Below are positions 1-64,000 of a DNA stretch of 64,000 nucleotides, one piece after another (position 1 is the first letter of the stretch; every line of letters begins with the position of its first letter). The notes under the pieces were generated by a model. It was not told the DNA's origin. It did not search any database and saw nothing but the letters and a program-made list of their open reading frames with translations. The translations under genes were made by a program, and so were the position numbers. Origin of the DNA: Turicimonas muris (GTDB lineage: Bacteria > Pseudomonadota > Gammaproteobacteria > Burkholderiales > Burkholderiaceae_F); assembly GCF_002221595.1 (NCBI RefSeq), contig NZ_NHMP01000004.1, forward strand, positions 62,001-126,000, given 5' to 3'.

Positions 1-1
1 A

Positions 2-1018
<1,017 letters not shown>

Positions 1019-1040
1019 AACTATTCTGTTTTTACTCGTA

Positions 1041-1078
1041 CCCGCTCAGTGCTAGTTCCCGAGCGGGTTTAATTTTTT
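1041..1078 (+). terminator. Rho-independent terminator of hemB
   Basis: A 7-bp perfect stem, CCCGCTC (1041-1047) with GAGCGGG (1061-1067), is followed by a T-rich tail (TTTAATTTTTT). It lies 22 bases after the hemB stop. Nothing coding is seen between it and 1170. Confidence 0.85.
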
Positions 1079-1170
1079 GTGCTTTTTCAAAAAAGAATTC
1101 TGTCTATCGTGGTAGTTGCTTCTAATTGGATTTGGCTCCTGATTTTTACCGAAAGCTCAGAGTCGATTTG

Positions 1171-1797
1171 CTATGAATTCACGGCAGCTTCTAATTCCTC
1201 CTTTATTAGGAAGAATTTATCTTTTAATTGCTCAGCTGAGTTCACGCCTAGCTTGCGATAAGCTGCCGCTCTGTGGTTTTCTACGGTTCTTGGAGAGAGA
1301 TTCAACCGTTCCGCAATGCTTTTATTGGAGATGTCCTGGAAAATTAACCCGATAATCTGTTTTTCTCGATCGGTAAGCTTCTCGGCAAGCAAGAGCAAAT
1401 CTTGAGGATTGTAGAGGTTACCGGTCCTAAGCTGATCCAATTTGAGGGCCTCTTGCACTATTTCTAAGAATTTGTCGGCGTTAACCGGTTTTTGAAGGAA
1501 GTCCAACGCTCCTTTCTTGACGGCTCCCACCGCAATATCAATGTCTCCGTGGCCGGATAGAAAGATAATCGGATGAGGGTATTTGCGTTCAATCAGAATA
1601 TTCTGAAGTTCAAGTCCGCTCATGCCCGGCATGCGGATGTCAAGAATGATGCAGCCCGGTACCGAGGCTGCGTCACCTGCTAAAAAAGCTTCGGCACTTT
1701 CGTAAACTTCACTCTCATATCCCTCGGACATGAGCAAATATTCCAGACCATTTCTAACGGAAGGATCGTCTTCTACTACTCTTATTGTTTTGGGCAT
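1171..1797 (-). CDS. Two-component response regulator, FixJ/TtrR-like (REC + LuxR-type HTH)
   Basis: A 208-residue DNA-binding response regulator. The receiver domain (about 1-120) has the acidic pocket VVEDD, the phosphoacceptor Asp53 in CIILDIRMPG and the conserved Lys103 in FLQKPV. A LuxR/NarL-type HTH (about 140-190) is shown by LTDREKQIIGLI and NKSIAERLNLSPRTVENHR. The layout resembles FixJ and the tetrathionate regulator TtrR. Its start lies inside the 3' end of the sensor kinase gene (44-base overlap), so the two are translationally coupled and almost certainly cognate. The likely target is the adjacent or divergent flavoprotein reductase genes; this is inferred from gene order. It is the last gene of a three-gene minus-strand operon (flavoprotein, kinase, regulator). 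Confidence 0.92.
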   Translation of the reverse strand: MPKTIRVVEDDPSVRNGLEYLLMSEGYESEVYESAEAFLAGDAASVPGCIILDIRMPGMSGLELQNILIERKYPHPIIFLSGHGDIDIAVGAVKKGALDFLQKPVNADKFLEIVQEALKLDQLRTGNLYNPQDLLLLAEKLTDREKQIIGLIFQDISNKSIAERLNLSPRTVENHRAAAYRKLGVNSAEQLKDKFFLIKEELEAAVNS

Positions 1798-3589
1798 TTT
1801 GTTCTTCCTGTTGATTATTCTTGGAAGTAATGAGCGGCAGGAGAATCGTCACCTTTAAGCCGCCTTGTTCACTCTTTGAGAATCGAATCTCTCCGCTGTG
1901 AGCTTGGACAAGCGTTCGAATAATAGATAGGCCGAGACCCATCCCTTCCGCTTTTGTCGAATCTCCAATGAGAGAGATTTCTTTAATTTTTTCTTCTGAT
2001 AATGCCGGGCCTTTGTCCCAAATTTCAATCTGAACATAAGGTCCAACGTTGGAGACTTCCATCCACGCGACCGCACTCTTAAGATGAGACTGGGCTTGGG
2101 CCGCATTGCGAAGCAAATTGGTGAAGATAAGTTCCAACTCGAACTCTTCGCCGCGAATCACATGGTCGCCACCGTGATCCATGAAATGGACAGGCATGTC
2201 TCCGACGCTGGTGGTTTGAAAGTCTGCAATGGACCTCTGAAGAATTTCTTTCAAATCCTGCTGGTTTTGTCGGGAGGATTTGTTCTTAGCATAGTTCCTG
2301 ACTTGCTCGACAATGGCGCTTGCTCGTTCGGCTTCAGCTTCTATTCCTTCAATACCTTTATCAATAAATGCCTTCGCTTTTTCCGGATTTTTAAGGAAGC
2401 GGCGTAAGCCGTTGGCATAGCAGTTAATCGCGTTCAGAGGCTGTCTGAGTTCATGGGCAAAAAGGCTCGACATCTGGCCGATAACCGAAATCTTTTGAAG
2501 TTTCTCATAACGTCGGTTAGCTAGATTGGCTTCTTTATGGAGAAGTTTCTGCTGTTCCAAGGCTTTTGATAGTTCTTCAGTTCTTTTGCGGACGATAAAT
2601 TCGCTTCGAATACTGTGAAGAATTAGCAGCAGGATGAAGGCGGCGGCAGCGGCAAACCATTTCCAGTAAGCTTTGGCGAACTCGGTAATGGTTTGAGAAA
2701 AGTCTTTTTGCCAAGGTCCGTTTCTAAGATTCTGAAGAATTCTGTCAATGGCACTGAAGTCAGTCGCTACGCCCCAGGTCATACCGTCCGTCTCATCCAT
2801 ACCAAGCAAAGCTGTTGTAATTGTCTTCGATTCATAGGGAGACAGGCTGGGCATCGAAATGACCGTGATGCCGGGAAAGGGAGCGGCAGAATGCATACAT
2901 GACAAGGACTCATCCTGTCGGGGAAGAAGTATGCGGAGCCAACCTGTGTCATCTGTCGTTTGCTGACTATAGCGCTCCAAAGAACAAGCGGGGACGACCG
3001 CTAAGTCTGCTTTTCCTTCTTTGAGTGTACGAAGCACATGGCTGAGGTTGGCCGGTACATAGATGATGTCCTTAAAAAAATTATCGGGCTTGACTTTGAG
3101 CTGCTCTGCAATCGTGCTTAATAAGGACGCAAGCCCTGAAAGTCCGAATTCTTTACTCGTCACAACAGTCTTTCCTTGCATTTCCTGCAGGGTAGTGGCT
3201 TTTGTTCTTTCTCCGTCGACTAGGAAGACACTGGATTCCGCACGGTTTGTATTGGTTGAGTTCTCATGGTCAAGAGAGGCTATATCACGGGCACCTTGAA
3301 GAATATAAGTTCGGGCAAAGCTGCTCGGAGCAATGACTAAGTCCAAACGGTTTTCTTTAATTTCTTTGGCGAGCTCTTCGTCATTTAAAAACATGACGCG
3401 CAGCGAGTATCGGGAAGTCAATGCACCTTGCAGGTCGGAAATGGTTTTAATCAGGAAATCTTCATAGTCACTAAAAGTTCCGGAGGTAGAAATGCCGATC
3501 TGGACGACTCTTGAGTTGACATTAGACAACGCAATTACCGAATAGACGCTCAATACAACCGAAAAGACCAGGAGGAGAAGTTTTTTCAT
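1754..3589 (-). CDS. Sensor histidine kinase with periplasmic PhnD-like sensor domain (TtrS-like)
   Basis: A 611-residue inner-membrane sensor. An N-terminal signal/TM segment (1-22) is followed by a periplasmic binding-protein-like region (about 28-300) with phosphonate-binding/TtrS-type features (LDLVIAPSSFARTYI, KADLAVVPACSLERY). A second TM (about 311-327, WFAAAAAFILLLIL) and a coiled-coil linker follow. The dimerisation box has His379 in LFAHELRQPLNAI. The ATPase domain has the N box NLLRNAAQA (Asn495), the G1 box DKGP (525-528) and GMGLGLSII (549-557). The architecture matches TtrS and related kinases that sense a reducible compound with a solute-binding-like domain. The ligand cannot be read from sequence. 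The start overlaps the upstream flavoprotein stop by 4 bases and the 3' end overlaps the regulator by 44 bases. Confidence 0.9.
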   Translation of the reverse strand: MKKLLLLVFSVVLSVYSVIALSNVNSRVVQIGISTSGTFSDYEDFLIKTISDLQGALTSRYSLRVMFLNDEELAKEIKENRLDLVIAPSSFARTYILQGARDIASLDHENSTNTNRAESSVFLVDGERTKATTLQEMQGKTVVTSKEFGLSGLASLLSTIAEQLKVKPDNFFKDIIYVPANLSHVLRTLKEGKADLAVVPACSLERYSQQTTDDTGWLRILLPRQDESLSCMHSAAPFPGITVISMPSLSPYESKTITTALLGMDETDGMTWGVATDFSAIDRILQNLRNGPWQKDFSQTITEFAKAYWKWFAAAAAFILLLILHSIRSEFIVRKRTEELSKALEQQKLLHKEANLANRRYEKLQKISVIGQMSSLFAHELRQPLNAINCYANGLRRFLKNPEKAKAFIDKGIEGIEAEAERASAIVEQVRNYAKNKSSRQNQQDLKEILQRSIADFQTTSVGDMPVHFMDHGGDHVIRGEEFELELIFTNLLRNAAQAQSHLKSAVAWMEVSNVGPYVQIEIWDKGPALSEEKIKEISLIGDSTKAEGMGLGLSIIRTLVQAHSGEIRFSKSEQGGLKVTILLPLITSKNNQQEEQNAQNNKSSRRRSFR

Positions 3590-5052
3590 TCCTTGACCTC
3601 CCGTAAAGCTTTAGTCGCCGAGAGGCCAGCGATTCTTCCGAAGCCGAAGGCTGATGACAAGGGTACACCCATCGCCGCGGCTGCCCCATGCACACCTCCC
3701 GTGACTTCTCCCGCTGCCCAAAGGCCGGAGATCGGTTTTCCGGATTTGTTCAGGACCTGGGCGTCCGTGTTGATTTTTAGCCCTCCGTAAGTCCCGAGAA
3801 GAGCCGGTTTAACAGGAATTACATAGAACGGCGGTTTGACGATTTGGGCCAGTTTTGCCTTTCCCGTAAGGTCCTTTCGGTAAAAGTCAGGATCTTTTCC
3901 GAGTTTGGCGATGGCTTCGTTATACATGTCGACCGTGTCTTTGAGCCCGACCGGATCAATGTGAGCATTCTGAGCTACCTCTTCGACCGTCTTTCCGGAA
4001 AAAACGGGTAAATTACCTATTTTGCCTGTGCCCCAAAACTCTTTTAGAGGACCAGAGGAGTTAGCTAGTCTGGAAACCGTTTTACGAATCTCATCATCAA
4101 AAACCAGATAGCTCTTTGCTTCATGCTGCTGAATGACTTTTTGAGCGATTTCTTTGTATGGCGCAGATTCGTTGACGAAGCGTGCACAGTCGTCATTAAC
4201 AATAATCGGACCATAGTAATACGCGAAAGTCATGTCTTGGTAGGTAGAGGGATTGTCAGTGAAGGCATAAGAGGCTTTAATGTGTTCGAGATCAGCAGTG
4301 GCAGCCCCGACCTTAATCCCCATTTTTAATCCGTCACCGGTCAAACCAGGAGGGGCGATGGTCGCTACGTTCTGCAAACCTTCTTGTACCGATTCCAAGA
4401 GGGACTTGTTTCTTGAAAATCCTCCGGAACACAAGACAACACCCAGAGAGGCAAAGGCTTTCCTGTCGGCTCCCGCTCTAGTAAAGACAACTCCTTTTAT
4501 CCTGCCTGTAACCTTATCTTGGATAAGGTCTTTAACAGGACATCCTGTCCAAATTTTGACACCGAGAGACAAGGCTTTTTTACGCAGAAAAAAGATGACT
4601 TCAGGCATATCGAATTTATGGATTCTTCGCACACCCTTTTCTGCAAAAAGCGCAATGGGACGGATGCCGTTTTGTTCAAACCAGACTATTTGTTCTCTGG
4701 CCGCCGGAAGCATGGCATCGAGCAGACTTTCATCGTTTTTGCCCAAACCTTCGGACTTTAGGTAGAGGACAGCATCATGGTCAGAGTCTTTAACTCCCCG
4801 AGTGGTTTGAGAAGCAGTGCCTGAAGCAAACCACGTTCCTCTTGCAATAAGTGAAGATCCTCCGATAACCGGATTTTTCTCTAGGACAAGGATATCTTTG
4901 ACACCGTTTTCTGCAGCAATGCAGGCGCAAGTGAGTCCTGCTGCACCGGCCCCTACAATGATGAGCTGAAAATGATCCATGGAAGACGAAGCCCAGCAGA
5001 GCGGGCTTAGAGCCGTCAGAGCGGCGGTTCCAATCAGTTGTCTTCTTCTCAT
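3586..5052 (-). CDS. Exported FAD-dependent flavocytochrome c / fumarate reductase-type flavoprotein, substrate unknown
   Basis: A 488-residue flavoprotein of the fumarate reductase / flavocytochrome c FAD-binding family (FAD_binding_2). An N-terminal export signal (MRRRQLIGTAALTALSPLCWA) indicates a periplasmic location. It is followed by the dinucleotide fold IIVGAGAAGLT (Gly-rich loop 33-38). The C-terminal FAD segment reads GTYGGLKIN and GLWAAGEVTGGVHGAAAAMG. In Shewanella FccA, known from the family, the equivalent stretches carry catalytic/substrate His and Arg residues (HHTMGG, ANRLGG). Here they read LGTYGG and AAAMGV, so both residues are missing. Fumarate is therefore unlikely as the substrate. 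The protein could be a reductase for another acceptor or a sensory accessory of the kinase with which it shares an operon (4-base overlap). Confidence 0.85.
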   Translation of the reverse strand: MRRRQLIGTAALTALSPLCWASSSMDHFQLIIVGAGAAGLTCACIAAENGVKDILVLEKNPVIGGSSLIARGTWFASGTASQTTRGVKDSDHDAVLYLKSEGLGKNDESLLDAMLPAAREQIVWFEQNGIRPIALFAEKGVRRIHKFDMPEVIFFLRKKALSLGVKIWTGCPVKDLIQDKVTGRIKGVVFTRAGADRKAFASLGVVLCSGGFSRNKSLLESVQEGLQNVATIAPPGLTGDGLKMGIKVGAATADLEHIKASYAFTDNPSTYQDMTFAYYYGPIIVNDDCARFVNESAPYKEIAQKVIQQHEAKSYLVFDDEIRKTVSRLANSSGPLKEFWGTGKIGNLPVFSGKTVEEVAQNAHIDPVGLKDTVDMYNEAIAKLGKDPDFYRKDLTGKAKLAQIVKPPFYVIPVKPALLGTYGGLKINTDAQVLNKSGKPISGLWAAGEVTGGVHGAAAAMGVPLSSAFGFGRIAGLSATKALREVKE

Positions 5053-5150
5053 TTATTTCAGCTTAGGATTTCTTTAATCCCAATTTAACCGCTTTCGTTT
5101 TTCTGTCAAACCATGGTTTTTACTTAGACATAAAAAAATCTGAAGAAAGT

Positions 5151-5192
5151 TTGATCAAGGTCAAACTACCTAGGTAATGACTTTGGAAAAAT
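5151..5192 (+). promoter_or_regulatory. FNR/Anr-like box and promoter of the flavoprotein-cytochrome operon
   Basis: The sequence TTGATCAAGGTCAA (5151-5164) matches the FNR/Anr consensus TTGAT-N4-ATCAA at 9 of 10 positions. If it acts as a class II site centred at -41.5, the start of transcription is near 5199. The hexamer AAAAAT (5187-5192) is then placed as the -10 element and matches 4 of 6 bases of TATAAT. The box lies in the 190-bp divergent intergenic region. Anaerobic activation of the 5243-7769 operon is inferred from this geometry. Confidence 0.6.
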
Positions 5193-5242
5193 GAGCACAT
5201 CCGAAAGGAACAACGATTAACCAACCACCAAGGAAAAACAAA

Positions 5243-6835
5243 ATGTCAAAGCTGATTTCCAAGAGAAGTTTTCTTAAAGGTTTCGCCGCTGCAGCCGCTG
5301 GTGCCGCTGCTGCTCCTTTAGTTCATGCAAAACCCGGTGATCCTCTTCCTCAGAAATGGGACCGCGAAGCTGACGTCGTTATTTTAGGTTACGGCGGTGC
5401 AGGTGCTTCTGCTGCCATCACAGCCAAAGACGCAGGCGCTGATGTCGTTATCTTCGAAAAATGCCCGCAGGGCGGCGGCAACACAGCTGTTTCTTCCGGC
5501 GGCATGATGATCCCTAACAACAGAGAACGTGCCATCGAATACTTGAGAAAGACATACGATTTTGCCAACAGCGAAAAAGATGACGAACTCTTGACAGCTT
5601 TCGTTGACGAAGCCATGAAGTCCAAAGACTTCCTCCTTTCCTTGGCTCCGGATCAGAAGGTTTACATCTACGGTCACGCCGGTTTCCAGAGCATTCCTGA
5701 ATCCGATGGTATCGACAAATGGCGTTTCCGCACTCCGAAAGGACAGAAGACACGCGGCGGCGATATGCTCTTCAATAACTACCGCTACGCTGTTGAAACC
5801 GTCAGAAAGATCCCTGTTGTTTACAATGCACGCGCTCTTGAATTGATCACCAGAAACGACGAAGTTCTCGGTGCTTGGATTGAAATCGACGGCAAGAAAG
5901 AAGCTGTTAAGGCTAAAAAGGCAGTTGTTCTTGCTACAGGCGGCTACGAATTCGATGACAAGATGCTCTCTAACCACACAATGGGTCAGAAGTTCCATCG
6001 CTTAGGCCACCCGGGCAACACCGGTGACGGCGTTCGCATGGCTCAGGCAGCCGGTGCAGACCTCTGGCACATGAATGCTCTTTCCTGCCCATTGGGACTC
6101 GTTGTTCCGGGCTTGAAGACAGCTCTTCAGATCAACATGCTTGCTCCTTCTCACATCTATGTTGACCAAGACGGCAAACGCTTCGTTAACGAAAAGATGG
6201 ACAACCACACCTGCATTTACGGTGTTAACCTTCTTGACGCTGTCAAGCATCGTTATCCGAGAATTCCTTGCTTCGTTATCTTCGATGAAGAAGCCCGCAA
6301 ACGCGGCCCGATCATCGGCGGTGCAACTTCCGGCTACGCTTTGAACCGTGAAGACTACAAGTGGAGTAAGGACAACAGTGCTGAAATCGAAAAAGGCGTT
6401 ATCGTCAGCGCTCCGACAATCGAAGAATTGGCTAAGAAGAACAACGTTTCTGCTGAAAACCTTGTTGAAACCGTCAAGAGATGGAATGAACAGATTACAG
6501 CCGGTGCCGATAAAGACTTCGGACGTCCTCTTGAAAAGAAAGACAAAGTTGCTTTCGAAGGCCGTGAAGCTCCGATCATTTCTCGTCCAATCGGTGAAGG
6601 CCCATACTACGCAGCTGAACTCTACCCAGCCATTCTGAACACTCAGGGCGGCCCGAAGAGAAACAAACTCGGTCAGGTTCTTGATCCGTTCGGCAACCCG
6701 ATTCCACGTTTGTACAGCGCCGGTGAATTAGGTTCTATGTGGGGCCACATCTACCAGGGTGCTACCAACAACTCCGAAGCATGCGTATTCGGAAGAATTG
6801 CAGGACGCACAGCTGCCGGCGAACAAAACTGGTAA
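5243..6835 (+). CDS. Periplasmic FAD-binding reductase flavoprotein (flavocytochrome c family), substrate unknown
   Basis: A 530-residue exported flavoprotein. The N-terminus KRSFLKGFAAAAAGAAAAP resembles a Tat signal (KR in place of RR), with cleavage near VHA-KPG. The FAD fold is ADVVILGYGGAGASAA (49-54). The C-terminal FAD region is ILNTQGGPKRN and SAGELGSMWGHIYQGATNNSEACVFGRIAGR. The His and Arg used by FccA for fumarate are not conserved. The C-terminal pattern is closer to the ketosteroid dehydrogenase-like/anaerobe FAD reductase branch. The next gene encodes a separate tetrahaem cytochrome, so the pair works as a split flavocytochrome c comparable to Wolinella FccAB or methacrylate reductase: the cytochrome passes electrons from the quinol pool to FAD. 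The high quality of codon use and the long reading frame suggest strong expression. Confidence 0.88.
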   Translation: MSKLISKRSFLKGFAAAAAGAAAAPLVHAKPGDPLPQKWDREADVVILGYGGAGASAAITAKDAGADVVIFEKCPQGGGNTAVSSGGMMIPNNRERAIEYLRKTYDFANSEKDDELLTAFVDEAMKSKDFLLSLAPDQKVYIYGHAGFQSIPESDGIDKWRFRTPKGQKTRGGDMLFNNYRYAVETVRKIPVVYNARALELITRNDEVLGAWIEIDGKKEAVKAKKAVVLATGGYEFDDKMLSNHTMGQKFHRLGHPGNTGDGVRMAQAAGADLWHMNALSCPLGLVVPGLKTALQINMLAPSHIYVDQDGKRFVNEKMDNHTCIYGVNLLDAVKHRYPRIPCFVIFDEEARKRGPIIGGATSGYALNREDYKWSKDNSAEIEKGVIVSAPTIEELAKKNNVSAENLVETVKRWNEQITAGADKDFGRPLEKKDKVAFEGREAPIISRPIGEGPYYAAELYPAILNTQGGPKRNKLGQVLDPFGNPIPRLYSAGELGSMWGHIYQGATNNSEACVFGRIAGRTAAGEQNW

Positions 6836-6866
6836 TAAGCTCTTCAATAAATTCTTTTAACTAACA

Positions 6867-6886
6867 AGTGCCGCGCAAGCGGCACT
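6867..6886 (+). other. Intercistronic hairpin with GNRA tetraloop
   Basis: A perfect 8-bp stem AGTGCCGC / GCGGCACT closes a GCAA loop (GNRA type) between the flavoprotein stop and the cytochrome start. No T-run follows, so it is more likely an mRNA-stabilising or processing element than a terminator. A second short hairpin (ACCGG/CCGGT, 7242-7257) follows the cytochrome gene. Confidence 0.6.
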
Positions 6887-6902
6887 CCTCCCGAGATTTA
6901 TC

Positions 6903-7235
6903 ATGTTAAAGACCGTTGTTTCCATCTTAGTTTTAGCTTTATCAGCTACGACTTCTTTTGCAGCTGATAAGATGCTCGCTGATCGCCACATGGAAAGAGG
7001 CGGTAAGTGCGAAGCATGCCATACCACAATGCCTCCGAAAGCGGTAGCCACTCAGCAGTGTCTGGTTTGCCACGGAAGCTATGACAAAGTCGCAGCCCGT
7101 ACCGACAAGAATGACATCAATCCGCACGACTCACACATTGAAAATCCGGATTGTACAAGCTGTCACCGCGGTCATAAGAAACCAGTTCTCTTGTGCGACG
7201 AATGCCACGAATTCAGAGAACTTAAGGTTCCTTAA
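6903..7235 (+). CDS. Periplasmic tetrahaem cytochrome c (flavocytochrome c haem subunit)
   Basis: A 110-residue small cytochrome. A signal peptide (1-20, cleaved after TTSFA) is followed by four CxxCH haem-attachment motifs: CEACH (36-40), CLVCH (53-57), CTSCH (84-88) and CDECH (98-102). Additional histidines (DRHMERGG, NPHDSH, RGHKK) can supply distal ligands. This matches the tetrahaem domain fused to the N-terminus of Shewanella fumarate reductase, here encoded separately. It presumably transfers electrons from a membrane quinol oxidase to the flavoprotein encoded just upstream. No CymA/NapC-type partner is present in the window. Confidence 0.93.
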   Translation: MLKTVVSILVLALSATTSFAADKMLADRHMERGGKCEACHTTMPPKAVATQQCLVCHGSYDKVAARTDKNDINPHDSHIENPDCTSCHRGHKKPVLLCDECHEFRELKVP

Positions 7236-7313
7236 TTAAAAACCGGAGAGGCCCGGTCACCAAAAAAACCTCATCTCAATTTCTCTAATCAACTTCAAAT
7301 CAAAGGTTTTGTT

Positions 7314-7769
7314 ATGAAACAGATCACATTGGCCGTTTTAGCTGCCTTTGCAATAGCAGGAACATGTTCTGCAGCCGTCAAAGACGGTACATATACTAAG
7401 ACGGTTACGGGCCACAATGCGCCGATCACAGTGACCGTTGACATCAAAGGCGGCAAAATTGCTTCCATCGCAACTAAAGACCTGGAAAGTCCGGGCGTCG
7501 GTAAAGTTGCCATCAAGAAACTCGAAGACAGCGTTATCAAGAACCAGTCTACAAACATTGATATCGTTTCCGGCGCTTCCGTAACAAGCTTCCAGCTCCT
7601 TGGCGCCATTAAGGATTGCTTAAAGCAAGCAGGTGCTGAAAAAGGTGACTTCAACAAGCGTATAACAGACGCCAACAAAGCTCCCGTCACAGAACGTGCT
7701 GACGTCGTGATCGTTGGAGGCGGCGGAGCTGGCTTAGCTAGCGCGGTTTCCCCCGTCTTTAGCTTGTAA
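7314..7769 (+). pseudogene. FMN-binding domain flavoprotein reductase, 3' end removed at IS1634 insertion
   Basis: Remnant of a third exported flavoprotein. A signal peptide (1-20) precedes an FMN-binding domain (about 21-103) with the motif DIVSGASVTSF (SGASVT, residues 86-91), where FMN is normally attached covalently to the Thr by ApbE. A linker then leads into the first strand of an FAD domain, RADVVIVGGGGAGLASAVS. The frame then runs into the insertion sequence end at about 7752, which supplies the last five codons and the stop. Intact homologues continue for roughly 400 more residues of FAD domain. The remaining piece could still be a secreted FMN-domain protein, but the reductase is lost. 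It belongs to the operon starting at 5243. Confidence 0.85.
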
Positions 7770-9798
7770 AAATAAAACAAAACTCTCTTAATTCAGAGAG
7801 TTATATAATTTTTGAAGCAGACAAAAGTCACTTATATTGGCAATCTAACTCCGAGACGCTTCGTAATATCAACCACGGTGGTGAGTGTTGGAAGCGGCTC
7901 AACTCCAAAGACAGCCATCACTTTTTCCGCTTCTTGGTTTAGATCCACGCTCTTCGAGCAGCTGCTTTCCGGTTTCTCCAGCTCTTGTTCTCCTGTTTTA
8001 AGGTACAGCTTCACTTTGTTTTTTACCCCTTCAATCGGAGAGACTGTCGGAGACATCAGCAGTTCAACCATCATCTCCGCAGAGTACTCTATGCCTTGCT
8101 CTCGCAGCTTAAATGCCATGAACCTCTCCAAAGCCAGTGCCAGAACACAAACGACAAAGTGACCTCGGATATGTGCTTCTGTTCTTACATAAATCGGTCT
8201 CGTACACAGTACTGATTTCATTACTCGGAAGCAGTTCTCTATCTTCCATAATTCTCTTAGTCTCGAGTAAATCTCCTCATCACTCAAGTCTTCGCAGCAA
8301 GTAATCAAACCGTAATAACCTGCAAACCTTATTTTTCGTTCATAAAGCTCACGGTTTAATTCATAACGCTCCTCCGGCGCCTTTTCATCTGGATCTGACT
8401 GCTTTACTCTTTTCAAAAATTGTCTCGCGCCTCGTTTAAAAGAGGCATCAATTCTGCCGGTGCCGGCACTTACCATTTTTTTGGCTTGCTCCCATTGCAA
8501 ATTTAATTCCTTCATGTCATGGGCATACCGCTTAGCCGACCAAGTCACTATCAAACGCGGTTTAACAGCTTCTTGTGATTCTTCTTGCTTAACCGCATCA
8601 GGACAGTCCATTGTCTTCATCTTCCATGACATCTCTCCTGTTTCTGAATCAAATTTATATTTCCAGCCGTCCTCGCTAAACAAGCTTCCCAACTCTTTGC
8701 TGCTGAGCCGCTGAAGACTGTGCGCCACGATAAAAGCACAGTCGTTTTTAATCAGTTTGGAGAGATTGTCTTTGCTGTTGAGTCCTCTGTCGGCTACAAC
8801 AATGGGTTTGCCCTGCGGACATTTTTCTCGGAACGACTCAACAACTTTCATTAAAGTTTTAACTTCTGCCGTATTGCCGCGGTAGATTTCATAGTCGAGA
8901 GGAATGCCGCAACGATCAATTAATAAACCGAGCAGAACCTGTGTCTCATGAGTCCGGTGTTCTTTACTCATGCCTCTTTCACGTAAACAATCAGGTTCAA
9001 AGCTCTCAAAGTAAAAAGTGGTTACGTCATAAAAGACTAAGGAACAGTCCCGCGAAATTTCTTTGCATACGGCTTCATCAAGTTTTTTGATAATAGTCGG
9101 TTTAGAAGCAGCCAGAATGTCTAAAGCTTCGTAGTGATGATCCAGTGAGACAGAGTCAAACTTGAACAAATGACGGGGACATTGACGCCTCATTCCTCGC
9201 CGGCTCAAGGGACTGAGAATACGGCTGGCCACTTGATAGAACACGGCTAAATCTAAATCCCAGGAAAGTTTTCTGTTGTATCCGGCCTTACGGAACCACG
9301 CGTTTAATCCAAGCTTTTCCCAGACTTTTCGTATGGGCGCCATTCCGTAATGGAGCCGAGGAGATGAGGCGTCTGCCGAAGAATTAAAAACCGCGGGCGC
9401 AATCCGCCGAACCGCAGCCTCTTGGAGCTGTTCTGCACGTGAGGCATCCGAGCGCAGAGCTGTGACTCTGTCTTTTAAAGATTGAAGGTAGTTCGGATCC
9501 TCCTTCATTTTTTCAGAAATATCTCCTAAAGCTTCCAAAGTCCGAGAAGAGTTCTTACGGGTAACCGGGTCTCGAAAGGTTTCGATGATGCTGGCGTAAT
9601 AGTGCGATCCTCGTTTGTAGTGCTGCAGAGCAATAGTAGGCATATCCTCTCCAGAATCTAATTTTTATTAATTATACCACAAAAGTAAAAACTAAGTATA
9701 ATATAAATCAAATATAAGTTAAATTTGTCTTCTATAAAAAGTGGGAACAATTAAGCATTCACAAGGGTTGGAGAAGAATTTACATGGCTAAAGACGGG
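7752..9798 (-). mobile_element. IS1634-family (IS4 superfamily) insertion sequence
   Basis: A 2047-bp element bounded by inverted repeats. The left end (7752) and the right end (9798, read on the minus strand) both begin CCCGTCTTTAGC, 12 identical bases, followed by a related TGTAAA block. It holds one transposase gene. Flanking bases differ (GCGGTTTC on the left, AATAAGTA on the right), so there is no target-site duplication. Both flanking genes are truncated exactly at the ends, which points to a deletion or inter-copy recombination after insertion. Confidence 0.88.
7832..9643 (-). CDS. IS1634-type DDE transposase
   Basis: A 603-residue transposase. The DDE triad can be read as Asp206 in LVFYDVTTFYFES, Asp285 in IVVADRGLNSK and Glu470 in ELWKIENCFRVMKS. 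This order and the long insertion between the second D and the E are typical of IS1634/IS4-superfamily enzymes that form a transposition hairpin or use a cut-and-paste mechanism. The frame is intact, so the element may still be active. It fills most of the element, with about 80 and 155 bp of flanking non-coding sequence. Confidence 0.93.
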   Translation of the reverse strand: MPTIALQHYKRGSHYYASIIETFRDPVTRKNSSRTLEALGDISEKMKEDPNYLQSLKDRVTALRSDASRAEQLQEAAVRRIAPAVFNSSADASSPRLHYGMAPIRKVWEKLGLNAWFRKAGYNRKLSWDLDLAVFYQVASRILSPLSRRGMRRQCPRHLFKFDSVSLDHHYEALDILAASKPTIIKKLDEAVCKEISRDCSLVFYDVTTFYFESFEPDCLRERGMSKEHRTHETQVLLGLLIDRCGIPLDYEIYRGNTAEVKTLMKVVESFREKCPQGKPIVVADRGLNSKDNLSKLIKNDCAFIVAHSLQRLSSKELGSLFSEDGWKYKFDSETGEMSWKMKTMDCPDAVKQEESQEAVKPRLIVTWSAKRYAHDMKELNLQWEQAKKMVSAGTGRIDASFKRGARQFLKRVKQSDPDEKAPEERYELNRELYERKIRFAGYYGLITCCEDLSDEEIYSRLRELWKIENCFRVMKSVLCTRPIYVRTEAHIRGHFVVCVLALALERFMAFKLREQGIEYSAEMMVELLMSPTVSPIEGVKNKVKLYLKTGEQELEKPESSCSKSVDLNQEAEKVMAVFGVEPLPTLTTVVDITKRLGVRLPI

Positions 9799-10792
9799 AA
9801 TAAGTAGCTTCAGGAACTCTGTATTTAACCTTTGGAAGATTTTCTTTCAAGAACTTGTCAAGAAACAAAGCATTGCCATGCAGATATGTTAGAAGAGCCT
9901 CGAGCCAAGTTTCTCCTTCATTGTATGCGGCAATCTGAGCAACGGAACCAAAACTGCCGGGCCATAAGTAGTAAGGAGCCATCCGATAGCGAAACTCTTT
10001 TCGAATCTTCTCATTCGGAATAATGATGTCAGACACAAGAAGTCCCGCCAAATTGAAACTCTTCGAAGGTGAAGTACAGATAATGCAATTGTCTGCGGCT
10101 TTTTCGGAGATAGTGGCATATGGAATAAATTTACTTTCTCCAAGAATGAGGTCTGAATGTATCTCATCGACAACAACTTTGACGTTGTTCCTCTCACAGA
10201 TTTCATGAACCATTTTCAGTTCGTCTTTTTCCCAACATCTTCCAACAGGATTATGCGGACTGCAGAGAATTAGCATTCGTGTATCTTTTTGTGAAGCAAT
10301 TTTCTCGAGCTCAGCAAAATCCATCTCGTATCTTCCACCCTTGTTTAATAAAGGATTGAAGGCAATCTGCCTTCCTTTGTAGGTAACATAGTCATAATAT
10401 GGATAATAGACGGGAGACTGAATAATGACTTTTTCTCCCGGTTCCGTAAACATTTCAACTGCAACAACAATAGCCATGTTTATCCCCGGAGTATAGGTTA
10501 TCCAGCCTGACTCAATCTTCCAATGATTTCGTCTCTTTTGCCAATTTACACAAGCGTCTAGATACTCTTCACTGCTGAAACCGTAACCATACGTTTCGTG
10601 AGCGGCTCTTTTATTGATAGCTTCCACTATTGAAGGAGCGCATTTAAAGTCCATGTCCGCGATTCCCATCGGGATGACATTACTGTCGCCATACATCTTT
10701 TGCCTTAACGAAGAAGACCATTTGATCGAAATAGTGCTGCTTCTATCTATAAGAGTATCAAAATCAAAAACGTTTGGTTCTATCGGCTTCAT
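9788..10792 (-). pseudogene. MalY/PatB-type PLP C-S lyase/aminotransferase, 3' end removed at IS1634 insertion
   Basis: Class I/II aminotransferase of the cystathionine beta-lyase-like MalY/PatB group. Visible marks are MGIADMDFKCAPSI near the N-terminus, SPHNPVGRCW (179-187), VVVDEIHSDLIL (207-217) and the PLP lysine Lys244 in CTSPSKSFNLAGL. The reading frame breaks at VPEATY followed by SRL-stop, where the last codons come from the IS end. Family members are about 390 residues, so about 55-60 C-terminal residues are missing, including part of the small domain. The remaining protein is unlikely to be fully active. It is transcribed divergently from an XRE-cupin regulator that probably controlled it. 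Confidence 0.85.
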
Positions 10793-10842
10793 ATCGATCT
10801 CTTTCTTATTTAAAATTAAAAGATTAATGTTGTTTATTATAC

Positions 10843-10856
10843 AGAACAGTTGTTCT
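10843..10856. promoter_or_regulatory. Palindromic operator candidate between malY-like gene and XRE regulator
   Basis: Inverted repeat AGAACA-GT-TGTTCT sits in the 86-bp divergent intergenic space, 23 bp before the regulator start, with a further GAAC half-site at 10863. The position fits an autoregulatory operator for the XRE-cupin protein. No experimental consensus is known to me for this regulator. Confidence 0.45.
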
Positions 10857-10878
10857 ATTTAACGAACAAGGAGAAATT

Positions 10879-11433
10879 TTGGAAGATATTTTTTTAATAG
10901 TTGCGCAAAATTTAAAACAAATAAGAAACGAGCGAAATTTGAGCATTAATGAACTGGCAGAAATGTGCGGTTTGAGCAAAAGTATGTTGTCTCAGATTGA
11001 AAAAGGCGGAGGAAATCCAACGCTTGGCACATTGTGGAAAATAGCCAATGCACTTTCTCTTCCATTTGATGCTCTGGTTAAAAGGAAGAACGCTGATTGC
11101 GAATTAATAAATCTTTTTAACATATCTCCAATTCTTGAAGATGGAGGAAAAACTAAGAATTATTCTGTTTTCCCGGATGACGGCATTCGAAACTTCGCCG
11201 TATATTTCTTAGTCCTTGAGCCAAAGTCCGCTTGGAGTTCTGAGCCTCATGTTCGCGGGACAACTGAGTTTATAACTGTTGTAGAGGGTCTCCTTGAGCT
11301 CACGATCGGGACGGCGAAAATGGTTATTAAGAAAGAAGAGAGTATAAGGTTCTCCGCAGACGTCCCTCATGCTTACAAGAACATTGCAGAAGGGGTAACG
11401 AAGCTGCATATGATCCTTTCAAGGCAAGATTAA
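10879..11433 (+). CDS. XRE-family transcriptional regulator with C-terminal cupin domain
   Basis: A 184-residue regulator. The N-terminal HTH_3 domain (about 9-64) has NLKQIRNERNLSINELAEMCGLSKSMLSQIEKGGGNPTLGTL, given here only as its landmarks NELAEMCGLS and SQIEKGGGNP. The C-terminal cupin_2 domain (about 110-180) is shown by EPHVRGTTEFITVVEGLLEL and SADVPHAYKN. Such proteins repress or activate neighbouring amino-acid or sulfur metabolism genes with a small-molecule effector bound in the cupin. The start codon is TTG at 10879, chosen because AAGGAG (10868-10873) lies five bases upstream and the HTH begins immediately after. The divergent aminotransferase gene is the obvious target but is now truncated. 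Confidence 0.85.
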   Translation: MEDIFLIVAQNLKQIRNERNLSINELAEMCGLSKSMLSQIEKGGGNPTLGTLWKIANALSLPFDALVKRKNADCELINLFNISPILEDGGKTKNYSVFPDDGIRNFAVYFLVLEPKSAWSSEPHVRGTTEFITVVEGLLELTIGTAKMVIKKEESIRFSADVPHAYKNIAEGVTKLHMILSRQD

Positions 11434-11546
11434 GACTCAGATTTTTAGGAGTTGCCAGAATCCAAGTTCTTTGCGAAAACCCAGTGGATATGGCTCTGTA
11501 TTTGTTAAGTTTTGACCTTCAAGAAGCGACAGAGTTGCATGCTTAG

Positions 11547-11708
11547 AATACTGGCAAGCAAACCGAATCTCTCTATCAGTTGAGCTTCAAGAACAAAGTT
11601 AATCTCAATACTTATTACGAACGAGGTTCTTTGAAATTACTTTATAAAGGTGCTTGGACTGCAAACCCGAGTACTGAAAGAGAAATACTCGATTTTGCAG
11701 CCCGATGA
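11547..11708 (+). pseudogene. Open coding-like remnant, unrecognised
   Basis: The 305-bp gap between the XRE regulator and the flavohaemoglobin gene has no complete gene. In it, 53 codons are open after an in-frame TAG at 11544 and end at TGA 11706. The translation looks protein-like (for example NLNTYYERGSLKLLYKGAW) and ends STEREILDFAAR. There is no convincing start or ribosome site. An upstream stretch in a different phase (about 11450-11540) is also codon-like. I read the gap as the decayed 3' part of a lost gene; family unknown. Confidence 0.3.
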
Positions 11709-11738
11709 TTTATCTTGCTCTGGTCACTTAAGATAGGA

Positions 11739-12902
11739 CTAGAGAGCCCCTGTGCCGAATTTTTCAGTGAAGATGTGCTCCTTGGCAACGTTAGCCCTTT
11801 CCAAGGCTTGAGTTGCATCCTTCATGAAACCAACAGGACCGCAGACTAGATATTCGGTATTCGGTTTTACTAAGGAAGTGAAGAAGGCTTCGTCCGGACG
11901 ACCGGATTTAGAAGTAACGCATGTCACTAATTCAACAGATCCGGATTTGGATAAAGCTTCGACTTCATCGAAAAGCGGATAGTCTTTTTCCTCTTTGCAT
12001 ATATGAACGAAAGTAACCTGACGTTGAGGATTATGAGCTATCGCCTCTTTCAGCATTGCAAGCATTGGTGTGATGCCGATACCCGCACTGATCAAACAAA
12101 GCGGATTATTGCCTTCCGGAACATTGAACTCGCCTGTCGGGAAAGAAACTTCGACCAAGTCCCCCTGGTTAATATCCTGATGCAATGCGTTGGAAACCAT
12201 ACCGGCAGGAGAATTACCTTCAGCGACGATCTTTTTAACGGAGATACGCAAAGAATGCTTTGTAGCATCCGTCACTGTGTACTGGCGGGGCTGAATCAGA
12301 TTTTCTTTCTTGACGTAAACACGGACTGACACGTATTGACCAGCCTTTGCCTTCGGCATCTTGCCGTGATCAACCGGGACCAATGTGAAGCTGGTAACTT
12401 CATCAGTTTCAGGTTTCTTTTCTTCGACTTTGAAGAATCTCCAGCCTGACCAACCACCTTCTTCATTAGCGTGCTTGTCGTACAAAGCTTTTTCGGCATC
12501 GATCAGAACATTGGCCAACTGCCCGTATGCTGTAGCCCAGGCATCAATCAATTCCGGAGTTGCAGCCTCACCGAGGACTTCTCTAATAGATGCCAAAAGA
12601 TGTTTTCCAACGATTGGATAATGTTCTGCGCGAATACCGACAGAAACATGCTTATTGGCAATGTGTTTAACCGCATTAAGGAGGACGCCTAAATTTTCAA
12701 TATTTTCTGCGTAAGCAAGAACAGCCCCGGCCAAAGCTTGTTGCTGAGCGCCTGCTCTTTGGTGACCTTGATTAAAAACCTGCATCAGCTCCGGATTATG
12801 GCTGAGCATCCTCTTGTAAAAGTGAGAAGTGAGAGCAACTCCGTGTTCTCTAAGCACCGGTACAGTGGCTTTAACGAGTGCAATTTGTTCTTGTGTAAGC
12901 AT
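11739..12902 (-). CDS. hmp: Flavohaemoglobin / nitric oxide dioxygenase
   Basis: A 387-residue protein that converts NO to nitrate with O2 and NAD(P)H and protects against nitrosative stress in the cytoplasm. The globin domain (1-140) has the distal Tyr29 (HFYKRML) and the proximal haem ligand His85 (ANKHVSVGI), both at the same positions as in E. coli Hmp. The FAD-binding domain (about 150-255) has QYVSVRVYV and RQYTVTDA. The NAD-binding domain (260-387) has LISAGIGITPMLAML and YLVCGPVGFMKD. It is a single-gene unit with its own short upstream region containing repeated ATTAG/CTAAT half-sites. An NO-responsive repressor such as NsrR is a plausible regulator, but its known consensus is not clearly present. 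Confidence 0.95.
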   Translation of the reverse strand: MLTQEQIALVKATVPVLREHGVALTSHFYKRMLSHNPELMQVFNQGHQRAGAQQQALAGAVLAYAENIENLGVLLNAVKHIANKHVSVGIRAEHYPIVGKHLLASIREVLGEAATPELIDAWATAYGQLANVLIDAEKALYDKHANEEGGWSGWRFFKVEEKKPETDEVTSFTLVPVDHGKMPKAKAGQYVSVRVYVKKENLIQPRQYTVTDATKHSLRISVKKIVAEGNSPAGMVSNALHQDINQGDLVEVSFPTGEFNVPEGNNPLCLISAGIGITPMLAMLKEAIAHNPQRQVTFVHICKEEKDYPLFDEVEALSKSGSVELVTCVTSKSGRPDEAFFTSLVKPNTEYLVCGPVGFMKDATQALERANVAKEHIFTEKFGTGAL

Positions 12903-12911
12903 AGAATTCCT

Positions 12912-12934
12912 CTAATAGATTAGTATTTTCTAAT
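12912..12934 (-). promoter_or_regulatory. Triple CTAAT/ATTAG half-site array upstream of hmp
   Basis: Three half-sites lie 10-32 bases before the hmp start: CTAAT (12912-12916), ATTAG (12919-12923) and CTAAT (12930-12934). They form overlapping inverted repeats CTAAT-N2-ATTAG and ATTAG-N6-CTAAT. The location over the ribosome-binding/leader region fits a repressor operator. The regulator is not identified. Confidence 0.4.
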
Positions 12935-13052
12935 GGTAAACCAGAGCCTTTTTGTCACCCTTAAAAAATTGTTAAGAGCGTTACTTATCACTTCACAGGC
13001 AGAAACAAGCCGCATATATTCAGAAACCGCCCAATTTGCAGATTGAAAAAGG

Positions 13053-14867
13053 TTATTCCACGCTTGGCCTGAAGTGAGGTACTGCTTCAAGGAGTTTCTG
13101 AGTATAAGAATGCACTGGAGAATTTAAGACCTGAGAGGCTGGTCCTGTTTCCACAATTTCACCCGACTTCATCACCACAATCTCGTCCGATAAATATTGG
13201 ACAACACCAAAGTTATGCGTGATAAACAGATAAGAAAGTCCACGCTCTTTCTGGATATCATTCAAAAGATTCAAAATCTGTGCTTGAACGGAAACGTCTA
13301 AGGCAGACGTAGGTTCATCACAAATCAATAACTCCGGTTCCACGACAAGGGCCCTGGCTATCGCAAGACGCTGTCTCTGTCCTCCTGAGAACTCATGCGG
13401 ATAACGATAAAGAGAGTCGGTCCTTAAACCGCATTTCTTCAGCATCTCGGCAATTCGATCTAAGTTTTCACTGAGGGAGTGCTCCGGATGAAGACTTTCC
13501 AGCCCTTCTAAGAGCACTTCTTGAACTCTCATTCGAGGATTCAAACTCGAGAAAGGATCCTGGAAAACAATCTGCATTTTTTTACGCAGTGTTTTCAGTC
13601 CCTTTTCATTGACAGCACCGAGATCGACTCCCTCTAACCTAGCCTCACCGGAAATGAATGCTTGTCCTCTCAGAAGCTGCAGCACACCTCTGGCCACGGT
13701 CGTCTTACCGCTGCCGCTTTCCCCGACCAGGGCAGTGGTCAGTCCTTTCTTCACAGCGAAATTTACGTCTTTAACAGCCTTGAAATAAGACTTCTTTTTA
13801 AAGATAGAACCTCTATTCGGAAACCAAACGTTGTAGTTTTGAAGCCCAAGTACCGTCGGCCTTTCCTCCGGTCTTGTTTCTACCGCAGAAGCCGGTAAAG
13901 GCAGTACAACTTTTTCCTCAATAGGGAATAAGCAGCGAACTCGATGACCGGCTAAATCATGCAATTTAACCGTTTGTATTTTGCATTCTTCCCTTGCCTC
14001 AGCACACCGCTCTGCAAAACGGCAGCCTTTAAAGTCAGTGGTGAGAGGCGGAACTACCCCGGGAATAGCATCAAGCCGTTCAGTTTTGCGCTTGCCGTCC
14101 GGAAGAGCACGCAGCAAAGTCCTTGCATATGGATGGAAAGGTCTTTTAAAGAAACTTTTGGCATCTGCTTCTTCAACCATTTCTCCGGCATACATCAGGC
14201 CGACTTTATCGGCAACCTGCGCCACCACGGCTAAATCATGAGAAATTAAGAGGATACCGATTCCTTCCGAATCTCTAATTTCTTTTAAGAGATTCAAGAT
14301 CTGTGCCTGAATGGTCACATCCAAGGCGGTTGTGGGTTCGTCAGCAATTAAGAATCCCGGCTCGGCCGCTAAGGCAAGAGCAATCATCACTCTTTGCTTC
14401 TGACCTCCGCTGATTTCATGCGGGAACATATCTATTCTTTTTTCCGGCTCCGAAATTCCGACTTTGTTCAGCCAATCTAACACTTTGTTTTTAGCACTTT
14501 GCCCACGCAAAGAAGTGTGAAGATAAATCGTTTCAAGAATTTGATCTCCGATTGTCATGACAGGGTTCAACGAGAGCCCGGGCTCTTGAAAAATTAGGCT
14601 GATCTTGCTTGCACGAATACGTCTCATCATGGATTCGGGCAACCCCATAATTTCAGTCCCGTCAACGGTCACAACACCGGATGACACGAGGCCTGTCTCC
14701 GGCAACAAACGCAAAAGAGAGAGCGCTGTCATTGACTTTCCGCAGCCGGATTCTCCCACGAGAGCGTAGATTTCTCTCGGAGCTATAGTTAGAGTTAAGT
14801 CATCAACGGCTTTGATTGTTCCTTCTTGAGTTTCAATCTCGGTGACGATATTTTTGACTTCCAGCAT
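13053..14867 (-). CDS. Dipeptide/oligopeptide-type ABC transporter, duplicated ATP-binding protein (YejF-like)
   Basis: A 604-residue cytoplasmic ATPase with two nucleotide-binding domains in one chain. Domain 1 has Walker A GESGCGKS (38-45), signature ISGGQKQR (about 152-159) and Walker B FLIADEP. An oligopeptide-family C-terminal Cys motif (CRFAERC..C, about 282-312) follows. Domain 2 has Walker A GESGSGKT (382-389), FSGGQRQR and LLICDEP. This fused DppD-DppF arrangement is characteristic of YejF and related importers. It is the last gene of a minus-strand operon (binding protein, two permeases, ATPase) with 1-4 base overlaps at every junction, so it energises that transporter. Confidence 0.93.
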   Translation of the reverse strand: MLEVKNIVTEIETQEGTIKAVDDLTLTIAPREIYALVGESGCGKSMTALSLLRLLPETGLVSSGVVTVDGTEIMGLPESMMRRIRASKISLIFQEPGLSLNPVMTIGDQILETIYLHTSLRGQSAKNKVLDWLNKVGISEPEKRIDMFPHEISGGQKQRVMIALALAAEPGFLIADEPTTALDVTIQAQILNLLKEIRDSEGIGILLISHDLAVVAQVADKVGLMYAGEMVEEADAKSFFKRPFHPYARTLLRALPDGKRKTERLDAIPGVVPPLTTDFKGCRFAERCAEAREECKIQTVKLHDLAGHRVRCLFPIEEKVVLPLPASAVETRPEERPTVLGLQNYNVWFPNRGSIFKKKSYFKAVKDVNFAVKKGLTTALVGESGSGKTTVARGVLQLLRGQAFISGEARLEGVDLGAVNEKGLKTLRKKMQIVFQDPFSSLNPRMRVQEVLLEGLESLHPEHSLSENLDRIAEMLKKCGLRTDSLYRYPHEFSGGQRQRLAIARALVVEPELLICDEPTSALDVSVQAQILNLLNDIQKERGLSYLFITHNFGVVQYLSDEIVVMKSGEIVETGPASQVLNSPVHSYTQKLLEAVPHFRPSVE

Positions 14868-16282
14868 TACTTGTCTCTCTTTCTTTTCAAAGCCAAACGC
14901 GGGTCAAAGGCATCTCTCACCACTGACGCAAATAAATTGGCTGATAAAACCAGCGTCAGCATAAAAGTAAACGAAGCTGCCAAGTTCCACCAAACTACCG
15001 GACTGCGGGAGAGCTCAAGTCTTCCTGCATTGATCATCGAACCAAAACTATGAGTCGTCGGATCCACACCGACTCCCACGTAAGAAAGCACGGCTTCATA
15101 AAGAACAATTCCCGAAAAATCCAACACGGCTACGATAAGAACAATATGAATTAAATTGGGAAGTATATGGCGTCTCATGATTGTCCAATGACTGACACCG
15201 AAAGTTTTAGCCGCTTGAATATAATCCAACTGAGAAATTCGTAGAGTCTCGGCTCTCAGCAGTCTCGCTAGTGTTGCCCAACCGGTAATTCCTATAATCA
15301 AAGAAAGCATGAACAGCCTTAGGTCAGCCCTCTCCAATCCGGTTTCATATAAGTCCGGATGGCCGTCGATAAAGACTTGTATCATCAAAACCGCCGCAGC
15401 GATCAATAAGACACTCGGAATAGAAGACAAAGTCGTGTAGATGTACTGAATCAAGTCATCCACCCAGCCTTTAAAGTATCCAGCGCAGATTCCGAAAATA
15501 ATGGCAAACGGTAACGTCGTTAAAGTCGCTAATGAACCGATAACAAGAGCTGTTCTCAAAGACTTTAAAACTTGGTAAAGAATGTCGTTTCCTGTCTGAT
15601 CCGTGCCTAGCACGTGGTAAACCGGCCAAAGAAATGCGACTAAGCAAATCAGAATAATGAACACCGTCAATGGAAGCAGAACATATTCATACGGAATCGC
15701 ATCTCTGCGCTTAAAGAATCGGGAGAACTCTTGACCTAAGGTCACGGACTTTCTTATTGCCGCAACCTTGGCGACCAAAAGCCACAACAGAATACTCAGA
15801 GCACTTCCGGCACTGAATCCCAAAAAGACTCTCCTACCTATATCAAAGGCTTTAGATTCTCCTTGAGCTAAATGAGCCCCTCCTGCGGCTAAGGGCTCGT
15901 AATCACGTACGGGTTTGTCGTTTTCTATGCGTGAGATTTTTTCAAACGTCTTCGTGGCAAAGGGTTCGGAATACGTTTTTTCCTCTGCCGAAGCCGCTTT
16001 CCCTAAACTTTTATCCAAAAGAGAGCTTGTTTTCACATCGTAAACAACCTGCTCCCCGTTTGTATCGATTGCGCTTCGGAAGTGAATGGAGTCAATGATA
16101 GCTACAGTCAGAAAAACAGTAAGAATCGTACAAGTGCACAAAGCCGCGGGAGAATGGAACACATGGCTCCACCTCATTTTCAGTTCGTCAGAGCGACGAA
16201 CGTGAAAAATATAAAAGACCAAAGCCGCCACAAGGCAGAAAAGAACGCAGTCAGTTGCCAGAAATACAGGTTTAAACATCAT
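14867..16282 (-). CDS. Peptide-type ABC transporter permease (YejE/DppC-like) with long N-terminal extension
   Basis: A 471-residue inner-membrane permease. The BPD_transp_1 domain (about 255-460) has the EAA loop in DYIQAAKTFGVSHWTIMRRHILPNLIH. DppC-type subunits are about 300 residues; the extra N-terminal part holds two or three TM helices (about 8-28, 45-65, 155-175) and a periplasmic loop of roughly 90 residues. YejE proteins have a comparable but shorter extension. It overlaps the ATPase gene by one base and the upstream permease by four. It forms the transmembrane channel with the product of 16279-17256. Confidence 0.9.
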   Translation of the reverse strand: MMFKPVFLATDCVLFCLVAALVFYIFHVRRSDELKMRWSHVFHSPAALCTCTILTVFLTVAIIDSIHFRSAIDTNGEQVVYDVKTSSLLDKSLGKAASAEEKTYSEPFATKTFEKISRIENDKPVRDYEPLAAGGAHLAQGESKAFDIGRRVFLGFSAGSALSILLWLLVAKVAAIRKSVTLGQEFSRFFKRRDAIPYEYVLLPLTVFIILICLVAFLWPVYHVLGTDQTGNDILYQVLKSLRTALVIGSLATLTTLPFAIIFGICAGYFKGWVDDLIQYIYTTLSSIPSVLLIAAAVLMIQVFIDGHPDLYETGLERADLRLFMLSLIIGITGWATLARLLRAETLRISQLDYIQAAKTFGVSHWTIMRRHILPNLIHIVLIVAVLDFSGIVLYEAVLSYVGVGVDPTTHSFGSMINAGRLELSRSPVVWWNLAASFTFMLTLVLSANLFASVVRDAFDPRLALKRKRDK

Positions 16283-17256
16283 TTCAATCTAATCCTCGGA
16301 TCGGCAATGGTGTAGGCAACATCCGTCAAAATCAAACCAATCACGTAGAGCACCGTACCAACGAACACCATGGTTCTGACAATGGCGAAGTCCTGAGCAT
16401 TGATCGCATCGATAGTAAAACTTCCAAGGCCCGGAATGCCAAAAAAGCTTTCCATAATCAAAGAACCGAGAAACAGCATGGGCAAAACAGCGACCGTTGA
16501 AGTAATAATCGGCAAGCTGGCATTTCTAAGGACATGCCTGAAGAGAACAGCAGTTTCCGAAAGACCTTTCGAGCGAGCAGTACGAACATAGTCCTTGTTA
16601 ATTTCTTCTAAAAACATGGAACGGTACAGCAGCGCATCACCACCGATGCGGGAGAATACTCCAATCGCAATCGGAAGAATCAGAAAAGTAATCATGGCCG
16701 TTCCGGTTTCAAATCCCGAAATAGGAAAGAGTTTAAAAACTTTAGAAAACAGCCACTGCCCGAAAATGATGTAAAAGAGCGAGGAAATAGACATCATCAC
16801 GACCGCCAAAATGACTCCTCCGTATTCGAGTTTAGTCCTGCGAAAGAACACCAAACCCAAAGAAAAAGTCACAATAACGATCACTCCGAGCAAAAATGTC
16901 GGCAATGCAAGAGCAAGCGAAGGCCACGCTCTTTCCTTAATTTCATAGGCAATATCTCGGCCCGCATCCGAAGATCCTAAATCCCCGACCATCAGCCTTG
17001 CGCTATGAGTCCAAAAAATAGTATCTGTCGCTTTTTCCGTTCCTTGAGCCTTGGAATTCCAAATCAAAGGCTTATCGTAGCCGTGAGCTTCTTTCCAATT
17101 CTGAATGGCTTCGGCCGTCACTCGCTTACCGCCGATATTCAGTCGAGCCATATCATCGGGCGTATTGACCGCAAAGAACAATAAGAAGGTCAAGAGGTTG
17201 ACACCCAGCAGAATCAGAAAGCCGTATCCTATTCTTCTTAAAAGATACCTCAGCAT
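16279..17256 (-). CDS. Peptide-type ABC transporter permease (YejB/DppB-like)
   Basis: A 325-residue inner-membrane permease with the standard DppB start MLRYLLRRIGYGFLILLGVN, six predicted TM helices and an EAA-type loop (DYVRTARSKGLSETAVLFRHVLRNA). The C-terminus (DPRIRLK) is also typical. The periplasmic loop after TM1 (about 30-105) is long, as in YejB. The start overlaps the substrate-binding protein stop by one base, giving tight translational coupling. Confidence 0.92.
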   Translation of the reverse strand: MLRYLLRRIGYGFLILLGVNLLTFLLFFAVNTPDDMARLNIGGKRVTAEAIQNWKEAHGYDKPLIWNSKAQGTEKATDTIFWTHSARLMVGDLGSSDAGRDIAYEIKERAWPSLALALPTFLLGVIVIVTFSLGLVFFRRTKLEYGGVILAVVMMSISSLFYIIFGQWLFSKVFKLFPISGFETGTAMITFLILPIAIGVFSRIGGDALLYRSMFLEEINKDYVRTARSKGLSETAVLFRHVLRNASLPIITSTVAVLPMLFLGSLIMESFFGIPGLGSFTIDAINAQDFAIVRTMVFVGTVLYVIGLILTDVAYTIADPRIRLK

Positions 17257-19493
17257 TACGCTTTCTCCTTTCTTGCTGTCATCGCTTCTCGTTTCTTATG
17301 AAGCAAGTACATCGGCACAATGATGAGAGACAAAAGCACAACAATTCCAAACAGCGGCCAGTAAATAGGTTTGTTCCACTCTTTGATTTTTTCAATTCTA
17401 AGTTCCGGATTTATTCTCAAGTACTGAATATGATTACGGACAATTTGAGTCGGCTTCCCGTTATAGACCCATTGATGAAATGCCGCTGCACTCGTCGGAA
17501 AATAGCCGAAGGTCCATGGAGCATCTTTCTGCGCAATAGCAATTAATTGCTCAATAGCTTTGGCTTTTTCCGGTCCGTCGCTCATATAACGCATTTTCTC
17601 GAAGATGCGGTCGTATTCGGCGTTTTGATAGTTAGAGGCATTCTCCCCGGATCCTCCGGTCTTAGACTTGGCGTTAGGTCCGTAAAGCAGGAAAAGAAAA
17701 TGCTCTGCATCCGGATAGTCTGCTAACCAGCCCCATAAAAAGAGCTGGTGACTGCCGTTGATCACTTTATCTTGGAAACGGTTATAGTCCGTTGCTCTAA
17801 TATCAAGCTGAATGCCGAGTTTAGCGAATTGTTTTTGATACCAGTCGAGAACGGCTTTTGTCCCCGGAGAGGCGGCTGCCTGGAAGTCCAGACTCAGCAC
17901 CAACGGTTTTCCCGTTTTCAGATTCCGGCCGTCAGGGTAACCGGCTTCCGCTAATAACGTCTTCGCCTCTTCCAAAGATTTACGTATAACGGTCCCGTCT
18001 TCAAGTTTGTTATACACATACGGATTGAAGCCCGCGGAACCCTCCGGATTATGACCAAATAGACCAGGCGGAAGCGGACCATGAGCCGGGGTTGCCAAGC
18101 CTTTCTCAAAAATCTGAATATATTCTTCCCAATCCATCGCAATCGCAATGGCCTGTCTGAGTTTTCTATTTTTTTCTTTTTGTTCTGGGGTTGCGCCCTC
18201 CCCTATAACGGGGTCAAGCCAGTTGAATCCAAAATAGGTGTTGTGAGCTTCAATAACTTTCGGAAACTGAAGTTTTTTATTTTTGTATTCTTCTTCCTTC
18301 TCTTTACTGTCGGCCATCCCGATTAAAAAACCTTGCCCATTGTCCAATCTCTCGATTTGCGGAGAGTCGTAATAGCCCTGTAAAAACTTTGTCCTAAGAG
18401 GCACACTTTCTTTTTCTGCGGAAATCTCGATGCGATCGATAAAAGGCAGCGGTTTGCCGCAATCTTCCAAGTAGCCTTTTTCCTTGTCGCCCGGCTCGCC
18501 CTCGCAAGGATACAGCTCAGTCTTTCTAAACAGAGGATTTCTCTGCATCACATGCCGTCTATTTTCAATTGATTCAACCAACTGATAGGGCCCCGTGCCC
18601 ACAGGCCAGTAATTCAGAGAGAGGTTGTTTTTAGCCATTCCCCTTTGAGCATAGAACGCTTCCGCCTCCCAGGGGATTGGAGCAAAAAATGTCATCGCCA
18701 GCCAATTCGGGAACTGAGGATACTTTCCCTTGACTTCTATTCTGAGTAAGTGAGATTCAGGTGCAGATACCCCTTCCAGTTCAAATTTACGCAGATCCAG
18801 AAAAGGCAAGTCTCGCTGGCTCGCAGGAAGATTGGCTCTGAGCTGTTTATCGTATTCACGAACTTGCGCAGCCAATTTTTCCAATCCCGGCAAATGAGAC
18901 ACAATTGTTCCATAAATCGGGGAAATGATCCTAGGATTGGTCAGGCGCTTGATGGCATAGACATAATCTTCCGCGACTAACTCTCGGGTTCCTTTGTTCG
19001 GCAGATCCAGAGGATTACGTAGTTTTTTTGTGACTTCCTCGGATAAGTGATGATTTACATAATTGCCTTTTTCATCTTTTGCAAAAGCCGGATGAGGAGC
19101 AAACAAGATCCCTTTCTTGATAGGAATTTCGTAAATGCTCAAGGCGACTTTATCTGCCGGAGCATCCTCCGGAAGCACATTGCCCTCTTTATCCAAAAAA
19201 ATCGGAGCCGGAACTGCAGCTGCCGTGCGGGGAATCAGCTGGTAGGGACGTTTCAAATAATGATATTGATAAAGCGGCTCATAAATACTGTAAGTAAACG
19301 GCGTCTCATCAGAAGAATAAGAACTGGTCGGATCCAAATGCTTCGGACTGCGGCCGGAGAACGGCGTAAACAACGTATTGGAACTTAATTCTTTAATGGA
19401 ATGAACGGAATTTGGGATAGGACCGCAAGAACTCAGCATTAATACAGCTGCCAGACACCCGACAGCTGAGGTTAATAGTCTTTTTTGGTCCAT
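17256..19493 (-). CDS. ABC transporter substrate-binding lipoprotein (SBP family 5) with C-terminal membrane anchor
   Basis: A 745-residue extracytoplasmic solute-binding protein of family 5 (OppA/DppA/YejA-like). A lipobox (LMLSSC, Cys23) predicts lipidation. The binding-protein core includes TPFSGRSPKHLDPTSSYSSD, YNRFQDKVINGSHQLFLWGW and YPDAEHFLFLLYGPNAKSKT, landmarks only. Unusually, the C-terminus ends with a hydrophobic helix (about 712-733, IVVLLSLIIVPMYLL) followed by positive residues (HKKREAMTARKEKA), so the protein appears tethered at both ends. It is the first gene of the transporter operon. Peptides are the likely substrate by family; the exact ligand cannot be read from sequence. 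Confidence 0.88.
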   Translation of the reverse strand: MDQKRLLTSAVGCLAAVLMLSSCGPIPNSVHSIKELSSNTLFTPFSGRSPKHLDPTSSYSSDETPFTYSIYEPLYQYHYLKRPYQLIPRTAAAVPAPIFLDKEGNVLPEDAPADKVALSIYEIPIKKGILFAPHPAFAKDEKGNYVNHHLSEEVTKKLRNPLDLPNKGTRELVAEDYVYAIKRLTNPRIISPIYGTIVSHLPGLEKLAAQVREYDKQLRANLPASQRDLPFLDLRKFELEGVSAPESHLLRIEVKGKYPQFPNWLAMTFFAPIPWEAEAFYAQRGMAKNNLSLNYWPVGTGPYQLVESIENRRHVMQRNPLFRKTELYPCEGEPGDKEKGYLEDCGKPLPFIDRIEISAEKESVPLRTKFLQGYYDSPQIERLDNGQGFLIGMADSKEKEEEYKNKKLQFPKVIEAHNTYFGFNWLDPVIGEGATPEQKEKNRKLRQAIAIAMDWEEYIQIFEKGLATPAHGPLPPGLFGHNPEGSAGFNPYVYNKLEDGTVIRKSLEEAKTLLAEAGYPDGRNLKTGKPLVLSLDFQAAASPGTKAVLDWYQKQFAKLGIQLDIRATDYNRFQDKVINGSHQLFLWGWLADYPDAEHFLFLLYGPNAKSKTGGSGENASNYQNAEYDRIFEKMRYMSDGPEKAKAIEQLIAIAQKDAPWTFGYFPTSAAAFHQWVYNGKPTQIVRNHIQYLRINPELRIEKIKEWNKPIYWPLFGIVVLLSLIIVPMYLLHKKREAMTARKEKA

Positions 19494-19736
19494 CTTTTCC
19501 TTTGAATTAAGTCTTTGGTTAATATACTGCCTACTTTGAGGCTATCGATTTTATCAAGAACTCTTTGATTTTAATGAGTTGAATTAACTTCTGATACAGC
19601 TTCAAACAGGTTGTATCAAAGTGGCTCCGGATGATATTCCTTTCCATTATGACCACCCAGACTTAGCAAAAAATTACGAATCTCACTCTAAGATTTCTAC
19701 AATTTAGGCTTCTAAATATGATTTCTAATAAACGCA

Positions 19737-20144
19737 ATGAAATTAGTACAATTTGAGTGGCTGGTGCGCGTTTACTACGAAGACACGGATTGTGCCAGAG
19801 TGGTTTACTACGCTAATTATTTAAAATTTCTTGAAAGAGCCCGCACTGAGTGGCTCAGAAGCCTCGGTTGGAGCCAAGATCAGATGCTCAAAGAACTCCA
19901 TTTGATCTTTGTGGTAGCCGGTGTAGAAATCAAATACAGAAAACCTGCAAGACTCGATGACCAGTTAACAATCAAGTGCCGCACACTCAATGTAGGGAAG
20001 GCCTCTATCGTTTTCGAACAAGAAATATGGCGCAAAGATGAATTATTAATCTCCGCACAGGTAAAATGCGGGTGTTTAGACTCAGATACTTATAGACCTA
20101 AGTTAATGCCTGAGGCGTTGGCAGAAAAATTTCATCAAAAATAG
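19737..20144 (+). CDS. ybgC: Tol-Pal-associated acyl-CoA thioesterase
   Basis: A 135-residue hot-dog fold thioesterase. The active-site region VRVYYEDTDCARVVYYANYLKFLERART is diagnostic (EDTD with the catalytic Asp; landmarks only). YbgC hydrolyses acyl-CoA or acyl-ACP and is usually the first gene of the tol-pal cluster, as here: tolQ begins 23 bases downstream. It acts in the cytoplasm with phospholipid-synthesis enzymes. The upstream 240 bp hold no gene. Confidence 0.93.
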   Translation: MKLVQFEWLVRVYYEDTDCARVVYYANYLKFLERARTEWLRSLGWSQDQMLKELHLIFVVAGVEIKYRKPARLDDQLTIKCRTLNVGKASIVFEQEIWRKDELLISAQVKCGCLDSDTYRPKLMPEALAEKFHQK

Positions 20145-20167
20145 GATTTGGATAAAAAAGGATTGCA

Positions 20168-20848
20168 ATGGAAGCTACTGCAGATTTATCAATTATCACG
20201 TTAATTACTCGTGCGAGTATTGTCGTCCAAATCGTTCTAGCAATTCTCGTCATTTTCTCTTTGGCGAGCTGGACTGTAATTTTTCAGAAATGGTTCCAAA
20301 TTAGCAAAGCGAGAACTGAAGCAAAGAACTTTGACAAACGCTTCTGGGGCGGTGCTGATCTGAATCAGCTTTATGAAACTGCTTCTGACAACAGAAGTTC
20401 CATTGGGCCGATGGAAGGCATCTTCTATTCCGGCATGACGGAATTTCTCCGCTCCCGTTCCAGACCCGAGAGTGCTAACGGAAGCTTCACCCTTATCGAC
20501 AGCATTGCCCGTGCAATGAGAGCCCGATTCCAAAGAGAGTTGGACGGCCTTGAATCCGGCCTCAGTCTTTTGGCTACCATCGGTTCCGTTTCTCCGTACA
20601 TCGGTTTGTTCGGGACAGTATGGGGCATTATGGACGCCTTTACCGGCCTTGGAAACTTAGAGAGCGCCTCTCTTGCCGTTGTTGCCCCTGGTATTGCCGA
20701 AGCCTTGGTAGCTACTGCTATTGGTCTTTTTGCTGCTATTCCTGCTGTTATTGGATACAACAGATTTGCTTACTCCATTGATCGCTTATCCATCCAATAC
20801 GAGAGCTTCATGCAAGAATTCCAAAACATTCTCAGCCGTCAAAACTAA
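20168..20848 (+). CDS. tolQ: Tol-Pal system protein TolQ
   Basis: A 226-residue inner-membrane proton-channel subunit of the Tol-Pal system. It has three TM segments (about 15-40, 135-160, 170-195). The family signature is SLLATIGSVSPYIGLFGTVWGIMDAF and LAVVAPGIAEALVATAIGLFAAIPAV (landmarks). It converts the proton gradient into TolA movement during outer-membrane invagination at division. It lies in ybgC-tolQ-tolR-tolA order with short gaps. Confidence 0.96.
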   Translation: MEATADLSIITLITRASIVVQIVLAILVIFSLASWTVIFQKWFQISKARTEAKNFDKRFWGGADLNQLYETASDNRSSIGPMEGIFYSGMTEFLRSRSRPESANGSFTLIDSIARAMRARFQRELDGLESGLSLLATIGSVSPYIGLFGTVWGIMDAFTGLGNLESASLAVVAPGIAEALVATAIGLFAAIPAVIGYNRFAYSIDRLSIQYESFMQEFQNILSRQN

Positions 20849-20860
20849 TAGGAGTCTGAG

Positions 20861-21280
20861 ATGTCCAGAGGAAATAGCAGACGCCGTCTTTTAGCGGAAA
20901 TGAATGTGGTTCCGTACATTGACGTGATGTTAGTGCTCGTGGTCATTTTGATGGTGGCTGCCCCATACGTTAATCCGTCAATCGTTGACCTCCCGAAGGT
21001 TCATAAAGCTGCAAAAACACCCGACACCATTGTCGAAGTCGTTGTCGCTCCTGACGGCAAACTTTCTATCAAAGATAAGAAAAACATTATGCCGGTTGAC
21101 TTCCCGGCGCTTGTTGCAACTATTGAGTCTTTGCAGAAAGACGGAACTCAGGTCCCAGTTGTCATTGCCGCAGACAAGACAGTTGCCTACGAGAAAGTTA
21201 TTGATGTTATGAGAGAGCTCCAAAAAGCCAACATCAACCGAATTGGACTTTCTCTAGAACTTGAGCCTGGTATACGTTAA
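20861..21280 (+). CDS. tolR: Tol-Pal system protein TolR
   Basis: A 139-residue single-TM protein of the ExbD/TolR family. The start MSRGNSRRRLLAEMNVVPYIDVMLVLVVILMV contains the conserved proton-path Asp (YIDVMLVLVVI; Asp21). The periplasmic domain (about 45-139) ends in the usual NINRIGLSLE. It partners with TolQ and TolA. The stop overlaps the tolA start. Confidence 0.95.
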   Translation: MSRGNSRRRLLAEMNVVPYIDVMLVLVVILMVAAPYVNPSIVDLPKVHKAAKTPDTIVEVVVAPDGKLSIKDKKNIMPVDFPALVATIESLQKDGTQVPVVIAADKTVAYEKVIDVMRELQKANINRIGLSLELEPGIR

Positions 21281-22521
21281 TGAGCACATCCTTACCAAAC
21301 AAACCGAACGGATCTTCTGAAGGATATTGGGGCGTCTCGTTTATTTTGGCACTGATTGCCCATGGACTTCTCTTTTGTTTACTGTTTGTAGCCTTTCAGT
21401 GGAAATCGCAACCGATTGGGCCTGTGTACGCAGAGTTATGGTCACCCTCTGCAATGAATGCCGCAGAAACTCCTTCCGTTGAGGAAACGGCCGAACCGGA
21501 ATCCCAGCCAGAGCCGGAACCTGCTCCCGAACCAGAGTCTCAAGCGGAACCGGAGCCACAGCCGGCTCCTGAACCAGAACCTCAGCCTGAACCCGTTCCG
21601 GAACCAGAACCTCCGGCAGAGCCGCCTGCGCCTGCAGTTCCTCCAATTGCCAGAACTGACTTGGATACCCAGGCTAACCTTCTTGAAGATCCCGAAATTG
21701 TTCAGGAGCGCCTAGACCGTGAAGTCAAGAAGCAAGAAGAGGAACGTCAGCGTATTCTCGAACGAGAAAGACAACTAGAAGAAGCTCGCCGCGCTGAGGA
21801 ACAAAGAAAGATAGAAGAACAAAAACGGGCTGAAGAAAGACGACTTCAGGAAGAACAAAGAAAAATCGAGGAACAAAAGAGACTCGAGCAACAGAAGATT
21901 GAGGAAGAAAAGCGCCGTCAGCAGGAAAAGATCGAAGAAGAAAAGAGACTTGAAAAAGAACGTCAGCTCGCTGAGGAACGCCGTAAACAAGAACTTGCTA
22001 AGCAGCAGCAGGAACTCAAGCGTCAGGCACAAGAGCGTGAAAAACGCATTGCTGAAGAAAAAGCAAAACGCGAAGCTGAGCTTGCTGAGAAGAAACGTCA
22101 GCAAGAAGAACTCAGCCGTCAGCACGCAGAAGCTGAAGCTCAGCAGAAACGCAGAGCTGCCCTTCTTAACAGATTGTCAGGTCAATCGGGTTCTGCAATG
22201 GGCCAAGGAAGCGGCATGACTAGCTTCCAGAAGGCTCAGTATGAGAATCGCATCCGCAGCTGTATCCGTCCTCATATAACATTTAACCCTCCTGCTAGTG
22301 CAAGAAGAGGACAATACGTTGCTAAGTTTGAGGTCAGTCTTTTGAGAAACGGCAGACAAACCGGTCAGCCTAAGATGCTGCAGAGCAGTAAACTCGGAGC
22401 CTACGATAAAGCCGTTGAAAAAGCTATTCTCAGCTGCAATCCTTTCCCGAAACCAGCAGTGGGAGATATTCCGTCAACGATCATTCTCAACTTTGACCCT
22501 GTTGACGATACTTCAAACTGA
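21280..22521 (+). CDS. tolA: TolA-like protein spanning the periplasm
   Basis: A 413-residue protein. One N-terminal TM (about 19-41) is followed by a Pro/Glu-rich segment of repeated EPEPQPEP-type units (about 62-125). A long charged helical region rich in E, R, Q and K (about 140-300; predicted coiled coil) follows. The C-terminal domain resembles TonB/TolA C (about 315-413) with RGQYVAKFEVSLLRNGR. The start overlaps the tolR stop by one base. TolA normally links TolQR to Pal and TolB. Neither tolB nor pal follows; an MscS gene comes next, 33 bases after the stop. Confidence 0.92.
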   Translation: MSTSLPNKPNGSSEGYWGVSFILALIAHGLLFCLLFVAFQWKSQPIGPVYAELWSPSAMNAAETPSVEETAEPESQPEPEPAPEPESQAEPEPQPAPEPEPQPEPVPEPEPPAEPPAPAVPPIARTDLDTQANLLEDPEIVQERLDREVKKQEEERQRILERERQLEEARRAEEQRKIEEQKRAEERRLQEEQRKIEEQKRLEQQKIEEEKRRQQEKIEEEKRLEKERQLAEERRKQELAKQQQELKRQAQEREKRIAEEKAKREAELAEKKRQQEELSRQHAEAEAQQKRRAALLNRLSGQSGSAMGQGSGMTSFQKAQYENRIRSCIRPHITFNPPASARRGQYVAKFEVSLLRNGRQTGQPKMLQSSKLGAYDKAVEKAILSCNPFPKPAVGDIPSTIILNFDPVDDTSN

Positions 22522-22554
22522 TACTAAAACTAATTAAAAGTTGAGGGTGACAAT

Positions 22555-24081
22555 ATGCCTACCGCAGCTGAACTGGAACTACAAAAGGTAGTGAAAGCTA
22601 CCCATTCTGCAGAAGATTTATTGGCGGGAGACCATAATATTCTGGACCAATTTATGGTGATGTTTGAAGAAGGATTCTTCAAACCCATCATTTATTGGCA
22701 GCTTTTATCAGTAATCGTTCCAATCTTTATCGGCTGGCTGGTTTTCTACTGGCTGAGAAAAAAAACTCTAAATGCCTATGCGCAAAAACTTGCAATGGAG
22801 CATTTAGAAAAAAGCCAGAGGATTGAAGGAATTACGGATGAAGAAGGAGCAGCGGAAAAAGCTAAAACCAAAGAAGAACTCTTCTGGTTAGGCATTAAAC
22901 GCGGCCTCTTTAGCCTTTTCATGAGCATCTGCTGGCCGTTAGTCAGCTTGTTTTTAATCTTCATCTGCACAGTAACGGCAAGGTTATTTAAGCTTCTGCC
23001 TCAGCAGCCGTTACCCATCGAATCCGTGGTTTGGCTGATCTTATGCGCGTTCGTTGTAATTCGAGTCTGCGTCTTTATCATTCATCACAGTTTCCGAGCC
23101 GGCCGAGCCGCCTCAAGCCTCGAAAGCTTTATTTCCTTCTCTTTATGGATCGGCGTAGCACTGCAAGTTGTAGGTGTTCTTCCAAAGTGCCGAGAGTGGC
23201 TTGAGTCAACCAAATTTGCTTTAGGATCTTCGGATGTTTCCCTTTGGTCCATGCTGCTGTCGTTCTTTACGATTGCGTTAGCCTTATTCATCGCGAAATG
23301 GCTCGGACAGTTAGCAGAAAAGTGGCTCAACTCCATGAACGGCCTTCATACGAACCTCAAAGTCGTTTTGATCCGAATCCTCAAGGTCGCTTTAATGTTC
23401 ATTGCGATTTTGATTGGCTTGTCATCGGTAGGTATTGACGTCACGGTTCTCGGAGTATTCGGCGGTGCGGTTGGTGTGGGTCTTGGTTTCGGCTTACAGA
23501 AAATTACTTCAAACTACATCAGTGGCTTCATTATCCTTCTGGATCGAAGCGTAAAAATCGGTGACTTAGTGACCGTATCCGGCGTTGAAGGCATTGTTGC
23601 TGATATCAAAACCCGCTATACCGTAGTCCGAGCTTTTGACGGCAGCGTCACGATTATTCCGAATGAGTCGTTTGTTACGGGCAATGTGAAGAATACCTCT
23701 TACCTCTCCGGCCCCGGCCGTACAACGGTAGCAATCAGTGTCGACTATTCTTCCAATATCGACGACTGCATCAACACGATGAACGACATTGTCCGCAGCC
23801 AGCCGCGTGTTTTGATTAACCCTGCTCCCTACACCATTCTTACAAACTTCGGCAATGACGGAATAGATTTGACTTCATATTTCTGGGTAGCAGATCCGGA
23901 AAGGGGAACAGCCGTCTTACGCTCTAACATCAGCCGTGCAATTCTCAAAAAATTTAATGAAAAGGGGGTCAACATTCCCTTTCCTCAGCGAGATCTTAGG
24001 ATTCTCCAAATGCCGGAAATTTCCTGCAAGTTTGAGACAGGCACGCCTGCTAAGGCAGCGCCTGAGCCGAAAGAAAGTTAA
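22555..24081 (+). CDS. MscS-family mechanosensitive channel
   Basis: A 508-residue membrane protein with several N-terminal TM helices beyond the three of E. coli MscS. The pore and beta domain (about 290-400) has GVFGGAVGVGLGFGLQKITSNYISG and the loop GDLVTVSGVEGIVADIKTRYTVVRAFDG (landmarks). It opens under membrane tension to release solutes during osmotic downshock. It follows tolA closely and shares its direction, so it may be co-transcribed. A terminator lies immediately downstream. Confidence 0.92.
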   Translation: MPTAAELELQKVVKATHSAEDLLAGDHNILDQFMVMFEEGFFKPIIYWQLLSVIVPIFIGWLVFYWLRKKTLNAYAQKLAMEHLEKSQRIEGITDEEGAAEKAKTKEELFWLGIKRGLFSLFMSICWPLVSLFLIFICTVTARLFKLLPQQPLPIESVVWLILCAFVVIRVCVFIIHHSFRAGRAASSLESFISFSLWIGVALQVVGVLPKCREWLESTKFALGSSDVSLWSMLLSFFTIALALFIAKWLGQLAEKWLNSMNGLHTNLKVVLIRILKVALMFIAILIGLSSVGIDVTVLGVFGGAVGVGLGFGLQKITSNYISGFIILLDRSVKIGDLVTVSGVEGIVADIKTRYTVVRAFDGSVTIIPNESFVTGNVKNTSYLSGPGRTTVAISVDYSSNIDDCINTMNDIVRSQPRVLINPAPYTILTNFGNDGIDLTSYFWVADPERGTAVLRSNISRAILKKFNEKGVNIPFPQRDLRILQMPEISCKFETGTPAKAAPEPKES

Positions 24082-24087
24082 AACCTT

Positions 24088-24117
24088 GAGCCTCTTAGCG
24101 AGGCTCTTATTTTCCTT
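24088..24117 (+). terminator. Rho-independent terminator after the tol-mscS operon
   Basis: Stem GAGCCTC (24088-24094) / GAGGCTC (24100-24106) with loop TTAGC is followed by TTATTTTCCTT. It could also serve the convergent M20 gene ending at 24125. Confidence 0.75.
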
Positions 24118-24124
24118 TGATATC

Positions 24125-25359
24125 TTAATAAATCGGCTTTGACACATCAGTCAAACCGGCAAGAAGCATGAGCATCAAGATTGATTTTTGCTCGCACAAA
24201 TACACGTCTTTCGGATCAAACCACTCTGCCAGTGTATGAGTGCCGAATTCTCTGCCCCCGCGTCCCAATGTCACAGCAGGAATTCCTCGGGCAATCGACA
24301 TATTGGTGTTAGTACATCCTCCGGGCTTAAAATTGGCTTCCAGCCCAACGGCCGCAGTAACTGCCTTCGTAGCTTGGATAATCAAGGCGTCGTCATCTTG
24401 ATTTCCGGCAGGAACATCCAGAATTTTTTCATAGCTGACCTTAACCTCTTTCTCGTTACTGTATTTTGCATTTTCTTGTTCACAGGCCAAATGAAAGATT
24501 CGTACGAGCTCTTCGTTGAGCTTATTCAGTTCAACCTGACTGTTGGAGCGAGCATTGATTTTGAAGCTAGCCTGTTGGGCAATGCCATGAATGGCTTGTC
24601 CACCTTCAATTAAGCTCACTGTAATGGTCGTCTTCGGATCTTCCGGCAAGCAAAGATCGCTAATCATAGCTACCGCTCGAGCTGCAGCATGGATAGCACT
24701 TGGAGTTTTGAATGCTGTCCATGCATGTCCGCCCGGTCCAGAGAAAATAACATCCCAATCTACCATTCCGGTAGCGTTGGCGTAGAAATCAACAGCTGTA
24801 GGCCCATCGATTGAAACAGTCGCCACAATATGGTTCTTTTTAGAGAGATCTTCCAGAATCCATTTCATGCCGCACATTCCACCTAAACCTTCTTCGCGGA
24901 CGGTTGCCCCGATAACGATATCGTAAAAAGGTTTGATTCCGGAATCAATAAGTGCTTTGGCGACGGCTAAGTTAGCAGCAATCGCCCGTGTATCGTCGCA
25001 AATACCAGGGCAATGGAGCTTTCCGTCTGCACCTTCAATAATTTCTTTGACATCTCCGAATGAGAAAACAGTATCCAGATGGCCTTCCAAGAGGACACAG
25101 TTCCCTTTTTTTCGCTGCCGCGAATCCACCCCCAAACATTATTATGTTCGTCAGACTCAACATCATTTAAACCGACAGATTTGAGCAATTCTTTATATCG
25201 TTTTGAACGTGTTTCTTCGTGGCCTGTCGGCGCTTCAATGAGCACAAGCTCTTTTTGAATTTCGATAGTTTCAGGTAAGTTAGTCTTAACCACATTCAAA
25301 GCGGTTTTGACTTGTGAGTTTTCAAGAACTTCTTTCAATGTTTGACAAATTTCACTCAT
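24125..25359 (-). pseudogene. M20-family metallopeptidase (ArgE/DapE-like), frameshifted at an A7 run
   Basis: The coding information is complete but split over two frames. The first part begins MSEICQTLKEVL at 25359 and includes VLIEAPTGHEETRSKR. After a run of seven A (minus strand; plus-strand T at 25106-25112), the sequence continues in the -1 frame with CVLLEGHLDTVFSFG, whose HLDTV carries a metal-ligand His. Further along are CDDTRAIAAN, TVREEGLGGMCG with the catalytic Glu, and ARGIPAVTLGRGG. A single extra A restores about 411 residues, normal for the family. The run is A AAA AAG in the initial frame, the dnaX-type slippery heptamer. The gene could thus be a sequencing artefact, a recent mutation or a programmed -1 frameshift. 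A Zn-dependent aminoacyl/peptide hydrolase is the expected activity. Confidence 0.8.
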
Positions 25360-25570
25360 TTGTTTTCTCTCGGGATGTTTTTGGGAAATAAATTAGAGTA
25401 AAGGCTAACAACCTAGCCATTGAGTGTCAATCATTTTTCACTAGTTCTAACCATAAGTTAGAGAAAAATATCCCGGCTTTCGATAAATCAAATCTAGAGA
25501 CTTCCTTCTAAAATGGAATAACTGTCGCCTTTTCATTTAAGCTCAATTTTTTTAATCCTTAGGTCAAACA

Positions 25571-26116
25571 ATGCAATACACCAAAACGTACGACTCACCT
25601 TTAGGAGAAATTCTTTTAGCAGCCGACGAACAAGGACTGACAGGCTTGTGGTTTGACAAAGAAAAATACTTTGCACGAAACCTTGATCCGGAGCACAAAC
25701 GAGGAGATCCCCCGGCGCTAAAAGAAACCTGCCGCTGGTTAGATGTTTACTTTTCGGGAAGGGAGCCAACATTTACTCCACCTTTGCATATCATCGGCAC
25801 GCCTTTCCAAAAAGAAGTTTGGCAGATCCTTCTCCAAATTCCTTATGGAGAAACCGTAACCTACGGTGATATTGCACACCAAATCGCATCCAACAGAGGG
25901 GTGGGAGAAATGTCAGCCCAAGCCGTGGGAGGTGCTGTTGGTCACAATGAAATTTCGATCATCATTCCTTGTCACCGTGTGGTCGGAGCCAACGGATCGT
26001 TAACAGGATATGCAGGTGGAGTTGATAAAAAGAATTTTCTTCTGAGATTAGAAGGAGCGGATATATCGAAATTTTCTATTCCGACAAAAGGAACAGCGAT
26101 CAAATCCGAGTGGTAA
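25571..26116 (+). CDS. ogt: Methylated-DNA-protein-cysteine methyltransferase
   Basis: A 181-residue suicide repair protein that transfers methyl groups from O6-methylguanine or O4-methylthymine to its own cysteine. The active-site motif IIPCHRVVGANGSLTGYAGG (Cys at about 138) and the upstream helix VTYGDIAHQIA are diagnostic. The N-terminal domain is short, as in Ogt rather than the Ada fusion. It stands alone, convergent with proS. A short hairpin (GAGGCT 26125-26130 / AGCCTC 26145-26150) follows. Confidence 0.94.
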   Translation: MQYTKTYDSPLGEILLAADEQGLTGLWFDKEKYFARNLDPEHKRGDPPALKETCRWLDVYFSGREPTFTPPLHIIGTPFQKEVWQILLQIPYGETVTYGDIAHQIASNRGVGEMSAQAVGGAVGHNEISIIIPCHRVVGANGSLTGYAGGVDKKNFLLRLEGADISKFSIPTKGTAIKSEW

Positions 26117-26124
26117 AACGAAAA

Positions 26125-26150
26125 GAGGCTCCGGATTTTCCGACAGCCTC
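26125..26150 (+). terminator. Possible hairpin terminator between ogt and proS
   Basis: Stem GAGGCT/AGCCTC with an internal partly paired CCGGATTTTCCG. The T-tail is weak, so only modest support. Confidence 0.35.
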
Positions 26151-26197
26151 CTCATTCAAAGATTTTGGAACTGGCCAGCAACAGACCAGTTAATTTT

Positions 26198-27943
26198 TTA
26201 GTATTTCAATTTTTCTTTGAGAAGCTCTTCAACTTGCTCGTAAGAAACTTTTTCGGTATTCATATCGCGGCGGTTGGTATATTCCACCACACCGTCCTTA
26301 AGTCCTTTGTCGCCGATGGTAATGCGATGAGGAACTCCGATAAGCTCCCAATCGGCAAACATGACACCCGGTCTTAAACCACGGTCATCGAGGATGACAT
26401 CAACGCCGTCAGCTTTCAGTTTGTTGTAGAGAGTATCTGCCTTTTCTCTGACAGCTTCGCTCTTGTCGTACCCTAATGCGCAGATAACAACTTCAAAAGG
26501 CGCCATGGCTTTTGGCCAAATGATTCCCTTGTCGTCGTGGTTCTGTTCAATAGCAGCGCCCAAAAGACGGGAAACACCAATTCCGTAGCAGCCCATGTGA
26601 ATAATCTGAGGCTTGCCGTTTTCGTCCAAGAAAGTGGCCTTCAACGGTTTGGAATAACGATCGCCTAAGTAGAAGACGTGACCGACCTCAATGCCTCTTT
26701 GCATTGTCAGTTTGCCTTTTCCGTCCGGAGACATATCACCTTCAACGACATTGCGAAGGTCAACGACTTGAGTCGGTTCCGGCAGATCCCGACCCCAGTT
26801 AACACCGGTAATGTGATATCCCTCCTTATTAGCACCGACAACAAAGTCACTCATGTTGGCAACAGTAAGGTCAGCAATCACCGGAACGTCTTTGGACAAT
26901 CCGACCGGCCCTAAATAACCCGGCTTGCTTCCGAAGGTATTCATAATTTCGTCGTCAGTGGCAAAACGATAGCCGCCTTTAAGAATATCTACCTTACCTG
27001 CTTTCACTTCGTTCAAAGAGTGATCGCCGCGGACTAACAAAAGCACAACTTTAGCCGGAAGTTCCTTACCTTCTTCATCTTTCCGGTCAATAGCCAAAAC
27101 GATGGCCTTGACGCTCTTTGTCAAAGGAAGGCCAAGATACTCGGTCATGGTTTCGCACTTTTCTTTACCCGGCGTAGCGACCATCTTCATTTCTTCAGTT
27201 GGTTCAGCTCTCTTTTCGATAACGGATAAAGCCGGAGCCAATTCAATGTTGGCTGCGAAGTCGCTTTCCGGGCAGTAAACGATGACATCCTCACCGGTGT
27301 CTGCGATTACTTGGAATTCTTGAGACAAATTACCGCCGATGGCGCCCGAGTCAGCCCTAACCGGTCTATAGACCAAACCAAGTCTGTCAAAGATCCTGCA
27401 GTAAGCATCGAACATCAGTTTGTAGCTCTTTACAGCCTGCTCTTCATTACGGTCAAAAGAATAGGCGTCTTTCATGACAAACTCACGGCCTCTCATCAAG
27501 CCGAAGCGAGGACGTCTTTCATCTCTGAACTTGGTTTGAATTTGATAGAAGTTGACAGGCATTTGCTTCCAAGAATTGATCTCCTGTCTGGCAATATCAG
27601 TTACTACTTCTTCAGAAGTTGGCTGGAGTGCAAATTCTCTTCCATGACGGTCTTTGAGACGTAGCAATTCATCGCCGTATTTCTGCCAACGGCCGCTTTC
27701 CATCCATAATTCAGCGGGCTGAACCATCGGCATAACGATTTCCAAAGAACCGGCTTTATCCATTTCTTCACGGATAATTTTTTCAACTTTCTTTAATGTC
27801 CTTACGGCCAACGGCATGTAGTTATAAATACCGGCGGCTTCTTTACGGATCATTCCTGAACGGAGCATGAGCTTCTGGCTCACAATCTCAGCGTCTGCAG
27901 GAGCTTCTTTCTTTGTCGAAATATGAAACTGACTTGCTCTCAT
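26198..27943 (-). CDS. proS: Prolyl-tRNA synthetase, bacterial type with editing domain
   Basis: A class II aminoacyl-tRNA synthetase that charges tRNA-Pro in the cytoplasm. The start at 27943 ([20 protein letters not shown]) is chosen over an in-frame ATG 14 codons upstream because it aligns with the MRxSQ start of E. coli ProS. This gives 581 residues. Motif 2 region [16 protein letters not shown] and motif 3 region [12 protein letters not shown] are visible, as is the INS editing insertion (about 225-400). The gene is divergent from rppH, an arrangement common in betaproteobacteria. Two tRNA-Pro(CGG) genes lie 11-13 kb away. Confidence 0.96.
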
Positions 27944-28050
27944 TGTGTGGACTCTAATAATTTGAGTAACTTTAAACCTGAGCAAAAATCACATCTGAAT
28001 GCCTTTATATATAATGCTCAGGCGCAAAGTATTTATTTTAATTTAAGTTT

Positions 28051-28590
28051 ATGCTCGATAGAGAAGGATATCGGCCAAATGTCGGCATCATTTTGGCTAA
28101 TCCGCTTAAACAGGTCTACTGGGGAAAAAGACCTCGTCAACATTCCTGGCAGTTTCCACAGGGCGGCATCAATAGAGGAGAGACTCCTAAAGAAGCCATG
28201 CTCCGGGAACTATGGGAAGAGCTCGGTTTAACTCCTGACAAGGTAAAAATTATTAACAGCACGAAAGACTGGATTCGTTATGACGTTCCCGAACGCTGGG
28301 TGCGCCGAGACCTCAGAGGCATCTATCGAGGGCAAAAGCAAATCTGGTTTTTACTTGAGCTTACCGGTAAGAACATCGATATCGATATCAACGCCACTAA
28401 TCATCCGGAGTTTGAAGCTTGGAGATGGAACAATTATTGGGTTCCGCTAAGAGATGTGATTGAATTTAAACGTGACGTATACAAGAAGGTGCTTTTAGAG
28501 TTTGCTCCCTCCTTGTTTACCTCTCATCGTGATCTGACGCCGCCTGAGAATTGGGGCAAAGTTGAGAGCACTTCCCGCTTTCGCAGATAG
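28051..28590 (+). CDS. rppH: RNA pyrophosphohydrolase (Nudix)
   Basis: A 179-residue Nudix hydrolase that removes pyrophosphate from the 5' end of mRNA and triggers RNase E decay. The start [27 protein letters not shown] is typical of RppH. The Nudix box runs through [20 protein letters not shown] (metal ligands in REL-EE). Aromatic residues for guanosine stacking (YDVPERW) are also present. It is divergent from proS. An IS200/IS605 element end lies 11 bp after the stop. Confidence 0.95.
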
Positions 28591-28600
28591 TACCTTCCAT

Positions 28601-29848
28601 TGACTTCCTCCTCTTCGTAAATGAAGAGGATTCCTACCACCATTACAACAGCCGTAGCCTATTGTTGTAGAAAGTCTCGTTGGGTTCCTGCTGACAACAG
28701 CCTTACTGCACCGTTCATTTCACAGGCTAACCGGGCGTGTCCGGCCCTTAATACATTTATCGCTCCCACGATATCGGCATTTTCTTTGTATCCGCATTTG
28801 ACACATTCGAAATGTGCTTGCGTTTGTCTGTTTTTTGCCGAAATATATCCGCAATTCGGACAAGTTCTGCTCGTATTTTTCGGAGGAACCAATACCAGCA
28901 ACCCTCCTCTTTCTTCCAGCTTGTAAGCCAACATTGTCTTGAAAGAAAACCATCCTTGGTCAAGAATTGAACGATTTAAACCGCTTTTCTGTCTGACCTT
29001 TTTTCCGGGCTGCTCAACTATACCTGACGCCGATGCAGACATATTCGATACTTTTAGATCTTCCATGAACACAATACCGTGGTTTTTGGCTATTGTTGTC
29101 GTGATTTTATGCAAAAAGTCTCTTCTTATATCTGCTATGCGTTTGTGCAGTTTCGCGATTTTGGTTTTGGTTTTCTTAGAATTGCTACTTCCTTTTTGTT
29201 GTCGAGATAATTTCTTTTGTAGTTTAGCTAACTGCTTTAGACAATTTCTCAAACTATTGACCGGCTCTACAAAAGTCCCGTTCGAAAAAGTAACAAACTT
29301 CTTAACGCCCATGTCAATTCCGATTTCGGAATTAATCATCCGCTTAGGCTCTATTTCAAATTCAGTCTGAATGGAAACGAACCATTTTAGACCCTCTCGA
29401 GATACCGTAATATTCTTTGGTTTGCCAATGATGCTTCTGCTCTTTCTATAGCCGACTGTCCCTATTTTCGGCAAATAGATCCTTTGTTTATCCTCATCTA
29501 TTTTGAATCCCTGCGAGAATCGGAATGAATCGCGCTGAAATTTCTTTTTGAACCTTGGAAATTTCGTTCTCTTGGCAAAAAAATTCTTGTATCCCTTCTC
29601 CAAATCTTTCAATGCTTGTTGGAGGACTGAGAATTATCGAGCCGTCTTATTCGAAAAAAGAAATATCCCTCCATTCGTAGTCAATTATGGGCAACTACTC
29701 TCTGGTCGCCTTCTTATTTCATCGCAAGTTGTGGAGGCGCCCTACTTCTATTATCAACCAGTACATTGAACAGCAGAATACGCCTGACTGAAAAAATTTT
29801 AGATCCGGCCCTTATATCACCGTCCTAAAGAACGGTGTTTTACGGGCC
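28601..29848 (-). mobile_element. IS200/IS605-family element with decayed tnpB
   Basis: The tnpB 3' side ends in a conserved hairpin: CCTCTTC/GAAGAGG at 28610-28629, inside GACTTCCTCC....GGA-TCCTACC. The tnpB 5' side ends in a composite hairpin (29807-29848) with outer GGCCC/GGGCC and inner ACCGT/ACGGT stems. The same two ends occur around 61721-62033, which supports both boundaries. No tnpA is present. In this family the 3' end region also encodes the guide (omega) RNA scaffold, so 28601-28700 read on the minus strand is a candidate omega RNA. Confidence 0.8.
28659..29612 (-). CDS. tnpB: TnpB-like RNA-guided nuclease (OrfB), N-terminus degraded
   Basis: 317 residues remain of a TnpB normally near 380. 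The RuvC triad is intact: Asp100 (EIGIDMGVKKF), Glu184 (VFMEDLKVSNM) and Asp280 (NADIVGAINVL). The zinc ribbon has Cys251, Cys254, Cys270 and Cys273 (CPNCG, CVKCG). Upstream, the same frame still reads like TnpB (GGIFLFSNKTAR-stop-FSVLQQALKDLEKG), but it has stops near 29632 and further on. The N-terminal part has therefore decayed or needs a downstream start. It lies between proB and rppH, interrupting a usually compact housekeeping block. Activity is doubtful, but the nuclease core is unmutated at its catalytic residues. Confidence 0.85.
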   Translation of the reverse strand: MKDLEKGYKNFFAKRTKFPRFKKKFQRDSFRFSQGFKIDEDKQRIYLPKIGTVGYRKSRSIIGKPKNITVSREGLKWFVSIQTEFEIEPKRMINSEIGIDMGVKKFVTFSNGTFVEPVNSLRNCLKQLAKLQKKLSRQQKGSSNSKKTKTKIAKLHKRIADIRRDFLHKITTTIAKNHGIVFMEDLKVSNMSASASGIVEQPGKKVRQKSGLNRSILDQGWFSFKTMLAYKLEERGGLLVLVPPKNTSRTCPNCGYISAKNRQTQAHFECVKCGYKENADIVGAINVLRAGHARLACEMNGAVRLLSAGTQRDFLQQ

Positions 29849-29861
29849 TGCCTGATAAAGA

Positions 29862-32091
<2,230 letters not shown>

Positions 32092-32341
32092 TTAACAAAT
32101 TTTCTAATATGCTTAACGATTTCTCAATGATAGTCAAAAAATGGGACTCACCTCCTAACTTCTGCCTACTCTAGTGCACACAAGTTCCGGAAAAAGAGGA
32201 GAGGCAACGGTTTGGAGGAAGATCTATAACAGTCCGAAGCAATGCCGCTCGAATGGTCCAAACAAGATTATTGCAGCACTACCAGAAAGAAATAGTGGAA
32301 AACAAAAAGGAGGCCTGCAAAAGAACCTCCAAGAAAAACAA

Positions 32342-32371
32342 AAACCTCAGACCAACTAAGGAATGAGGTTT
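32342..32371 (-). terminator. Hairpin terminator/attenuator after rpmA
   Basis: On the minus strand, AAACCTCA pairs with TGAGGTTT and is followed by TTTGTTTTTC. It lies 18 bases after rpmA. A second hairpin, GGAGG/CCTCC (about 32310-32331), follows within the 300-bp rpmA-obg gap, which otherwise shows no gene. Confidence 0.7.
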
Positions 32372-32388
32372 TAAAGCCGAACCTGAGA

Positions 32389-32649
32389 TTAAGCTACAGG
32401 AACAACATTCACATAATGACGGTTAAGGCGACCGTGAACTACGAATTCAACCTTACCTTCAGCCTTTGCGAACAAAGTGTGATCACGGCCCATGCCTACA
32501 TTTTCACCGGCATGGAAATTTGTGCCGCGCTGACGGACGATGATTGCGCCCGACTTGATCATCTGTGAACCGAAAACCTTAACGCCCAAACGCTGTGCAT
32601 TGGAGTCGCGACCGTTTCTTGTGGAACCGCCACCTTTCTTATGTGCCAT
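32389..32649 (-). CDS. rpmA: 50S ribosomal protein L27
   Basis: An 86-residue protein starting [20 protein letters not shown], the standard L27 N-terminus that reaches the peptidyl-transferase centre. The core is [22 protein letters not shown] and [17 protein letters not shown] (landmarks). The first residues lack the cleavable extension seen in Firmicutes. It is co-transcribed with rplU 26 bp upstream. Confidence 0.98.
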
Positions 32650-32675
32650 TTCAAATACCTCTTATCAAAAATCAA

Positions 32676-32987
32676 TTAAGCAGAAATCTCATCAATCTTG
32701 AGTTCTGTGTAGTTCTGACGGTGACCGGCACTCTTGATGGAGTGTTTACGGCGACGGAACTTGAAAATACGAACTTTTTCATGACGGCCATTGGCGACAA
32801 TAGTTGCTTTAACTGCTGCGCCTTCGATTGTAGGAGCGCCAACTTTCATACCAGCGTCATCTTTAATAGCGAGAACTTGTGTAAGTTCGATCTGGGAACC
32901 TACTTCTCCGGCCAAGGACTCGACGCGGAGCTTATCGCCAACAGCAACAGTGTACTGTTTGCCGCCGGTCTTAATAATTGCGTACAT
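32676..32987 (-). CDS. rplU: 50S ribosomal protein L21
   Basis: A 103-residue protein starting [20 protein letters not shown], with the C-terminal [22 protein letters not shown] pattern (here [20 protein letters not shown]). First gene of the rplU-rpmA-obg-proB cluster. In many betaproteobacteria ispB is its divergent neighbour; here ispB is 5 kb away. Confidence 0.98.
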
Positions 32988-33249
32988 AAAAACCTCTTCA
33001 CTTCAATGCAGTCCACGATCTGCTGAAGCCTTTTTGTGTGGTAAAAGAGTAATTCGTGGAACGTGCGATTATTACACAACTTTCCTCTCAAATCAAACAG
33101 TAAAGTTAAAAATAGGAAAAAAGCCCTAGCAACTCGAGAAATCCACTAGAAACAAAATAGAAGAAAATCTGACTCCGTCCATGTGCGAGAGCCTTTTGAA
33201 GAAATCAGTCTGTCTGCGGCTTATCCAAAAAGCTTCTTTCTGCCAACAG

Positions 33250-34539
33250 TTAAATGTCGCGCCAGTTGAAGACTTCATGTTTGATTATGAGATTTTTCGA
33301 ATAATTTTCGTTCCGCAGCTGCTTTTGAAGCAGAGCCAGTCCGCAAAAAGCTACAAACTCCGGTTTACCTTGCATGATTTGCTTCACCGTAAGTCTGGCC
33401 TGACTTTTGTCAATCAGCATTAAAGGAACGTCCGCTTCCTCTGCTTCCTTACGCACAGCCTCTACAAAAGGCGCAGTTCTTTGATCTTTTACGGTCCAAA
33501 AAAGTGTGATCGAACCATGTTTGTTCTTGGCGGCTGCTTTAAGCCATGCATTAAAAGGCGCAATTCCTATTCCGGCGGCACACCATGACTGAGGCTCTTT
33601 CGAAAAAATCGGGATGAACTCTCCCCAAGGACCTTCAACCTCAAAAATATCTCCCGTGTGCAGCCTCTCTAGGAGGAAATTGGTAAAGTCGCCTGACTTC
33701 TTAATCCACAGTATTACTTCGTCATCGCTAAATTCCGCAATAGAAAACGGATGGCCTTCATCTCCGGGAAGATGCACAAACAAAAACTGTCCGGGCAGTA
33801 CCTCTTTACCCAAAGGAGTTTTCATTTCAAGACGAATGCAGTCGCTGCCAACTTCTGAGATAGAAGTGACGTGGGCTTTCATCTTTTTTTGCCAACCGGG
33901 TCCTTTTCTTAACAGATTGATGCTTGCCCATAATCCCACGACCGTAATCGCAACGATACTTAGTCCGAACGGCATGTAAAAATCGGACACTTTCATCAAG
34001 CGCAGAGAATGCAAACTTAAAAATATAAAAACCCAAGCAAAAACAGAATGGATTTTTAACCAGCGTTTGTAAGGAATCTTCTTCGTTAGACAAAGAAGCA
34101 CAAGAATCAAAGCTATCCAAGTAAGCCATACGGAAGACTCTTTGGCCACAGTTCGACTCATAGACCACACCAAATCCCAAAAAGCCGGATCGGCGAGCAT
34201 CTCTTTTTTCGGTGGTTTTGGAAGCGTCCAGATAAGTCTTAGGATCGGACCGAAAATGTCTTTCACAAAGTAATGTACAAAGGCCATTGCAACGGCTGCA
34301 AAACCGAGCCATTTGTGAAAAACATACAATCTGTCGAGCGGTGAGCGAAAAACCTTTTCAATCCAAGACGGACGAGCAGCGATGACAAGGCAAATGGTCA
34401 TCCACAACCAAGCAATTGCGCCGGTAATATAAAAAATCTCATGAGTATAGGAGCGGGCGTCAAAGTTCGGCGGAAAACACCACAAGCCAAGAATCCAAAA
34501 AATGAAAAGTGAAATGGTCAGGATTGAAGTAAGTATCAT
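33250..34539 (-). CDS. Ferric reductase-like membrane flavoprotein (NOX/FRE type)
   Basis: About 429 residues. The N-terminal ferric-reductase-like membrane domain (about 1-205) has six hydrophobic helices and haem-ligand candidates in VFHKWLGF, VHYFV, KIHSVFAW and SLHSLRL. The cytosolic FAD/NAD(P)H module (about 215-429) has HPFSIAEF, VEGPWGEF, CAAGIGIAPFNAWLK and VAFCGLALL. The start at 34539 is preferred over an in-frame ATG 20 codons upstream: AAGGAAAG precedes it and the first TM starts directly (MILTSILTISLFIFWILGLW). The role is likely transmembrane electron transfer to iron or another acceptor. It has no close operon partners. Confidence 0.85.
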   Translation of the reverse strand: MILTSILTISLFIFWILGLWCFPPNFDARSYTHEIFYITGAIAWLWMTICLVIAARPSWIEKVFRSPLDRLYVFHKWLGFAAVAMAFVHYFVKDIFGPILRLIWTLPKPPKKEMLADPAFWDLVWSMSRTVAKESSVWLTWIALILVLLCLTKKIPYKRWLKIHSVFAWVFIFLSLHSLRLMKVSDFYMPFGLSIVAITVVGLWASINLLRKGPGWQKKMKAHVTSISEVGSDCIRLEMKTPLGKEVLPGQFLFVHLPGDEGHPFSIAEFSDDEVILWIKKSGDFTNFLLERLHTGDIFEVEGPWGEFIPIFSKEPQSWCAAGIGIAPFNAWLKAAAKNKHGSITLFWTVKDQRTAPFVEAVRKEAEEADVPLMLIDKSQARLTVKQIMQGKPEFVAFCGLALLQKQLRNENYSKNLIIKHEVFNWRDI

Positions 34540-35322
34540 TTTTCTTTCCTTGCAAAACGTCTTCAATTCAAGTTTAAGAATGGGAATCCTTGAATTCAAA
34601 GTCTTTCATCAACCATTTGTTGGAAAACTTTTAAAATTGTTTGGTTCCGTAAATTTTTCAAGCAAAACAATTAAGGCACTTCTGATACTTAATAATTCAT
34701 ACTTTGCTTGTTCACGTTCAATCCACTTAGCAATTACGTGCATTCAAAAATCTTCCTACCTCCAATTAGTATTCTTTTGCCTGGCAGGAATTTACGAAAT
34801 ACATTGTTTTTTCCCTTCAGAGCTGACAGTTTTCTGTTTTCTTCCAGTAATCAAAGAGTTGAACACAGCTGGAAGGAAAAGAAAGACGGCAAAATAATAT
34901 GATGAAATCTGCGAAATCCAACTGAGAAATAACTATTCAAACAGAGTGTTCTCCAGTTATGTCCACTGAGAATTTATTTTTTACTTTATATGCGAAACAT
35001 TTTGCATTGAAAAAATATTATTTCATAATACAAAAACAATTTCACAATAAGCAAGATTTAACAACTAAACACAATTTTAAAAGAGCCTAAGTTCTTCGTT
35101 TTGAAGATCGGATCATTTACTTAGAAATTAACTGAGCGTCAAACCATTTCAGAAAATTTTTTTTAAATATTTATAAGGGTAAACATTTACATTTATTCTC
35201 TAAAAGAAGTAAGAAACTATTAATTTTCTATCTGACACATAGAGGAAATACCTATATTTTCTTCTATTATTTTTTCGAAAGCACAACTTTCAACCCCATC
35301 AACTTAACGAAAGAAGGGCTAT
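34540..35322. other. AT-rich intergenic region, no gene seen
   Basis: About 780 bp between divergent genes. Open frames here lack ribosome sites and resemble no protein. It is noticeably AT-rich from 34980 to 35290. The dctA-like gene has a ribosome site (GAAGGG, 35312-35317), so its promoter is presumably in the last 150 bp, but no clear -35/-10 pair stands out. Confidence 0.5.
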
Positions 35323-36654
35323 ATGAGAAGTAGAAGACCTTTATATAAAACCCTGTACTTCCAAGTTATTTGCGCCATCATTATCGGCGTTCTTTTGGGA
35401 TATTTTTACCCCGAGCTTGGTGCCCAGATGAAACCCCTTGGCGACGGCTTCATCAAATTAATCAAAATGATCATTGCTCCGGTAATTTTCTGTACCGTTG
35501 TTATCGGTATTGCCGGAATGGAAGATATGAAAAAAGTTGGCCGCGTCGGTGGCTATGCTCTTCTGTACTTTGAAGTGGTATCAACCTTCGCTCTGATAAT
35601 CGGCTTATTGATGGTTAATCTCCTCTCCCCCGGTTCAGGGATGCATGTCAATCCGGCCACTTTAGACATGTCGGCCGTCTCCGCCTACACCCAGCATGCC
35701 TCTTCCCACTCCACCGTTGACTTCTTTATGAATATCATTCCGTCAACAGTGGCAGGTGCCTTTGCATCCGGAGACATTCTTCAGGTCTTATTCTTCTCTA
35801 TTCTTTTTGGTTTTGCCTTACAAAAAATGGGCGGCCAGAAATCTCAGCTTTTCCAGTTAATTGACAAAACCTCGAAAATTCTTTTCTTGATAGTCGGCTG
35901 GATCATGAAAGTTGCCCCTATCGGCGCATTCGGTGCAATGGCTTTCACGATTGGCAAGTATGGTATTTCTTCCCTACTTCCTCTGGCCAAACTAATGGGT
36001 GCTTTCTACTTCACCTGTTTCATCTTCATCTTCGGTGTTCTCGGAGCTATCTGCAGAAGCCACGGTTTCTCTCTTATTAACTATTTGAGATATATCAAAG
36101 ACGAACTTCTCATCGTGCTCGGCACTTCCTCTTCTGAATCAGTGCTTCCGAGAATGATGGTAAAAATGGAGCATGCCGGCATCAGCAAGTCCGTCGTCGG
36201 CCTGGTAATTCCGACCGGCTATTCATTCAATCTTGATGGGACAGCTATTTATTTGACAATGGCAGCTGTGTTTATCGCTCAAGCCTGCGACATTCAGATG
36301 ACGCTCTTCCAGCAACTGACTCTTCTTGCGGTGCTCCTGTTGACAAGTAAGGGAGCTGCCGGCGTCACTGGCTCTGGCTTCATTGTCCTTGCCGCTTCCC
36401 TTTCCTCTCTCGGCGATGTTCCGGTTGCCGGATTGGCGTTGATTCTCGGCATCGACCGTTTCATGAGTGAAGCACGTTCCATTACCAATATGATCGGGAA
36501 CGGCATTGCCTGTATCGTAGTCGGCAACTGGGTCAAAGAGGCTGACATGGACACCGTTAAGAAGCACACTCACCCGGCTTACATCCATCTAGCAGAACAA
36601 GCATTGGAAGCTCTCGAAGGCAAAAAAGCACAAAACCTAGAACCGACAGCCTAA
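35323..36654 (+). CDS. dctA: Dicarboxylate/amino acid:cation symporter, DctA-like
   Basis: A 443-residue inner-membrane transporter of the DAACS family that imports C4-dicarboxylates (succinate, fumarate, malate) with protons or sodium. The start [25 protein letters not shown] matches DctA. The serine-rich hairpin [13 protein letters not shown] and the ligand-binding helix [23 protein letters not shown] are diagnostic. The second hairpin, [18 protein letters not shown], is also present. A glutamate carrier (GltP) is the alternative, but the DctA-like motifs fit better. A dicarboxylate uptake gene suits an organism that respires organic acids with flavoprotein reductases. A terminator follows. 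Confidence 0.9.
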
Positions 36655-36666
36655 TATTTATTCTGC

Positions 36667-36692
36667 AAAGGCCGCTTTCGCGGCTTTTGCTT
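36667..36692 (+). terminator. Rho-independent terminator of dctA
   Basis: Stem AAGGCCGC / GCGGCTTTT (core GCCGC 36671-36675, GCGGC 36680-36684), followed by TTTTGCTTT. It lies 13 bases after the stop. Confidence 0.8.
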
Positions 36693-36703
36693 TATCCGAG
36701 GCC

Positions 36704-37894
36704 TTAAGAAGCTGCGCGATTCAGCGCGATTGTAAGTAAAGTTGCGGCACCTACTTGAATCGCTTTATCGTTAAAGTCAAACATTGGATGATGAACACTG
36801 GCAAAGTGAGTTTCATCTTTCATGCCCAGACGGAACAAACATCCAGGCTTGGCTAAAAGCATAAAGGAGAAATCTTCTCCACCGCAGGTTCTATGCCATT
36901 GCTTGACGCGCTCTTCGCCCAATAATTCTTTAGCATAACCGGAAGCCTTTTCCACCAGCTCAGGAGTATTAAACATCGCCGGATAAAGCTTGGTGTACTC
37001 AACTTCGACCTCCATATCATTGGCAAGAGCAATTCCATCGGCAACCTGCTTCATTCTCCTAATAATTGTTTCCTGAACTTCCGGTTCAAAAGATCTGGCT
37101 GTTCCCGATATCTTGGCTTCTTGCGGAACAACGCTCGGTCCATCTCCAAATCCACTTTGAATGCATCCGGCAGAAACTACAGCGGTTTTCATCGGATCTA
37201 CACTTCTAGCTACAATCGTTTGGAGTGCCAATACACATTCACAAGCTGCCACCAGAGGATCTTTTGTCATATGAGGACGAGAGCCGTGTCCGCCTTTTCC
37301 TTTGAAGGTGATTTCGAACTTGTCGGCATTTGCAGTGGCGTATCCCGGAATAAAACCGACATCACCGAGATTAAGGCTTGGCTCGGCATGAAGTGCATAA
37401 AACTCATCGATACCAAATCTTTCTACCAAGCCGTCAGCAATCATGTGTTTTGCGCCGGCAAAACCTTCTTCTCCGGGCTGGAAAATTGCAACTAATGTTC
37501 CAGCAAAATCTCGATGCTGGGCCGCATAATGACAAAGCGTCAGTAGTGTCGCGACATGTCCGTCATGGCCGCAAGCATGCATTTTCCCTTTGACTCGACT
37601 TGCCCAGGCAGCGTTGGTTTTTTCCTCCAATGGAAGTGCGTCAGAATCTGCGCGAAGCCCGATTGTTTTACCTGGTTTTGTCCCACGGATAACGGCAACT
37701 ACGCCGGTCACATCTTTTCCTCCAACATACTCATACACTTCATTCAAAGAAAAAGAGGCAAGGCCTTTCGTTATTTTCTCTTGAGTTTTATATAAACAAA
37801 GACCAAGCTCCGGTTCTTCATGGATTTTGTGGCGGATATCGGTGCCGATTTTTGCGCTCTCTGCCATTTGTTCCGGCTTAATTAATATTGTCAT
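36704..37894 (-). CDS. M20D amidohydrolase (hippurate hydrolase/N-acyl amino acid hydrolase-like)
   Basis: A 396-residue cytoplasmic metallo-amidohydrolase. Metal-site motifs are MHACGHDGHVATLL, FQPGEEGFAGAKHM (catalytic Glu pair) and HAEPSLNLGDVG, with a C-terminal HRTCGGEDFSFML ligand. The dimerisation domain begins about 185 with FKGKGGHGSRPHMTKDP. The family cleaves N-acylated or N-benzoylated amino acids. The gene is convergent with dctA and may use imported or salvaged N-acyl compounds. The exact substrate is unknown. Confidence 0.92.
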   Translation of the reverse strand: MTILIKPEQMAESAKIGTDIRHKIHEEPELGLCLYKTQEKITKGLASFSLNEVYEYVGGKDVTGVVAVIRGTKPGKTIGLRADSDALPLEEKTNAAWASRVKGKMHACGHDGHVATLLTLCHYAAQHRDFAGTLVAIFQPGEEGFAGAKHMIADGLVERFGIDEFYALHAEPSLNLGDVGFIPGYATANADKFEITFKGKGGHGSRPHMTKDPLVAACECVLALQTIVARSVDPMKTAVVSAGCIQSGFGDGPSVVPQEAKISGTARSFEPEVQETIIRRMKQVADGIALANDMEVEVEYTKLYPAMFNTPELVEKASGYAKELLGEERVKQWHRTCGGEDFSFMLLAKPGCLFRLGMKDETHFASVHHPMFDFNDKAIQVGAATLLTIALNRAAS

Positions 37895-38152
37895 TAGTCG
37901 TGCTCCTGAAAAAAAGGTTTTGAGAATTCAAAGTGTAGCAACCGTCAGTGCTGCATATTCGTAATTGATAGATGTGCGGTTCTAAGCGATTTCAAAAAGT
38001 TAAAAATTTTGCTGATTTCAGCGTAATAAATTTTTGTCTACGATATTTTCTGTTTCTAATCTCAAACTTAGACCTCAAAACCTCTTTTTTATCTCTTCAC
38101 ACTCAGAAAAAATTCGGTAATATGCTTTGGTTAAGAACTAGGAGGAGGAGCA

Positions 38153-39133
38153 ATGTCACACGTTGCAGAAACAGTAAAACAGATAATTGAACCCGTCGCT
38201 TCTGATTTAGCTGAAGTCGAGAAAGCGGTACTTAGCGATCTGCAAAGTGATATTCCTCTGATAAAGAAGATAAGCGATTACATTGTTTCTGCCGGCGGCA
38301 AAAGAATGCGACCTTTAATTCTTATCCTTATTGCCAGAGCGTTGGGCTATCAAGGAAAGGAACATATTTTCCTGGCTACGATGATTGAATATGTCCATAC
38401 AGCCAGCCTCCTGCATGACGACGTCGTCGATGAAAGCGATCTCAGACGCGGAAAATCAACAGCTTGCTTTAAGTGGGGAAATTCAGCTGCCGTTCTGGTA
38501 GGCGATTTCATGTACTCTCGGGCTTTCCAATTAATGGTCAAAACCAAAAACATCCGAATCTGCGAAATCGTCTCCGGTGCCGTCAATCGAGTCTCCGAAG
38601 GCGAGGTAATTCAGCTTCTTAACATCCACGATACCACTGTAGACGAGAAGCGCTACTTTGAAGTCATTGAAAGAAAGACCGGAGTTCTATTCGAAGCCGC
38701 CGCCCGGATGGGAGCAACGATTGGAGGAGCAACTAAAGAAGAAGAAGAAAAGCTCACACAGTACGCCTTAGCCTTAGGAACGGCCTTCCAAATTATCGAT
38801 GACGTTTTAGATTACCGCGGCGATGAAGAAAAGACCGGCAAAGCCTTAGGTGCAGATTTGCGTGAAGGCAAAATGACGATGCCCTTGATCTATGCATTGA
38901 GAAAATGTTCAGACGAAGAGGCCAAAGAAATTAAAGAAGCCGTTAAACAAGGGGAAGGAGATCTCAACTCCATTACTCGTATTCTTGAAGAGACAGGAGC
39001 AATTGAAGAATGCGCAATCACCGCAAAACAAATTGTTTCTTCCGGAATAGATGCGATTTCTTTCTTAAAACCTTCCCTTTATAAAGAATCTTTGGTAAAA
39101 TTGCTCTCCTTGACTGTGGAGAGAGATTTATAA
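38153..39133 (+). CDS. ispB: Octaprenyl diphosphate synthase
   Basis: A 326-residue all-trans polyprenyl synthase that makes the C40 side chain of quinones. Two aspartate-rich motifs are seen: LLHDDVVDESDLRRG and FQIIDDVLDYRGD. KRMRPLILIL near residue 55 and GGATKEEEEKL are also typical. The start has a strong ribosome site (GGAGGAGCAATG). tRNA-Pro follows 23 bp downstream. The product supports the quinone pool used by the respiratory reductases in the window. Confidence 0.95.
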   Translation: MSHVAETVKQIIEPVASDLAEVEKAVLSDLQSDIPLIKKISDYIVSAGGKRMRPLILILIARALGYQGKEHIFLATMIEYVHTASLLHDDVVDESDLRRGKSTACFKWGNSAAVLVGDFMYSRAFQLMVKTKNIRICEIVSGAVNRVSEGEVIQLLNIHDTTVDEKRYFEVIERKTGVLFEAAARMGATIGGATKEEEEKLTQYALALGTAFQIIDDVLDYRGDEEKTGKALGADLREGKMTMPLIYALRKCSDEEAKEIKEAVKQGEGDLNSITRILEETGAIEECAITAKQIVSSGIDAISFLKPSLYKESLVKLLSLTVERDL

Positions 39134-39156
39134 TTACTCTCTGAAGTTAAAAATGT

Positions 39157-39233
39157 CGGAGTATAGCTCAGCCCGGTAGAGCACTGCGTTCGGGACGCAG
39201 GGGTCGTAGGTTCGAATCCTGTTACTCCGACCA
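39157..39233 (+). tRNA. tRNA-Pro (CGG anticodon), copy 1
   Basis: A complete cloverleaf with encoded CCA. The acceptor arm is CGGAGTA / TACTCCG, the anticodon stem CTGCG/CGCAG encloses TTCGGGA (anticodon CGG), and the T arm is GTAGG-TTCGAAT-CCTGT. It lies just after ispB and probably serves as the insertion site for the adjacent integrase-bearing element. Confidence 0.97.
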
Positions 39234-39241
39234 AATCGGAG

Positions 39242-39353
39242 TGACAAGCAATGACAAGTCATACAGAAAACTCCGTAAATGTCGCTTTTTCGAACACCTT
39301 TTAGTAAATCTCCCTGTGACAAACCGTGCCAACCAGTGCCAAACAATGACATG
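39242..39353 (+). repeat. Helically phased TG(A/C)CA repeats, likely integrase/excisionase arm sites
   Basis: Short repeats begin at 39242, 39252, 39317, 39327, 39337 and 39347: TGACAAG, TGACAAG, TGACAAA, TGCCAAC, TGCCAAA, TGACATG. Within each cluster the spacing is exactly 10 bp, so all face one side of the helix. They lie between tRNA-Pro and the integrase start, where arm-type binding sites of tyrosine integrases are expected. Confidence 0.6.
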
Positions 39354-39417
39354 GTTTTAGGATGACTATTTTTATGTCTGTTAAAATTATAAAAAACAGC
39401 ACTCTCAATAGTCATCT

Positions 39418-40761
39418 ATGCCACAAAGAGCGAAAGAGTTATCTGCACTTGCCGTTAAACGACTTACCGAGGTTGGGTTTTACTTTTTGGGCGGAGTGCC
39501 AGGCTTTGCCCTCAAGGTCCAAAAGAACTCAGCCAGTTACGTTTTAAGATATTCGGATGCCTACGGAAAAAAGCATGACGTTTTCATCGGTCCGCGCTCT
39601 GTTCTGAGCTTATCCCAAGCACGGGGTATTGCATTAGAGCTGAAAGCCAAGATTCTTGCGGGAAGAGATCCTCTTGAAGAAAAGAAACAAGCTCGACAAA
39701 AAATCAAAGAAGAGAAAAAACAGCAACAAATCCCAAACTTCGAAAAAGTAGCTAATGATTGGCTTAAGGATCGCGCAAGAAACGGATTTTTCCGAAACAA
39801 CCCGGAAGGTGAAATCCGAACGTTTTGGGTTTTAAATCGGCATATTTTCCCAAAACTCGGGGCTAAATCTATCAATGCAATAACACCTGAAATGATCAGG
39901 GATATTATCGGACCTTTATGGGAAACTAAAACAAACACTGCTCAAAAAGCACTAACCTACTTACGGCAGATTTTCAACTGGTCAATTGCTCTTCGGATTA
40001 GGGAAGACCGCGAAAATCCTGCTGATTTGAGATCTGCGCTAGGCGTTCTGCTCGAACCTCAAAAACGAAATCGACGCGAAAAAGAAAATCATGCTGCCAT
40101 CAGCGTTGAGGAGCTTCCAGCGCTTTATGCCGCGCTGGATAAACTTCAGGGAACCTCTCCTCGTGCTTGTCAGTTCGCGATCCTTACCGCTTCTCGATCC
40201 AAAGCGGTACGGCTCGCAACTTGGGATGAGTTCGATCTCGAAAACAAGATATGGAATATTCCGCTTGAACACGACAAAATGAAACAGGCGAAGAGAGACA
40301 GAACCATTCTTCTTTCTGACGAAGCTGTCCAACTACTTAAAGATTTGCCAAGATACACCGGACAAACAAAAGTCTTCTTAAGTAATCAAATGCAAACATT
40401 GTCTGATATGACTATGTCGATGGTTCTTAGGCGATTGCATAAAAAGCAAAAAAATATAGACGGTATCGGTTGGATTGATAAAGAAAAAAGCCAGAGAACC
40501 GAAAAAGATTGCATCGTTACTCCTCACGGTTGTGCACGTGCAACATTCAGAACTTGGGCAAAAGACGACACTATTGGGAACAATAAAGTCTTTGATCAAG
40601 AAGCTGTAGAACTTTGTTTATTGCATTCAAAAAGAGACGTCTATAACGGTGCTTATGACAGGGCGAGGCTTTTAACCGAAAGAAGAAAAATAATGGATGC
40701 CTGGGGAAAGTATTGTATATCTGCGGTTCGAGAAAAAACATCTCAAATAAAAGACTCGTGA
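39418..40761 (+). CDS. int: Tyrosine recombinase/integrase of the island (P4-like) family
   Basis: A 447-residue site-specific recombinase. The N-terminal DUF4102-like arm-binding domain (about 8-95) has GFALKVQKNSASYVLRYSDAYGKKHDVFIG (landmarks). It is followed by a core-binding SAM-like domain (about 105-200). The catalytic residues are Arg260 (LTASRSKAVRLATWDEFD), His370 and Arg374 (PHGCARATFRTW), His403 (LLHSKRD) and Tyr413 (NGAYDRA). It starts 185 bp after tRNA-Pro copy 1 and stops 52 bp before tRNA-Pro copy 2, so it targets the tRNA-Pro site. No clear ribosome site precedes the ATG. The frame is intact, so the element may be excisable. Confidence 0.93.
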   Translation: MPQRAKELSALAVKRLTEVGFYFLGGVPGFALKVQKNSASYVLRYSDAYGKKHDVFIGPRSVLSLSQARGIALELKAKILAGRDPLEEKKQARQKIKEEKKQQQIPNFEKVANDWLKDRARNGFFRNNPEGEIRTFWVLNRHIFPKLGAKSINAITPEMIRDIIGPLWETKTNTAQKALTYLRQIFNWSIALRIREDRENPADLRSALGVLLEPQKRNRREKENHAAISVEELPALYAALDKLQGTSPRACQFAILTASRSKAVRLATWDEFDLENKIWNIPLEHDKMKQAKRDRTILLSDEAVQLLKDLPRYTGQTKVFLSNQMQTLSDMTMSMVLRRLHKKQKNIDGIGWIDKEKSQRTEKDCIVTPHGCARATFRTWAKDDTIGNNKVFDQEAVELCLLHSKRDVYNGAYDRARLLTERRKIMDAWGKYCISAVREKTSQIKDS

Positions 40762-40812
40762 GAAACTTACTTTATTCTGTAGACGTGATAGACTACGTGT
40801 CTTTGGTGAAAT

Positions 40813-40889
40813 CGGGGTGTAGCTCAGCCTGGTAGAGTACTGCGTTCGGGACGCAGGTGTCGGAGGTTCAAATCCTCTCACCCCGACCA
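40813..40889 (+). tRNA. tRNA-Pro (CGG anticodon), copy 2
   Basis: A complete cloverleaf with CCA. The acceptor arm CGGGGTG/CACCCCG differs from copy 1, while the D arm and the whole anticodon arm (ACTGCGTTCGGGACGCAGG) are identical to it. The next base after CCA is the stop codon of the convergent mobC-type gene. It is either carried by the element or restored by it. Confidence 0.97.
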
Positions 40890-41492
40890 TCACATTTTTA
40901 TATTAGTTCTCGTCTTTGCGCTTTTCAAAATCTTCTCCGTTTTGTACAAATGATTTTCAATAAATGAACTTAATTTGGCAATTTGGAGCTTAAGTTCTTT
41001 GAATGGGATTGACCTTTTCTCGCGATTGTCCACCAATATATTCAAGGCATGAGCAATTTGGTTTAAGTTAACTCCGATTTTATTCATCGCAACTGTCGAA
41101 TCGATAACGGCCTCCCTTTCTTTTTCCAACAACATTATCGTACCTAGAAGATCCTTTCTAAGAAGCAACGTAAGGTAACCTTGTTTAGAAACGCCGAACT
41201 CTTTGGCTCTGCAATCTAATGCGGCCAGCTCACTTTTTGTTAACCTTAAGAAAAGAGGAATCTTTTTCTCTTCTGGGAATTCTTCTGCTTTGGCTTCAGA
41301 AAAAACAGTCCTAATAACACTTTTGTCCGAAGAGTTTTTCTGGCCTTTCAGCTTTTCTTCGATAGTTGCATTAATAAATGCCGAAAGACTTTCTCCGGAT
41401 TTTTTCGCATACTCCTTGGCTGCATCTTTTGTTTCCGTTTGAACGCGAGCCGTAAGAACACTGGTTTTCTTTTCTGAACCTCTTTTTGGCAT
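40890..41492 (-). CDS. mobC: MobC-like mobilisation protein with N-terminal ribbon-helix-helix
   Basis: About 200 residues from the start at 41492 (MPKRGSEKKTSVLTARVQTE). That start is chosen because the upstream extension of 53 codons crosses hairpin DNA and looks non-coding. The N-terminal part (about 8-52) resembles a ribbon-helix-helix domain (SVLTARVQTETKDAAKEYAK, SLSAFINATIEEKL). The C-terminal part fits the MobC relaxosome family: IPLFLRLTKSELAALDCRAK, then MNKIGVNLNQIAHALN. MobC helps a relaxase open oriT DNA. No relaxase gene is in the window. Its stop abuts the CCA end of tRNA-Pro copy 2. A candidate oriT lies upstream. Confidence 0.75.
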   Translation of the reverse strand: MPKRGSEKKTSVLTARVQTETKDAAKEYAKKSGESLSAFINATIEEKLKGQKNSSDKSVIRTVFSEAKAEEFPEEKKIPLFLRLTKSELAALDCRAKEFGVSKQGYLTLLLRKDLLGTIMLLEKEREAVIDSTVAMNKIGVNLNQIAHALNILVDNREKRSIPFKELKLQIAKLSSFIENHLYKTEKILKSAKTRTNIKM

Positions 41493-41538
41493 GACAAACC
41501 TTTTTGGTATTAACTCAGATCGTGTGTAACGTATCCAC

Positions 41539-41600
41539 CGAACGCTCCCGCGTTCGACCGCCTTAGCGGTGTGGCAGGACAACCGAAAATGAAATTTTCG
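41539..41600. repeat. Cluster of three short hairpins upstream of mobC
   Basis: Stems are CGAACGC/GCGTTCG (41539-41556), CCGC/GCGG (41558-41569) and CGAAAAT/ATTTTCG (41584-41600). The first and third are followed by ACCG, giving the shared ending TTCGACCG. The same ending follows the palindrome at 46862. Confidence 0.55.
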
Positions 41601-41635
41601 ACCGAGCCCTCGGCGAGGTGTTGATGCATCTATGG

Positions 41636-41675
41636 TATCAAATGTATACATTTGATATCAAGATGCGATCCTGCC
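41636..41675 (+). other. Candidate origin of transfer (oriT) with IncP-like nic site
   Basis: A perfect 22-bp palindrome (41636-41657; half-site TATCAAATGTA) is followed 10 bases later by ATCCTGCC (41668-41675). IncP/RP4-type (MOBP) nic regions have the consensus YATCCTG|Y with an inverted repeat on the 5' side. The predicted nick is after G41673. It lies about 145 bp upstream of the mobC-type gene, the usual relaxosome layout. No relaxase is visible. Confidence 0.5.
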
Positions 41676-41703
41676 TTAGCAGTAGTTAGTCGTACATCCT
41701 CAG

Positions 41704-42480
41704 TTGTTATCCCCAATTCAGCTTGTCAAAATTGTGGGTAACTACTCTGGCTGCTGAGAGTTGTCCGCATTTTCTCCCGGTAAGCGCTTGTCTCCGAAAC
41801 TGGCCGTAGTGAACCAAGTGAAAATTCTGGGCAACTCGAAGCCGAAAAGTTGATACGGATCAACTTTTGACTTCTCACGAAGTGGAGGCTCTATCTTTTG
41901 AAAAATCCGGCAGTAACCCATGCTGGCGGAATTTTCCTCTCTTCAGCATTGCCGGCAGAGACGGAATGCCGAAGCTGATTTCTGATTTGATTTTCAGAAA
42001 AAGTTGTTCCAGAACAACTTTTTCCCGATCCGATTTTTCTGTTGCCGTCTTTTTCAGCAGTTATCCCTAATCCGGGTTGCCAAGGATTGTGAGTAACCGC
42101 TCTGGTTGCTGAGAGTTGTCCTCATTTTCTCTCGGTGAACGCTTGTCTCCGAAACTGGCCGTAGTGAACCAAGTGAAAATTCTGGGCAACTCGAAGCCGA
42201 AAAGTTGATACGGATCAACTTTTGACTTCTCACGAAGTGGAGGCTCTATCTTTTGAAAAATCCGGCAGTAACCCATGCTGGCGGAATTTTCCTCTCTTCA
42301 GCATTGCCGGCAGAGCCGGAATGCTGAAGCTGATGTCCGATCTGATTTCAGGAAAAGTTGTTCCGGAACAACTTTTCCCCGATTCGATTTTCCTGTTGTG
42401 GATTTTTTCAGCAGTTATCCATAATTTGGTTTAGCAAAATTGTGGGTAACTGCTCTGACCGCTGAGAGTTGTCCTCATTT
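41704..42480. repeat. 355-bp tandem direct repeat built of hairpins (2.2 copies)
   Basis: Units begin at 41704, 42059 and 42414 (partial), exactly 355 bp apart. Each has an imperfect inverted pair at its start (GTTATCC(C/A).. and ..GTGGGTAAC). A second stem is GTTGAT-ACGG-ATCAAC. A third is a TTCAGCATT/AATGCTGAA arm with inner CCGG/CCGG (perfect only in unit 2). The fourth is a very strong palindrome: GAAAAAGTTGTTC/GAACAACTTTTTC at 41997-42024 in unit 1, and a 28-bp perfect palindrome with half-site GGAAAAGTTGTTCC in unit 2. A short open frame repeated inside the units (for example 42222-42434) has no ribosome site and is not called. The tandem array ends 71 bp before the mod start. Confidence 0.85.
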
Positions 42481-42550
42481 TCTGGAAGTTCTGCTATGGC
42501 AATGTTTTAGAATTCAAGGGCCTGAAAGAATCAATTTAAAGAATACCAAA

Positions 42551-44069
42551 ATGCCGCTTTTAACTTGGATTAACGACAAAAGAGCACGTAGTGCTGCGAC
42601 AGAAGTTCCCTTCCATCTTTTAAAGAAAATCTCCTCCTATGGTGATGAGAAGGCCGTAAAAGAAAATCTGCTAATTCAAGGAGATAATCTTCTCGCACTC
42701 AAGGCATTACTGCCATTTTATCGGGGGGGGGGTGAAGTGTATTTATATTGATCCTCCTTATAACACTGGGAGCGCTTTTGAACACTATGATGACCATTTA
42801 GAACATTCTCAATGGCTTTCCATGATGTACCCTCGTTTGGTCCTCCTTCGTGAGTTTTTATGCGAGACCGGAACGATTTGGATAACATTAGACGATAGAG
42901 AAGTTCACTATGCGAAGGTTATATGCGACGAAATTTTTGGCCGTAAATGTTTTGTTAGTAGCGTAATTTGGAAATCAAGTGACAATAGCAACAACGATGA
43001 AAAGAAAATTTCAACCGACCATAACGAGATATTAGTTTATTCAAAATCTGAAGGATGGATTAGCAACAAACTAAACGATCCGAATAAGAGAGCACATTTC
43101 AAAAATCCGGATAACGATCCAAACGGCCCTTATTTTGATGGGAATCCCCTTAACTCTCCAAACTACCGGGAAAATTTAATATATGACATTGTGGCCCCAA
43201 ACGGAAACATCATAAAGCCACCAAAAAATGGTTGGAGATGGTCGAAAGAAACGTTAAAGGACAAATTGCAAAGTGGGGAAATCCGTTTCAACAATTCTAT
43301 GAATGGGATCTTTAGGAGGACGTACCTTAAAGATATGGCTGGTCTTCCACCGTCTTCTCTCTGGGTTGACCATGAAGAAACCGGACACAACCGTAGAGCA
43401 GCTACGGAACAAAAGCAACTAATAAAAGATAGTGGACAAACTCCTTTCAAGACTCCTAAACCAGAGACTCTGATTAAGAGGATTATTGAGATTTCTACTT
43501 CTCAAGGCGACCTTGTTCTCGATTCATTCCTTGGTTCTGGAACTACTGCGGCGGTTGCACATAAAATGCGAAGGAAATATATAGGAGTTGAACTTGGAGA
43601 ACACGCACGCACACATTGCCTGCCCCGGCTTGAAAAAGTAATACAGGGAGAAAGGGGCGGCGTTAGCGCTGTTGTTGGATGGACTGGTGGGGGAGGTTTT
43701 TCCTTTTATGAGTTAGGTCCGAAAGTTTTCGATCAATTTGGCAGTATCAACACAAATGTTGATTTTGAAACTCTCGCTGCATATATCTGGCAAAAAGAAA
43801 CAAATACTGTAACAGTTCCGTCTAAGTCTCCTTATCTCGGAACCACTGACGAAGTTTCTATTTTTCTCCTTTATAACGGAGTCCTAGGCGATAAAAAACC
43901 GGAAGCAGGTAATGTTCTTACTCCAAAGATCCTACGGATATTAGAAAAAGAGTATCCGATAAGCAGACAAAAAATCATTTATGGGGAAGCCGTAATTGGC
44001 CTCTCGGAAACAGAGCTCAATAAAAAAGGTATCACTTTTAAACAAATCCCCTACGATATAACGGAGTAA
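42551..44069 (+). CDS. mod: Type III restriction-modification methyltransferase (Mod), phase-variable, out of frame here
   Basis: DNA adenine methyltransferase subunit of a type III system. The N-terminal part starts at 42551 (MPLLTWINDKRARSAATEVPFHLL, then NLLIQGDNLLALKALLPFYRG). At 42723-42732 a run of ten G shifts the frame: G10 reads RGGGEVYLY-stop at 42751. Nine G would read RGGVKCIYIDPPYNTG and continue to 44069 (505 residues). The continuation has the DPPYN catalytic motif, then the target-recognition region, then DSFLGSGTTAAVAH (SAM site), the beta-class order of type III Mod proteins. It is in operon with res (5-base gap). As sequenced the gene is OFF; slipped-strand change of the G tract would switch it ON. 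Confidence 0.9.
42723..42732 (+). repeat. G10 homopolymer tract in mod (phase-variation switch)
   Basis: Ten consecutive G lie inside the mod reading frame, immediately before the catalytic DPPYN motif. G9 and G12 give the full frame; G10 and G11 do not. Confidence 0.92.
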
Positions 44070-44074
44070 TTTTT

Positions 44075-46852
44075 ATGTTCGAGCTGAAAAAATATCAACA
44101 AACGGCGATAGATACCCTCGCCGAATTTCTTTCCGTTCATCAACAGAAAGGAGCGCAAGAAGCTTATAGAAAACTTTGCGTGCTCAACGGATGGGGACAG
44201 CAAAGTGAATATTGCGATCTCTTTAATGGAGCACCGGCCGTTTGTCTCCGTGTCCCTACGGGGGGTGGAAAAACGATAATTGCAGCCTCTTCTATCAAGA
44301 CAATAGACCAAGGAACATTGGACACCGGAGCCCCGGTCGTTTTGTGGTTAACACCGTCTGATGCCATTACAACTCAAACCTTTTCGGCCTTAAATAGTCC
44401 CAGTCACCCGTATAGAAAATCCTTGGAAAAACAATATCCCGGAAAGGTCAAAGTTTGCGATATTGACTCAGTTCAAAGCTTGGCTCCAAGTGATTTTCGT
44501 CAATATTGCATCGTCATAGTTTCTACCAACCAAACCTTCAATATTCGTGACACCGGTAAGAGAAATGCATATTCATTTAATGAAAATTTAGAATCTTTTT
44601 TTCTTGATTTGAGCGCCGAACAAACAGAAAGCCTCGAAAAAGTCACGAAACAAGAAATTGAAGAGTATCCAAATGGAGTTCTGACAAGGCAGGATGAAGG
44701 CCGAGTCAAATATTCCTTAGCAAATTTATTAAAGTTGTACCGGCCAATACTTATTGTCGATGAGGCACACAACAACCGCACTGAGACTTATTTCAACACT
44801 TTGAACCGGCTCAACCCTTCGGCCTCTTTGGAATTAACTGCAACCCCGCAGAAAATGAACAATACTATCTTTACGGTTAGTGCTTGGGATTTAAAGGCCG
44901 AAAACATGATTAAGATCCCTATCCTTCTTACGGGAGAAGAATTGGGATGGGAACACTGTTTGATTCAATCAATAGAAAAATTGAAAGAATTGGATAAGCT
45001 TTCTATTACCGAAAATAAATACATCAGACCAATTTTACTGATACAAGCAGAGAAAAAAGAAGGGACGGCTACCGTCGATATGATTAAAAAGTATATGACA
45101 GCTAATTTAAATATTCTCGAAAAAGAAATTGCTGTCTATACCGGAGAAACCAAGGATTTTTCAGGAAATGAACTCTTTTCTCCAAATTGCCCGATTCGAT
45201 ATGTAATAACCATCAAAGCTTTGGCTGAAGGTTGGGACTGTTCCTTTGCCTATGTTTTATGCGGACTTCAAAACATAAAGAATGCAAAAGATACGGAGCA
45301 GCTTCTTGGAAGAATTTTGAGAATGCCCTATGCAGAAAAGCGGGTACATCCGGAGTTGAACAAGGCTTACGCTAATATTCAATCCTCTGCTACGATGAAG
45401 CTTGCCCTGACTTTAAAAGAAGGTTTCGTCCGTAACATGGGCTTTGACAGACAAGACGCCTCAGACTTGATCCAACTTTCTGTTAAGCCAGATATTGAGA
45501 CTTGTCCAGATCAACCTTCTTTATTTGAGCTCGGTGACGATAGGAAAGATTCGGATAACGCTAAAAAAAGAACTCCTGTGGCTCAAATAGCAGTAACGCT
45601 CGGCAATAAAGACCTCACTAGCTTGATTGAAGAAAAAGAAATTAAAGACATTCAAGTATCTGAGCTGAACCCGGATGAATCCAAAAAAGAAAGGACATGG
45701 ATTATTACCACGCCCACCTTAAACGAGGAAGAAAACCGGAAGCTGATAGACATAATTTTGTCCAATACCCCAAAGAAACTATTAGATACCAATAAAGAAA
45801 AGATAGACGATCTTTATTACCAACAAAATAAAGAACGTTGTAAGAGCATTCAAAAAGAGCCTATAAAGCCAATCCCTCTTCTTCTACTTAAAGACCCAGA
45901 GGGGGAGGACAGAATTTTTTCCTGTGAGGTTCTGAACAGTCAGGAATGGGAGCCTTCCAAATATGGATACGAATTAAAAGGGTTTACACCTGTTAAAGAG
46001 TTGAAAGGCTACCTGTTTGATTCGAAAGAAAACGGAAAATTCCAGCTAAACGAGATTCGATCTTCTATCTCTCAAAAAACTCCTGTCTTCAATTCCGAGT
46101 TTGAATTGATAACGAAGGAACAACTGATATATTGGCTGTCCAGAGAGGTCAAACGGAATGATCTGACTCCTCAAACTGTCAGAAAATTTGTGGAAGCCAT
46201 TGTTACGAGAGATCTTCTTACGTCCAAGGGCTATTCTCTTGAAAGCTTATATCAAAGTCGTGTTCCGCTGGCTAAGGCAATTAAAAACCTTCTCGAATCA
46301 AATTTCAAATTATCAAAGTCGGCCAATTACCAATGGGCCCTTCCACTTACTTTTATGGAGCCTGCCAAGGAGGAATTTTGTTTTAAATTCGATCCTCAAA
46401 AATACACCCCAAGAAATTGTTATGTAGTTGAACAAGGTTCAAGACAATTCGAAAAGCACTATTTCCCGAAGATCCATGACTTGCATTACAAAACTCCCAG
46501 CGGCAACGCTGTCTCTGAAGAGTATTTATGCGCGGTTGCAATTGATATGAATCCGAAAGTTGAATTTTGGATTCGGATCATAGAAAAGTCTGATGACTCT
46601 TTTAGGCTGGAAACGCCTTTCGGTTTCTTCTATCCCGATTTTTATGTCCAATTAGAAGATGGTCGACGATTCATTGTCGAATATAAAGGCGAGCAACTGT
46701 GGAGCAACACCGATTCACAATTAAAAAGAGACATCGGCAAGCAATGGGAAAAAGCTAGCAATGGAGAATGCCTTTTCCTAATGTGTCGATATGAAGACAA
46801 AGGCTTGGATATCTCTGAACAAATCAACAATAAGATAGACGGAATCCGTTAA
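44075..46852 (+). CDS. res: Type III restriction endonuclease subunit (Res)
   Basis: A 925-residue ATP-dependent helicase-nuclease. The SF2 helicase core has Walker A PTGGGKT (61-67), DEAH at 229-232 (ILIVDEAHNN), ELTATPQ and a motif VI-like segment (TEQLLGRILRMPYA). The C-terminal nuclease domain has YPDFYVQLEDGRRFIVEYKGE, a PD-(D/E)xK site. Length and order match EcoP15I-type Res. Res needs Mod for DNA recognition, so with mod out of frame the whole system should be inactive in this state. The frame is intact from ATG to stop. Confidence 0.95.
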   Translation: MFELKKYQQTAIDTLAEFLSVHQQKGAQEAYRKLCVLNGWGQQSEYCDLFNGAPAVCLRVPTGGGKTIIAASSIKTIDQGTLDTGAPVVLWLTPSDAITTQTFSALNSPSHPYRKSLEKQYPGKVKVCDIDSVQSLAPSDFRQYCIVIVSTNQTFNIRDTGKRNAYSFNENLESFFLDLSAEQTESLEKVTKQEIEEYPNGVLTRQDEGRVKYSLANLLKLYRPILIVDEAHNNRTETYFNTLNRLNPSASLELTATPQKMNNTIFTVSAWDLKAENMIKIPILLTGEELGWEHCLIQSIEKLKELDKLSITENKYIRPILLIQAEKKEGTATVDMIKKYMTANLNILEKEIAVYTGETKDFSGNELFSPNCPIRYVITIKALAEGWDCSFAYVLCGLQNIKNAKDTEQLLGRILRMPYAEKRVHPELNKAYANIQSSATMKLALTLKEGFVRNMGFDRQDASDLIQLSVKPDIETCPDQPSLFELGDDRKDSDNAKKRTPVAQIAVTLGNKDLTSLIEEKEIKDIQVSELNPDESKKERTWIITTPTLNEEENRKLIDIILSNTPKKLLDTNKEKIDDLYYQQNKERCKSIQKEPIKPIPLLLLKDPEGEDRIFSCEVLNSQEWEPSKYGYELKGFTPVKELKGYLFDSKENGKFQLNEIRSSISQKTPVFNSEFELITKEQLIYWLSREVKRNDLTPQTVRKFVEAIVTRDLLTSKGYSLESLYQSRVPLAKAIKNLLESNFKLSKSANYQWALPLTFMEPAKEEFCFKFDPQKYTPRNCYVVEQGSRQFEKHYFPKIHDLHYKTPSGNAVSEEYLCAVAIDMNPKVEFWIRIIEKSDDSFRLETPFGFFYPDFYVQLEDGRRFIVEYKGEQLWSNTDSQLKRDIGKQWEKASNGECLFLMCRYEDKGLDISEQINNKIDGIR

Positions 46853-46861
46853 TCTTTATTT

Positions 46862-46955
46862 TCGAAACTCCGGAGTTTCGACCGCTTCTGATTTCCGATT
46901 TGATTTGCTGGGAAAGTTGTTCCGGAACAACTTTCTTCCGACTCGGCTTTCTTAA
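46862..46955. repeat. Palindromic repeat copy downstream of res
   Basis: Contains CGAAACTCC/GGAGTTTCG, then a stretch similar to the 355-bp unit (GATTTCCGATTTGATTT). The palindrome GAAAGTTGTTCC/GGAACAACTTTC follows (46912-46935 region). Together with 41704-42480 it brackets the R-M operon. Confidence 0.7.
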
Positions 46956-46996
46956 CTATGAAAAAAAGACCACAATAAAACAGTCTATCGGGTCAA

Positions 46997-47028
46997 AAAA
47001 AAGACCGCAGAGAAAGCGGCCTCTTTTA
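46997..47028 (-). terminator. Rho-independent terminator downstream of the hup remnant
   Basis: On the minus strand, AGGCCGC-TTTCTCT-GCGGTCT is followed by TTTTTTT. It is placed 15 bases after the hup stop. Confidence 0.85.
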
Positions 47029-47040
47029 TTTAAAAGTAAA

Positions 47041-47240
47041 TTATTTTGTATTTAGTGCGTCTTTAAAAAGTTTTCCTGCAACAAATTTCGGCTGAATCAA
47101 AGCTGGAATTTTAAGTTCTGCACCTGTCGCAGGATTTCGACCAACACGAGCCTCGCGCTTGGCTGACTTAAAAGTGCCAAAACCCATTAAAGTGACTTCA
47201 TCTCTGGATTTTACCGTTTTGATGATTTGACCGTCTACCT
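47041..47240 (-). pseudogene. hup: HU-type DNA-binding protein, 5' end missing
   Basis: About 64 codons matching the C-terminal two-thirds of HU: VTLMGFGTFKSAKREARVGR, NPATGAELKIPALIQPKFVAGK and LFKDALNTK-stop. The roughly 25 N-terminal residues are absent; a TAG precedes VDGQIIKTVK. Upstream sequence (47198-47320, minus) is open in another frame with a protein-like start (MAHKEVISYDTPEYVFEEPN) that I do not recognise, so two gene pieces appear joined here. The intact terminator shows it was once an expressed gene. The remainder of 47241-47392 shows nothing else coding. Confidence 0.8.
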
Positions 47241-47392
47241 AGCTCCTTCTCTTTTTTCTCATTTGGTTCTTCAAAGACATACTCAGGCGTGTCATAGGAG
47301 ATCACCTCTTTATGCGCCATCGTCGGCGGTTATAACTCTAAGCTGGATTTACTTCTTCGTTAGATTTAATATAGGGAAATTCCCAGTATATG

Positions 47393-47401
47393 CCCCCCCC
47401 C
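47393..47401 (+). repeat. C9 homopolymer tract upstream of an autotransporter promoter
   Basis: Nine C in a row, 25 bp upstream of the -35 element and 92 bp before the autotransporter start. Position and length fit a transcriptional phase-variation tract. Confidence 0.75.
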
Positions 47402-47426
47402 GATAGAGTCCAGAAGCATTGTGAAT

Positions 47427-47455
47427 TTGTTCGAATTTAGTACAATAATTATAAG
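47427..47455 (+). promoter_or_regulatory. Sigma-70-like promoter of the 47494 autotransporter
   Basis: -35 TTGTTC (47427-47432), 17-bp spacer, -10 TATAAG (47450-47455). The predicted start near 47462 leaves a leader of about 32 bases carrying GAGGA (47484-47488), five bases before the ATG. Confidence 0.65.
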
Positions 47456-47493
47456 AAAAAGTCTCAAGATAAAAAACACACCTGAGGAATTAA

Positions 47494-50400
47494 ATGCTAC
47501 TAACACTCTCTTCGGACTGTGATCATTGTCCGATTTATAAAAAAAGAAAGATTTTTCAGATCTTGTCTGAACTTTTAAATAAAAATTTAACGGTGGGGCA
47601 GCGCAGTAAGTTTGCATTTTTGCCAATCGTAGGTCTAGGGACAGTCGTGGCTGCAGAGCCACCTGTTGAGCCAACAGATGTGTTGGAAATAACGGCGCAG
47701 GTTACATCAAGCGAGACTTACAATGATTTAAAAGAAATTTCCTCATCTGTAAAGAATGTCTTTCAACTTGCTAACACGAGTGGCGAACAAAACCTTCGAT
47801 TTAATAATGTTGCACAAATTAGTCTAATAAATAAAAGCAATAGTAGCGGATTTTATATTTTCCAAGTATCTTCTCCCAAAGATACCCAGAAACAAAATAT
47901 TTATTTTACACAAAAAGCCCCTCTTATCAGTTCTTCTTCTGGCGTGATTTTCTCTGCAATAGGAAATTTAAATGGACGACTTCTGAGCCAGCAGAATGTC
48001 TATGGAGATATAGAAGAACTCTTCGTTACTAAGGGATCAATTGCTAGACCACTAAATATTGATGGAGAGTTCACCCCAGAAACACCGAGAAAACAGGGTG
48101 CTCCGTATGGCGTTATTTCGCTAACTACAGGCGCTCGTCAGGTTTTTTATGGGAATATTGGTGCCATATCAACAGGTTCGAATGCTCTTGGTACGGCGAT
48201 TTATGTCCGTGGAGATAATCCGAATAGCACTTCTTATCCTGCTCCTACTGAACAAGCTTTCCTAGGGACTATCGGAGATATTGGTTCTGCTTCCAATCGT
48301 TTCCTTTACGGAATTTCAATGCTTCAGCAGGCTGATCAATATATAGAAGAAGTCGGAACAATTTATGCAACCTTTAGAGGGGTGCGTAATTATAGGTCGG
48401 AGCATGGTTCAGGAAACCAGCTAACAACATTCGGAAAACCAACTGGACAGTACCTTAAATCTGTAGAAATGATAGATTTAAAACGAGCTGGAACTTCATA
48501 TAACACTATTGCTGTTTATAACTGGAACGATAATGGCAACAAAAGTTGGGGAAGACAATACATTGGGCTCAGAGGGAAAAAAATTGGTGACGAGTATGTC
48601 GGAATAAGTGTAGAAGACAGTTTACGAGTACCAATTGCACTGCAAAATATTGGAGGCGTGCAGGAAATAGAAGCATTAAATCATGAGGGAGTAGCAATCA
48701 ATTTAATAGGTAATGCAGGCTATACAGCTTTCGTACAGGGACAAATTAACAATAAAAACGACTCGAGTCGGGAAAGCGTTCTCACAAAAACAAGTTTTAC
48801 AGGGCCATTTACAATTACTGCTCCACTAAAGGTAAGGTCTACCTTATGGATAGGGTCCTCAGCTAAACCTCCCTTGGAAAAAGGAATTTCTGCATTAGAG
48901 TTTTCTTCCAACGAATTTGGCAGAGGAAGTAAATTTAATCCCGGAGCTTACATTGATATTGAAAAGAGTACAAATACAACACCTTTACAAGGGGATGAAA
49001 ATGCTTATAACAATACAAGACTAATTTTTTCTAACTCTGGTCTGACCTGGAGCTACTCAAACTACATCCATAATCTAGGCGTTTTGCGTTCCTCACCTCT
49101 TGTTAATCCGTCCCAGGGAACGTCATTGGCTACATCCTCTTTTGAATTTAATACTGTTTACATTAGTTCTAATCATGTAAATCCAGATAATCAGCCTTCA
49201 CCCCCTCCCTCTCCCGATACTGAAGAGCCAGATCCCGACTCTCCGGATCCAGTATTCCCTGAAGGTGGCAGCCCTGAGGGTGGCAGTTCAAAAAATGACG
49301 GTGGGGCGATAAAGTTTAACAGTTTGACACCTTCTGCTCTTATAGGAAGTACTGCTTCTCAGACTCCGGATGAAGGTTCTGAAGAGCCGAAAGATCCAGA
49401 TGAGCCGGATATTGAGGTTCCGGAGATCAAGGTAAGATATAAGTATCCCTATGGAAATGGTCCTTACATGAATTATTGGGCTATTGGAAGCTCCGCAACT
49501 ACGGCCCCTTATTTCTATTTTGAAAAAATAGAAACCTCTGATGGAAAAGCTGTCAAGGCAGACCGCTCCAATGCATCTTCTCTGGATTTTTATGTAAAAC
49601 CAACAAATTTCTATAAAGATGGGGTTTCAACAGTCGGAACATTAAATGCAGATAATTTTTGCGCCGGAGAAAGCTGCGGAGATACTAAAGAAATTGCTCC
49701 TGGATGGCAGGGAGCACCAAGTGATAAGCGCTTGGCAGCTGCTTTTTGGTTGCTTAGAAGTGCTGCAAACTCAATTTATGCTAAAGAGGGAATAGAGAAC
49801 ATTGGTTCTCAGGATTACATTCTGATTAAAGATGACTATGAGGAAGGTTTTAATGGTCTGACTAAAGGAACTATGTGGATTAAAACCACAGATGAAGAGG
49901 GAAATGAAATTGTTAAGAGAGACGATCCGAACGGAGAAAATCCTAAGTATGCTCATGCTGCAGGTTGGGTGATTATTCCGGAAGGTGTCGTTAACCATGC
50001 TCTTAAAGCTCAATGGTATTTTGAGGATATAGATCTAGTCCAAGAAGCAAATAGTGAGGTACCGGAAAAAGTTAAAGATGCAGGGGCAAAATACAGAGGT
50101 GAAATCATTGATCTCGCAACATGGTTCCCTTGGGAGCCTATGGAACCCGGGTTTACTCATCCCATTCCTTTGATTCCTGCTACACCTATTCCCAAGCCGC
50201 AGCCTACTCCAACGATGAAATCCATAGAGTCGGTATCTCTTAGTCATTATTTCACTTGGCGTCAGGAAATAGACACCCTCCATCAAAGACTGGGTGAAGT
50301 TCGAGATAATTACGAATTGGAAGGTCTTTGGGCAAGAGGCTACGTCGGACGCAATAGATTTAACCATAACGGTTATTACTTCAAGGATAATTACAAGGGT

Positions 50401-51186
50401 ATCCAGATCGGAATAGATCGGAATTACTTCGAATACAAAGACTCCTACCGCTGTCGCGATAAAGACGGAGAAAATTTCCCCTGTAAGAGAGAGAAGGCCC
50501 ATGAATGGATTTACGGTGCAGGTCTGTCCTATACAGACGGAGACCTGAAACTTAGCAGAGGCGGAAATGCAGACAATTGGATGGCCAGTTTCTGGCTCTA
50601 CGGTGTTAGGAAATTTTCCAATGGCGGTTATCTTGATCTCGTCGGTAAAGTCAGCCGATTCTCCAATAAGTTCTCCGCCTGGAGCAGCGACTATCTCCTA
50701 AATACCAAAGGTCATGACAGAACTTGGGGCTACACATTAAGCGCTGAGTACGGTAATAAGCATTACATTTACAAAAATAAAGATTGGTACTTTGACCCAC
50801 AGCTTCAGATCATTTATGGCAGAATCTTAGGCTCTGATTTTAGGACTAACAATAATGTTAACGTCCGCCATAAAGCGGTCAATAGTTTGATAGGTCGTGC
50901 TGGCATTGCGCTTGGATATGAAGCAAAGGAAGGTTCCGCATTTGTCAAAGTTGATGCACTAAGAGAGTTTAAAGGCCGCTTAGATACGACATATAAACTC
51001 GATGACGGCAGTTCTAACCGTTCACGCTTTAATCTTAAAGAGACTTGGGGAGAAGTCTCTGCTGGGGGCACTTATACCTTCTCACAGAAAAAAGACAAAT
51101 TTGCTCACTTCTACGTAAAAAGAAGTTTTGCCTCTAAGCTGAAGGCCGATTACCGCGTTGATATCGGATTCGAATACATTTTCTAA
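47494..51186 (+). CDS. Type V autotransporter, large surface protein
   Basis: A 1230-residue outer-membrane autotransporter. A long signal region (1-54) has a basic extended segment (KKRKIFQILSELLNKNLTVGQRSKF) before the hydrophobic core, as in other large autotransporters. The passenger (about 55-930) is rich in Ser, Asn and Gly. Two acidic Pro-rich linkers (near 570-610 and 635-655; PSPPPSPDTEEPDPDSP) separate its parts. A CxxxC pair (CAGESC, about 727) is unusual in such passengers. The C-terminal beta-barrel (about 960-1230) has GLWARGYVGRNRFN, GIQIGIDRNYFEY and the terminal DIGFEYIF ending in Phe. The passenger's target is unknown. A hairpin and two lipoprotein genes follow in the same direction. 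Confidence 0.9.
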   Translation: MLLTLSSDCDHCPIYKKRKIFQILSELLNKNLTVGQRSKFAFLPIVGLGTVVAAEPPVEPTDVLEITAQVTSSETYNDLKEISSSVKNVFQLANTSGEQNLRFNNVAQISLINKSNSSGFYIFQVSSPKDTQKQNIYFTQKAPLISSSSGVIFSAIGNLNGRLLSQQNVYGDIEELFVTKGSIARPLNIDGEFTPETPRKQGAPYGVISLTTGARQVFYGNIGAISTGSNALGTAIYVRGDNPNSTSYPAPTEQAFLGTIGDIGSASNRFLYGISMLQQADQYIEEVGTIYATFRGVRNYRSEHGSGNQLTTFGKPTGQYLKSVEMIDLKRAGTSYNTIAVYNWNDNGNKSWGRQYIGLRGKKIGDEYVGISVEDSLRVPIALQNIGGVQEIEALNHEGVAINLIGNAGYTAFVQGQINNKNDSSRESVLTKTSFTGPFTITAPLKVRSTLWIGSSAKPPLEKGISALEFSSNEFGRGSKFNPGAYIDIEKSTNTTPLQGDENAYNNTRLIFSNSGLTWSYSNYIHNLGVLRSSPLVNPSQGTSLATSSFEFNTVYISSNHVNPDNQPSPPPSPDTEEPDPDSPDPVFPEGGSPEGGSSKNDGGAIKFNSLTPSALIGSTASQTPDEGSEEPKDPDEPDIEVPEIKVRYKYPYGNGPYMNYWAIGSSATTAPYFYFEKIETSDGKAVKADRSNASSLDFYVKPTNFYKDGVSTVGTLNADNFCAGESCGDTKEIAPGWQGAPSDKRLAAAFWLLRSAANSIYAKEGIENIGSQDYILIKDDYEEGFNGLTKGTMWIKTTDEEGNEIVKRDDPNGENPKYAHAAGWVIIPEGVVNHALKAQWYFEDIDLVQEANSEVPEKVKDAGAKYRGEIIDLATWFPWEPMEPGFTHPIPLIPATPIPKPQPTPTMKSIESVSLSHYFTWRQEIDTLHQRLGEVRDNYELEGLWARGYVGRNRFNHNGYYFKDNYKGIQIGIDRNYFEYKDSYRCRDKDGENFPCKREKAHEWIYGAGLSYTDGDLKLSRGGNADNWMASFWLYGVRKFSNGGYLDLVGKVSRFSNKFSAWSSDYLLNTKGHDRTWGYTLSAEYGNKHYIYKNKDWYFDPQLQIIYGRILGSDFRTNNNVNVRHKAVNSLIGRAGIALGYEAKEGSAFVKVDALREFKGRLDTTYKLDDGSSNRSRFNLKETWGEVSAGGTYTFSQKKDKFAHFYVKRSFASKLKADYRVDIGFEYIF

Positions 51187-51193
51187 TAAGAGT

Positions 51194-51218
51194 TGCCTTT
51201 GCTAAAAACGCAAAGGCA
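51194..51218 (+). other. Strong intercistronic hairpin after the autotransporter
   Basis: A perfect 9-bp stem TGCCTTTGC / GCAAAGGCA with loop TAAAAAC, eight bases after the stop and just before the ribosome site of the next gene. It has no T-tail. Likely limits read-through or stabilises the upstream mRNA. Confidence 0.7.
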
Positions 51219-51231
51219 GCGGAGAGATACA

Positions 51232-51696
51232 ATGAACAGTAAATCACTACTGCTGATGCTTAGCATTTCCACAATGTTAAGTTTATTTGGCTGTGCCTCC
51301 ATAGTTGATAAAGACGTACAGGAAATTGAGATTACAACAATTCCGGAAAATTGTTCGATTTCAATCAAGGATAAGGATGGTGAAAATGTTTATACGGGAC
51401 AAACGCCGTTTAAGGAGGAACTGACAAAAGCAAAGGGATATTTTTCCGGACAAAGTTATGACATCCATATTGAAAAAGGCGGATATCGTCCGGTAGATCT
51501 TGTAGTCAAATCAAGGAATAGTGTTTGGTATGTATTCGGGAATACCTTCAGTGGCTTTATCCCAGGATGGATTGGGGTGGATGCAAAAACACGTTCAATG
51601 TATGAAATGTCACCTTCAAGAATTGAGATTAGATTAATTTCAGATACCGAAACTGATTTTCCGGGGCAATTGGAAACAGAAAAAGGACAAAATTAA
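51232..51696 (+). CDS. Predicted lipoprotein, PEGA-like fold
   Basis: 154 residues from ATG 51232, chosen because GGAGAG lies just upstream and a lipoprotein signal follows at once (MNSKSLLLMLSISTMLSLFGC, lipobox Cys21). The mature part has ITTIPENCSISIKDKDGENVYTGQTPFKEEL, given as landmarks TTIPENCSI and TGQTPF, then GGYRPVDLVVKS. This pattern resembles PEGA-type surface domains. A hydrophobic Gly/Phe stretch (VFGNTFSGFIPGWIG) follows. The function is unknown; its position after an autotransporter suggests an envelope role. Confidence 0.75.
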   Translation: MNSKSLLLMLSISTMLSLFGCASIVDKDVQEIEITTIPENCSISIKDKDGENVYTGQTPFKEELTKAKGYFSGQSYDIHIEKGGYRPVDLVVKSRNSVWYVFGNTFSGFIPGWIGVDAKTRSMYEMSPSRIEIRLISDTETDFPGQLETEKGQN

Positions 51697-51972
51697 ATGA
51701 GAAAGATTCTTTGGATCGTGTCGCTGTTTTTACTAGCCGGCTGCACTACAGTAGACAAAACGTCTATTGAAGAGCAAGAGGACGGTTCTTTCAAGCTGAG
51801 TTCTATTAGCGAAAACGAGTGGTCCGGTTCTTTTTTATCGGCTAAGGCCATAAAAGAAGCGGAGAAATTTTGTATGGAGCGTGGAAAAGTCTTAGAAAAA
51901 ATAAAACTCAAAAAAATGAATGATGGCAGGTTTAATTGTGCAGAGTCGCAGTTGTTTTTTGTGTGCCGATAA
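51697..51972 (+). CDS. Small predicted lipoprotein
   Basis: 91 residues with a lipobox (FLLAGCTTVDK, Cys16). The start codon directly follows the previous stop (no spacing), so the two are probably co-translated. The mature part is charged and includes two late Cys (NCAESQ, FVCR). I do not recognise the family. Confidence 0.65.
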   Translation: MRKILWIVSLFLLAGCTTVDKTSIEEQEDGSFKLSSISENEWSGSFLSAKAIKEAEKFCMERGKVLEKIKLKKMNDGRFNCAESQLFFVCR

Positions 51973-52079
51973 GCAATAAGAACGGTTCATGCTGAGAAGG
52001 GAAGGCCTTGAATTTTAATGGATTTAACAAGAAGCTCTCAAAGTTTAAGGCACTCCCGAAGTTTAGATAGAAGCTTAGT

Positions 52080-52260
52080 GACTTCTCTTCTCCCGCTAAG
52101 CGCTTATCTCTGAAACAGGCTGTAGCTAGCCGGAAAATTATGGGGGACTCGAAGCCGAAAAGTTTATACGGATCAACTTTTGAACTCTCTTGAAGAACAA
52201 AACTTTGCCTTTTGAAAAGTTCCGTCACACCTGCATCCTCACGCTCAAGCAGGGGAATTT
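52080..52260. repeat. Degenerate copy of the 355-bp hairpin repeat before a methyltransferase gene
   Basis: Sequence here follows the repeat unit (for example TAAGCGCTT.TCTC.GAAAC.GGC.GTAG, then ACTCGAAGCCGAAAAGTT.ATACGGATCAAC, shown with dots at differences). Substitutions and short gaps are frequent. It ends about 50 bp upstream of the DNA methyltransferase fragment, the same relation as the intact repeats have to mod. The rest of 51973-52311 shows no gene. Confidence 0.7.
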
Positions 52261-52311
52261 CGAGGTATTTGGTAAAATTCGAATAAACGATACTTTCGAG
52301 GTCTGAAAAAA

Positions 52312-52788
52312 TTGAAACCCATTTACAAAACGACTGAAGGAGAACTTTATCAGTACGATTGCCTCGACTTTCTAAAAAACATTCCATCCGAAAGTGTAAG
52401 CACGGTTTTTGCCGATCCGCCTTACAACATTAAGAAAGCCAAGTGGGATTGTTTTACTACGGACGAAGAATATATTAACTGGTCCATTGAGTGGATATCC
52501 GAGTGTTCGAGGGTCTTAAAAGAAGAAGGAACGCTTTACGTTTGCGGCTTTTCAGAAATTTTGGCAGATCTTAAAAGACCTTCCATGCAATACTTTAAAA
52601 AATGCCGTTGGCTTATTTGGTATTACGATAATAAGGCCAATCTAGGGAAAGATTGGGGCCGAAGTCATGAGAGTATTCTCTGTTTTAGAAAAACAGAGGA
52701 TTTTATATTCAATATTGACCAAATAAGAATTCCATATAATTCTCACACCTTAAAGTATCCCTCCCGTCCGATGTCTGGGAAAACCAGC
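52312..52788 (+). pseudogene. Site-specific DNA methyltransferase (N6-A/N4-C type), 3' end replaced by IS66
   Basis: About 159 native codons beginning at TTG 52312 (MKPIYKTTEGELYQYDCLDF). Motif IV is TVFADPPYNIKKAKW. Further beta-class features are SRVLKEEGTLYVCG and GRSHESILCFRKTEDF. The SAM-binding FxGxG motif that should follow is missing because the frame enters IS66 terminal sequence at 52789 and stops at 52830. No continuation is found after the right IS end. The fragment is unlikely to methylate DNA. Confidence 0.85.
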
Positions 52789-52895
52789 GTAAGGTTCCCA
52801 TGGCTCGATAAGAGCGTAAGGTTCCCATGACTGTGATGAATATTTTCTAGCGAAGGTGAAAAATTGGCTTATTGAACAACCGAGAGGAGTTTTAC

Positions 52896-53186
52896 ATGAG
52901 CCAAGCCGACTACGTTCTTTCCTTTCCATCCGTTACAGTGGAAGCCAATCCGAGCCCAACAGTTGTCCCCGACGAACTTGAGGCAGCCGAGCAAGATATG
53001 CAAGAAGACGAGGTTGAGATATTTGAAATCGAGCCGGCCGCAGTAGAAAAGCCGGCAGAATTAGGACCAGCCTCGAAGCAAATTACCGTTTCTGTAAGAT
53101 CGGAGGTTACTGTGAGCTATGAAACGGCGGATCCTAGCCTTGAAGCCAGAGGTTTGATAAAGATGCTTCTCGGAGTGCAGCCATGA
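52896..53186 (+). CDS. IS66 accessory protein (TnpA position)
   Basis: A 96-residue product starting at ATG 52896, five bases after GAGAGGAG. It is acidic in the middle (QDMQEDEVEIFEIEP) and has no recognisable HTH, unlike classical IS66 TnpA. It takes the place of that gene and overlaps the next one by four bases. Confidence 0.7.
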   Translation: MSQADYVLSFPSVTVEANPSPTVVPDELEAAEQDMQEDEVEIFEIEPAAVEKPAELGPASKQITVSVRSEVTVSYETADPSLEARGLIKMLLGVQP

Positions 53187-53539
53187 GTTTTCTGAACTTT
53201 AAAGGATGCAAGATTACGGTCGTCACCACTGCCACTGATCTACGAGCCGGTTACTTTAGACTGGAAGCCTTTGCTAGAAGCACTCTTAATATAGACATCT
53301 GCTCGGGCCATCATTGTGTTGTGTTTTTATCTCGTACACGGGCGCTGGCCAAGATTATCGCAGCTGACCAGTCGGGAATGACTTTGATAACCAGACGGCT
53401 GCATCATGGGAGCTTCCAACAGCTAATGAGTCTTCTTGACAGCCCGGCTAAAAGAAGCCTAACAGCTGAACAGCTCGTATCCTTTTTAAATGGAAAACGC
53501 ATTGAAGGAGCCCGCAAAAACTACTTTAAGGAACAATAA
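53183..53539 (+). CDS. IS66 Orf2 (TnpB) accessory protein
   Basis: 118 residues with the IS66 Orf2-like pattern: VVTTATDLRAGYFRLEAFA, then FLSRTRALAKIIAADQSGMTLITRRLHHG. The usual DLRKG reads DLRAG, and WDG-like core residues are changed. Translationally coupled to the upstream gene by a 4-base overlap. Needed in cis for IS66 transposition, by family knowledge. Confidence 0.8.
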   Translation: MSFLNFKGCKITVVTTATDLRAGYFRLEAFARSTLNIDICSGHHCVVFLSRTRALAKIIAADQSGMTLITRRLHHGSFQQLMSLLDSPAKRSLTAEQLVSFLNGKRIEGARKNYFKEQ

Positions 53540-53716
53540 GTTGTAACACTTTGTTTGATAACCAGCGTTAAAAAAATCCATCCTATAAACCTTGATCACC
53601 AAGGCTTTTAGCCATGGTATTTGAGAGCTTTGGAGGGGACTGCGAAGGCCGGTTTTAATCTGCTTTCAGTTGCTTCATAATTGAACAGTGTTCGGCATTC
53701 CCAACCGGAGAGCAAA

Positions 53717-55738
53717 GTGTTCAACAAGAAGCAGCTCAAAAATTTGTCACAAGAAGAACTCATTGAGCTTGTGCTTAAAACGGAAAAAGAAAAAGAAGAA
53801 ATACAGGCGCGATTTCGCGGGCTCTCCACAATTGTCATCAACGCATTTCACAACTGTAAAGAAGTGGCCTTATTAGCCGACAAATATCTGATTGCCGAAG
53901 ATAAATGGATGGGGCTAGCCATTGAACAGCAGATCAGCCATATGCTTGAATCGCTCAGAGTCTTGGCTGAAAATAGTTCGAGTCAATTTCAAGCGTTACT
54001 GGGAAAAGGATCGGAAAAAATTGGTAGGGCTGAGGTTGATAAAGAACTCAAAGAAAACAAAGGTTCGTGGGTTAACGGCAGCAAAGAACTGATAGAGGCC
54101 ACACGCATCGTTGATCAAGTCGTTAAATCGTTGCCGGAAAACACTCCGTTAGCCGGAGAATTTAAAAGCATCGTCAATGAGCCTGCTGCTTCAATTGCCG
54201 CTTTAGAAAAGAAGCCGAGCCTTGGGCGCCAAAAGGTAAATCCAAAGGTAAGAGAGCGCACCGTTGTTCCTGCTTCCGACAAAGTTCCTCACTGCAAAGG
54301 CTGCACGGAAGAGATGATAAAGCTCTCTAGCTTTGTAGAAACAATAAGAAGAAAGACACTGCCAAAACTGGACAATCTTGAGGCTCTCTCTCAGCGGCAA
54401 GATGTTTATGTATGTCCTAAATGCGGACAAGCACATGTCAGGCTCCCGGTCGATGCAGAGCATCCGGTTAACTGCGCACGCACAGTCGGTACATCGATGC
54501 TGGTTGAGCTAGCTATGGGCCTTTACAGCGGAATACCGCTGCACAGACAGATTAAGGAGCTGCAGCAAAAGCTTTGCTTGGGCCATGACACCGTCTCGTA
54601 CAACTTGCATGATTTAGCCCGCTTTTACCTGCATCCTCTTGCTCTGCTTTATGAATCCTCTTTAAAGAAAGCCGATGTACTAATCGCAGATGAAACTGTA
54701 TTTCCGGTGCTTGAAGCTCAGGGAAGAGGAAAGTGTGCCAAGGAGCGCATGAATGAGTCTAAGCTGCGCAAACAGAATTATCTTCTGGCTCTGACAACAG
54801 CAGCTTCAGCGCCTGAACAAATATTTATCCTTAAGTATTTACCAAGCCGAAGCGCTCAAGCAATTAGCTCACAAATCACATCAGACTTCCAGTTCAATAC
54901 TTTAGTAACCGATGGCTATAGCGCCTATGAAACAGTTCTTCAGGCACTAGGCGGGGAAAGAAAGCATCAAAGCTGTTTAATTCACTACCGGCGCAAACTT
55001 CTCAGTGCTCTGTTAAGCAGCAGTCTTTTAAAAGAACTTCATCAATCAGCGCTCGGTGAAAAAGAAAAGCTCAAGCAGATGAAGATAAGAGTCCAACAGG
55101 CTGAGCCGGGCAGCTGCGTGCTTATCTGTGTTGAGGCACTATCAAAGCTGTATAACCTGCAAGAGGCAATATCGAAGGAAGTCTCGCAGAGGAAGCAGGA
55201 AGAATACCGCAGGCGCCAGGACTCTTTATTAACGGCGGTAGACAAAATAATGTCCTACCAAGCCGACAAAATCTGTATAAAAACTCAATCTGGTTTATAT
55301 AAGAAAGGAGTCGGAGGCGGGTTGTACTCAGCGGCATGCGCTTACTATATGAATTTGCGCAACGAATTTAAGGTCTTTATCGATGACTTCAAAGTACCGG
55401 CTGACTCTAATCTGGTAGAAAGCCGCTTGAGGCCGGTGACAGTTCTGAGGAAAAACATTTGGTATAAACAATCGGTTGAGTATGCGGTGGATATGTGCGA
55501 CATCTACTCTATCTTTAAGACGCTCGAACTCAACGGCATAGCCCCAGTGGAATATTTGAAAAAGTACTGTCGGAGCGTCTATGGTCACGTCCTCGATAAG
55601 GCTTGGACGGAAGCGTTAAAAGACGGACACGATAAAACCAAGAAGATAGGTTCCTTGGACTTCAAGCACGGACTGGAAGATTACGACCTCAAGCCATGGC
55701 TTCCGTCTACCTACAAACAATTGCAAGCAGAGAGCTAA
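53717..55738 (+). CDS. IS66 transposase (TnpC)
   Basis: 673 residues from GTG 53717, preferred because GGAGA lies at the right distance upstream. An N-terminal coiled coil/leucine-zipper part (NLSQEELIELVLKTEKEKEE) is present. A zinc-binding segment (CKGCTEEM, CPKCGQAHVRLP) follows. The DDE catalytic region has VLIADETVFPVLEAQGRGK, LVTDGYSAYETVL and the Glu in ADSNLVESRLRPVTVLRKN. The frame is intact, so the element may be active. Confidence 0.93.
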   Translation: MFNKKQLKNLSQEELIELVLKTEKEKEEIQARFRGLSTIVINAFHNCKEVALLADKYLIAEDKWMGLAIEQQISHMLESLRVLAENSSSQFQALLGKGSEKIGRAEVDKELKENKGSWVNGSKELIEATRIVDQVVKSLPENTPLAGEFKSIVNEPAASIAALEKKPSLGRQKVNPKVRERTVVPASDKVPHCKGCTEEMIKLSSFVETIRRKTLPKLDNLEALSQRQDVYVCPKCGQAHVRLPVDAEHPVNCARTVGTSMLVELAMGLYSGIPLHRQIKELQQKLCLGHDTVSYNLHDLARFYLHPLALLYESSLKKADVLIADETVFPVLEAQGRGKCAKERMNESKLRKQNYLLALTTAASAPEQIFILKYLPSRSAQAISSQITSDFQFNTLVTDGYSAYETVLQALGGERKHQSCLIHYRRKLLSALLSSSLLKELHQSALGEKEKLKQMKIRVQQAEPGSCVLICVEALSKLYNLQEAISKEVSQRKQEEYRRRQDSLLTAVDKIMSYQADKICIKTQSGLYKKGVGGGLYSAACAYYMNLRNEFKVFIDDFKVPADSNLVESRLRPVTVLRKNIWYKQSVEYAVDMCDIYSIFKTLELNGIAPVEYLKKYCRSVYGHVLDKAWTEALKDGHDKTKKIGSLDFKHGLEDYDLKPWLPSTYKQLQAES

Positions 55739-55920
55739 TGCCGGAAAATCCACGGCTCTTATCGAGCCATGGGAACCTTACTAAAAATTGAGCCTTGATT
55801 TTTTCAAATCAAAGCCCCAACCAACGACGCTGCCCGAGGGAATAACTTCGTTTTTGACGGTCTAACTACAACAAAAATACAACAAAAACAAATTAAATCT
55901 TTACCGCTTTCTTGATGCTA

Positions 55921-56607
55921 TCAAGGCAGTTTGTTTTCCAGCTGTTTTACGCTTTCAAAAACCATCTGCTTATAAAAGCGGCGGACAAACTCGGTATGAA
56001 AGTCCATATTATTAAAATAGGAGAAAGTAAATCTCTTCGGATCTTGTCCAAGCTCTTTTTCTTTAGAGTCTTCATGTCCGATGAACATGTGATCCGTTGT
56101 CGGAGTTGCTTCCAATTCCGGCTTATCTTTTAATTGGACGGTCATCTTCATCGTCATGTCATACTCATAGACGATTTTTTCAGGATGATTTTCCGGATCT
56201 GCTTTCTTGGCTTCGATTGCGGTTTTTGTCTTGGGATCCATTTCTCTGGAAAGATCCACCACGACTTCACCTTGTCTATCTTCTGCGTCTGCTTTTACGA
56301 TCTTAAATAAGCCGGTTTGCTCAAGATAGCGCTCTGTTGCAAACCACAGGCCGTATTGCTCACGCCAATCGGCAGGACGCTTTTCAAAAGGTTCTGTCAC
56401 AATGGGGCGCCCTTCCCAAAGATAGTTAACAACCAATGAAACTTTTAATGGTTCTTCAACTTTCTTAAACTGATAGGCTTCGATCACGGTAGTCGGCTGA
56501 ACAAACCAGCTTTCTCTCGGATAGTCTTTGTGATCATAAGCGCAGCCGCTGAGCGCCAAGCTAAATGCGCAGATCGATGCTGCCAATAATGTCTTTTTCG
56601 TTGTCAT
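55921..56607 (-). CDS. Predicted lipoprotein of unknown function
   Basis: 228 residues. The lipobox is SLALSGCAYDHKDYP (Cys22). The mature protein is mostly soluble, with LKVSLVVNYLWEGRPIVTEPF, RYLEQTGLFKIVKADAEDRQG and a C-terminal helix FVRRFYKQMVFESVKQLENKL. The TGLF-x-V and gene-product shape resemble outer-membrane-associated lipoproteins, but I do not recognise a family. It is the downstream partner of the autotransporter at 56700-61300. Confidence 0.7.
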   Translation of the reverse strand: MTTKKTLLAASICAFSLALSGCAYDHKDYPRESWFVQPTTVIEAYQFKKVEEPLKVSLVVNYLWEGRPIVTEPFEKRPADWREQYGLWFATERYLEQTGLFKIVKADAEDRQGEVVVDLSREMDPKTKTAIEAKKADPENHPEKIVYEYDMTMKMTVQLKDKPELEATPTTDHMFIGHEDSKEKELGQDPKRFTFSYFNNMDFHTEFVRRFYKQMVFESVKQLENKLP

Positions 56608-56646
56608 GATGAGTAAATTCCGTAAAGTATTCGAGTCGGGTTGCGG

Positions 56647-56670
56647 GGCGCAGAGTTTTTGCTCTGCGCC
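56647..56670 (-). other. Strong intercistronic hairpin after the second autotransporter
   Basis: Perfect 9-bp stem GGCGCAGAG/CTCTGCGCC between the autotransporter stop and the lipoprotein start. No T-tail on the minus strand. Same placement as the hairpin at 51194. Confidence 0.7.
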
Positions 56671-56699
56671 GCCTCAACAGCTAAAAGATCTGCTCTCGG

Positions 56700-59600
56700 C
56701 TAGAACATGTACTTGATGCCGATCTGAGCGGTTTCGTTGTGATAACCAGCTTTACCGGCCTGTACGCCGAAGGTCGCCCAGCCTAATGTGTTGCGGGTGA
56801 TGTGACCTTCTAAGCCCATACGGAATTCACCGAGGTTGCGTCCGCCGTCCATGTAGACTCTGTCGCTTCCCATCTGAACACCGGCTTTCTTGGTGTTATG
56901 AATCCAGTTACCTTCGATAAAGCCTAAGCCCTTGTTCATGTAGTTAGCATGAAGTCTGGCGCCGACACGCAGCGTTACGTTGTCCGTTCCTAACTGACGA
57001 TACTTGGTGCCGGTAGCGTCTGTTGCAGAATTGGCCTTAACTCCGTCCCAAATCAACTGGGCTTCAGGCTGGAACGTCCAAATCAGCTTGTTGTAGTCCT
57101 TGGTTCCGGTTTCATTCAGAGGGATGGTGTAACCGGTTTCCACTGACCAAACCCAGCCATGAGACTTGTAGTTAAACGGAGAGAGTTCATCGCCCCAAAC
57201 CTTGTTGTCATAGCGTCCGAAGAGAAGCCAAGAGTCGACATAGAAGCCGTCATCAGGGCTGTTGCCTGTATAAAGCGTTCCGTAGATGCCAAGAGAGTAG
57301 CCGTCTGAACGAGACTTGGCGCTATCCCAAGAGCGGCTGTCTGTACGGTTATAAAGACCGCCGGCAAAGACACCGCCGATATACTTCCAATCCTCATTAA
57401 ACTCGTTTCTCAGTAAATCTCCGCCAATCTGAGTAACCGCGGTACGAGAATGACTCTTGCTTTGACCACCGCCCATATTGAAGTGTGAGTGAGAGCCAAC
57501 CTGACGAACCCATGCGGCTGCCGGCTTTTCCTCTCCGTCAAACGGATCGATGTAGTAGGCCTGACCGAAGCGGTCATGCAGTCTCATATGCATCTTCGCC
57601 CAGGATTGAGAGGCTCCGACATAAGCGCCGGCTTCAGGTCTGAGAACCGGAACTTCAGGTTCTACTGGTTCGTAATGATCTCCATCATCATCGGAGTTGT
57701 AGAGAACCCACGTTCTTCCTCCGTTTTCATCTTCGTTATAGCCCAATGAGTAAACCCACTTATAGGCCTCATCATCCTTAGCGACGACACCAAAGGGTTT
57801 CATTTCGAGTCGAAGCTGACTTCCGCCTTGTCCCTTGTCGGTAATCACAAAAATCGGAATGCCTTCACTCTTGATTGTCTTTTCCCCGCGAGATTCTGCG
57901 AAGACGCCGCTAACCGGAATCTTGTTGTGGTCATCTCCAAAAGATACCGTAGAAGTACCTGTGGCCGTTAGTGCATGAATAACGTCAACGGAAGAGTTTG
58001 CAGGGCCCTGGACCAAACCTCTGTAGTGAATAACAGAACCTTCTTCACCTGCATAGTTTTCTGCAACATGCACATGATTCAGATTAGAGATCTGATTATC
58101 CCCACCGGACAGGAAAACATCTCCGGCATTCTTAATGCCATATATATTGGCAATGCCTGTTGAGCTAAGGAATGATAACGAAGATCTTGAAGAAATATCC
58201 GCAGTTCCCTTGACTAAGGCATCTTGATGGTAAAGTTCAGCAGAAGCGTTACGCAAGGCGTAAGTACCTAAAAAGTCCGGATTTGCGCTGTATACGGAAG
58301 ATGCTCCATATGTGACAATCAACTTAGATTGATCGTTACCGGTCAAATTTCCTCTAATCGTTGCAAGTTCACTTCGTGTACTCGGTCCAAGAACGGTCAG
58401 CTCTCCCCCAGTACTTCCCTTGAGAGCTTCGTCCGTACCATCCGGCGCTGTTAAATTAACGACAGCTCCCTCAGCAACATCTAATCCACCTACAGTTTGG
58501 GTAAATCCCATTAAGTCATAAGAACCCGTGGTACCATCTTCGCCCTTAGCAAAGGCTAACAATTGTGTATGAATTGCCTCTGAACCTAATGCGTTATTTA
58601 TCCCTTGAATAAGGTGTGCATTTTGACCTACCGTTGTCACACCAATATAACGATTTTGGTTTTCTGCAAGGTTTTGTTTTTGGTATGGATTTTCAGGGTC
58701 ACCCACCACAACTGTTGTATTATCCGCAATATACAAACCTCCGCGTCCAGTTACTTGTGCAGAAAGCTGATACCGGCCTCGTTCATAGTTCTCTGTCTCA
58801 TTCTCATTTAGTCCGTAGAGAACTAACTGTTGTCCTTCTAGAACATTTAAAGATTTGAGCCAGTACTTAATTCCTATGCCCCCTTCCTCTCCTTCACCTG
58901 TTGCCTTACTGCTGAAGTCTCTATCGACCCCATCCAAATCCGTCACGGTAAAAGTCTCATCTTTCCCGTCAAAGTGCATGTATTTATAGAAACCGTAGGT
59001 AGCTATAGCGACAGGAGTCGGGCCTCCCTGATAGATTTCAAATCCAGGAATATCGATCGTCATATCTTCCCAGCTTGTTGAAGTATTCCCGCCTTTGATA
59101 GGCTCTTTGTAGTAAAGCTGATTCCTATCGGCGTTCATGAATATGCCGATTGCTGTATTTCCAAAAGCATTTGTTCCCTGTCCGGAGTCCTCCCGGAACT
59201 TTGCGATTTTATCGAAATCTATGGCAACAGATCTCACATCTTGCCCGTTTGCATCCTTGCCGTTATTAACCCCTAAATATAAGACTAAGCCATCATAATG
59301 GTAACGGAAATTGTGCATCAAAGCCTCTGAATGGTCCGTAGAAGACGAAGCGTCTACGTTCTTGCTGAACACCATTCCATCGTCATGAGTGAGGAGAGAA
59401 AGATCTCCTCCTTCATATTGATGGCGAACTTCGCTTCCATTAAATAACTTGCTTTCAGTTTTTAAGGACTTACCTTGACCATCTACCTTGTTCGTTAAAT
59501 TGGTGTAGGCTGCCACCCAAAAATTATGATCACCATTTGTTGAGGGGCTATCATTAGAATTACGTTGAGAAAGACTCGAATTAAAACCCCTTCTATTAAC

Positions 59601-61300
59601 GACATAAGAGCCGGCGACAAGTTGTCCGAGCTTGATTGCCTCAGGATCATCAGGATTAGAAATTCTTACTAGGCCCGGATTGTCGGTCTCATTAGCTGGT
59701 CCATCCACATCTTTGTTATATAACAGGTAGAAATTCTGGATTACATTGGTATCTTGATCAAACACCATCGTATTGGGATCAAAATACTGGCCGAAATGCA
59801 CATATCTTGCGTATACGCTGTCAGCAAAGTTGGAGCCGGCCACGTACACGATTCCTCGTCTTCTATTAACAGGATGCAATTCATCTTCATTGAAGAAAAC
59901 CTGACCATCTGCTCCGTAGTTAAGATCACTGTTCGTAGATATTACCGTATCGGCAGTTGCTGTTCCATATACTGCATTACCCGGCATTATTTTTACGTTA
60001 TGAAGAGAGACAACATTTGAATGAAGTTCTCTCAATCCATTTTGCCCAGTCAGCTGATTTTGGAGTTCAAAGCCGCCATAAACATTTCCATTAATAATTG
60101 AATTTTCTACTACAACGATATTGTCTTTAGCAGAACCTGCGGAGTAGCCGCCGAATACTGAATATTTACACCAAGCTGTAGCGTCCGCATTGTTCGACAT
60201 GTTGTCGCTAGACCATTTATAGGATGAATCAAGACCCAGATGACTGTTAGAAATAACGACTACGTTGTTATTTGCAATAGCGCTTTCTGTGCCGTAGGCC
60301 AGTGAACCTTTGTCGGCATAGCCTGTATTGAGGCGGTAACTAAAAAAACCTCTTCCGCCTATAACACCCATGGCTTCTGTCTTATTGCTTTGTCCGACAA
60401 GAGTGGCATCTTTGATGCTCACAAAATTCTTCGAGGCATTCCATCCTTCAGCCCCCCAAATTCCGGCTCGTGAGAGTATCTCTGCATTCCCAGGCGCTTC
60501 GTTATTAAATGCGTTTTTACCCTTCAAAGAGGAGCCCTGGACGATGACTTGGTTGTATTCGGTAGCATAGCCACTGTATGACTGGAACTTTTCTTTTTGA
60601 GCAGACCGGCCCCCAAAGAGAATTTGGGCAGCTAGAACTGCATCTTCACCCAGAGTCACGTTCAGCGTGTTATAAGAAGAATCGCCGTCGCCGTTCCCAA
60701 AGTAATCGTTTCTACCGCCGTAAAACTTCCCCGTTACAGAAGAACCGGCCGATATCTCAACATTTAAAATATATTGGGAGTTTTTGCTGCCTGTTGTCGG
60801 CGTGTATGCTTTCTCTGGATTATCGGTGTTATCGCTCGTTAGATAACGGTTAGGTGTCGTATTATCATTTAATTTATAAACACCGTTGGCCTGTTCTGTC
60901 GATGAGACGCCCAACAACGGCTTTACAGTAGCTTGCGGCCCAACCAATGATATGAAAGTTGCCGATCCGTAGATCCTGTTTGAAGGGTCGAATTTTTGAA
61001 CATCTGAATATGCGGCGCCAACGATCAGCCCTGCACCATTAAAAGTCAAGGTCAGTACATGATCGCCTTCTCCGGAGGTTTTATTCAAGTAGTAATAATG
61101 ACCAACTGTGGGACCATCAAGTCCATCTTCATAGTTAATGGCATCAACCACTGCACCATTTGTTCCGCCAGCATTTATAGTTAGATTTTGTGCCTGAGCA
61201 GGCGTCAAAAAAGCGACTGAAGAAATGATTAATAGAGTAAGTAAATTACGCTTAAAAGAGGTGGCAGGGGGGGTAATAAAATACTATTATTTGCTTTCAT
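56700..61300 (-). CDS. Type V autotransporter, phase-variable, out of frame at a C7 tract
   Basis: A very large autotransporter. The true start is ATG 61300, preceded by GAGGAAA. It encodes MKANNSILL, then a run of seven C (plus-strand G at 61267-61273). With seven C the frame stops after 23 codons (61229). With eight C it reads PPPATSFKRNLLTLLIISSV and AFLTPAQAQ, a proper signal peptide, and joins the 1500-residue frame (about 1533 residues in total). The passenger (about 40-1230) is Asn/Gly-rich with beta-helix-like repeats. The C-terminal barrel (about 1260-1533) has SWAKMHMRLHDRFGQAYYID, AAWVRQVGSHSHFNMGGGQS and ends QIGIKYMF. Expression depends on slippage in the tract. A lipoprotein gene follows. 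Confidence 0.88.
61267..61273 (-). repeat. C7 tract (minus strand) in the autotransporter signal-peptide region
   Basis: Seven C on the coding strand, 27 bases after the ATG. C8 (or C5) gives the full frame. The current length is OFF. Confidence 0.85.
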
Positions 61301-61334
61301 GATTTCCTCGGGGTATTTTTATCTTTGCATTTTC

Positions 61335-61362
61335 ATTATAGAAGTACTGAAGGATATGCAAA
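61335..61362 (-). promoter_or_regulatory. Promoter of the phase-variable autotransporter
   Basis: On the minus strand, a perfect -10 TATAAT (61340-61335) is preceded, after 16 bp, by TTTGCA (61362-61357) as a weak -35. It lies 35 bases upstream of the start at 61300. Confidence 0.6.
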
Positions 61363-61414
61363 GTGTTAATTAAGATTCAAATCTAGAGGAAAACCCGCAA
61401 TAAAATTCAGTCTA

Positions 61415-61423
61415 CCCCCCCCC
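61415..61423 (-). repeat. C9 tract upstream of the phase-variable autotransporter promoter
   Basis: Nine C (plus strand), about 52 bp upstream of the -35. The remaining 290 bp to 61716 hold no gene that I can see. It mirrors the C9 tract at 47393. Confidence 0.65.
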
Positions 61424-61720
61424 TTCCCGTGAATAAGCTATCTTTCTAAAATCTTCAAGCGATCAATATTGCTTAAAAAATTGTTTCATGATTTATGCTT
61501 TAACTGGATTTACAGGTGTTTTTCTTTTATTTATCCGAGCATTCAGGCAGTTAGACTTCACTTATCCAGATCAGATGCATTGGTACCAAAGTAATCTGCT
61601 TTGAAACTGAATTTCCACCGAACCTTATAAGCTTAAGTCCGCAAACAAGCTGGTTTTCCAATCTTGTTACTGTTGACCTTTCAGTCGAAGTGGACTCCGT
61701 ACTAATTGAGTACAATTGAC

Positions 61721-62033
61721 TTCCTCCTCTCCATAAATAAAGAGGACTCCTACCGCTTCTCCGGCAGCCGTAGCTTAATGTCGAAGTTGCCTCGGAGGGT
61801 TTCTGCTTCAGCGGGATTGCCCAAAGGAGTACAGCTTGGTTTTTGCACGTTCTCCAAAAGGAGTTTTACGCGCTTGAACACAACCGTATACTCCTTCAGG
61901 TCTCACATCTCTCCACAGACTTCACTTCGGGACAGCCCGCCCCTAGATCTGAAAAGATAGAGCCAGTTTAGCATAGCCAGTCCTTCGGACTGGGCCCTTA
62001 TTTCACCGTCATGAATGACGGCGCTTTACGGGC
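61721..62033 (-). mobile_element. Non-autonomous IS200/IS605-derived element lacking tnpB
   Basis: About 315 bp with the same ends as the element at 28601-29848. One end is GACTTCCTCC plus a CCTCT/AGAGG hairpin (61726-61745) and TCCTACCGC. The other has outer GGCCC/GGGC and inner CCGTCAT/ATGACGG stems (61993-62033). The inside holds a short tail resembling a tnpB 3' end (minus: LGNPAEAETLRGNF) but no catalytic residues. It is a candidate PATE-like element that could carry an omega-type RNA. It overlaps the last codons of the antitoxin gene and provides its stop. Confidence 0.7.
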
Positions 62034-62337
62034 TAATTGGTAAAGGAATGACTACTCCCTTTCCGGAGGGAAGGATCACTTGGAGCGAGAGATGACCGCC
62101 AAGAGCATTCACATACTTAATGAGCGTGGACAACTTCACATCCTCTGCGTTTTTCTCAATCTTGCAAACAGCAGGCTGTGAGATATTGAGGTTATTAGCT
62201 AACTCCTTTTGAGACATTTGCAGTTCTTCCCGAAGCCTGGATAGAGAGTATTCCATCGCCATTTCGGAATACTGTTTATCCACTTCTTTGCGGAATTCCG
62301 GACTTTTTGAGGCTAAATATTCATCAAGGGGGATCAT
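62026..62337 (-). CDS. XRE-family antitoxin (HigA-like), orphan
   Basis: 103 residues from ATG 62337, where the antitoxin pattern starts: MIPLDEYLASKSPEFRKEVD. An HTH follows: RLREELQMSQKELANNLNIS, QPAVCKIEKN. The C-terminal AL-GGHLSLQVILPSGKGVVI resembles the antitoxins that pair with Gp49/RelE-type toxins. The last residues (PISP) come from the mobile element end at 62033. The upstream toxin gene is reduced to about 24 codons. Confidence 0.8.
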   Translation of the reverse strand: MIPLDEYLASKSPEFRKEVDKQYSEMAMEYSLSRLREELQMSQKELANNLNISQPAVCKIEKNAEDVKLSTLIKYVNALGGHLSLQVILPSGKGVVIPLPISP

Positions 62338-62408
62338 AATTTGACTCCGCCTAACGTAGAAAGATGTTCTCGATATTCCTCCTCCGCAATTCTGCGGAGC
62401 GTCACCGC
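62334..62408 (-). pseudogene. C-terminal remnant of the partner toxin
   Basis: Twenty-four codons (AVTLRRIAEEEYREHLSTLG, then GVKL-stop) end with a TGA that overlaps the antitoxin ATG (ATGA). IAEEEYREHL resembles the C-terminal helix of Gp49-like/HigB toxins. An in-frame TAG precedes it, and no N-terminal toxin sequence was found upstream. Confidence 0.5.
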
Positions 62409-62576
62409 CTATATTGGGGTGCAGAAAAACTTCATAGTGCTTATTATCGTAGATCATTCAACGTTGTTTAATTGATGCAAAGATTGATTTTTTCAACATG
62501 AAAAGAATGAGAAATTAACCTAATTCTCTTTCGTTGAATTCTTTCCAAAGGAAAGTAAAAAGTTTAGACATTCGAA

Positions 62577-64000
62577 ATGAAGAAAACTACTTTTCCATAT
62601 GCAAAAACTGTTTTGACAATGATGTTTTTTGCATCTACAAAGCTAGTGCTGGCTGGTCAATTCGATGCTTTGCATGGAGGCTTTAATCAAGTTAAAAGTT
62701 CACAAATTGAAACTTGGAATCAATTTTTTCCAGGCTTAGAAGATAAGATCAACGCTGCTTTTGAGGAAGCTAAGAAAACAGGAAACTTTATCTTTCATAG
62801 CAATGCAGCTCCAGTAGCATGGAACATTGCTGAGAATGGAGATATATACATCAACTCAATCAATGTCGGTTATTTTAAAAACCGCTACGACCCGGTAACC
62901 CATAAGCCTCTTTTTCCAGGGCTTACGGTAGAAAGCCAAAATATTAATATCTCAGCTGGAAATAATCTTATAGTTACGCCGGTACCGGTAGAAGAGCAAG
63001 GCTTCGGTTACGCTCTCAGCGTAGATCCGGATCAAAAAGTAAATATCCGTGCCCAAGGTCAAATTGTTTTTATGGTACCCCAAGACTTTGACACTGATTC
63101 CTTTTTTGATGAACTTTCTATTGCACTTTCTGAAGGCTCGTCTGCAGAGCTTCAAGCTCAACAAATTCTAATATTTGGGGGAATTTCAGCCCAACATGGC
63201 AGCCAGTTAAAAATGGTTGGTAATTCGGGAATATATTTCTTATCTCCAAGCGAAAAATTAGAAACTTCAATTTCAACCATCCAACTCATGGGTTCTCAGA
63301 TGAGTATGGATGCTCCAGATATTTTGATTGACAGGACAATTCAGATCGGTCAAGTTATTTTTGGACAAGGATATCCCAGTGTTTTAAACATAGGTAAAGA
63401 TCCCAGTCTTACAGGTTTTACTAAGAATGTATATTTCACAAAAAAAGTGGATGTAGAGCGGGATAGCCAGCTTAATGTCTCCTCTGAAAATGCTGCAATT
63501 TTTCAAGATCATTTGAATTTGATTCAGAATGCCCAAGCCAACGTTGAATCAAGACAAATTGCGATTAATAAACTTTTTCTTGGAAATCTCGGTGCGCATG
63601 CAAAATTTTTAGTAAACCCTAATGGGTATATGTATGTCAATGAAACAGTTTTAGTCGGCATAAATTCCCAACTTACAATTGACCTAGGAGAGAATTCAGT
63701 TCTATCCAGTGTTTTTAAGACACACAAGGACGGTCAAAGCAATCTGAACTTGCAGCGTAATTCATATTGGTTTGTTCCCCAAAGCAGCACGTTGTCTACC
63801 CTTTCCGTTGAACCCGACAGCTACATTCAGTTGGGACAAAGTAACACTTCCGTTCAAGTTGAGATGGAAAATCTCAAGGGAAGCGGGAGTTATTTTTATC
63901 TCCCTGCAGGCGCGACAGGAGCTTTGAATATAACTGAAAGCAGCGAAGGTAAACATACCGTCCTATTGGGCTCAACTGGTTCGTCTTTGAGCAAAAGCGG
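62577..64000 (+). CDS. Autotransporter passenger, gene continues beyond the window
   Basis: An open frame from ATG 62577 (MKKTTFPYAKTVLTMMFFAS) to the window end, at least 474 codons. A signal peptide (about 1-27, ending KLVLAG) is followed by a beta-helix-like passenger rich in short hydrophobic strands (NINISAGNNLIVTPV, VNIRAQGQIVFMVP, SMDAPDILIDRTIQIG). Near the end it reads LPAGATGALNITESSEGKHTVLLGSTG, typical of pertactin/AIDA-type passengers before the barrel. No strong ribosome site lies next to the ATG. It is the third autotransporter of the region. The C-terminal barrel should lie beyond 64000. Confidence 0.75.
   Translation, partial: MKKTTFPYAKTVLTMMFFASTKLVLAGQFDALHGGFNQVKSSQIETWNQFFPGLEDKINAAFEEAKKTGNFIFHSNAAPVAWNIAENGDIYINSINVGYFKNRYDPVTHKPLFPGLTVESQNINISAGNNLIVTPVPVEEQGFGYALSVDPDQKVNIRAQGQIVFMVPQDFDTDSFFDELSIALSEGSSAELQAQQILIFGGISAQHGSQLKMVGNSGIYFLSPSEKLETSISTIQLMGSQMSMDAPDILIDRTIQIGQVIFGQGYPSVLNIGKDPSLTGFTKNVYFTKKVDVERDSQLNVSSENAAIFQDHLNLIQNAQANVESRQIAINKLFLGNLGAHAKFLVNPNGYMYVNETVLVGINSQLTIDLGENSVLSSVFKTHKDGQSNLNLQRNSYWFVPQSSTLSTLSVEPDSYIQLGQSNTSVQVEMENLKGSGSYFYLPAGATGALNITESSEGKHTVLLGSTGSSLSKS

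What the first reader, a model, noticed from the sequence alone, without database searches (positions are those of the whole stretch)
42551..44069. Probable phasevarion: type III mod gene switched OFF by a G10 tract next to its catalytic motif
The sequence shows a run of ten G inside mod; removing one G restores a full Mod frame with DPPYN directly after it. Type III mod genes with simple repeats are established phasevarion regulators in Haemophilus, Neisseria, Moraxella and Helicobacter. I am not aware of a described case in this gut lineage. An intact res follows, so restriction and genome-wide methylation would switch together.
Basis: partly seen in the sequence, partly recalled or inferred. 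Interest (0 to 1): 0.9.

Follow-up and report, generated by a model that had tools for sequence, protein, structure and literature searches.

The report
G-tract on/off switch in methyltransferase gene
A bacterial DNA-marking gene is interrupted by a run of ten G's of the kind that often slips by one base, so cells could switch this DNA-marking and phage-defence enzyme on and off; the switch is a known kind, but this genome seems to hold many such switches.

Summary
Ten G's (42723-42732) lie inside a type III mod gene (42551-44069), break its frame after 66 codons and end 17 bases before DPPYN. Of lengths G7 to G13, only G9 and G12 keep the frame open (505 or 506 codons). Homologues show that both halves are one gene: in 42 of 42 loci where both halves matched they share a frame, and none of 96 homologous loci that reach this site has a G tract there. 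An intact 925-codon res follows.

The tract is not alone. The 2.89 Mb genome has G7=3, G8=3, G9=18, G10=1 and nothing longer. The 19 longest sit at autotransporter genes, a sugar-nucleotide dehydrogenase, prophage tail genes and two further restriction-modification genes, among others. This supports slippage-driven phase variation, with mod caught OFF.

Length variation between cells or strains, methylation and any regulon could not be tested, so "phasevarion" is unproven. An assembly error at G10 is not excluded. The family's G9 tracts are often followed by TA, which I cannot explain; mod's is not.

It is a new member of a known kind. The multi-locus tract set in a Burkholderiales-like lineage is the more interesting part.

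The parts
42551..44069 (+). type III mod gene, in OFF frame (two overlapping open frames)
   Evidence: PF01555 E 3.9e-48; PADLOC MTase_III PDLC03644 E 1.1e-136
42551..42751 (+). N-terminal open frame as sequenced, 66 codons, ends 19 bases after the tract
42723..42732 (+). G10 tract, candidate slippage switch
42732..44069 (+). rest of Mod, 445 codons, open, in the frame that G9 or G12 would join
42750..42764 (+). catalytic motif DPPYN
   Evidence: translation; motif name recalled
43527..43541 (+). FLGSG, SAM-binding motif (FxGxG type); its position after DPPYN fits a beta-class adenine methyltransferase
   Evidence: translation; class rule recalled
44075..46852 (+). res, 925 codons, intact (Walker A VPTGGGKT, VDEAH, C-terminal FIVEYKG)
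   Evidence: PF04851; REase_III PDLC03650 E 1.8e-176; motif names recalled
39157..39233 (+). tRNA-Pro(CGG), left edge of the inserted stretch
39418..40761 (+). phage-type (tyrosine) integrase
   Evidence: PF22022, PF13356, PF00589
40813..40889 (+). second tRNA-Pro(CGG)
40890..41651 (-). MobC/NikA-like mobilisation protein
47393..47401 (-). G9 tract upstream of the autotransporter gene 47494-51186
61415..61423 (-). G9 tract upstream of the autotransporter gene 56700-61208 (minus strand)

Best explanation
A type III restriction-modification pair (mod-res), probably acquired horizontally, whose mod gene carries a slippage-prone G tract at codons 58-61. Shown: the tract, the broken frame, the open solutions at G9 and G12 only (of G7-G13), the conservation of both halves and the intact res. 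Inferred: DNA polymerase slippage adds or removes one G; at G9 cells make full Mod, which methylates an asymmetric site and, with Res, restricts unmethylated DNA; at G10 (this assembly) translation stops before the catalytic motif, so neither methylation nor restriction takes place. The main benefit is most likely variable phage defence within a population; a methylation-dependent regulon (a phasevarion in the strict sense) may follow but is untested.
For: Frame analysis. Both halves belong to one gene: in 42 of 42 loci (of 80 examined) where both halves matched, they lie in one frame, and the joined protein aligns across the tract, without a gap there, to EcoP15I Mod 4zcf_A and to 6k0w_B. At G9 the length equals that of homologues (LLPFYRG[K/R/Q]VKC..DPPYN or close to it). 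No G/C run of 7 or more at this site in 79 loci that reach it (80 examined, L079 does not) or in 17 more same-order loci. No second lesion: 445 and 925 codons open. Type III assignment of both genes by PADLOC models. Genome-wide tract lengths G7 3, G8 3, G9 18, G10 1, longer 0, that is a peak at nine, not a decay. The genes at the 19 tracts of nine or more include classical phase-variable classes: six tracts at Pfam-confirmed autotransporters, three in restriction-modification genes, one in a UDP-sugar dehydrogenase, three in a prophage tail region; six are at frames without a family match or unassigned.
Against: No length variation of one and the same tract was seen: an IMG/VR copy of the own prophage has the same three G9 tracts over 8,885 identical bases, and an IMG/VR copy of another family member's tail array has the same six tracts over 8,670 identical bases; both may be the same isolates. 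In the one same-genus genome all 11 runs of 8 or more are exactly G9, which looks more fixed than a hypermutable set should. The mod tract differs from most others: it is followed by TG, not TA. No NCBIfam model reached its cut-off for Mod or Res.
Confidence: 0.74

Rival explanations
1. Sequencing or assembly error: the true and constant length is G9, mod is simply ON.
For: 18 of the 19 tracts of nine or more in this genome are G9 and this is the only G10; homopolymers are the usual place of such errors (recalled); the genome is a draft of 20 contigs.
Against: Tract codons are improbable by the gene's own codon use and the genome is rich in such tracts, so even at G9 the site would be slippage-prone.
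Confidence: 0.13
2. A one-way inactivating frameshift: mod is a fresh pseudogene, res a silent partner.
For: As sequenced the gene is broken; of 67 genomes of the family only this one has a close copy, the next being 45% identical, so loss may cost little.
Against: No other lesion in 1,370 codons of mod (C half) and res, and the break lies exactly in a homopolymer, the most reversible kind of lesion.
Confidence: 0.08
3. The OFF length is leaky: RNA polymerase or ribosome slippage on ten G's, or a restart at GTG 42732 that overlaps the upstream stop, gives some Mod in all cells, so the tract tunes the level rather than switches it.
For: GTG 42732 opens the second frame and overlaps the first by 20 bases; slippage on long homopolymers is established (recalled).
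Against: A restart product would lack the conserved GDNLxALKxLxPxY stretch seen in homologues and aligned to 4zcf and 6k0w; the bases before GTG are the tract itself, with no spaced ribosome-binding site (by eye).
Confidence: 0.05

Closest known systems
ModH of Helicobacter pylori (poly-G phase-variable type III mod)
   Same: type III N6-adenine mod gene, poly-G tract in the open frame, ON/OFF by frameshift (PMC5700931, passages read)
   Different: modH's tract lies 104 bp downstream of the DNA recognition domain; here it lies before DPPYN. Here length variation, methylation and regulon are untested.
Type III mod phasevarions of Haemophilus, Neisseria, Moraxella
   Same: type III mod with a simple repeat that switches it ON and OFF (PMC7394358 and PMC13076061, passages read)
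   Different: repeat units there are longer (recalled); here a single-base G tract
Cj0031 type IIG enzyme of Campylobacter jejuni
   Same: a phase-variable restriction-modification gene (PMC4889913, search listing and abstract start only); that it is a poly-G tract in a genome with many G tracts is recalled
   Different: type IIG enzyme, not mod-res; the own genome has two IIG-like genes with G9 tracts that resemble it more
EcoP15I
   Same: mod-res architecture (recalled); the joined Mod aligns to 4zcf_A
   Different: no G tract known to me; this Res had no PDB match by sequence at E 0.001

Membership tests
Type III restriction-modification system | Mod of the type III kind | tested here: met
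   PADLOC MTase_III PDLC03644 E 1.1e-136, profile 61-540 of 542, with the C half alone; NCBIfam gave only models below their cut-offs
Type III restriction-modification system | Res helicase-nuclease next to it, intact | tested here: met
   PDLC03650 E 1.8e-176, PF04851; 925 open codons, 5 bases after mod. The one NCBIfam match was weak (25.5 bits against a cut-off of 800)
Type III restriction-modification system | methylates and cuts DNA at an asymmetric site | not testable with these tools
   needs methylome or enzyme assay
Phase-variable type III mod | simple repeat in the open frame whose length sets the frame | tested here: met
Phase-variable type III mod | repeat length varies between cells or isolates | not testable with these tools
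   no reads and no second isolate of mod reached; a pattern from the mod flank had 0 hits in viral contigs
Phasevarion | ON/OFF methylation changes expression of several genes | not testable with these tools
   needs transcriptomes of locked strains
ModH family of H. pylori | G tract downstream of the recognition domain | tested here: not met
   tract at 42723-42732, before DPPYN, against 104 bp downstream in modH

The most novel reading that the evidence does not exclude
This Burkholderiales-like lineage runs a multi-locus G-tract phasome in which at least three restriction-modification systems (type III mod, and two type IIG-like genes), surface autotransporters, a surface-sugar enzyme and prophage tail-tip cassettes switch independently, so DNA methylation, phage defence, phage adsorption and surface vary in combination. 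The tract set is held near nine G's, often followed by TA, by a process that is not understood.
Probability: 0.45. Interest if true: 0.66.

Novelty: new member of a known kind. Interest (0 to 1): 0.46.

Why it matters
A 2025 review names the apparent restriction of genomes with many phase-variable loci to pathogens as a major open question (PMC11868660, section 8 read). A non-pathogen with nineteen G9/G10 tracts, three of them in restriction-modification genes, would be a direct test case: one could ask whether phage defence or gene regulation keeps such switches, in a setting without immune evasion by a pathogen. That this organism is not a pathogen is an assumption; the record is unnamed.

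Tried and rejected
Rejected: a plain pseudogene reading (no second lesion; both halves conserved); chance homopolymer (codon use; length distribution); a tract shared with homologues (0 of 79 loci that reach the site, 0 of 17; one locus, L204, has a G9 elsewhere in its mod-like gene, and three, L027, L054 and L067, a G7 or C7 elsewhere).

Led nowhere: a search for length variation in IMG/VR; kinship of named genomes through handles (not told); the second methyltransferase in other family members (one other genome of 66, weak, with stops); Res against solved structures (none); near relatives on plasmids (56 records, none covering 80% of the query). Literature on phase variation or methyltransferases in Sutterella, Sutterellaceae, Turicimonas and Parasutterella: the listings (3 papers, 20 listed of 8,474) show nothing on this subject by title and abstract start; these names were my guesses at the lineage and come from no call. 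The survey of type III mod genes (Atack 2018, recalled) was not held, so I cannot say that no relative is listed there.

Considered: promoter -10 boxes as the cause of the TA after tracts; by eye 7 of 21 have T at position 6, near chance, not pursued. Three G8 runs of the own genome were left out of the tally of 19 (in a glycosyltransferase gene, at the start of a COX1 gene, and one without a frame).

Full report
OBSERVATION. The window holds ten G's at 42723-42732. ATG 42551 opens a frame that passes through the tract and stops at 42751 after 66 codons; a second frame, 42732-44069, runs 445 codons without a stop. A script that set the tract to G7 through G13 found an open gene only at G9 (505 codons) and G12 (506 codons); the other five stop at 60-67 codons. 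DPPYN is encoded at 42750-42764 and FLGSG at 43527-43541 (read). res follows after five bases, 44075-46852, 925 codons open.

ONE GENE, ONE LESION. The C half matches Pfam N6_N4_Mtase (3.9e-48) and the PADLOC type III methyltransferase model PDLC03644 (1.1e-136); the next gene matches the type III restriction model PDLC03650 (1.8e-176). NCBIfam gave only matches below the models' cut-offs for both, and Res had no match among solved structures. The search for related loci returned 80 homologous loci (of 96 found). In most of them the residues before the motif read like LLPFYRG[K/R/Q]VKC or ALEQ[DE]FAGKVKC, and at G9 the window would read LLPFYRGGVKC, the same length as the former. Where tblastn matched both halves (42 of 80 loci), both lay in one frame in 42 of 42; in the other 38 at least one half did not match at the cut-off used (1e-5). 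The joined protein aligns through the tract to EcoP15I Mod (4zcf_A) and to 6k0w_B. No locus of the 79 that reach this site has a G or C run of 7 or more there (L079 does not reach it); three have one of 7 elsewhere. Of 17 further loci from 399 genomes of the same order (matches at 1e-80 or better), none has one at the site and one, L204, has G9 elsewhere. In the family, 67 genomes were searched; 12 have some match, the own copy is the only close one, and the next is 45% identical in G040.

NOT CHANCE. In the rest of mod and res, GGG is 10 of 77 glycine codons, CGG 9 of 61 arginine and GTG 4 of 66 valine. The product for CGG GGG GGG GTG, given the residues, is about 1.5e-4 (my arithmetic).

THE GENOME AROUND IT. 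Pattern searches of the own genome (2,887,709 bases, 20 contigs) gave one G10, 18 G9, three G8, three G7 and nothing longer (the split by exact length is mine, from overlapping places). A random composition would decay with length; here nine is the peak. I fetched the stretches around all 19 tracts of nine or more (and the window) and looked at open frames and families. By my assignment: six stand at genes with a Pfam autotransporter domain (C15:109393, C15:123415, C11:474996, C11:558937, C11:620605, C14:66734); three at two long open frames without a Pfam match (C5:30075; C15:312237 and C15:312969 share one of 1629 codons); three in restriction-modification genes (this mod; C15:276829, an Eco57I-type methyltransferase, in frame; C14:32733, the N half of a type IIG gene, in frame, whose C half is cut off by an IS1595-type transposase); one in a UDP-glucose/GDP-mannose dehydrogenase, in frame (C11:297930); three in a prophage tail region (C11:127492, 128307, 129015; a tail-chaperone domain and an IMG/VR copy); three unassigned (C5:28970, C11:656140, C11:729077). 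The type IIG labels rest on PADLOC models PDLC03626, PDLC03375 and PDLC03616, which carry no cut-off. The three G8 runs were left out.

THE LINEAGE. The genome's TypA-like GTPase (my name for the frame) is 77% identical to those of a Herbaspirillum and a Pandoraea, 75% to Polynucleobacter, 68-69% to Methylotenera, an Azonexaceae MAG and a Burkholderiaceae MAG, 65% to Corticibacter, 62-64% to five Gammaproteobacteria and 53-54% to two Alphaproteobacteria (names from the records, class labels recalled). So it lies nearest Burkholderiales, though Corticibacter, also of that order by recall, scores lower than two other Betaproteobacteria. 'Gut' was not tested. Tracts of nine or more are found in 56 of 67 genomes of the family, with lengths from 9 to 13 among those listed (the list is cut short). 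Such tracts also occur in 9 of 14 named genomes of other groups, so their mere presence is no mark of this family.

AN UNEXPLAINED FEATURE. In the own genome and the one same-genus genome, 21 of 30 tracts of nine or more are followed by TA, against 0.067 of 481 shorter runs of 4-6 in the fetched stretches of the own genome. Across the family GGGGGGGGGTA occurs 171 times and the reversed control ATGGGGGGGGG 44 times (sums by hand). The excess is uneven: 13 against 0 in the own genome, but 7 against 6 in G017 and 2 against 2 in G018. In the same-genus genome all 11 runs of 8 or more are exactly G9. Sixteen of the 21 are TAA or TAG (my count), so a stop codon after the tract is one possible cause, but some of these genes run the other way. 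The mod tract is the exception in length and is followed by TG.

ORIGIN. In the same-genus genome, compared over 15 kb, the conserved stretch ends at a single tRNA-Pro after the octaprenyl diphosphate synthase gene. In the window two tRNA-Pro genes bracket an integrase, and a MobC-like gene and mod-res follow. The pair was therefore probably brought in by a mobile element; the right border was not found. No drug-resistance gene appeared among the ten neighbouring frames scanned with NCBIfam; the whole window was not scanned.

MECHANISM. Slippage at the tract would add or drop a G; G9 gives full Mod, G10 a 66-residue stub without the catalytic motif. Type III Res needs Mod (recalled), so methylation and restriction would be lost and gained together. 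Switching ON with an active Res in an unmethylated genome is a hazard that type III enzymes soften by needing two opposed sites (recalled). Defence against phage is the simplest use; regulation by methylation is possible.

WHAT WAS NOT SHOWN. No reads, no second isolate, no methylome. Two comparisons that could have shown length change showed none: the own prophage and its IMG/VR copy share three G9 tracts over 8,885 identical bases, and another family member's tail array and its IMG/VR copy share six tracts over 8,670 identical bases. These may be the same isolates sequenced once. An assembly error at the only G10 remains possible.

LITERATURE. Passages of PMC5700931 (modH poly-G), PMC7394358 (17.4% of type III mod genes hold simple repeats), PMC11868660 (passages; section 8 whole) and PMC13076061 (passages) were read; the rest are listings. 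Against this background mod is a new member of a known kind.

Noticed in passing
L151 (G000:C15:276829-276837): G9 tract inside an Eco57I-type methyltransferase gene (512 codons, in frame) next to a helicase-like gene that matches the N-terminal part of the same type IIG model: a second possibly phase-variable restriction-modification system.
   Followed up: partly
L148 (G000:C14:32733-32741): G9 tract in the N half of a type IIG gene whose C half is separated by an IS1595-type transposase.
   Followed up: partly
L140 6457-8690; L176 3544-5860; L177 4244-6568; L178 4393-5408: Stretches with three to six G9 or G10 tracts followed by TA, about 440-820 bases apart, among short serial frames. In L140 they lie in a prophage tail region; in L176 three of the short frames match a Gp10 C-terminal baseplate domain and one tract is inverted. 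They look like phase-variable tail-tip modules; L177 and L178 were not annotated.
   Followed up: partly
family-wide, G000 and G064 in detail: G9 tracts are followed by TA more often than shorter G runs or than the reversed control, unevenly between genomes, and in one genus (two genomes) 29 of 30 tracts of nine or more are exactly nine. Unexplained.
   Followed up: partly
window 52312-55738: A further adenine methyltransferase gene fragment of 172 codons directly followed by IS66 genes: probably cut by the IS insertion.
   Followed up: no
window 41700-42480 and 46888-46950: Intergenic repeats with a 355-base period before mod and a related copy after res, with the palindrome AAAGTTGTTCCGGAACAACTTT.
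   Followed up: no
window 47385-47412: The G9 tract before the autotransporter gene also lies in the spacer of a minus-strand promoter-like match, as in known spacer-tract switches (recalled), but such matches are no more frequent than in shuffles.
   Followed up: no
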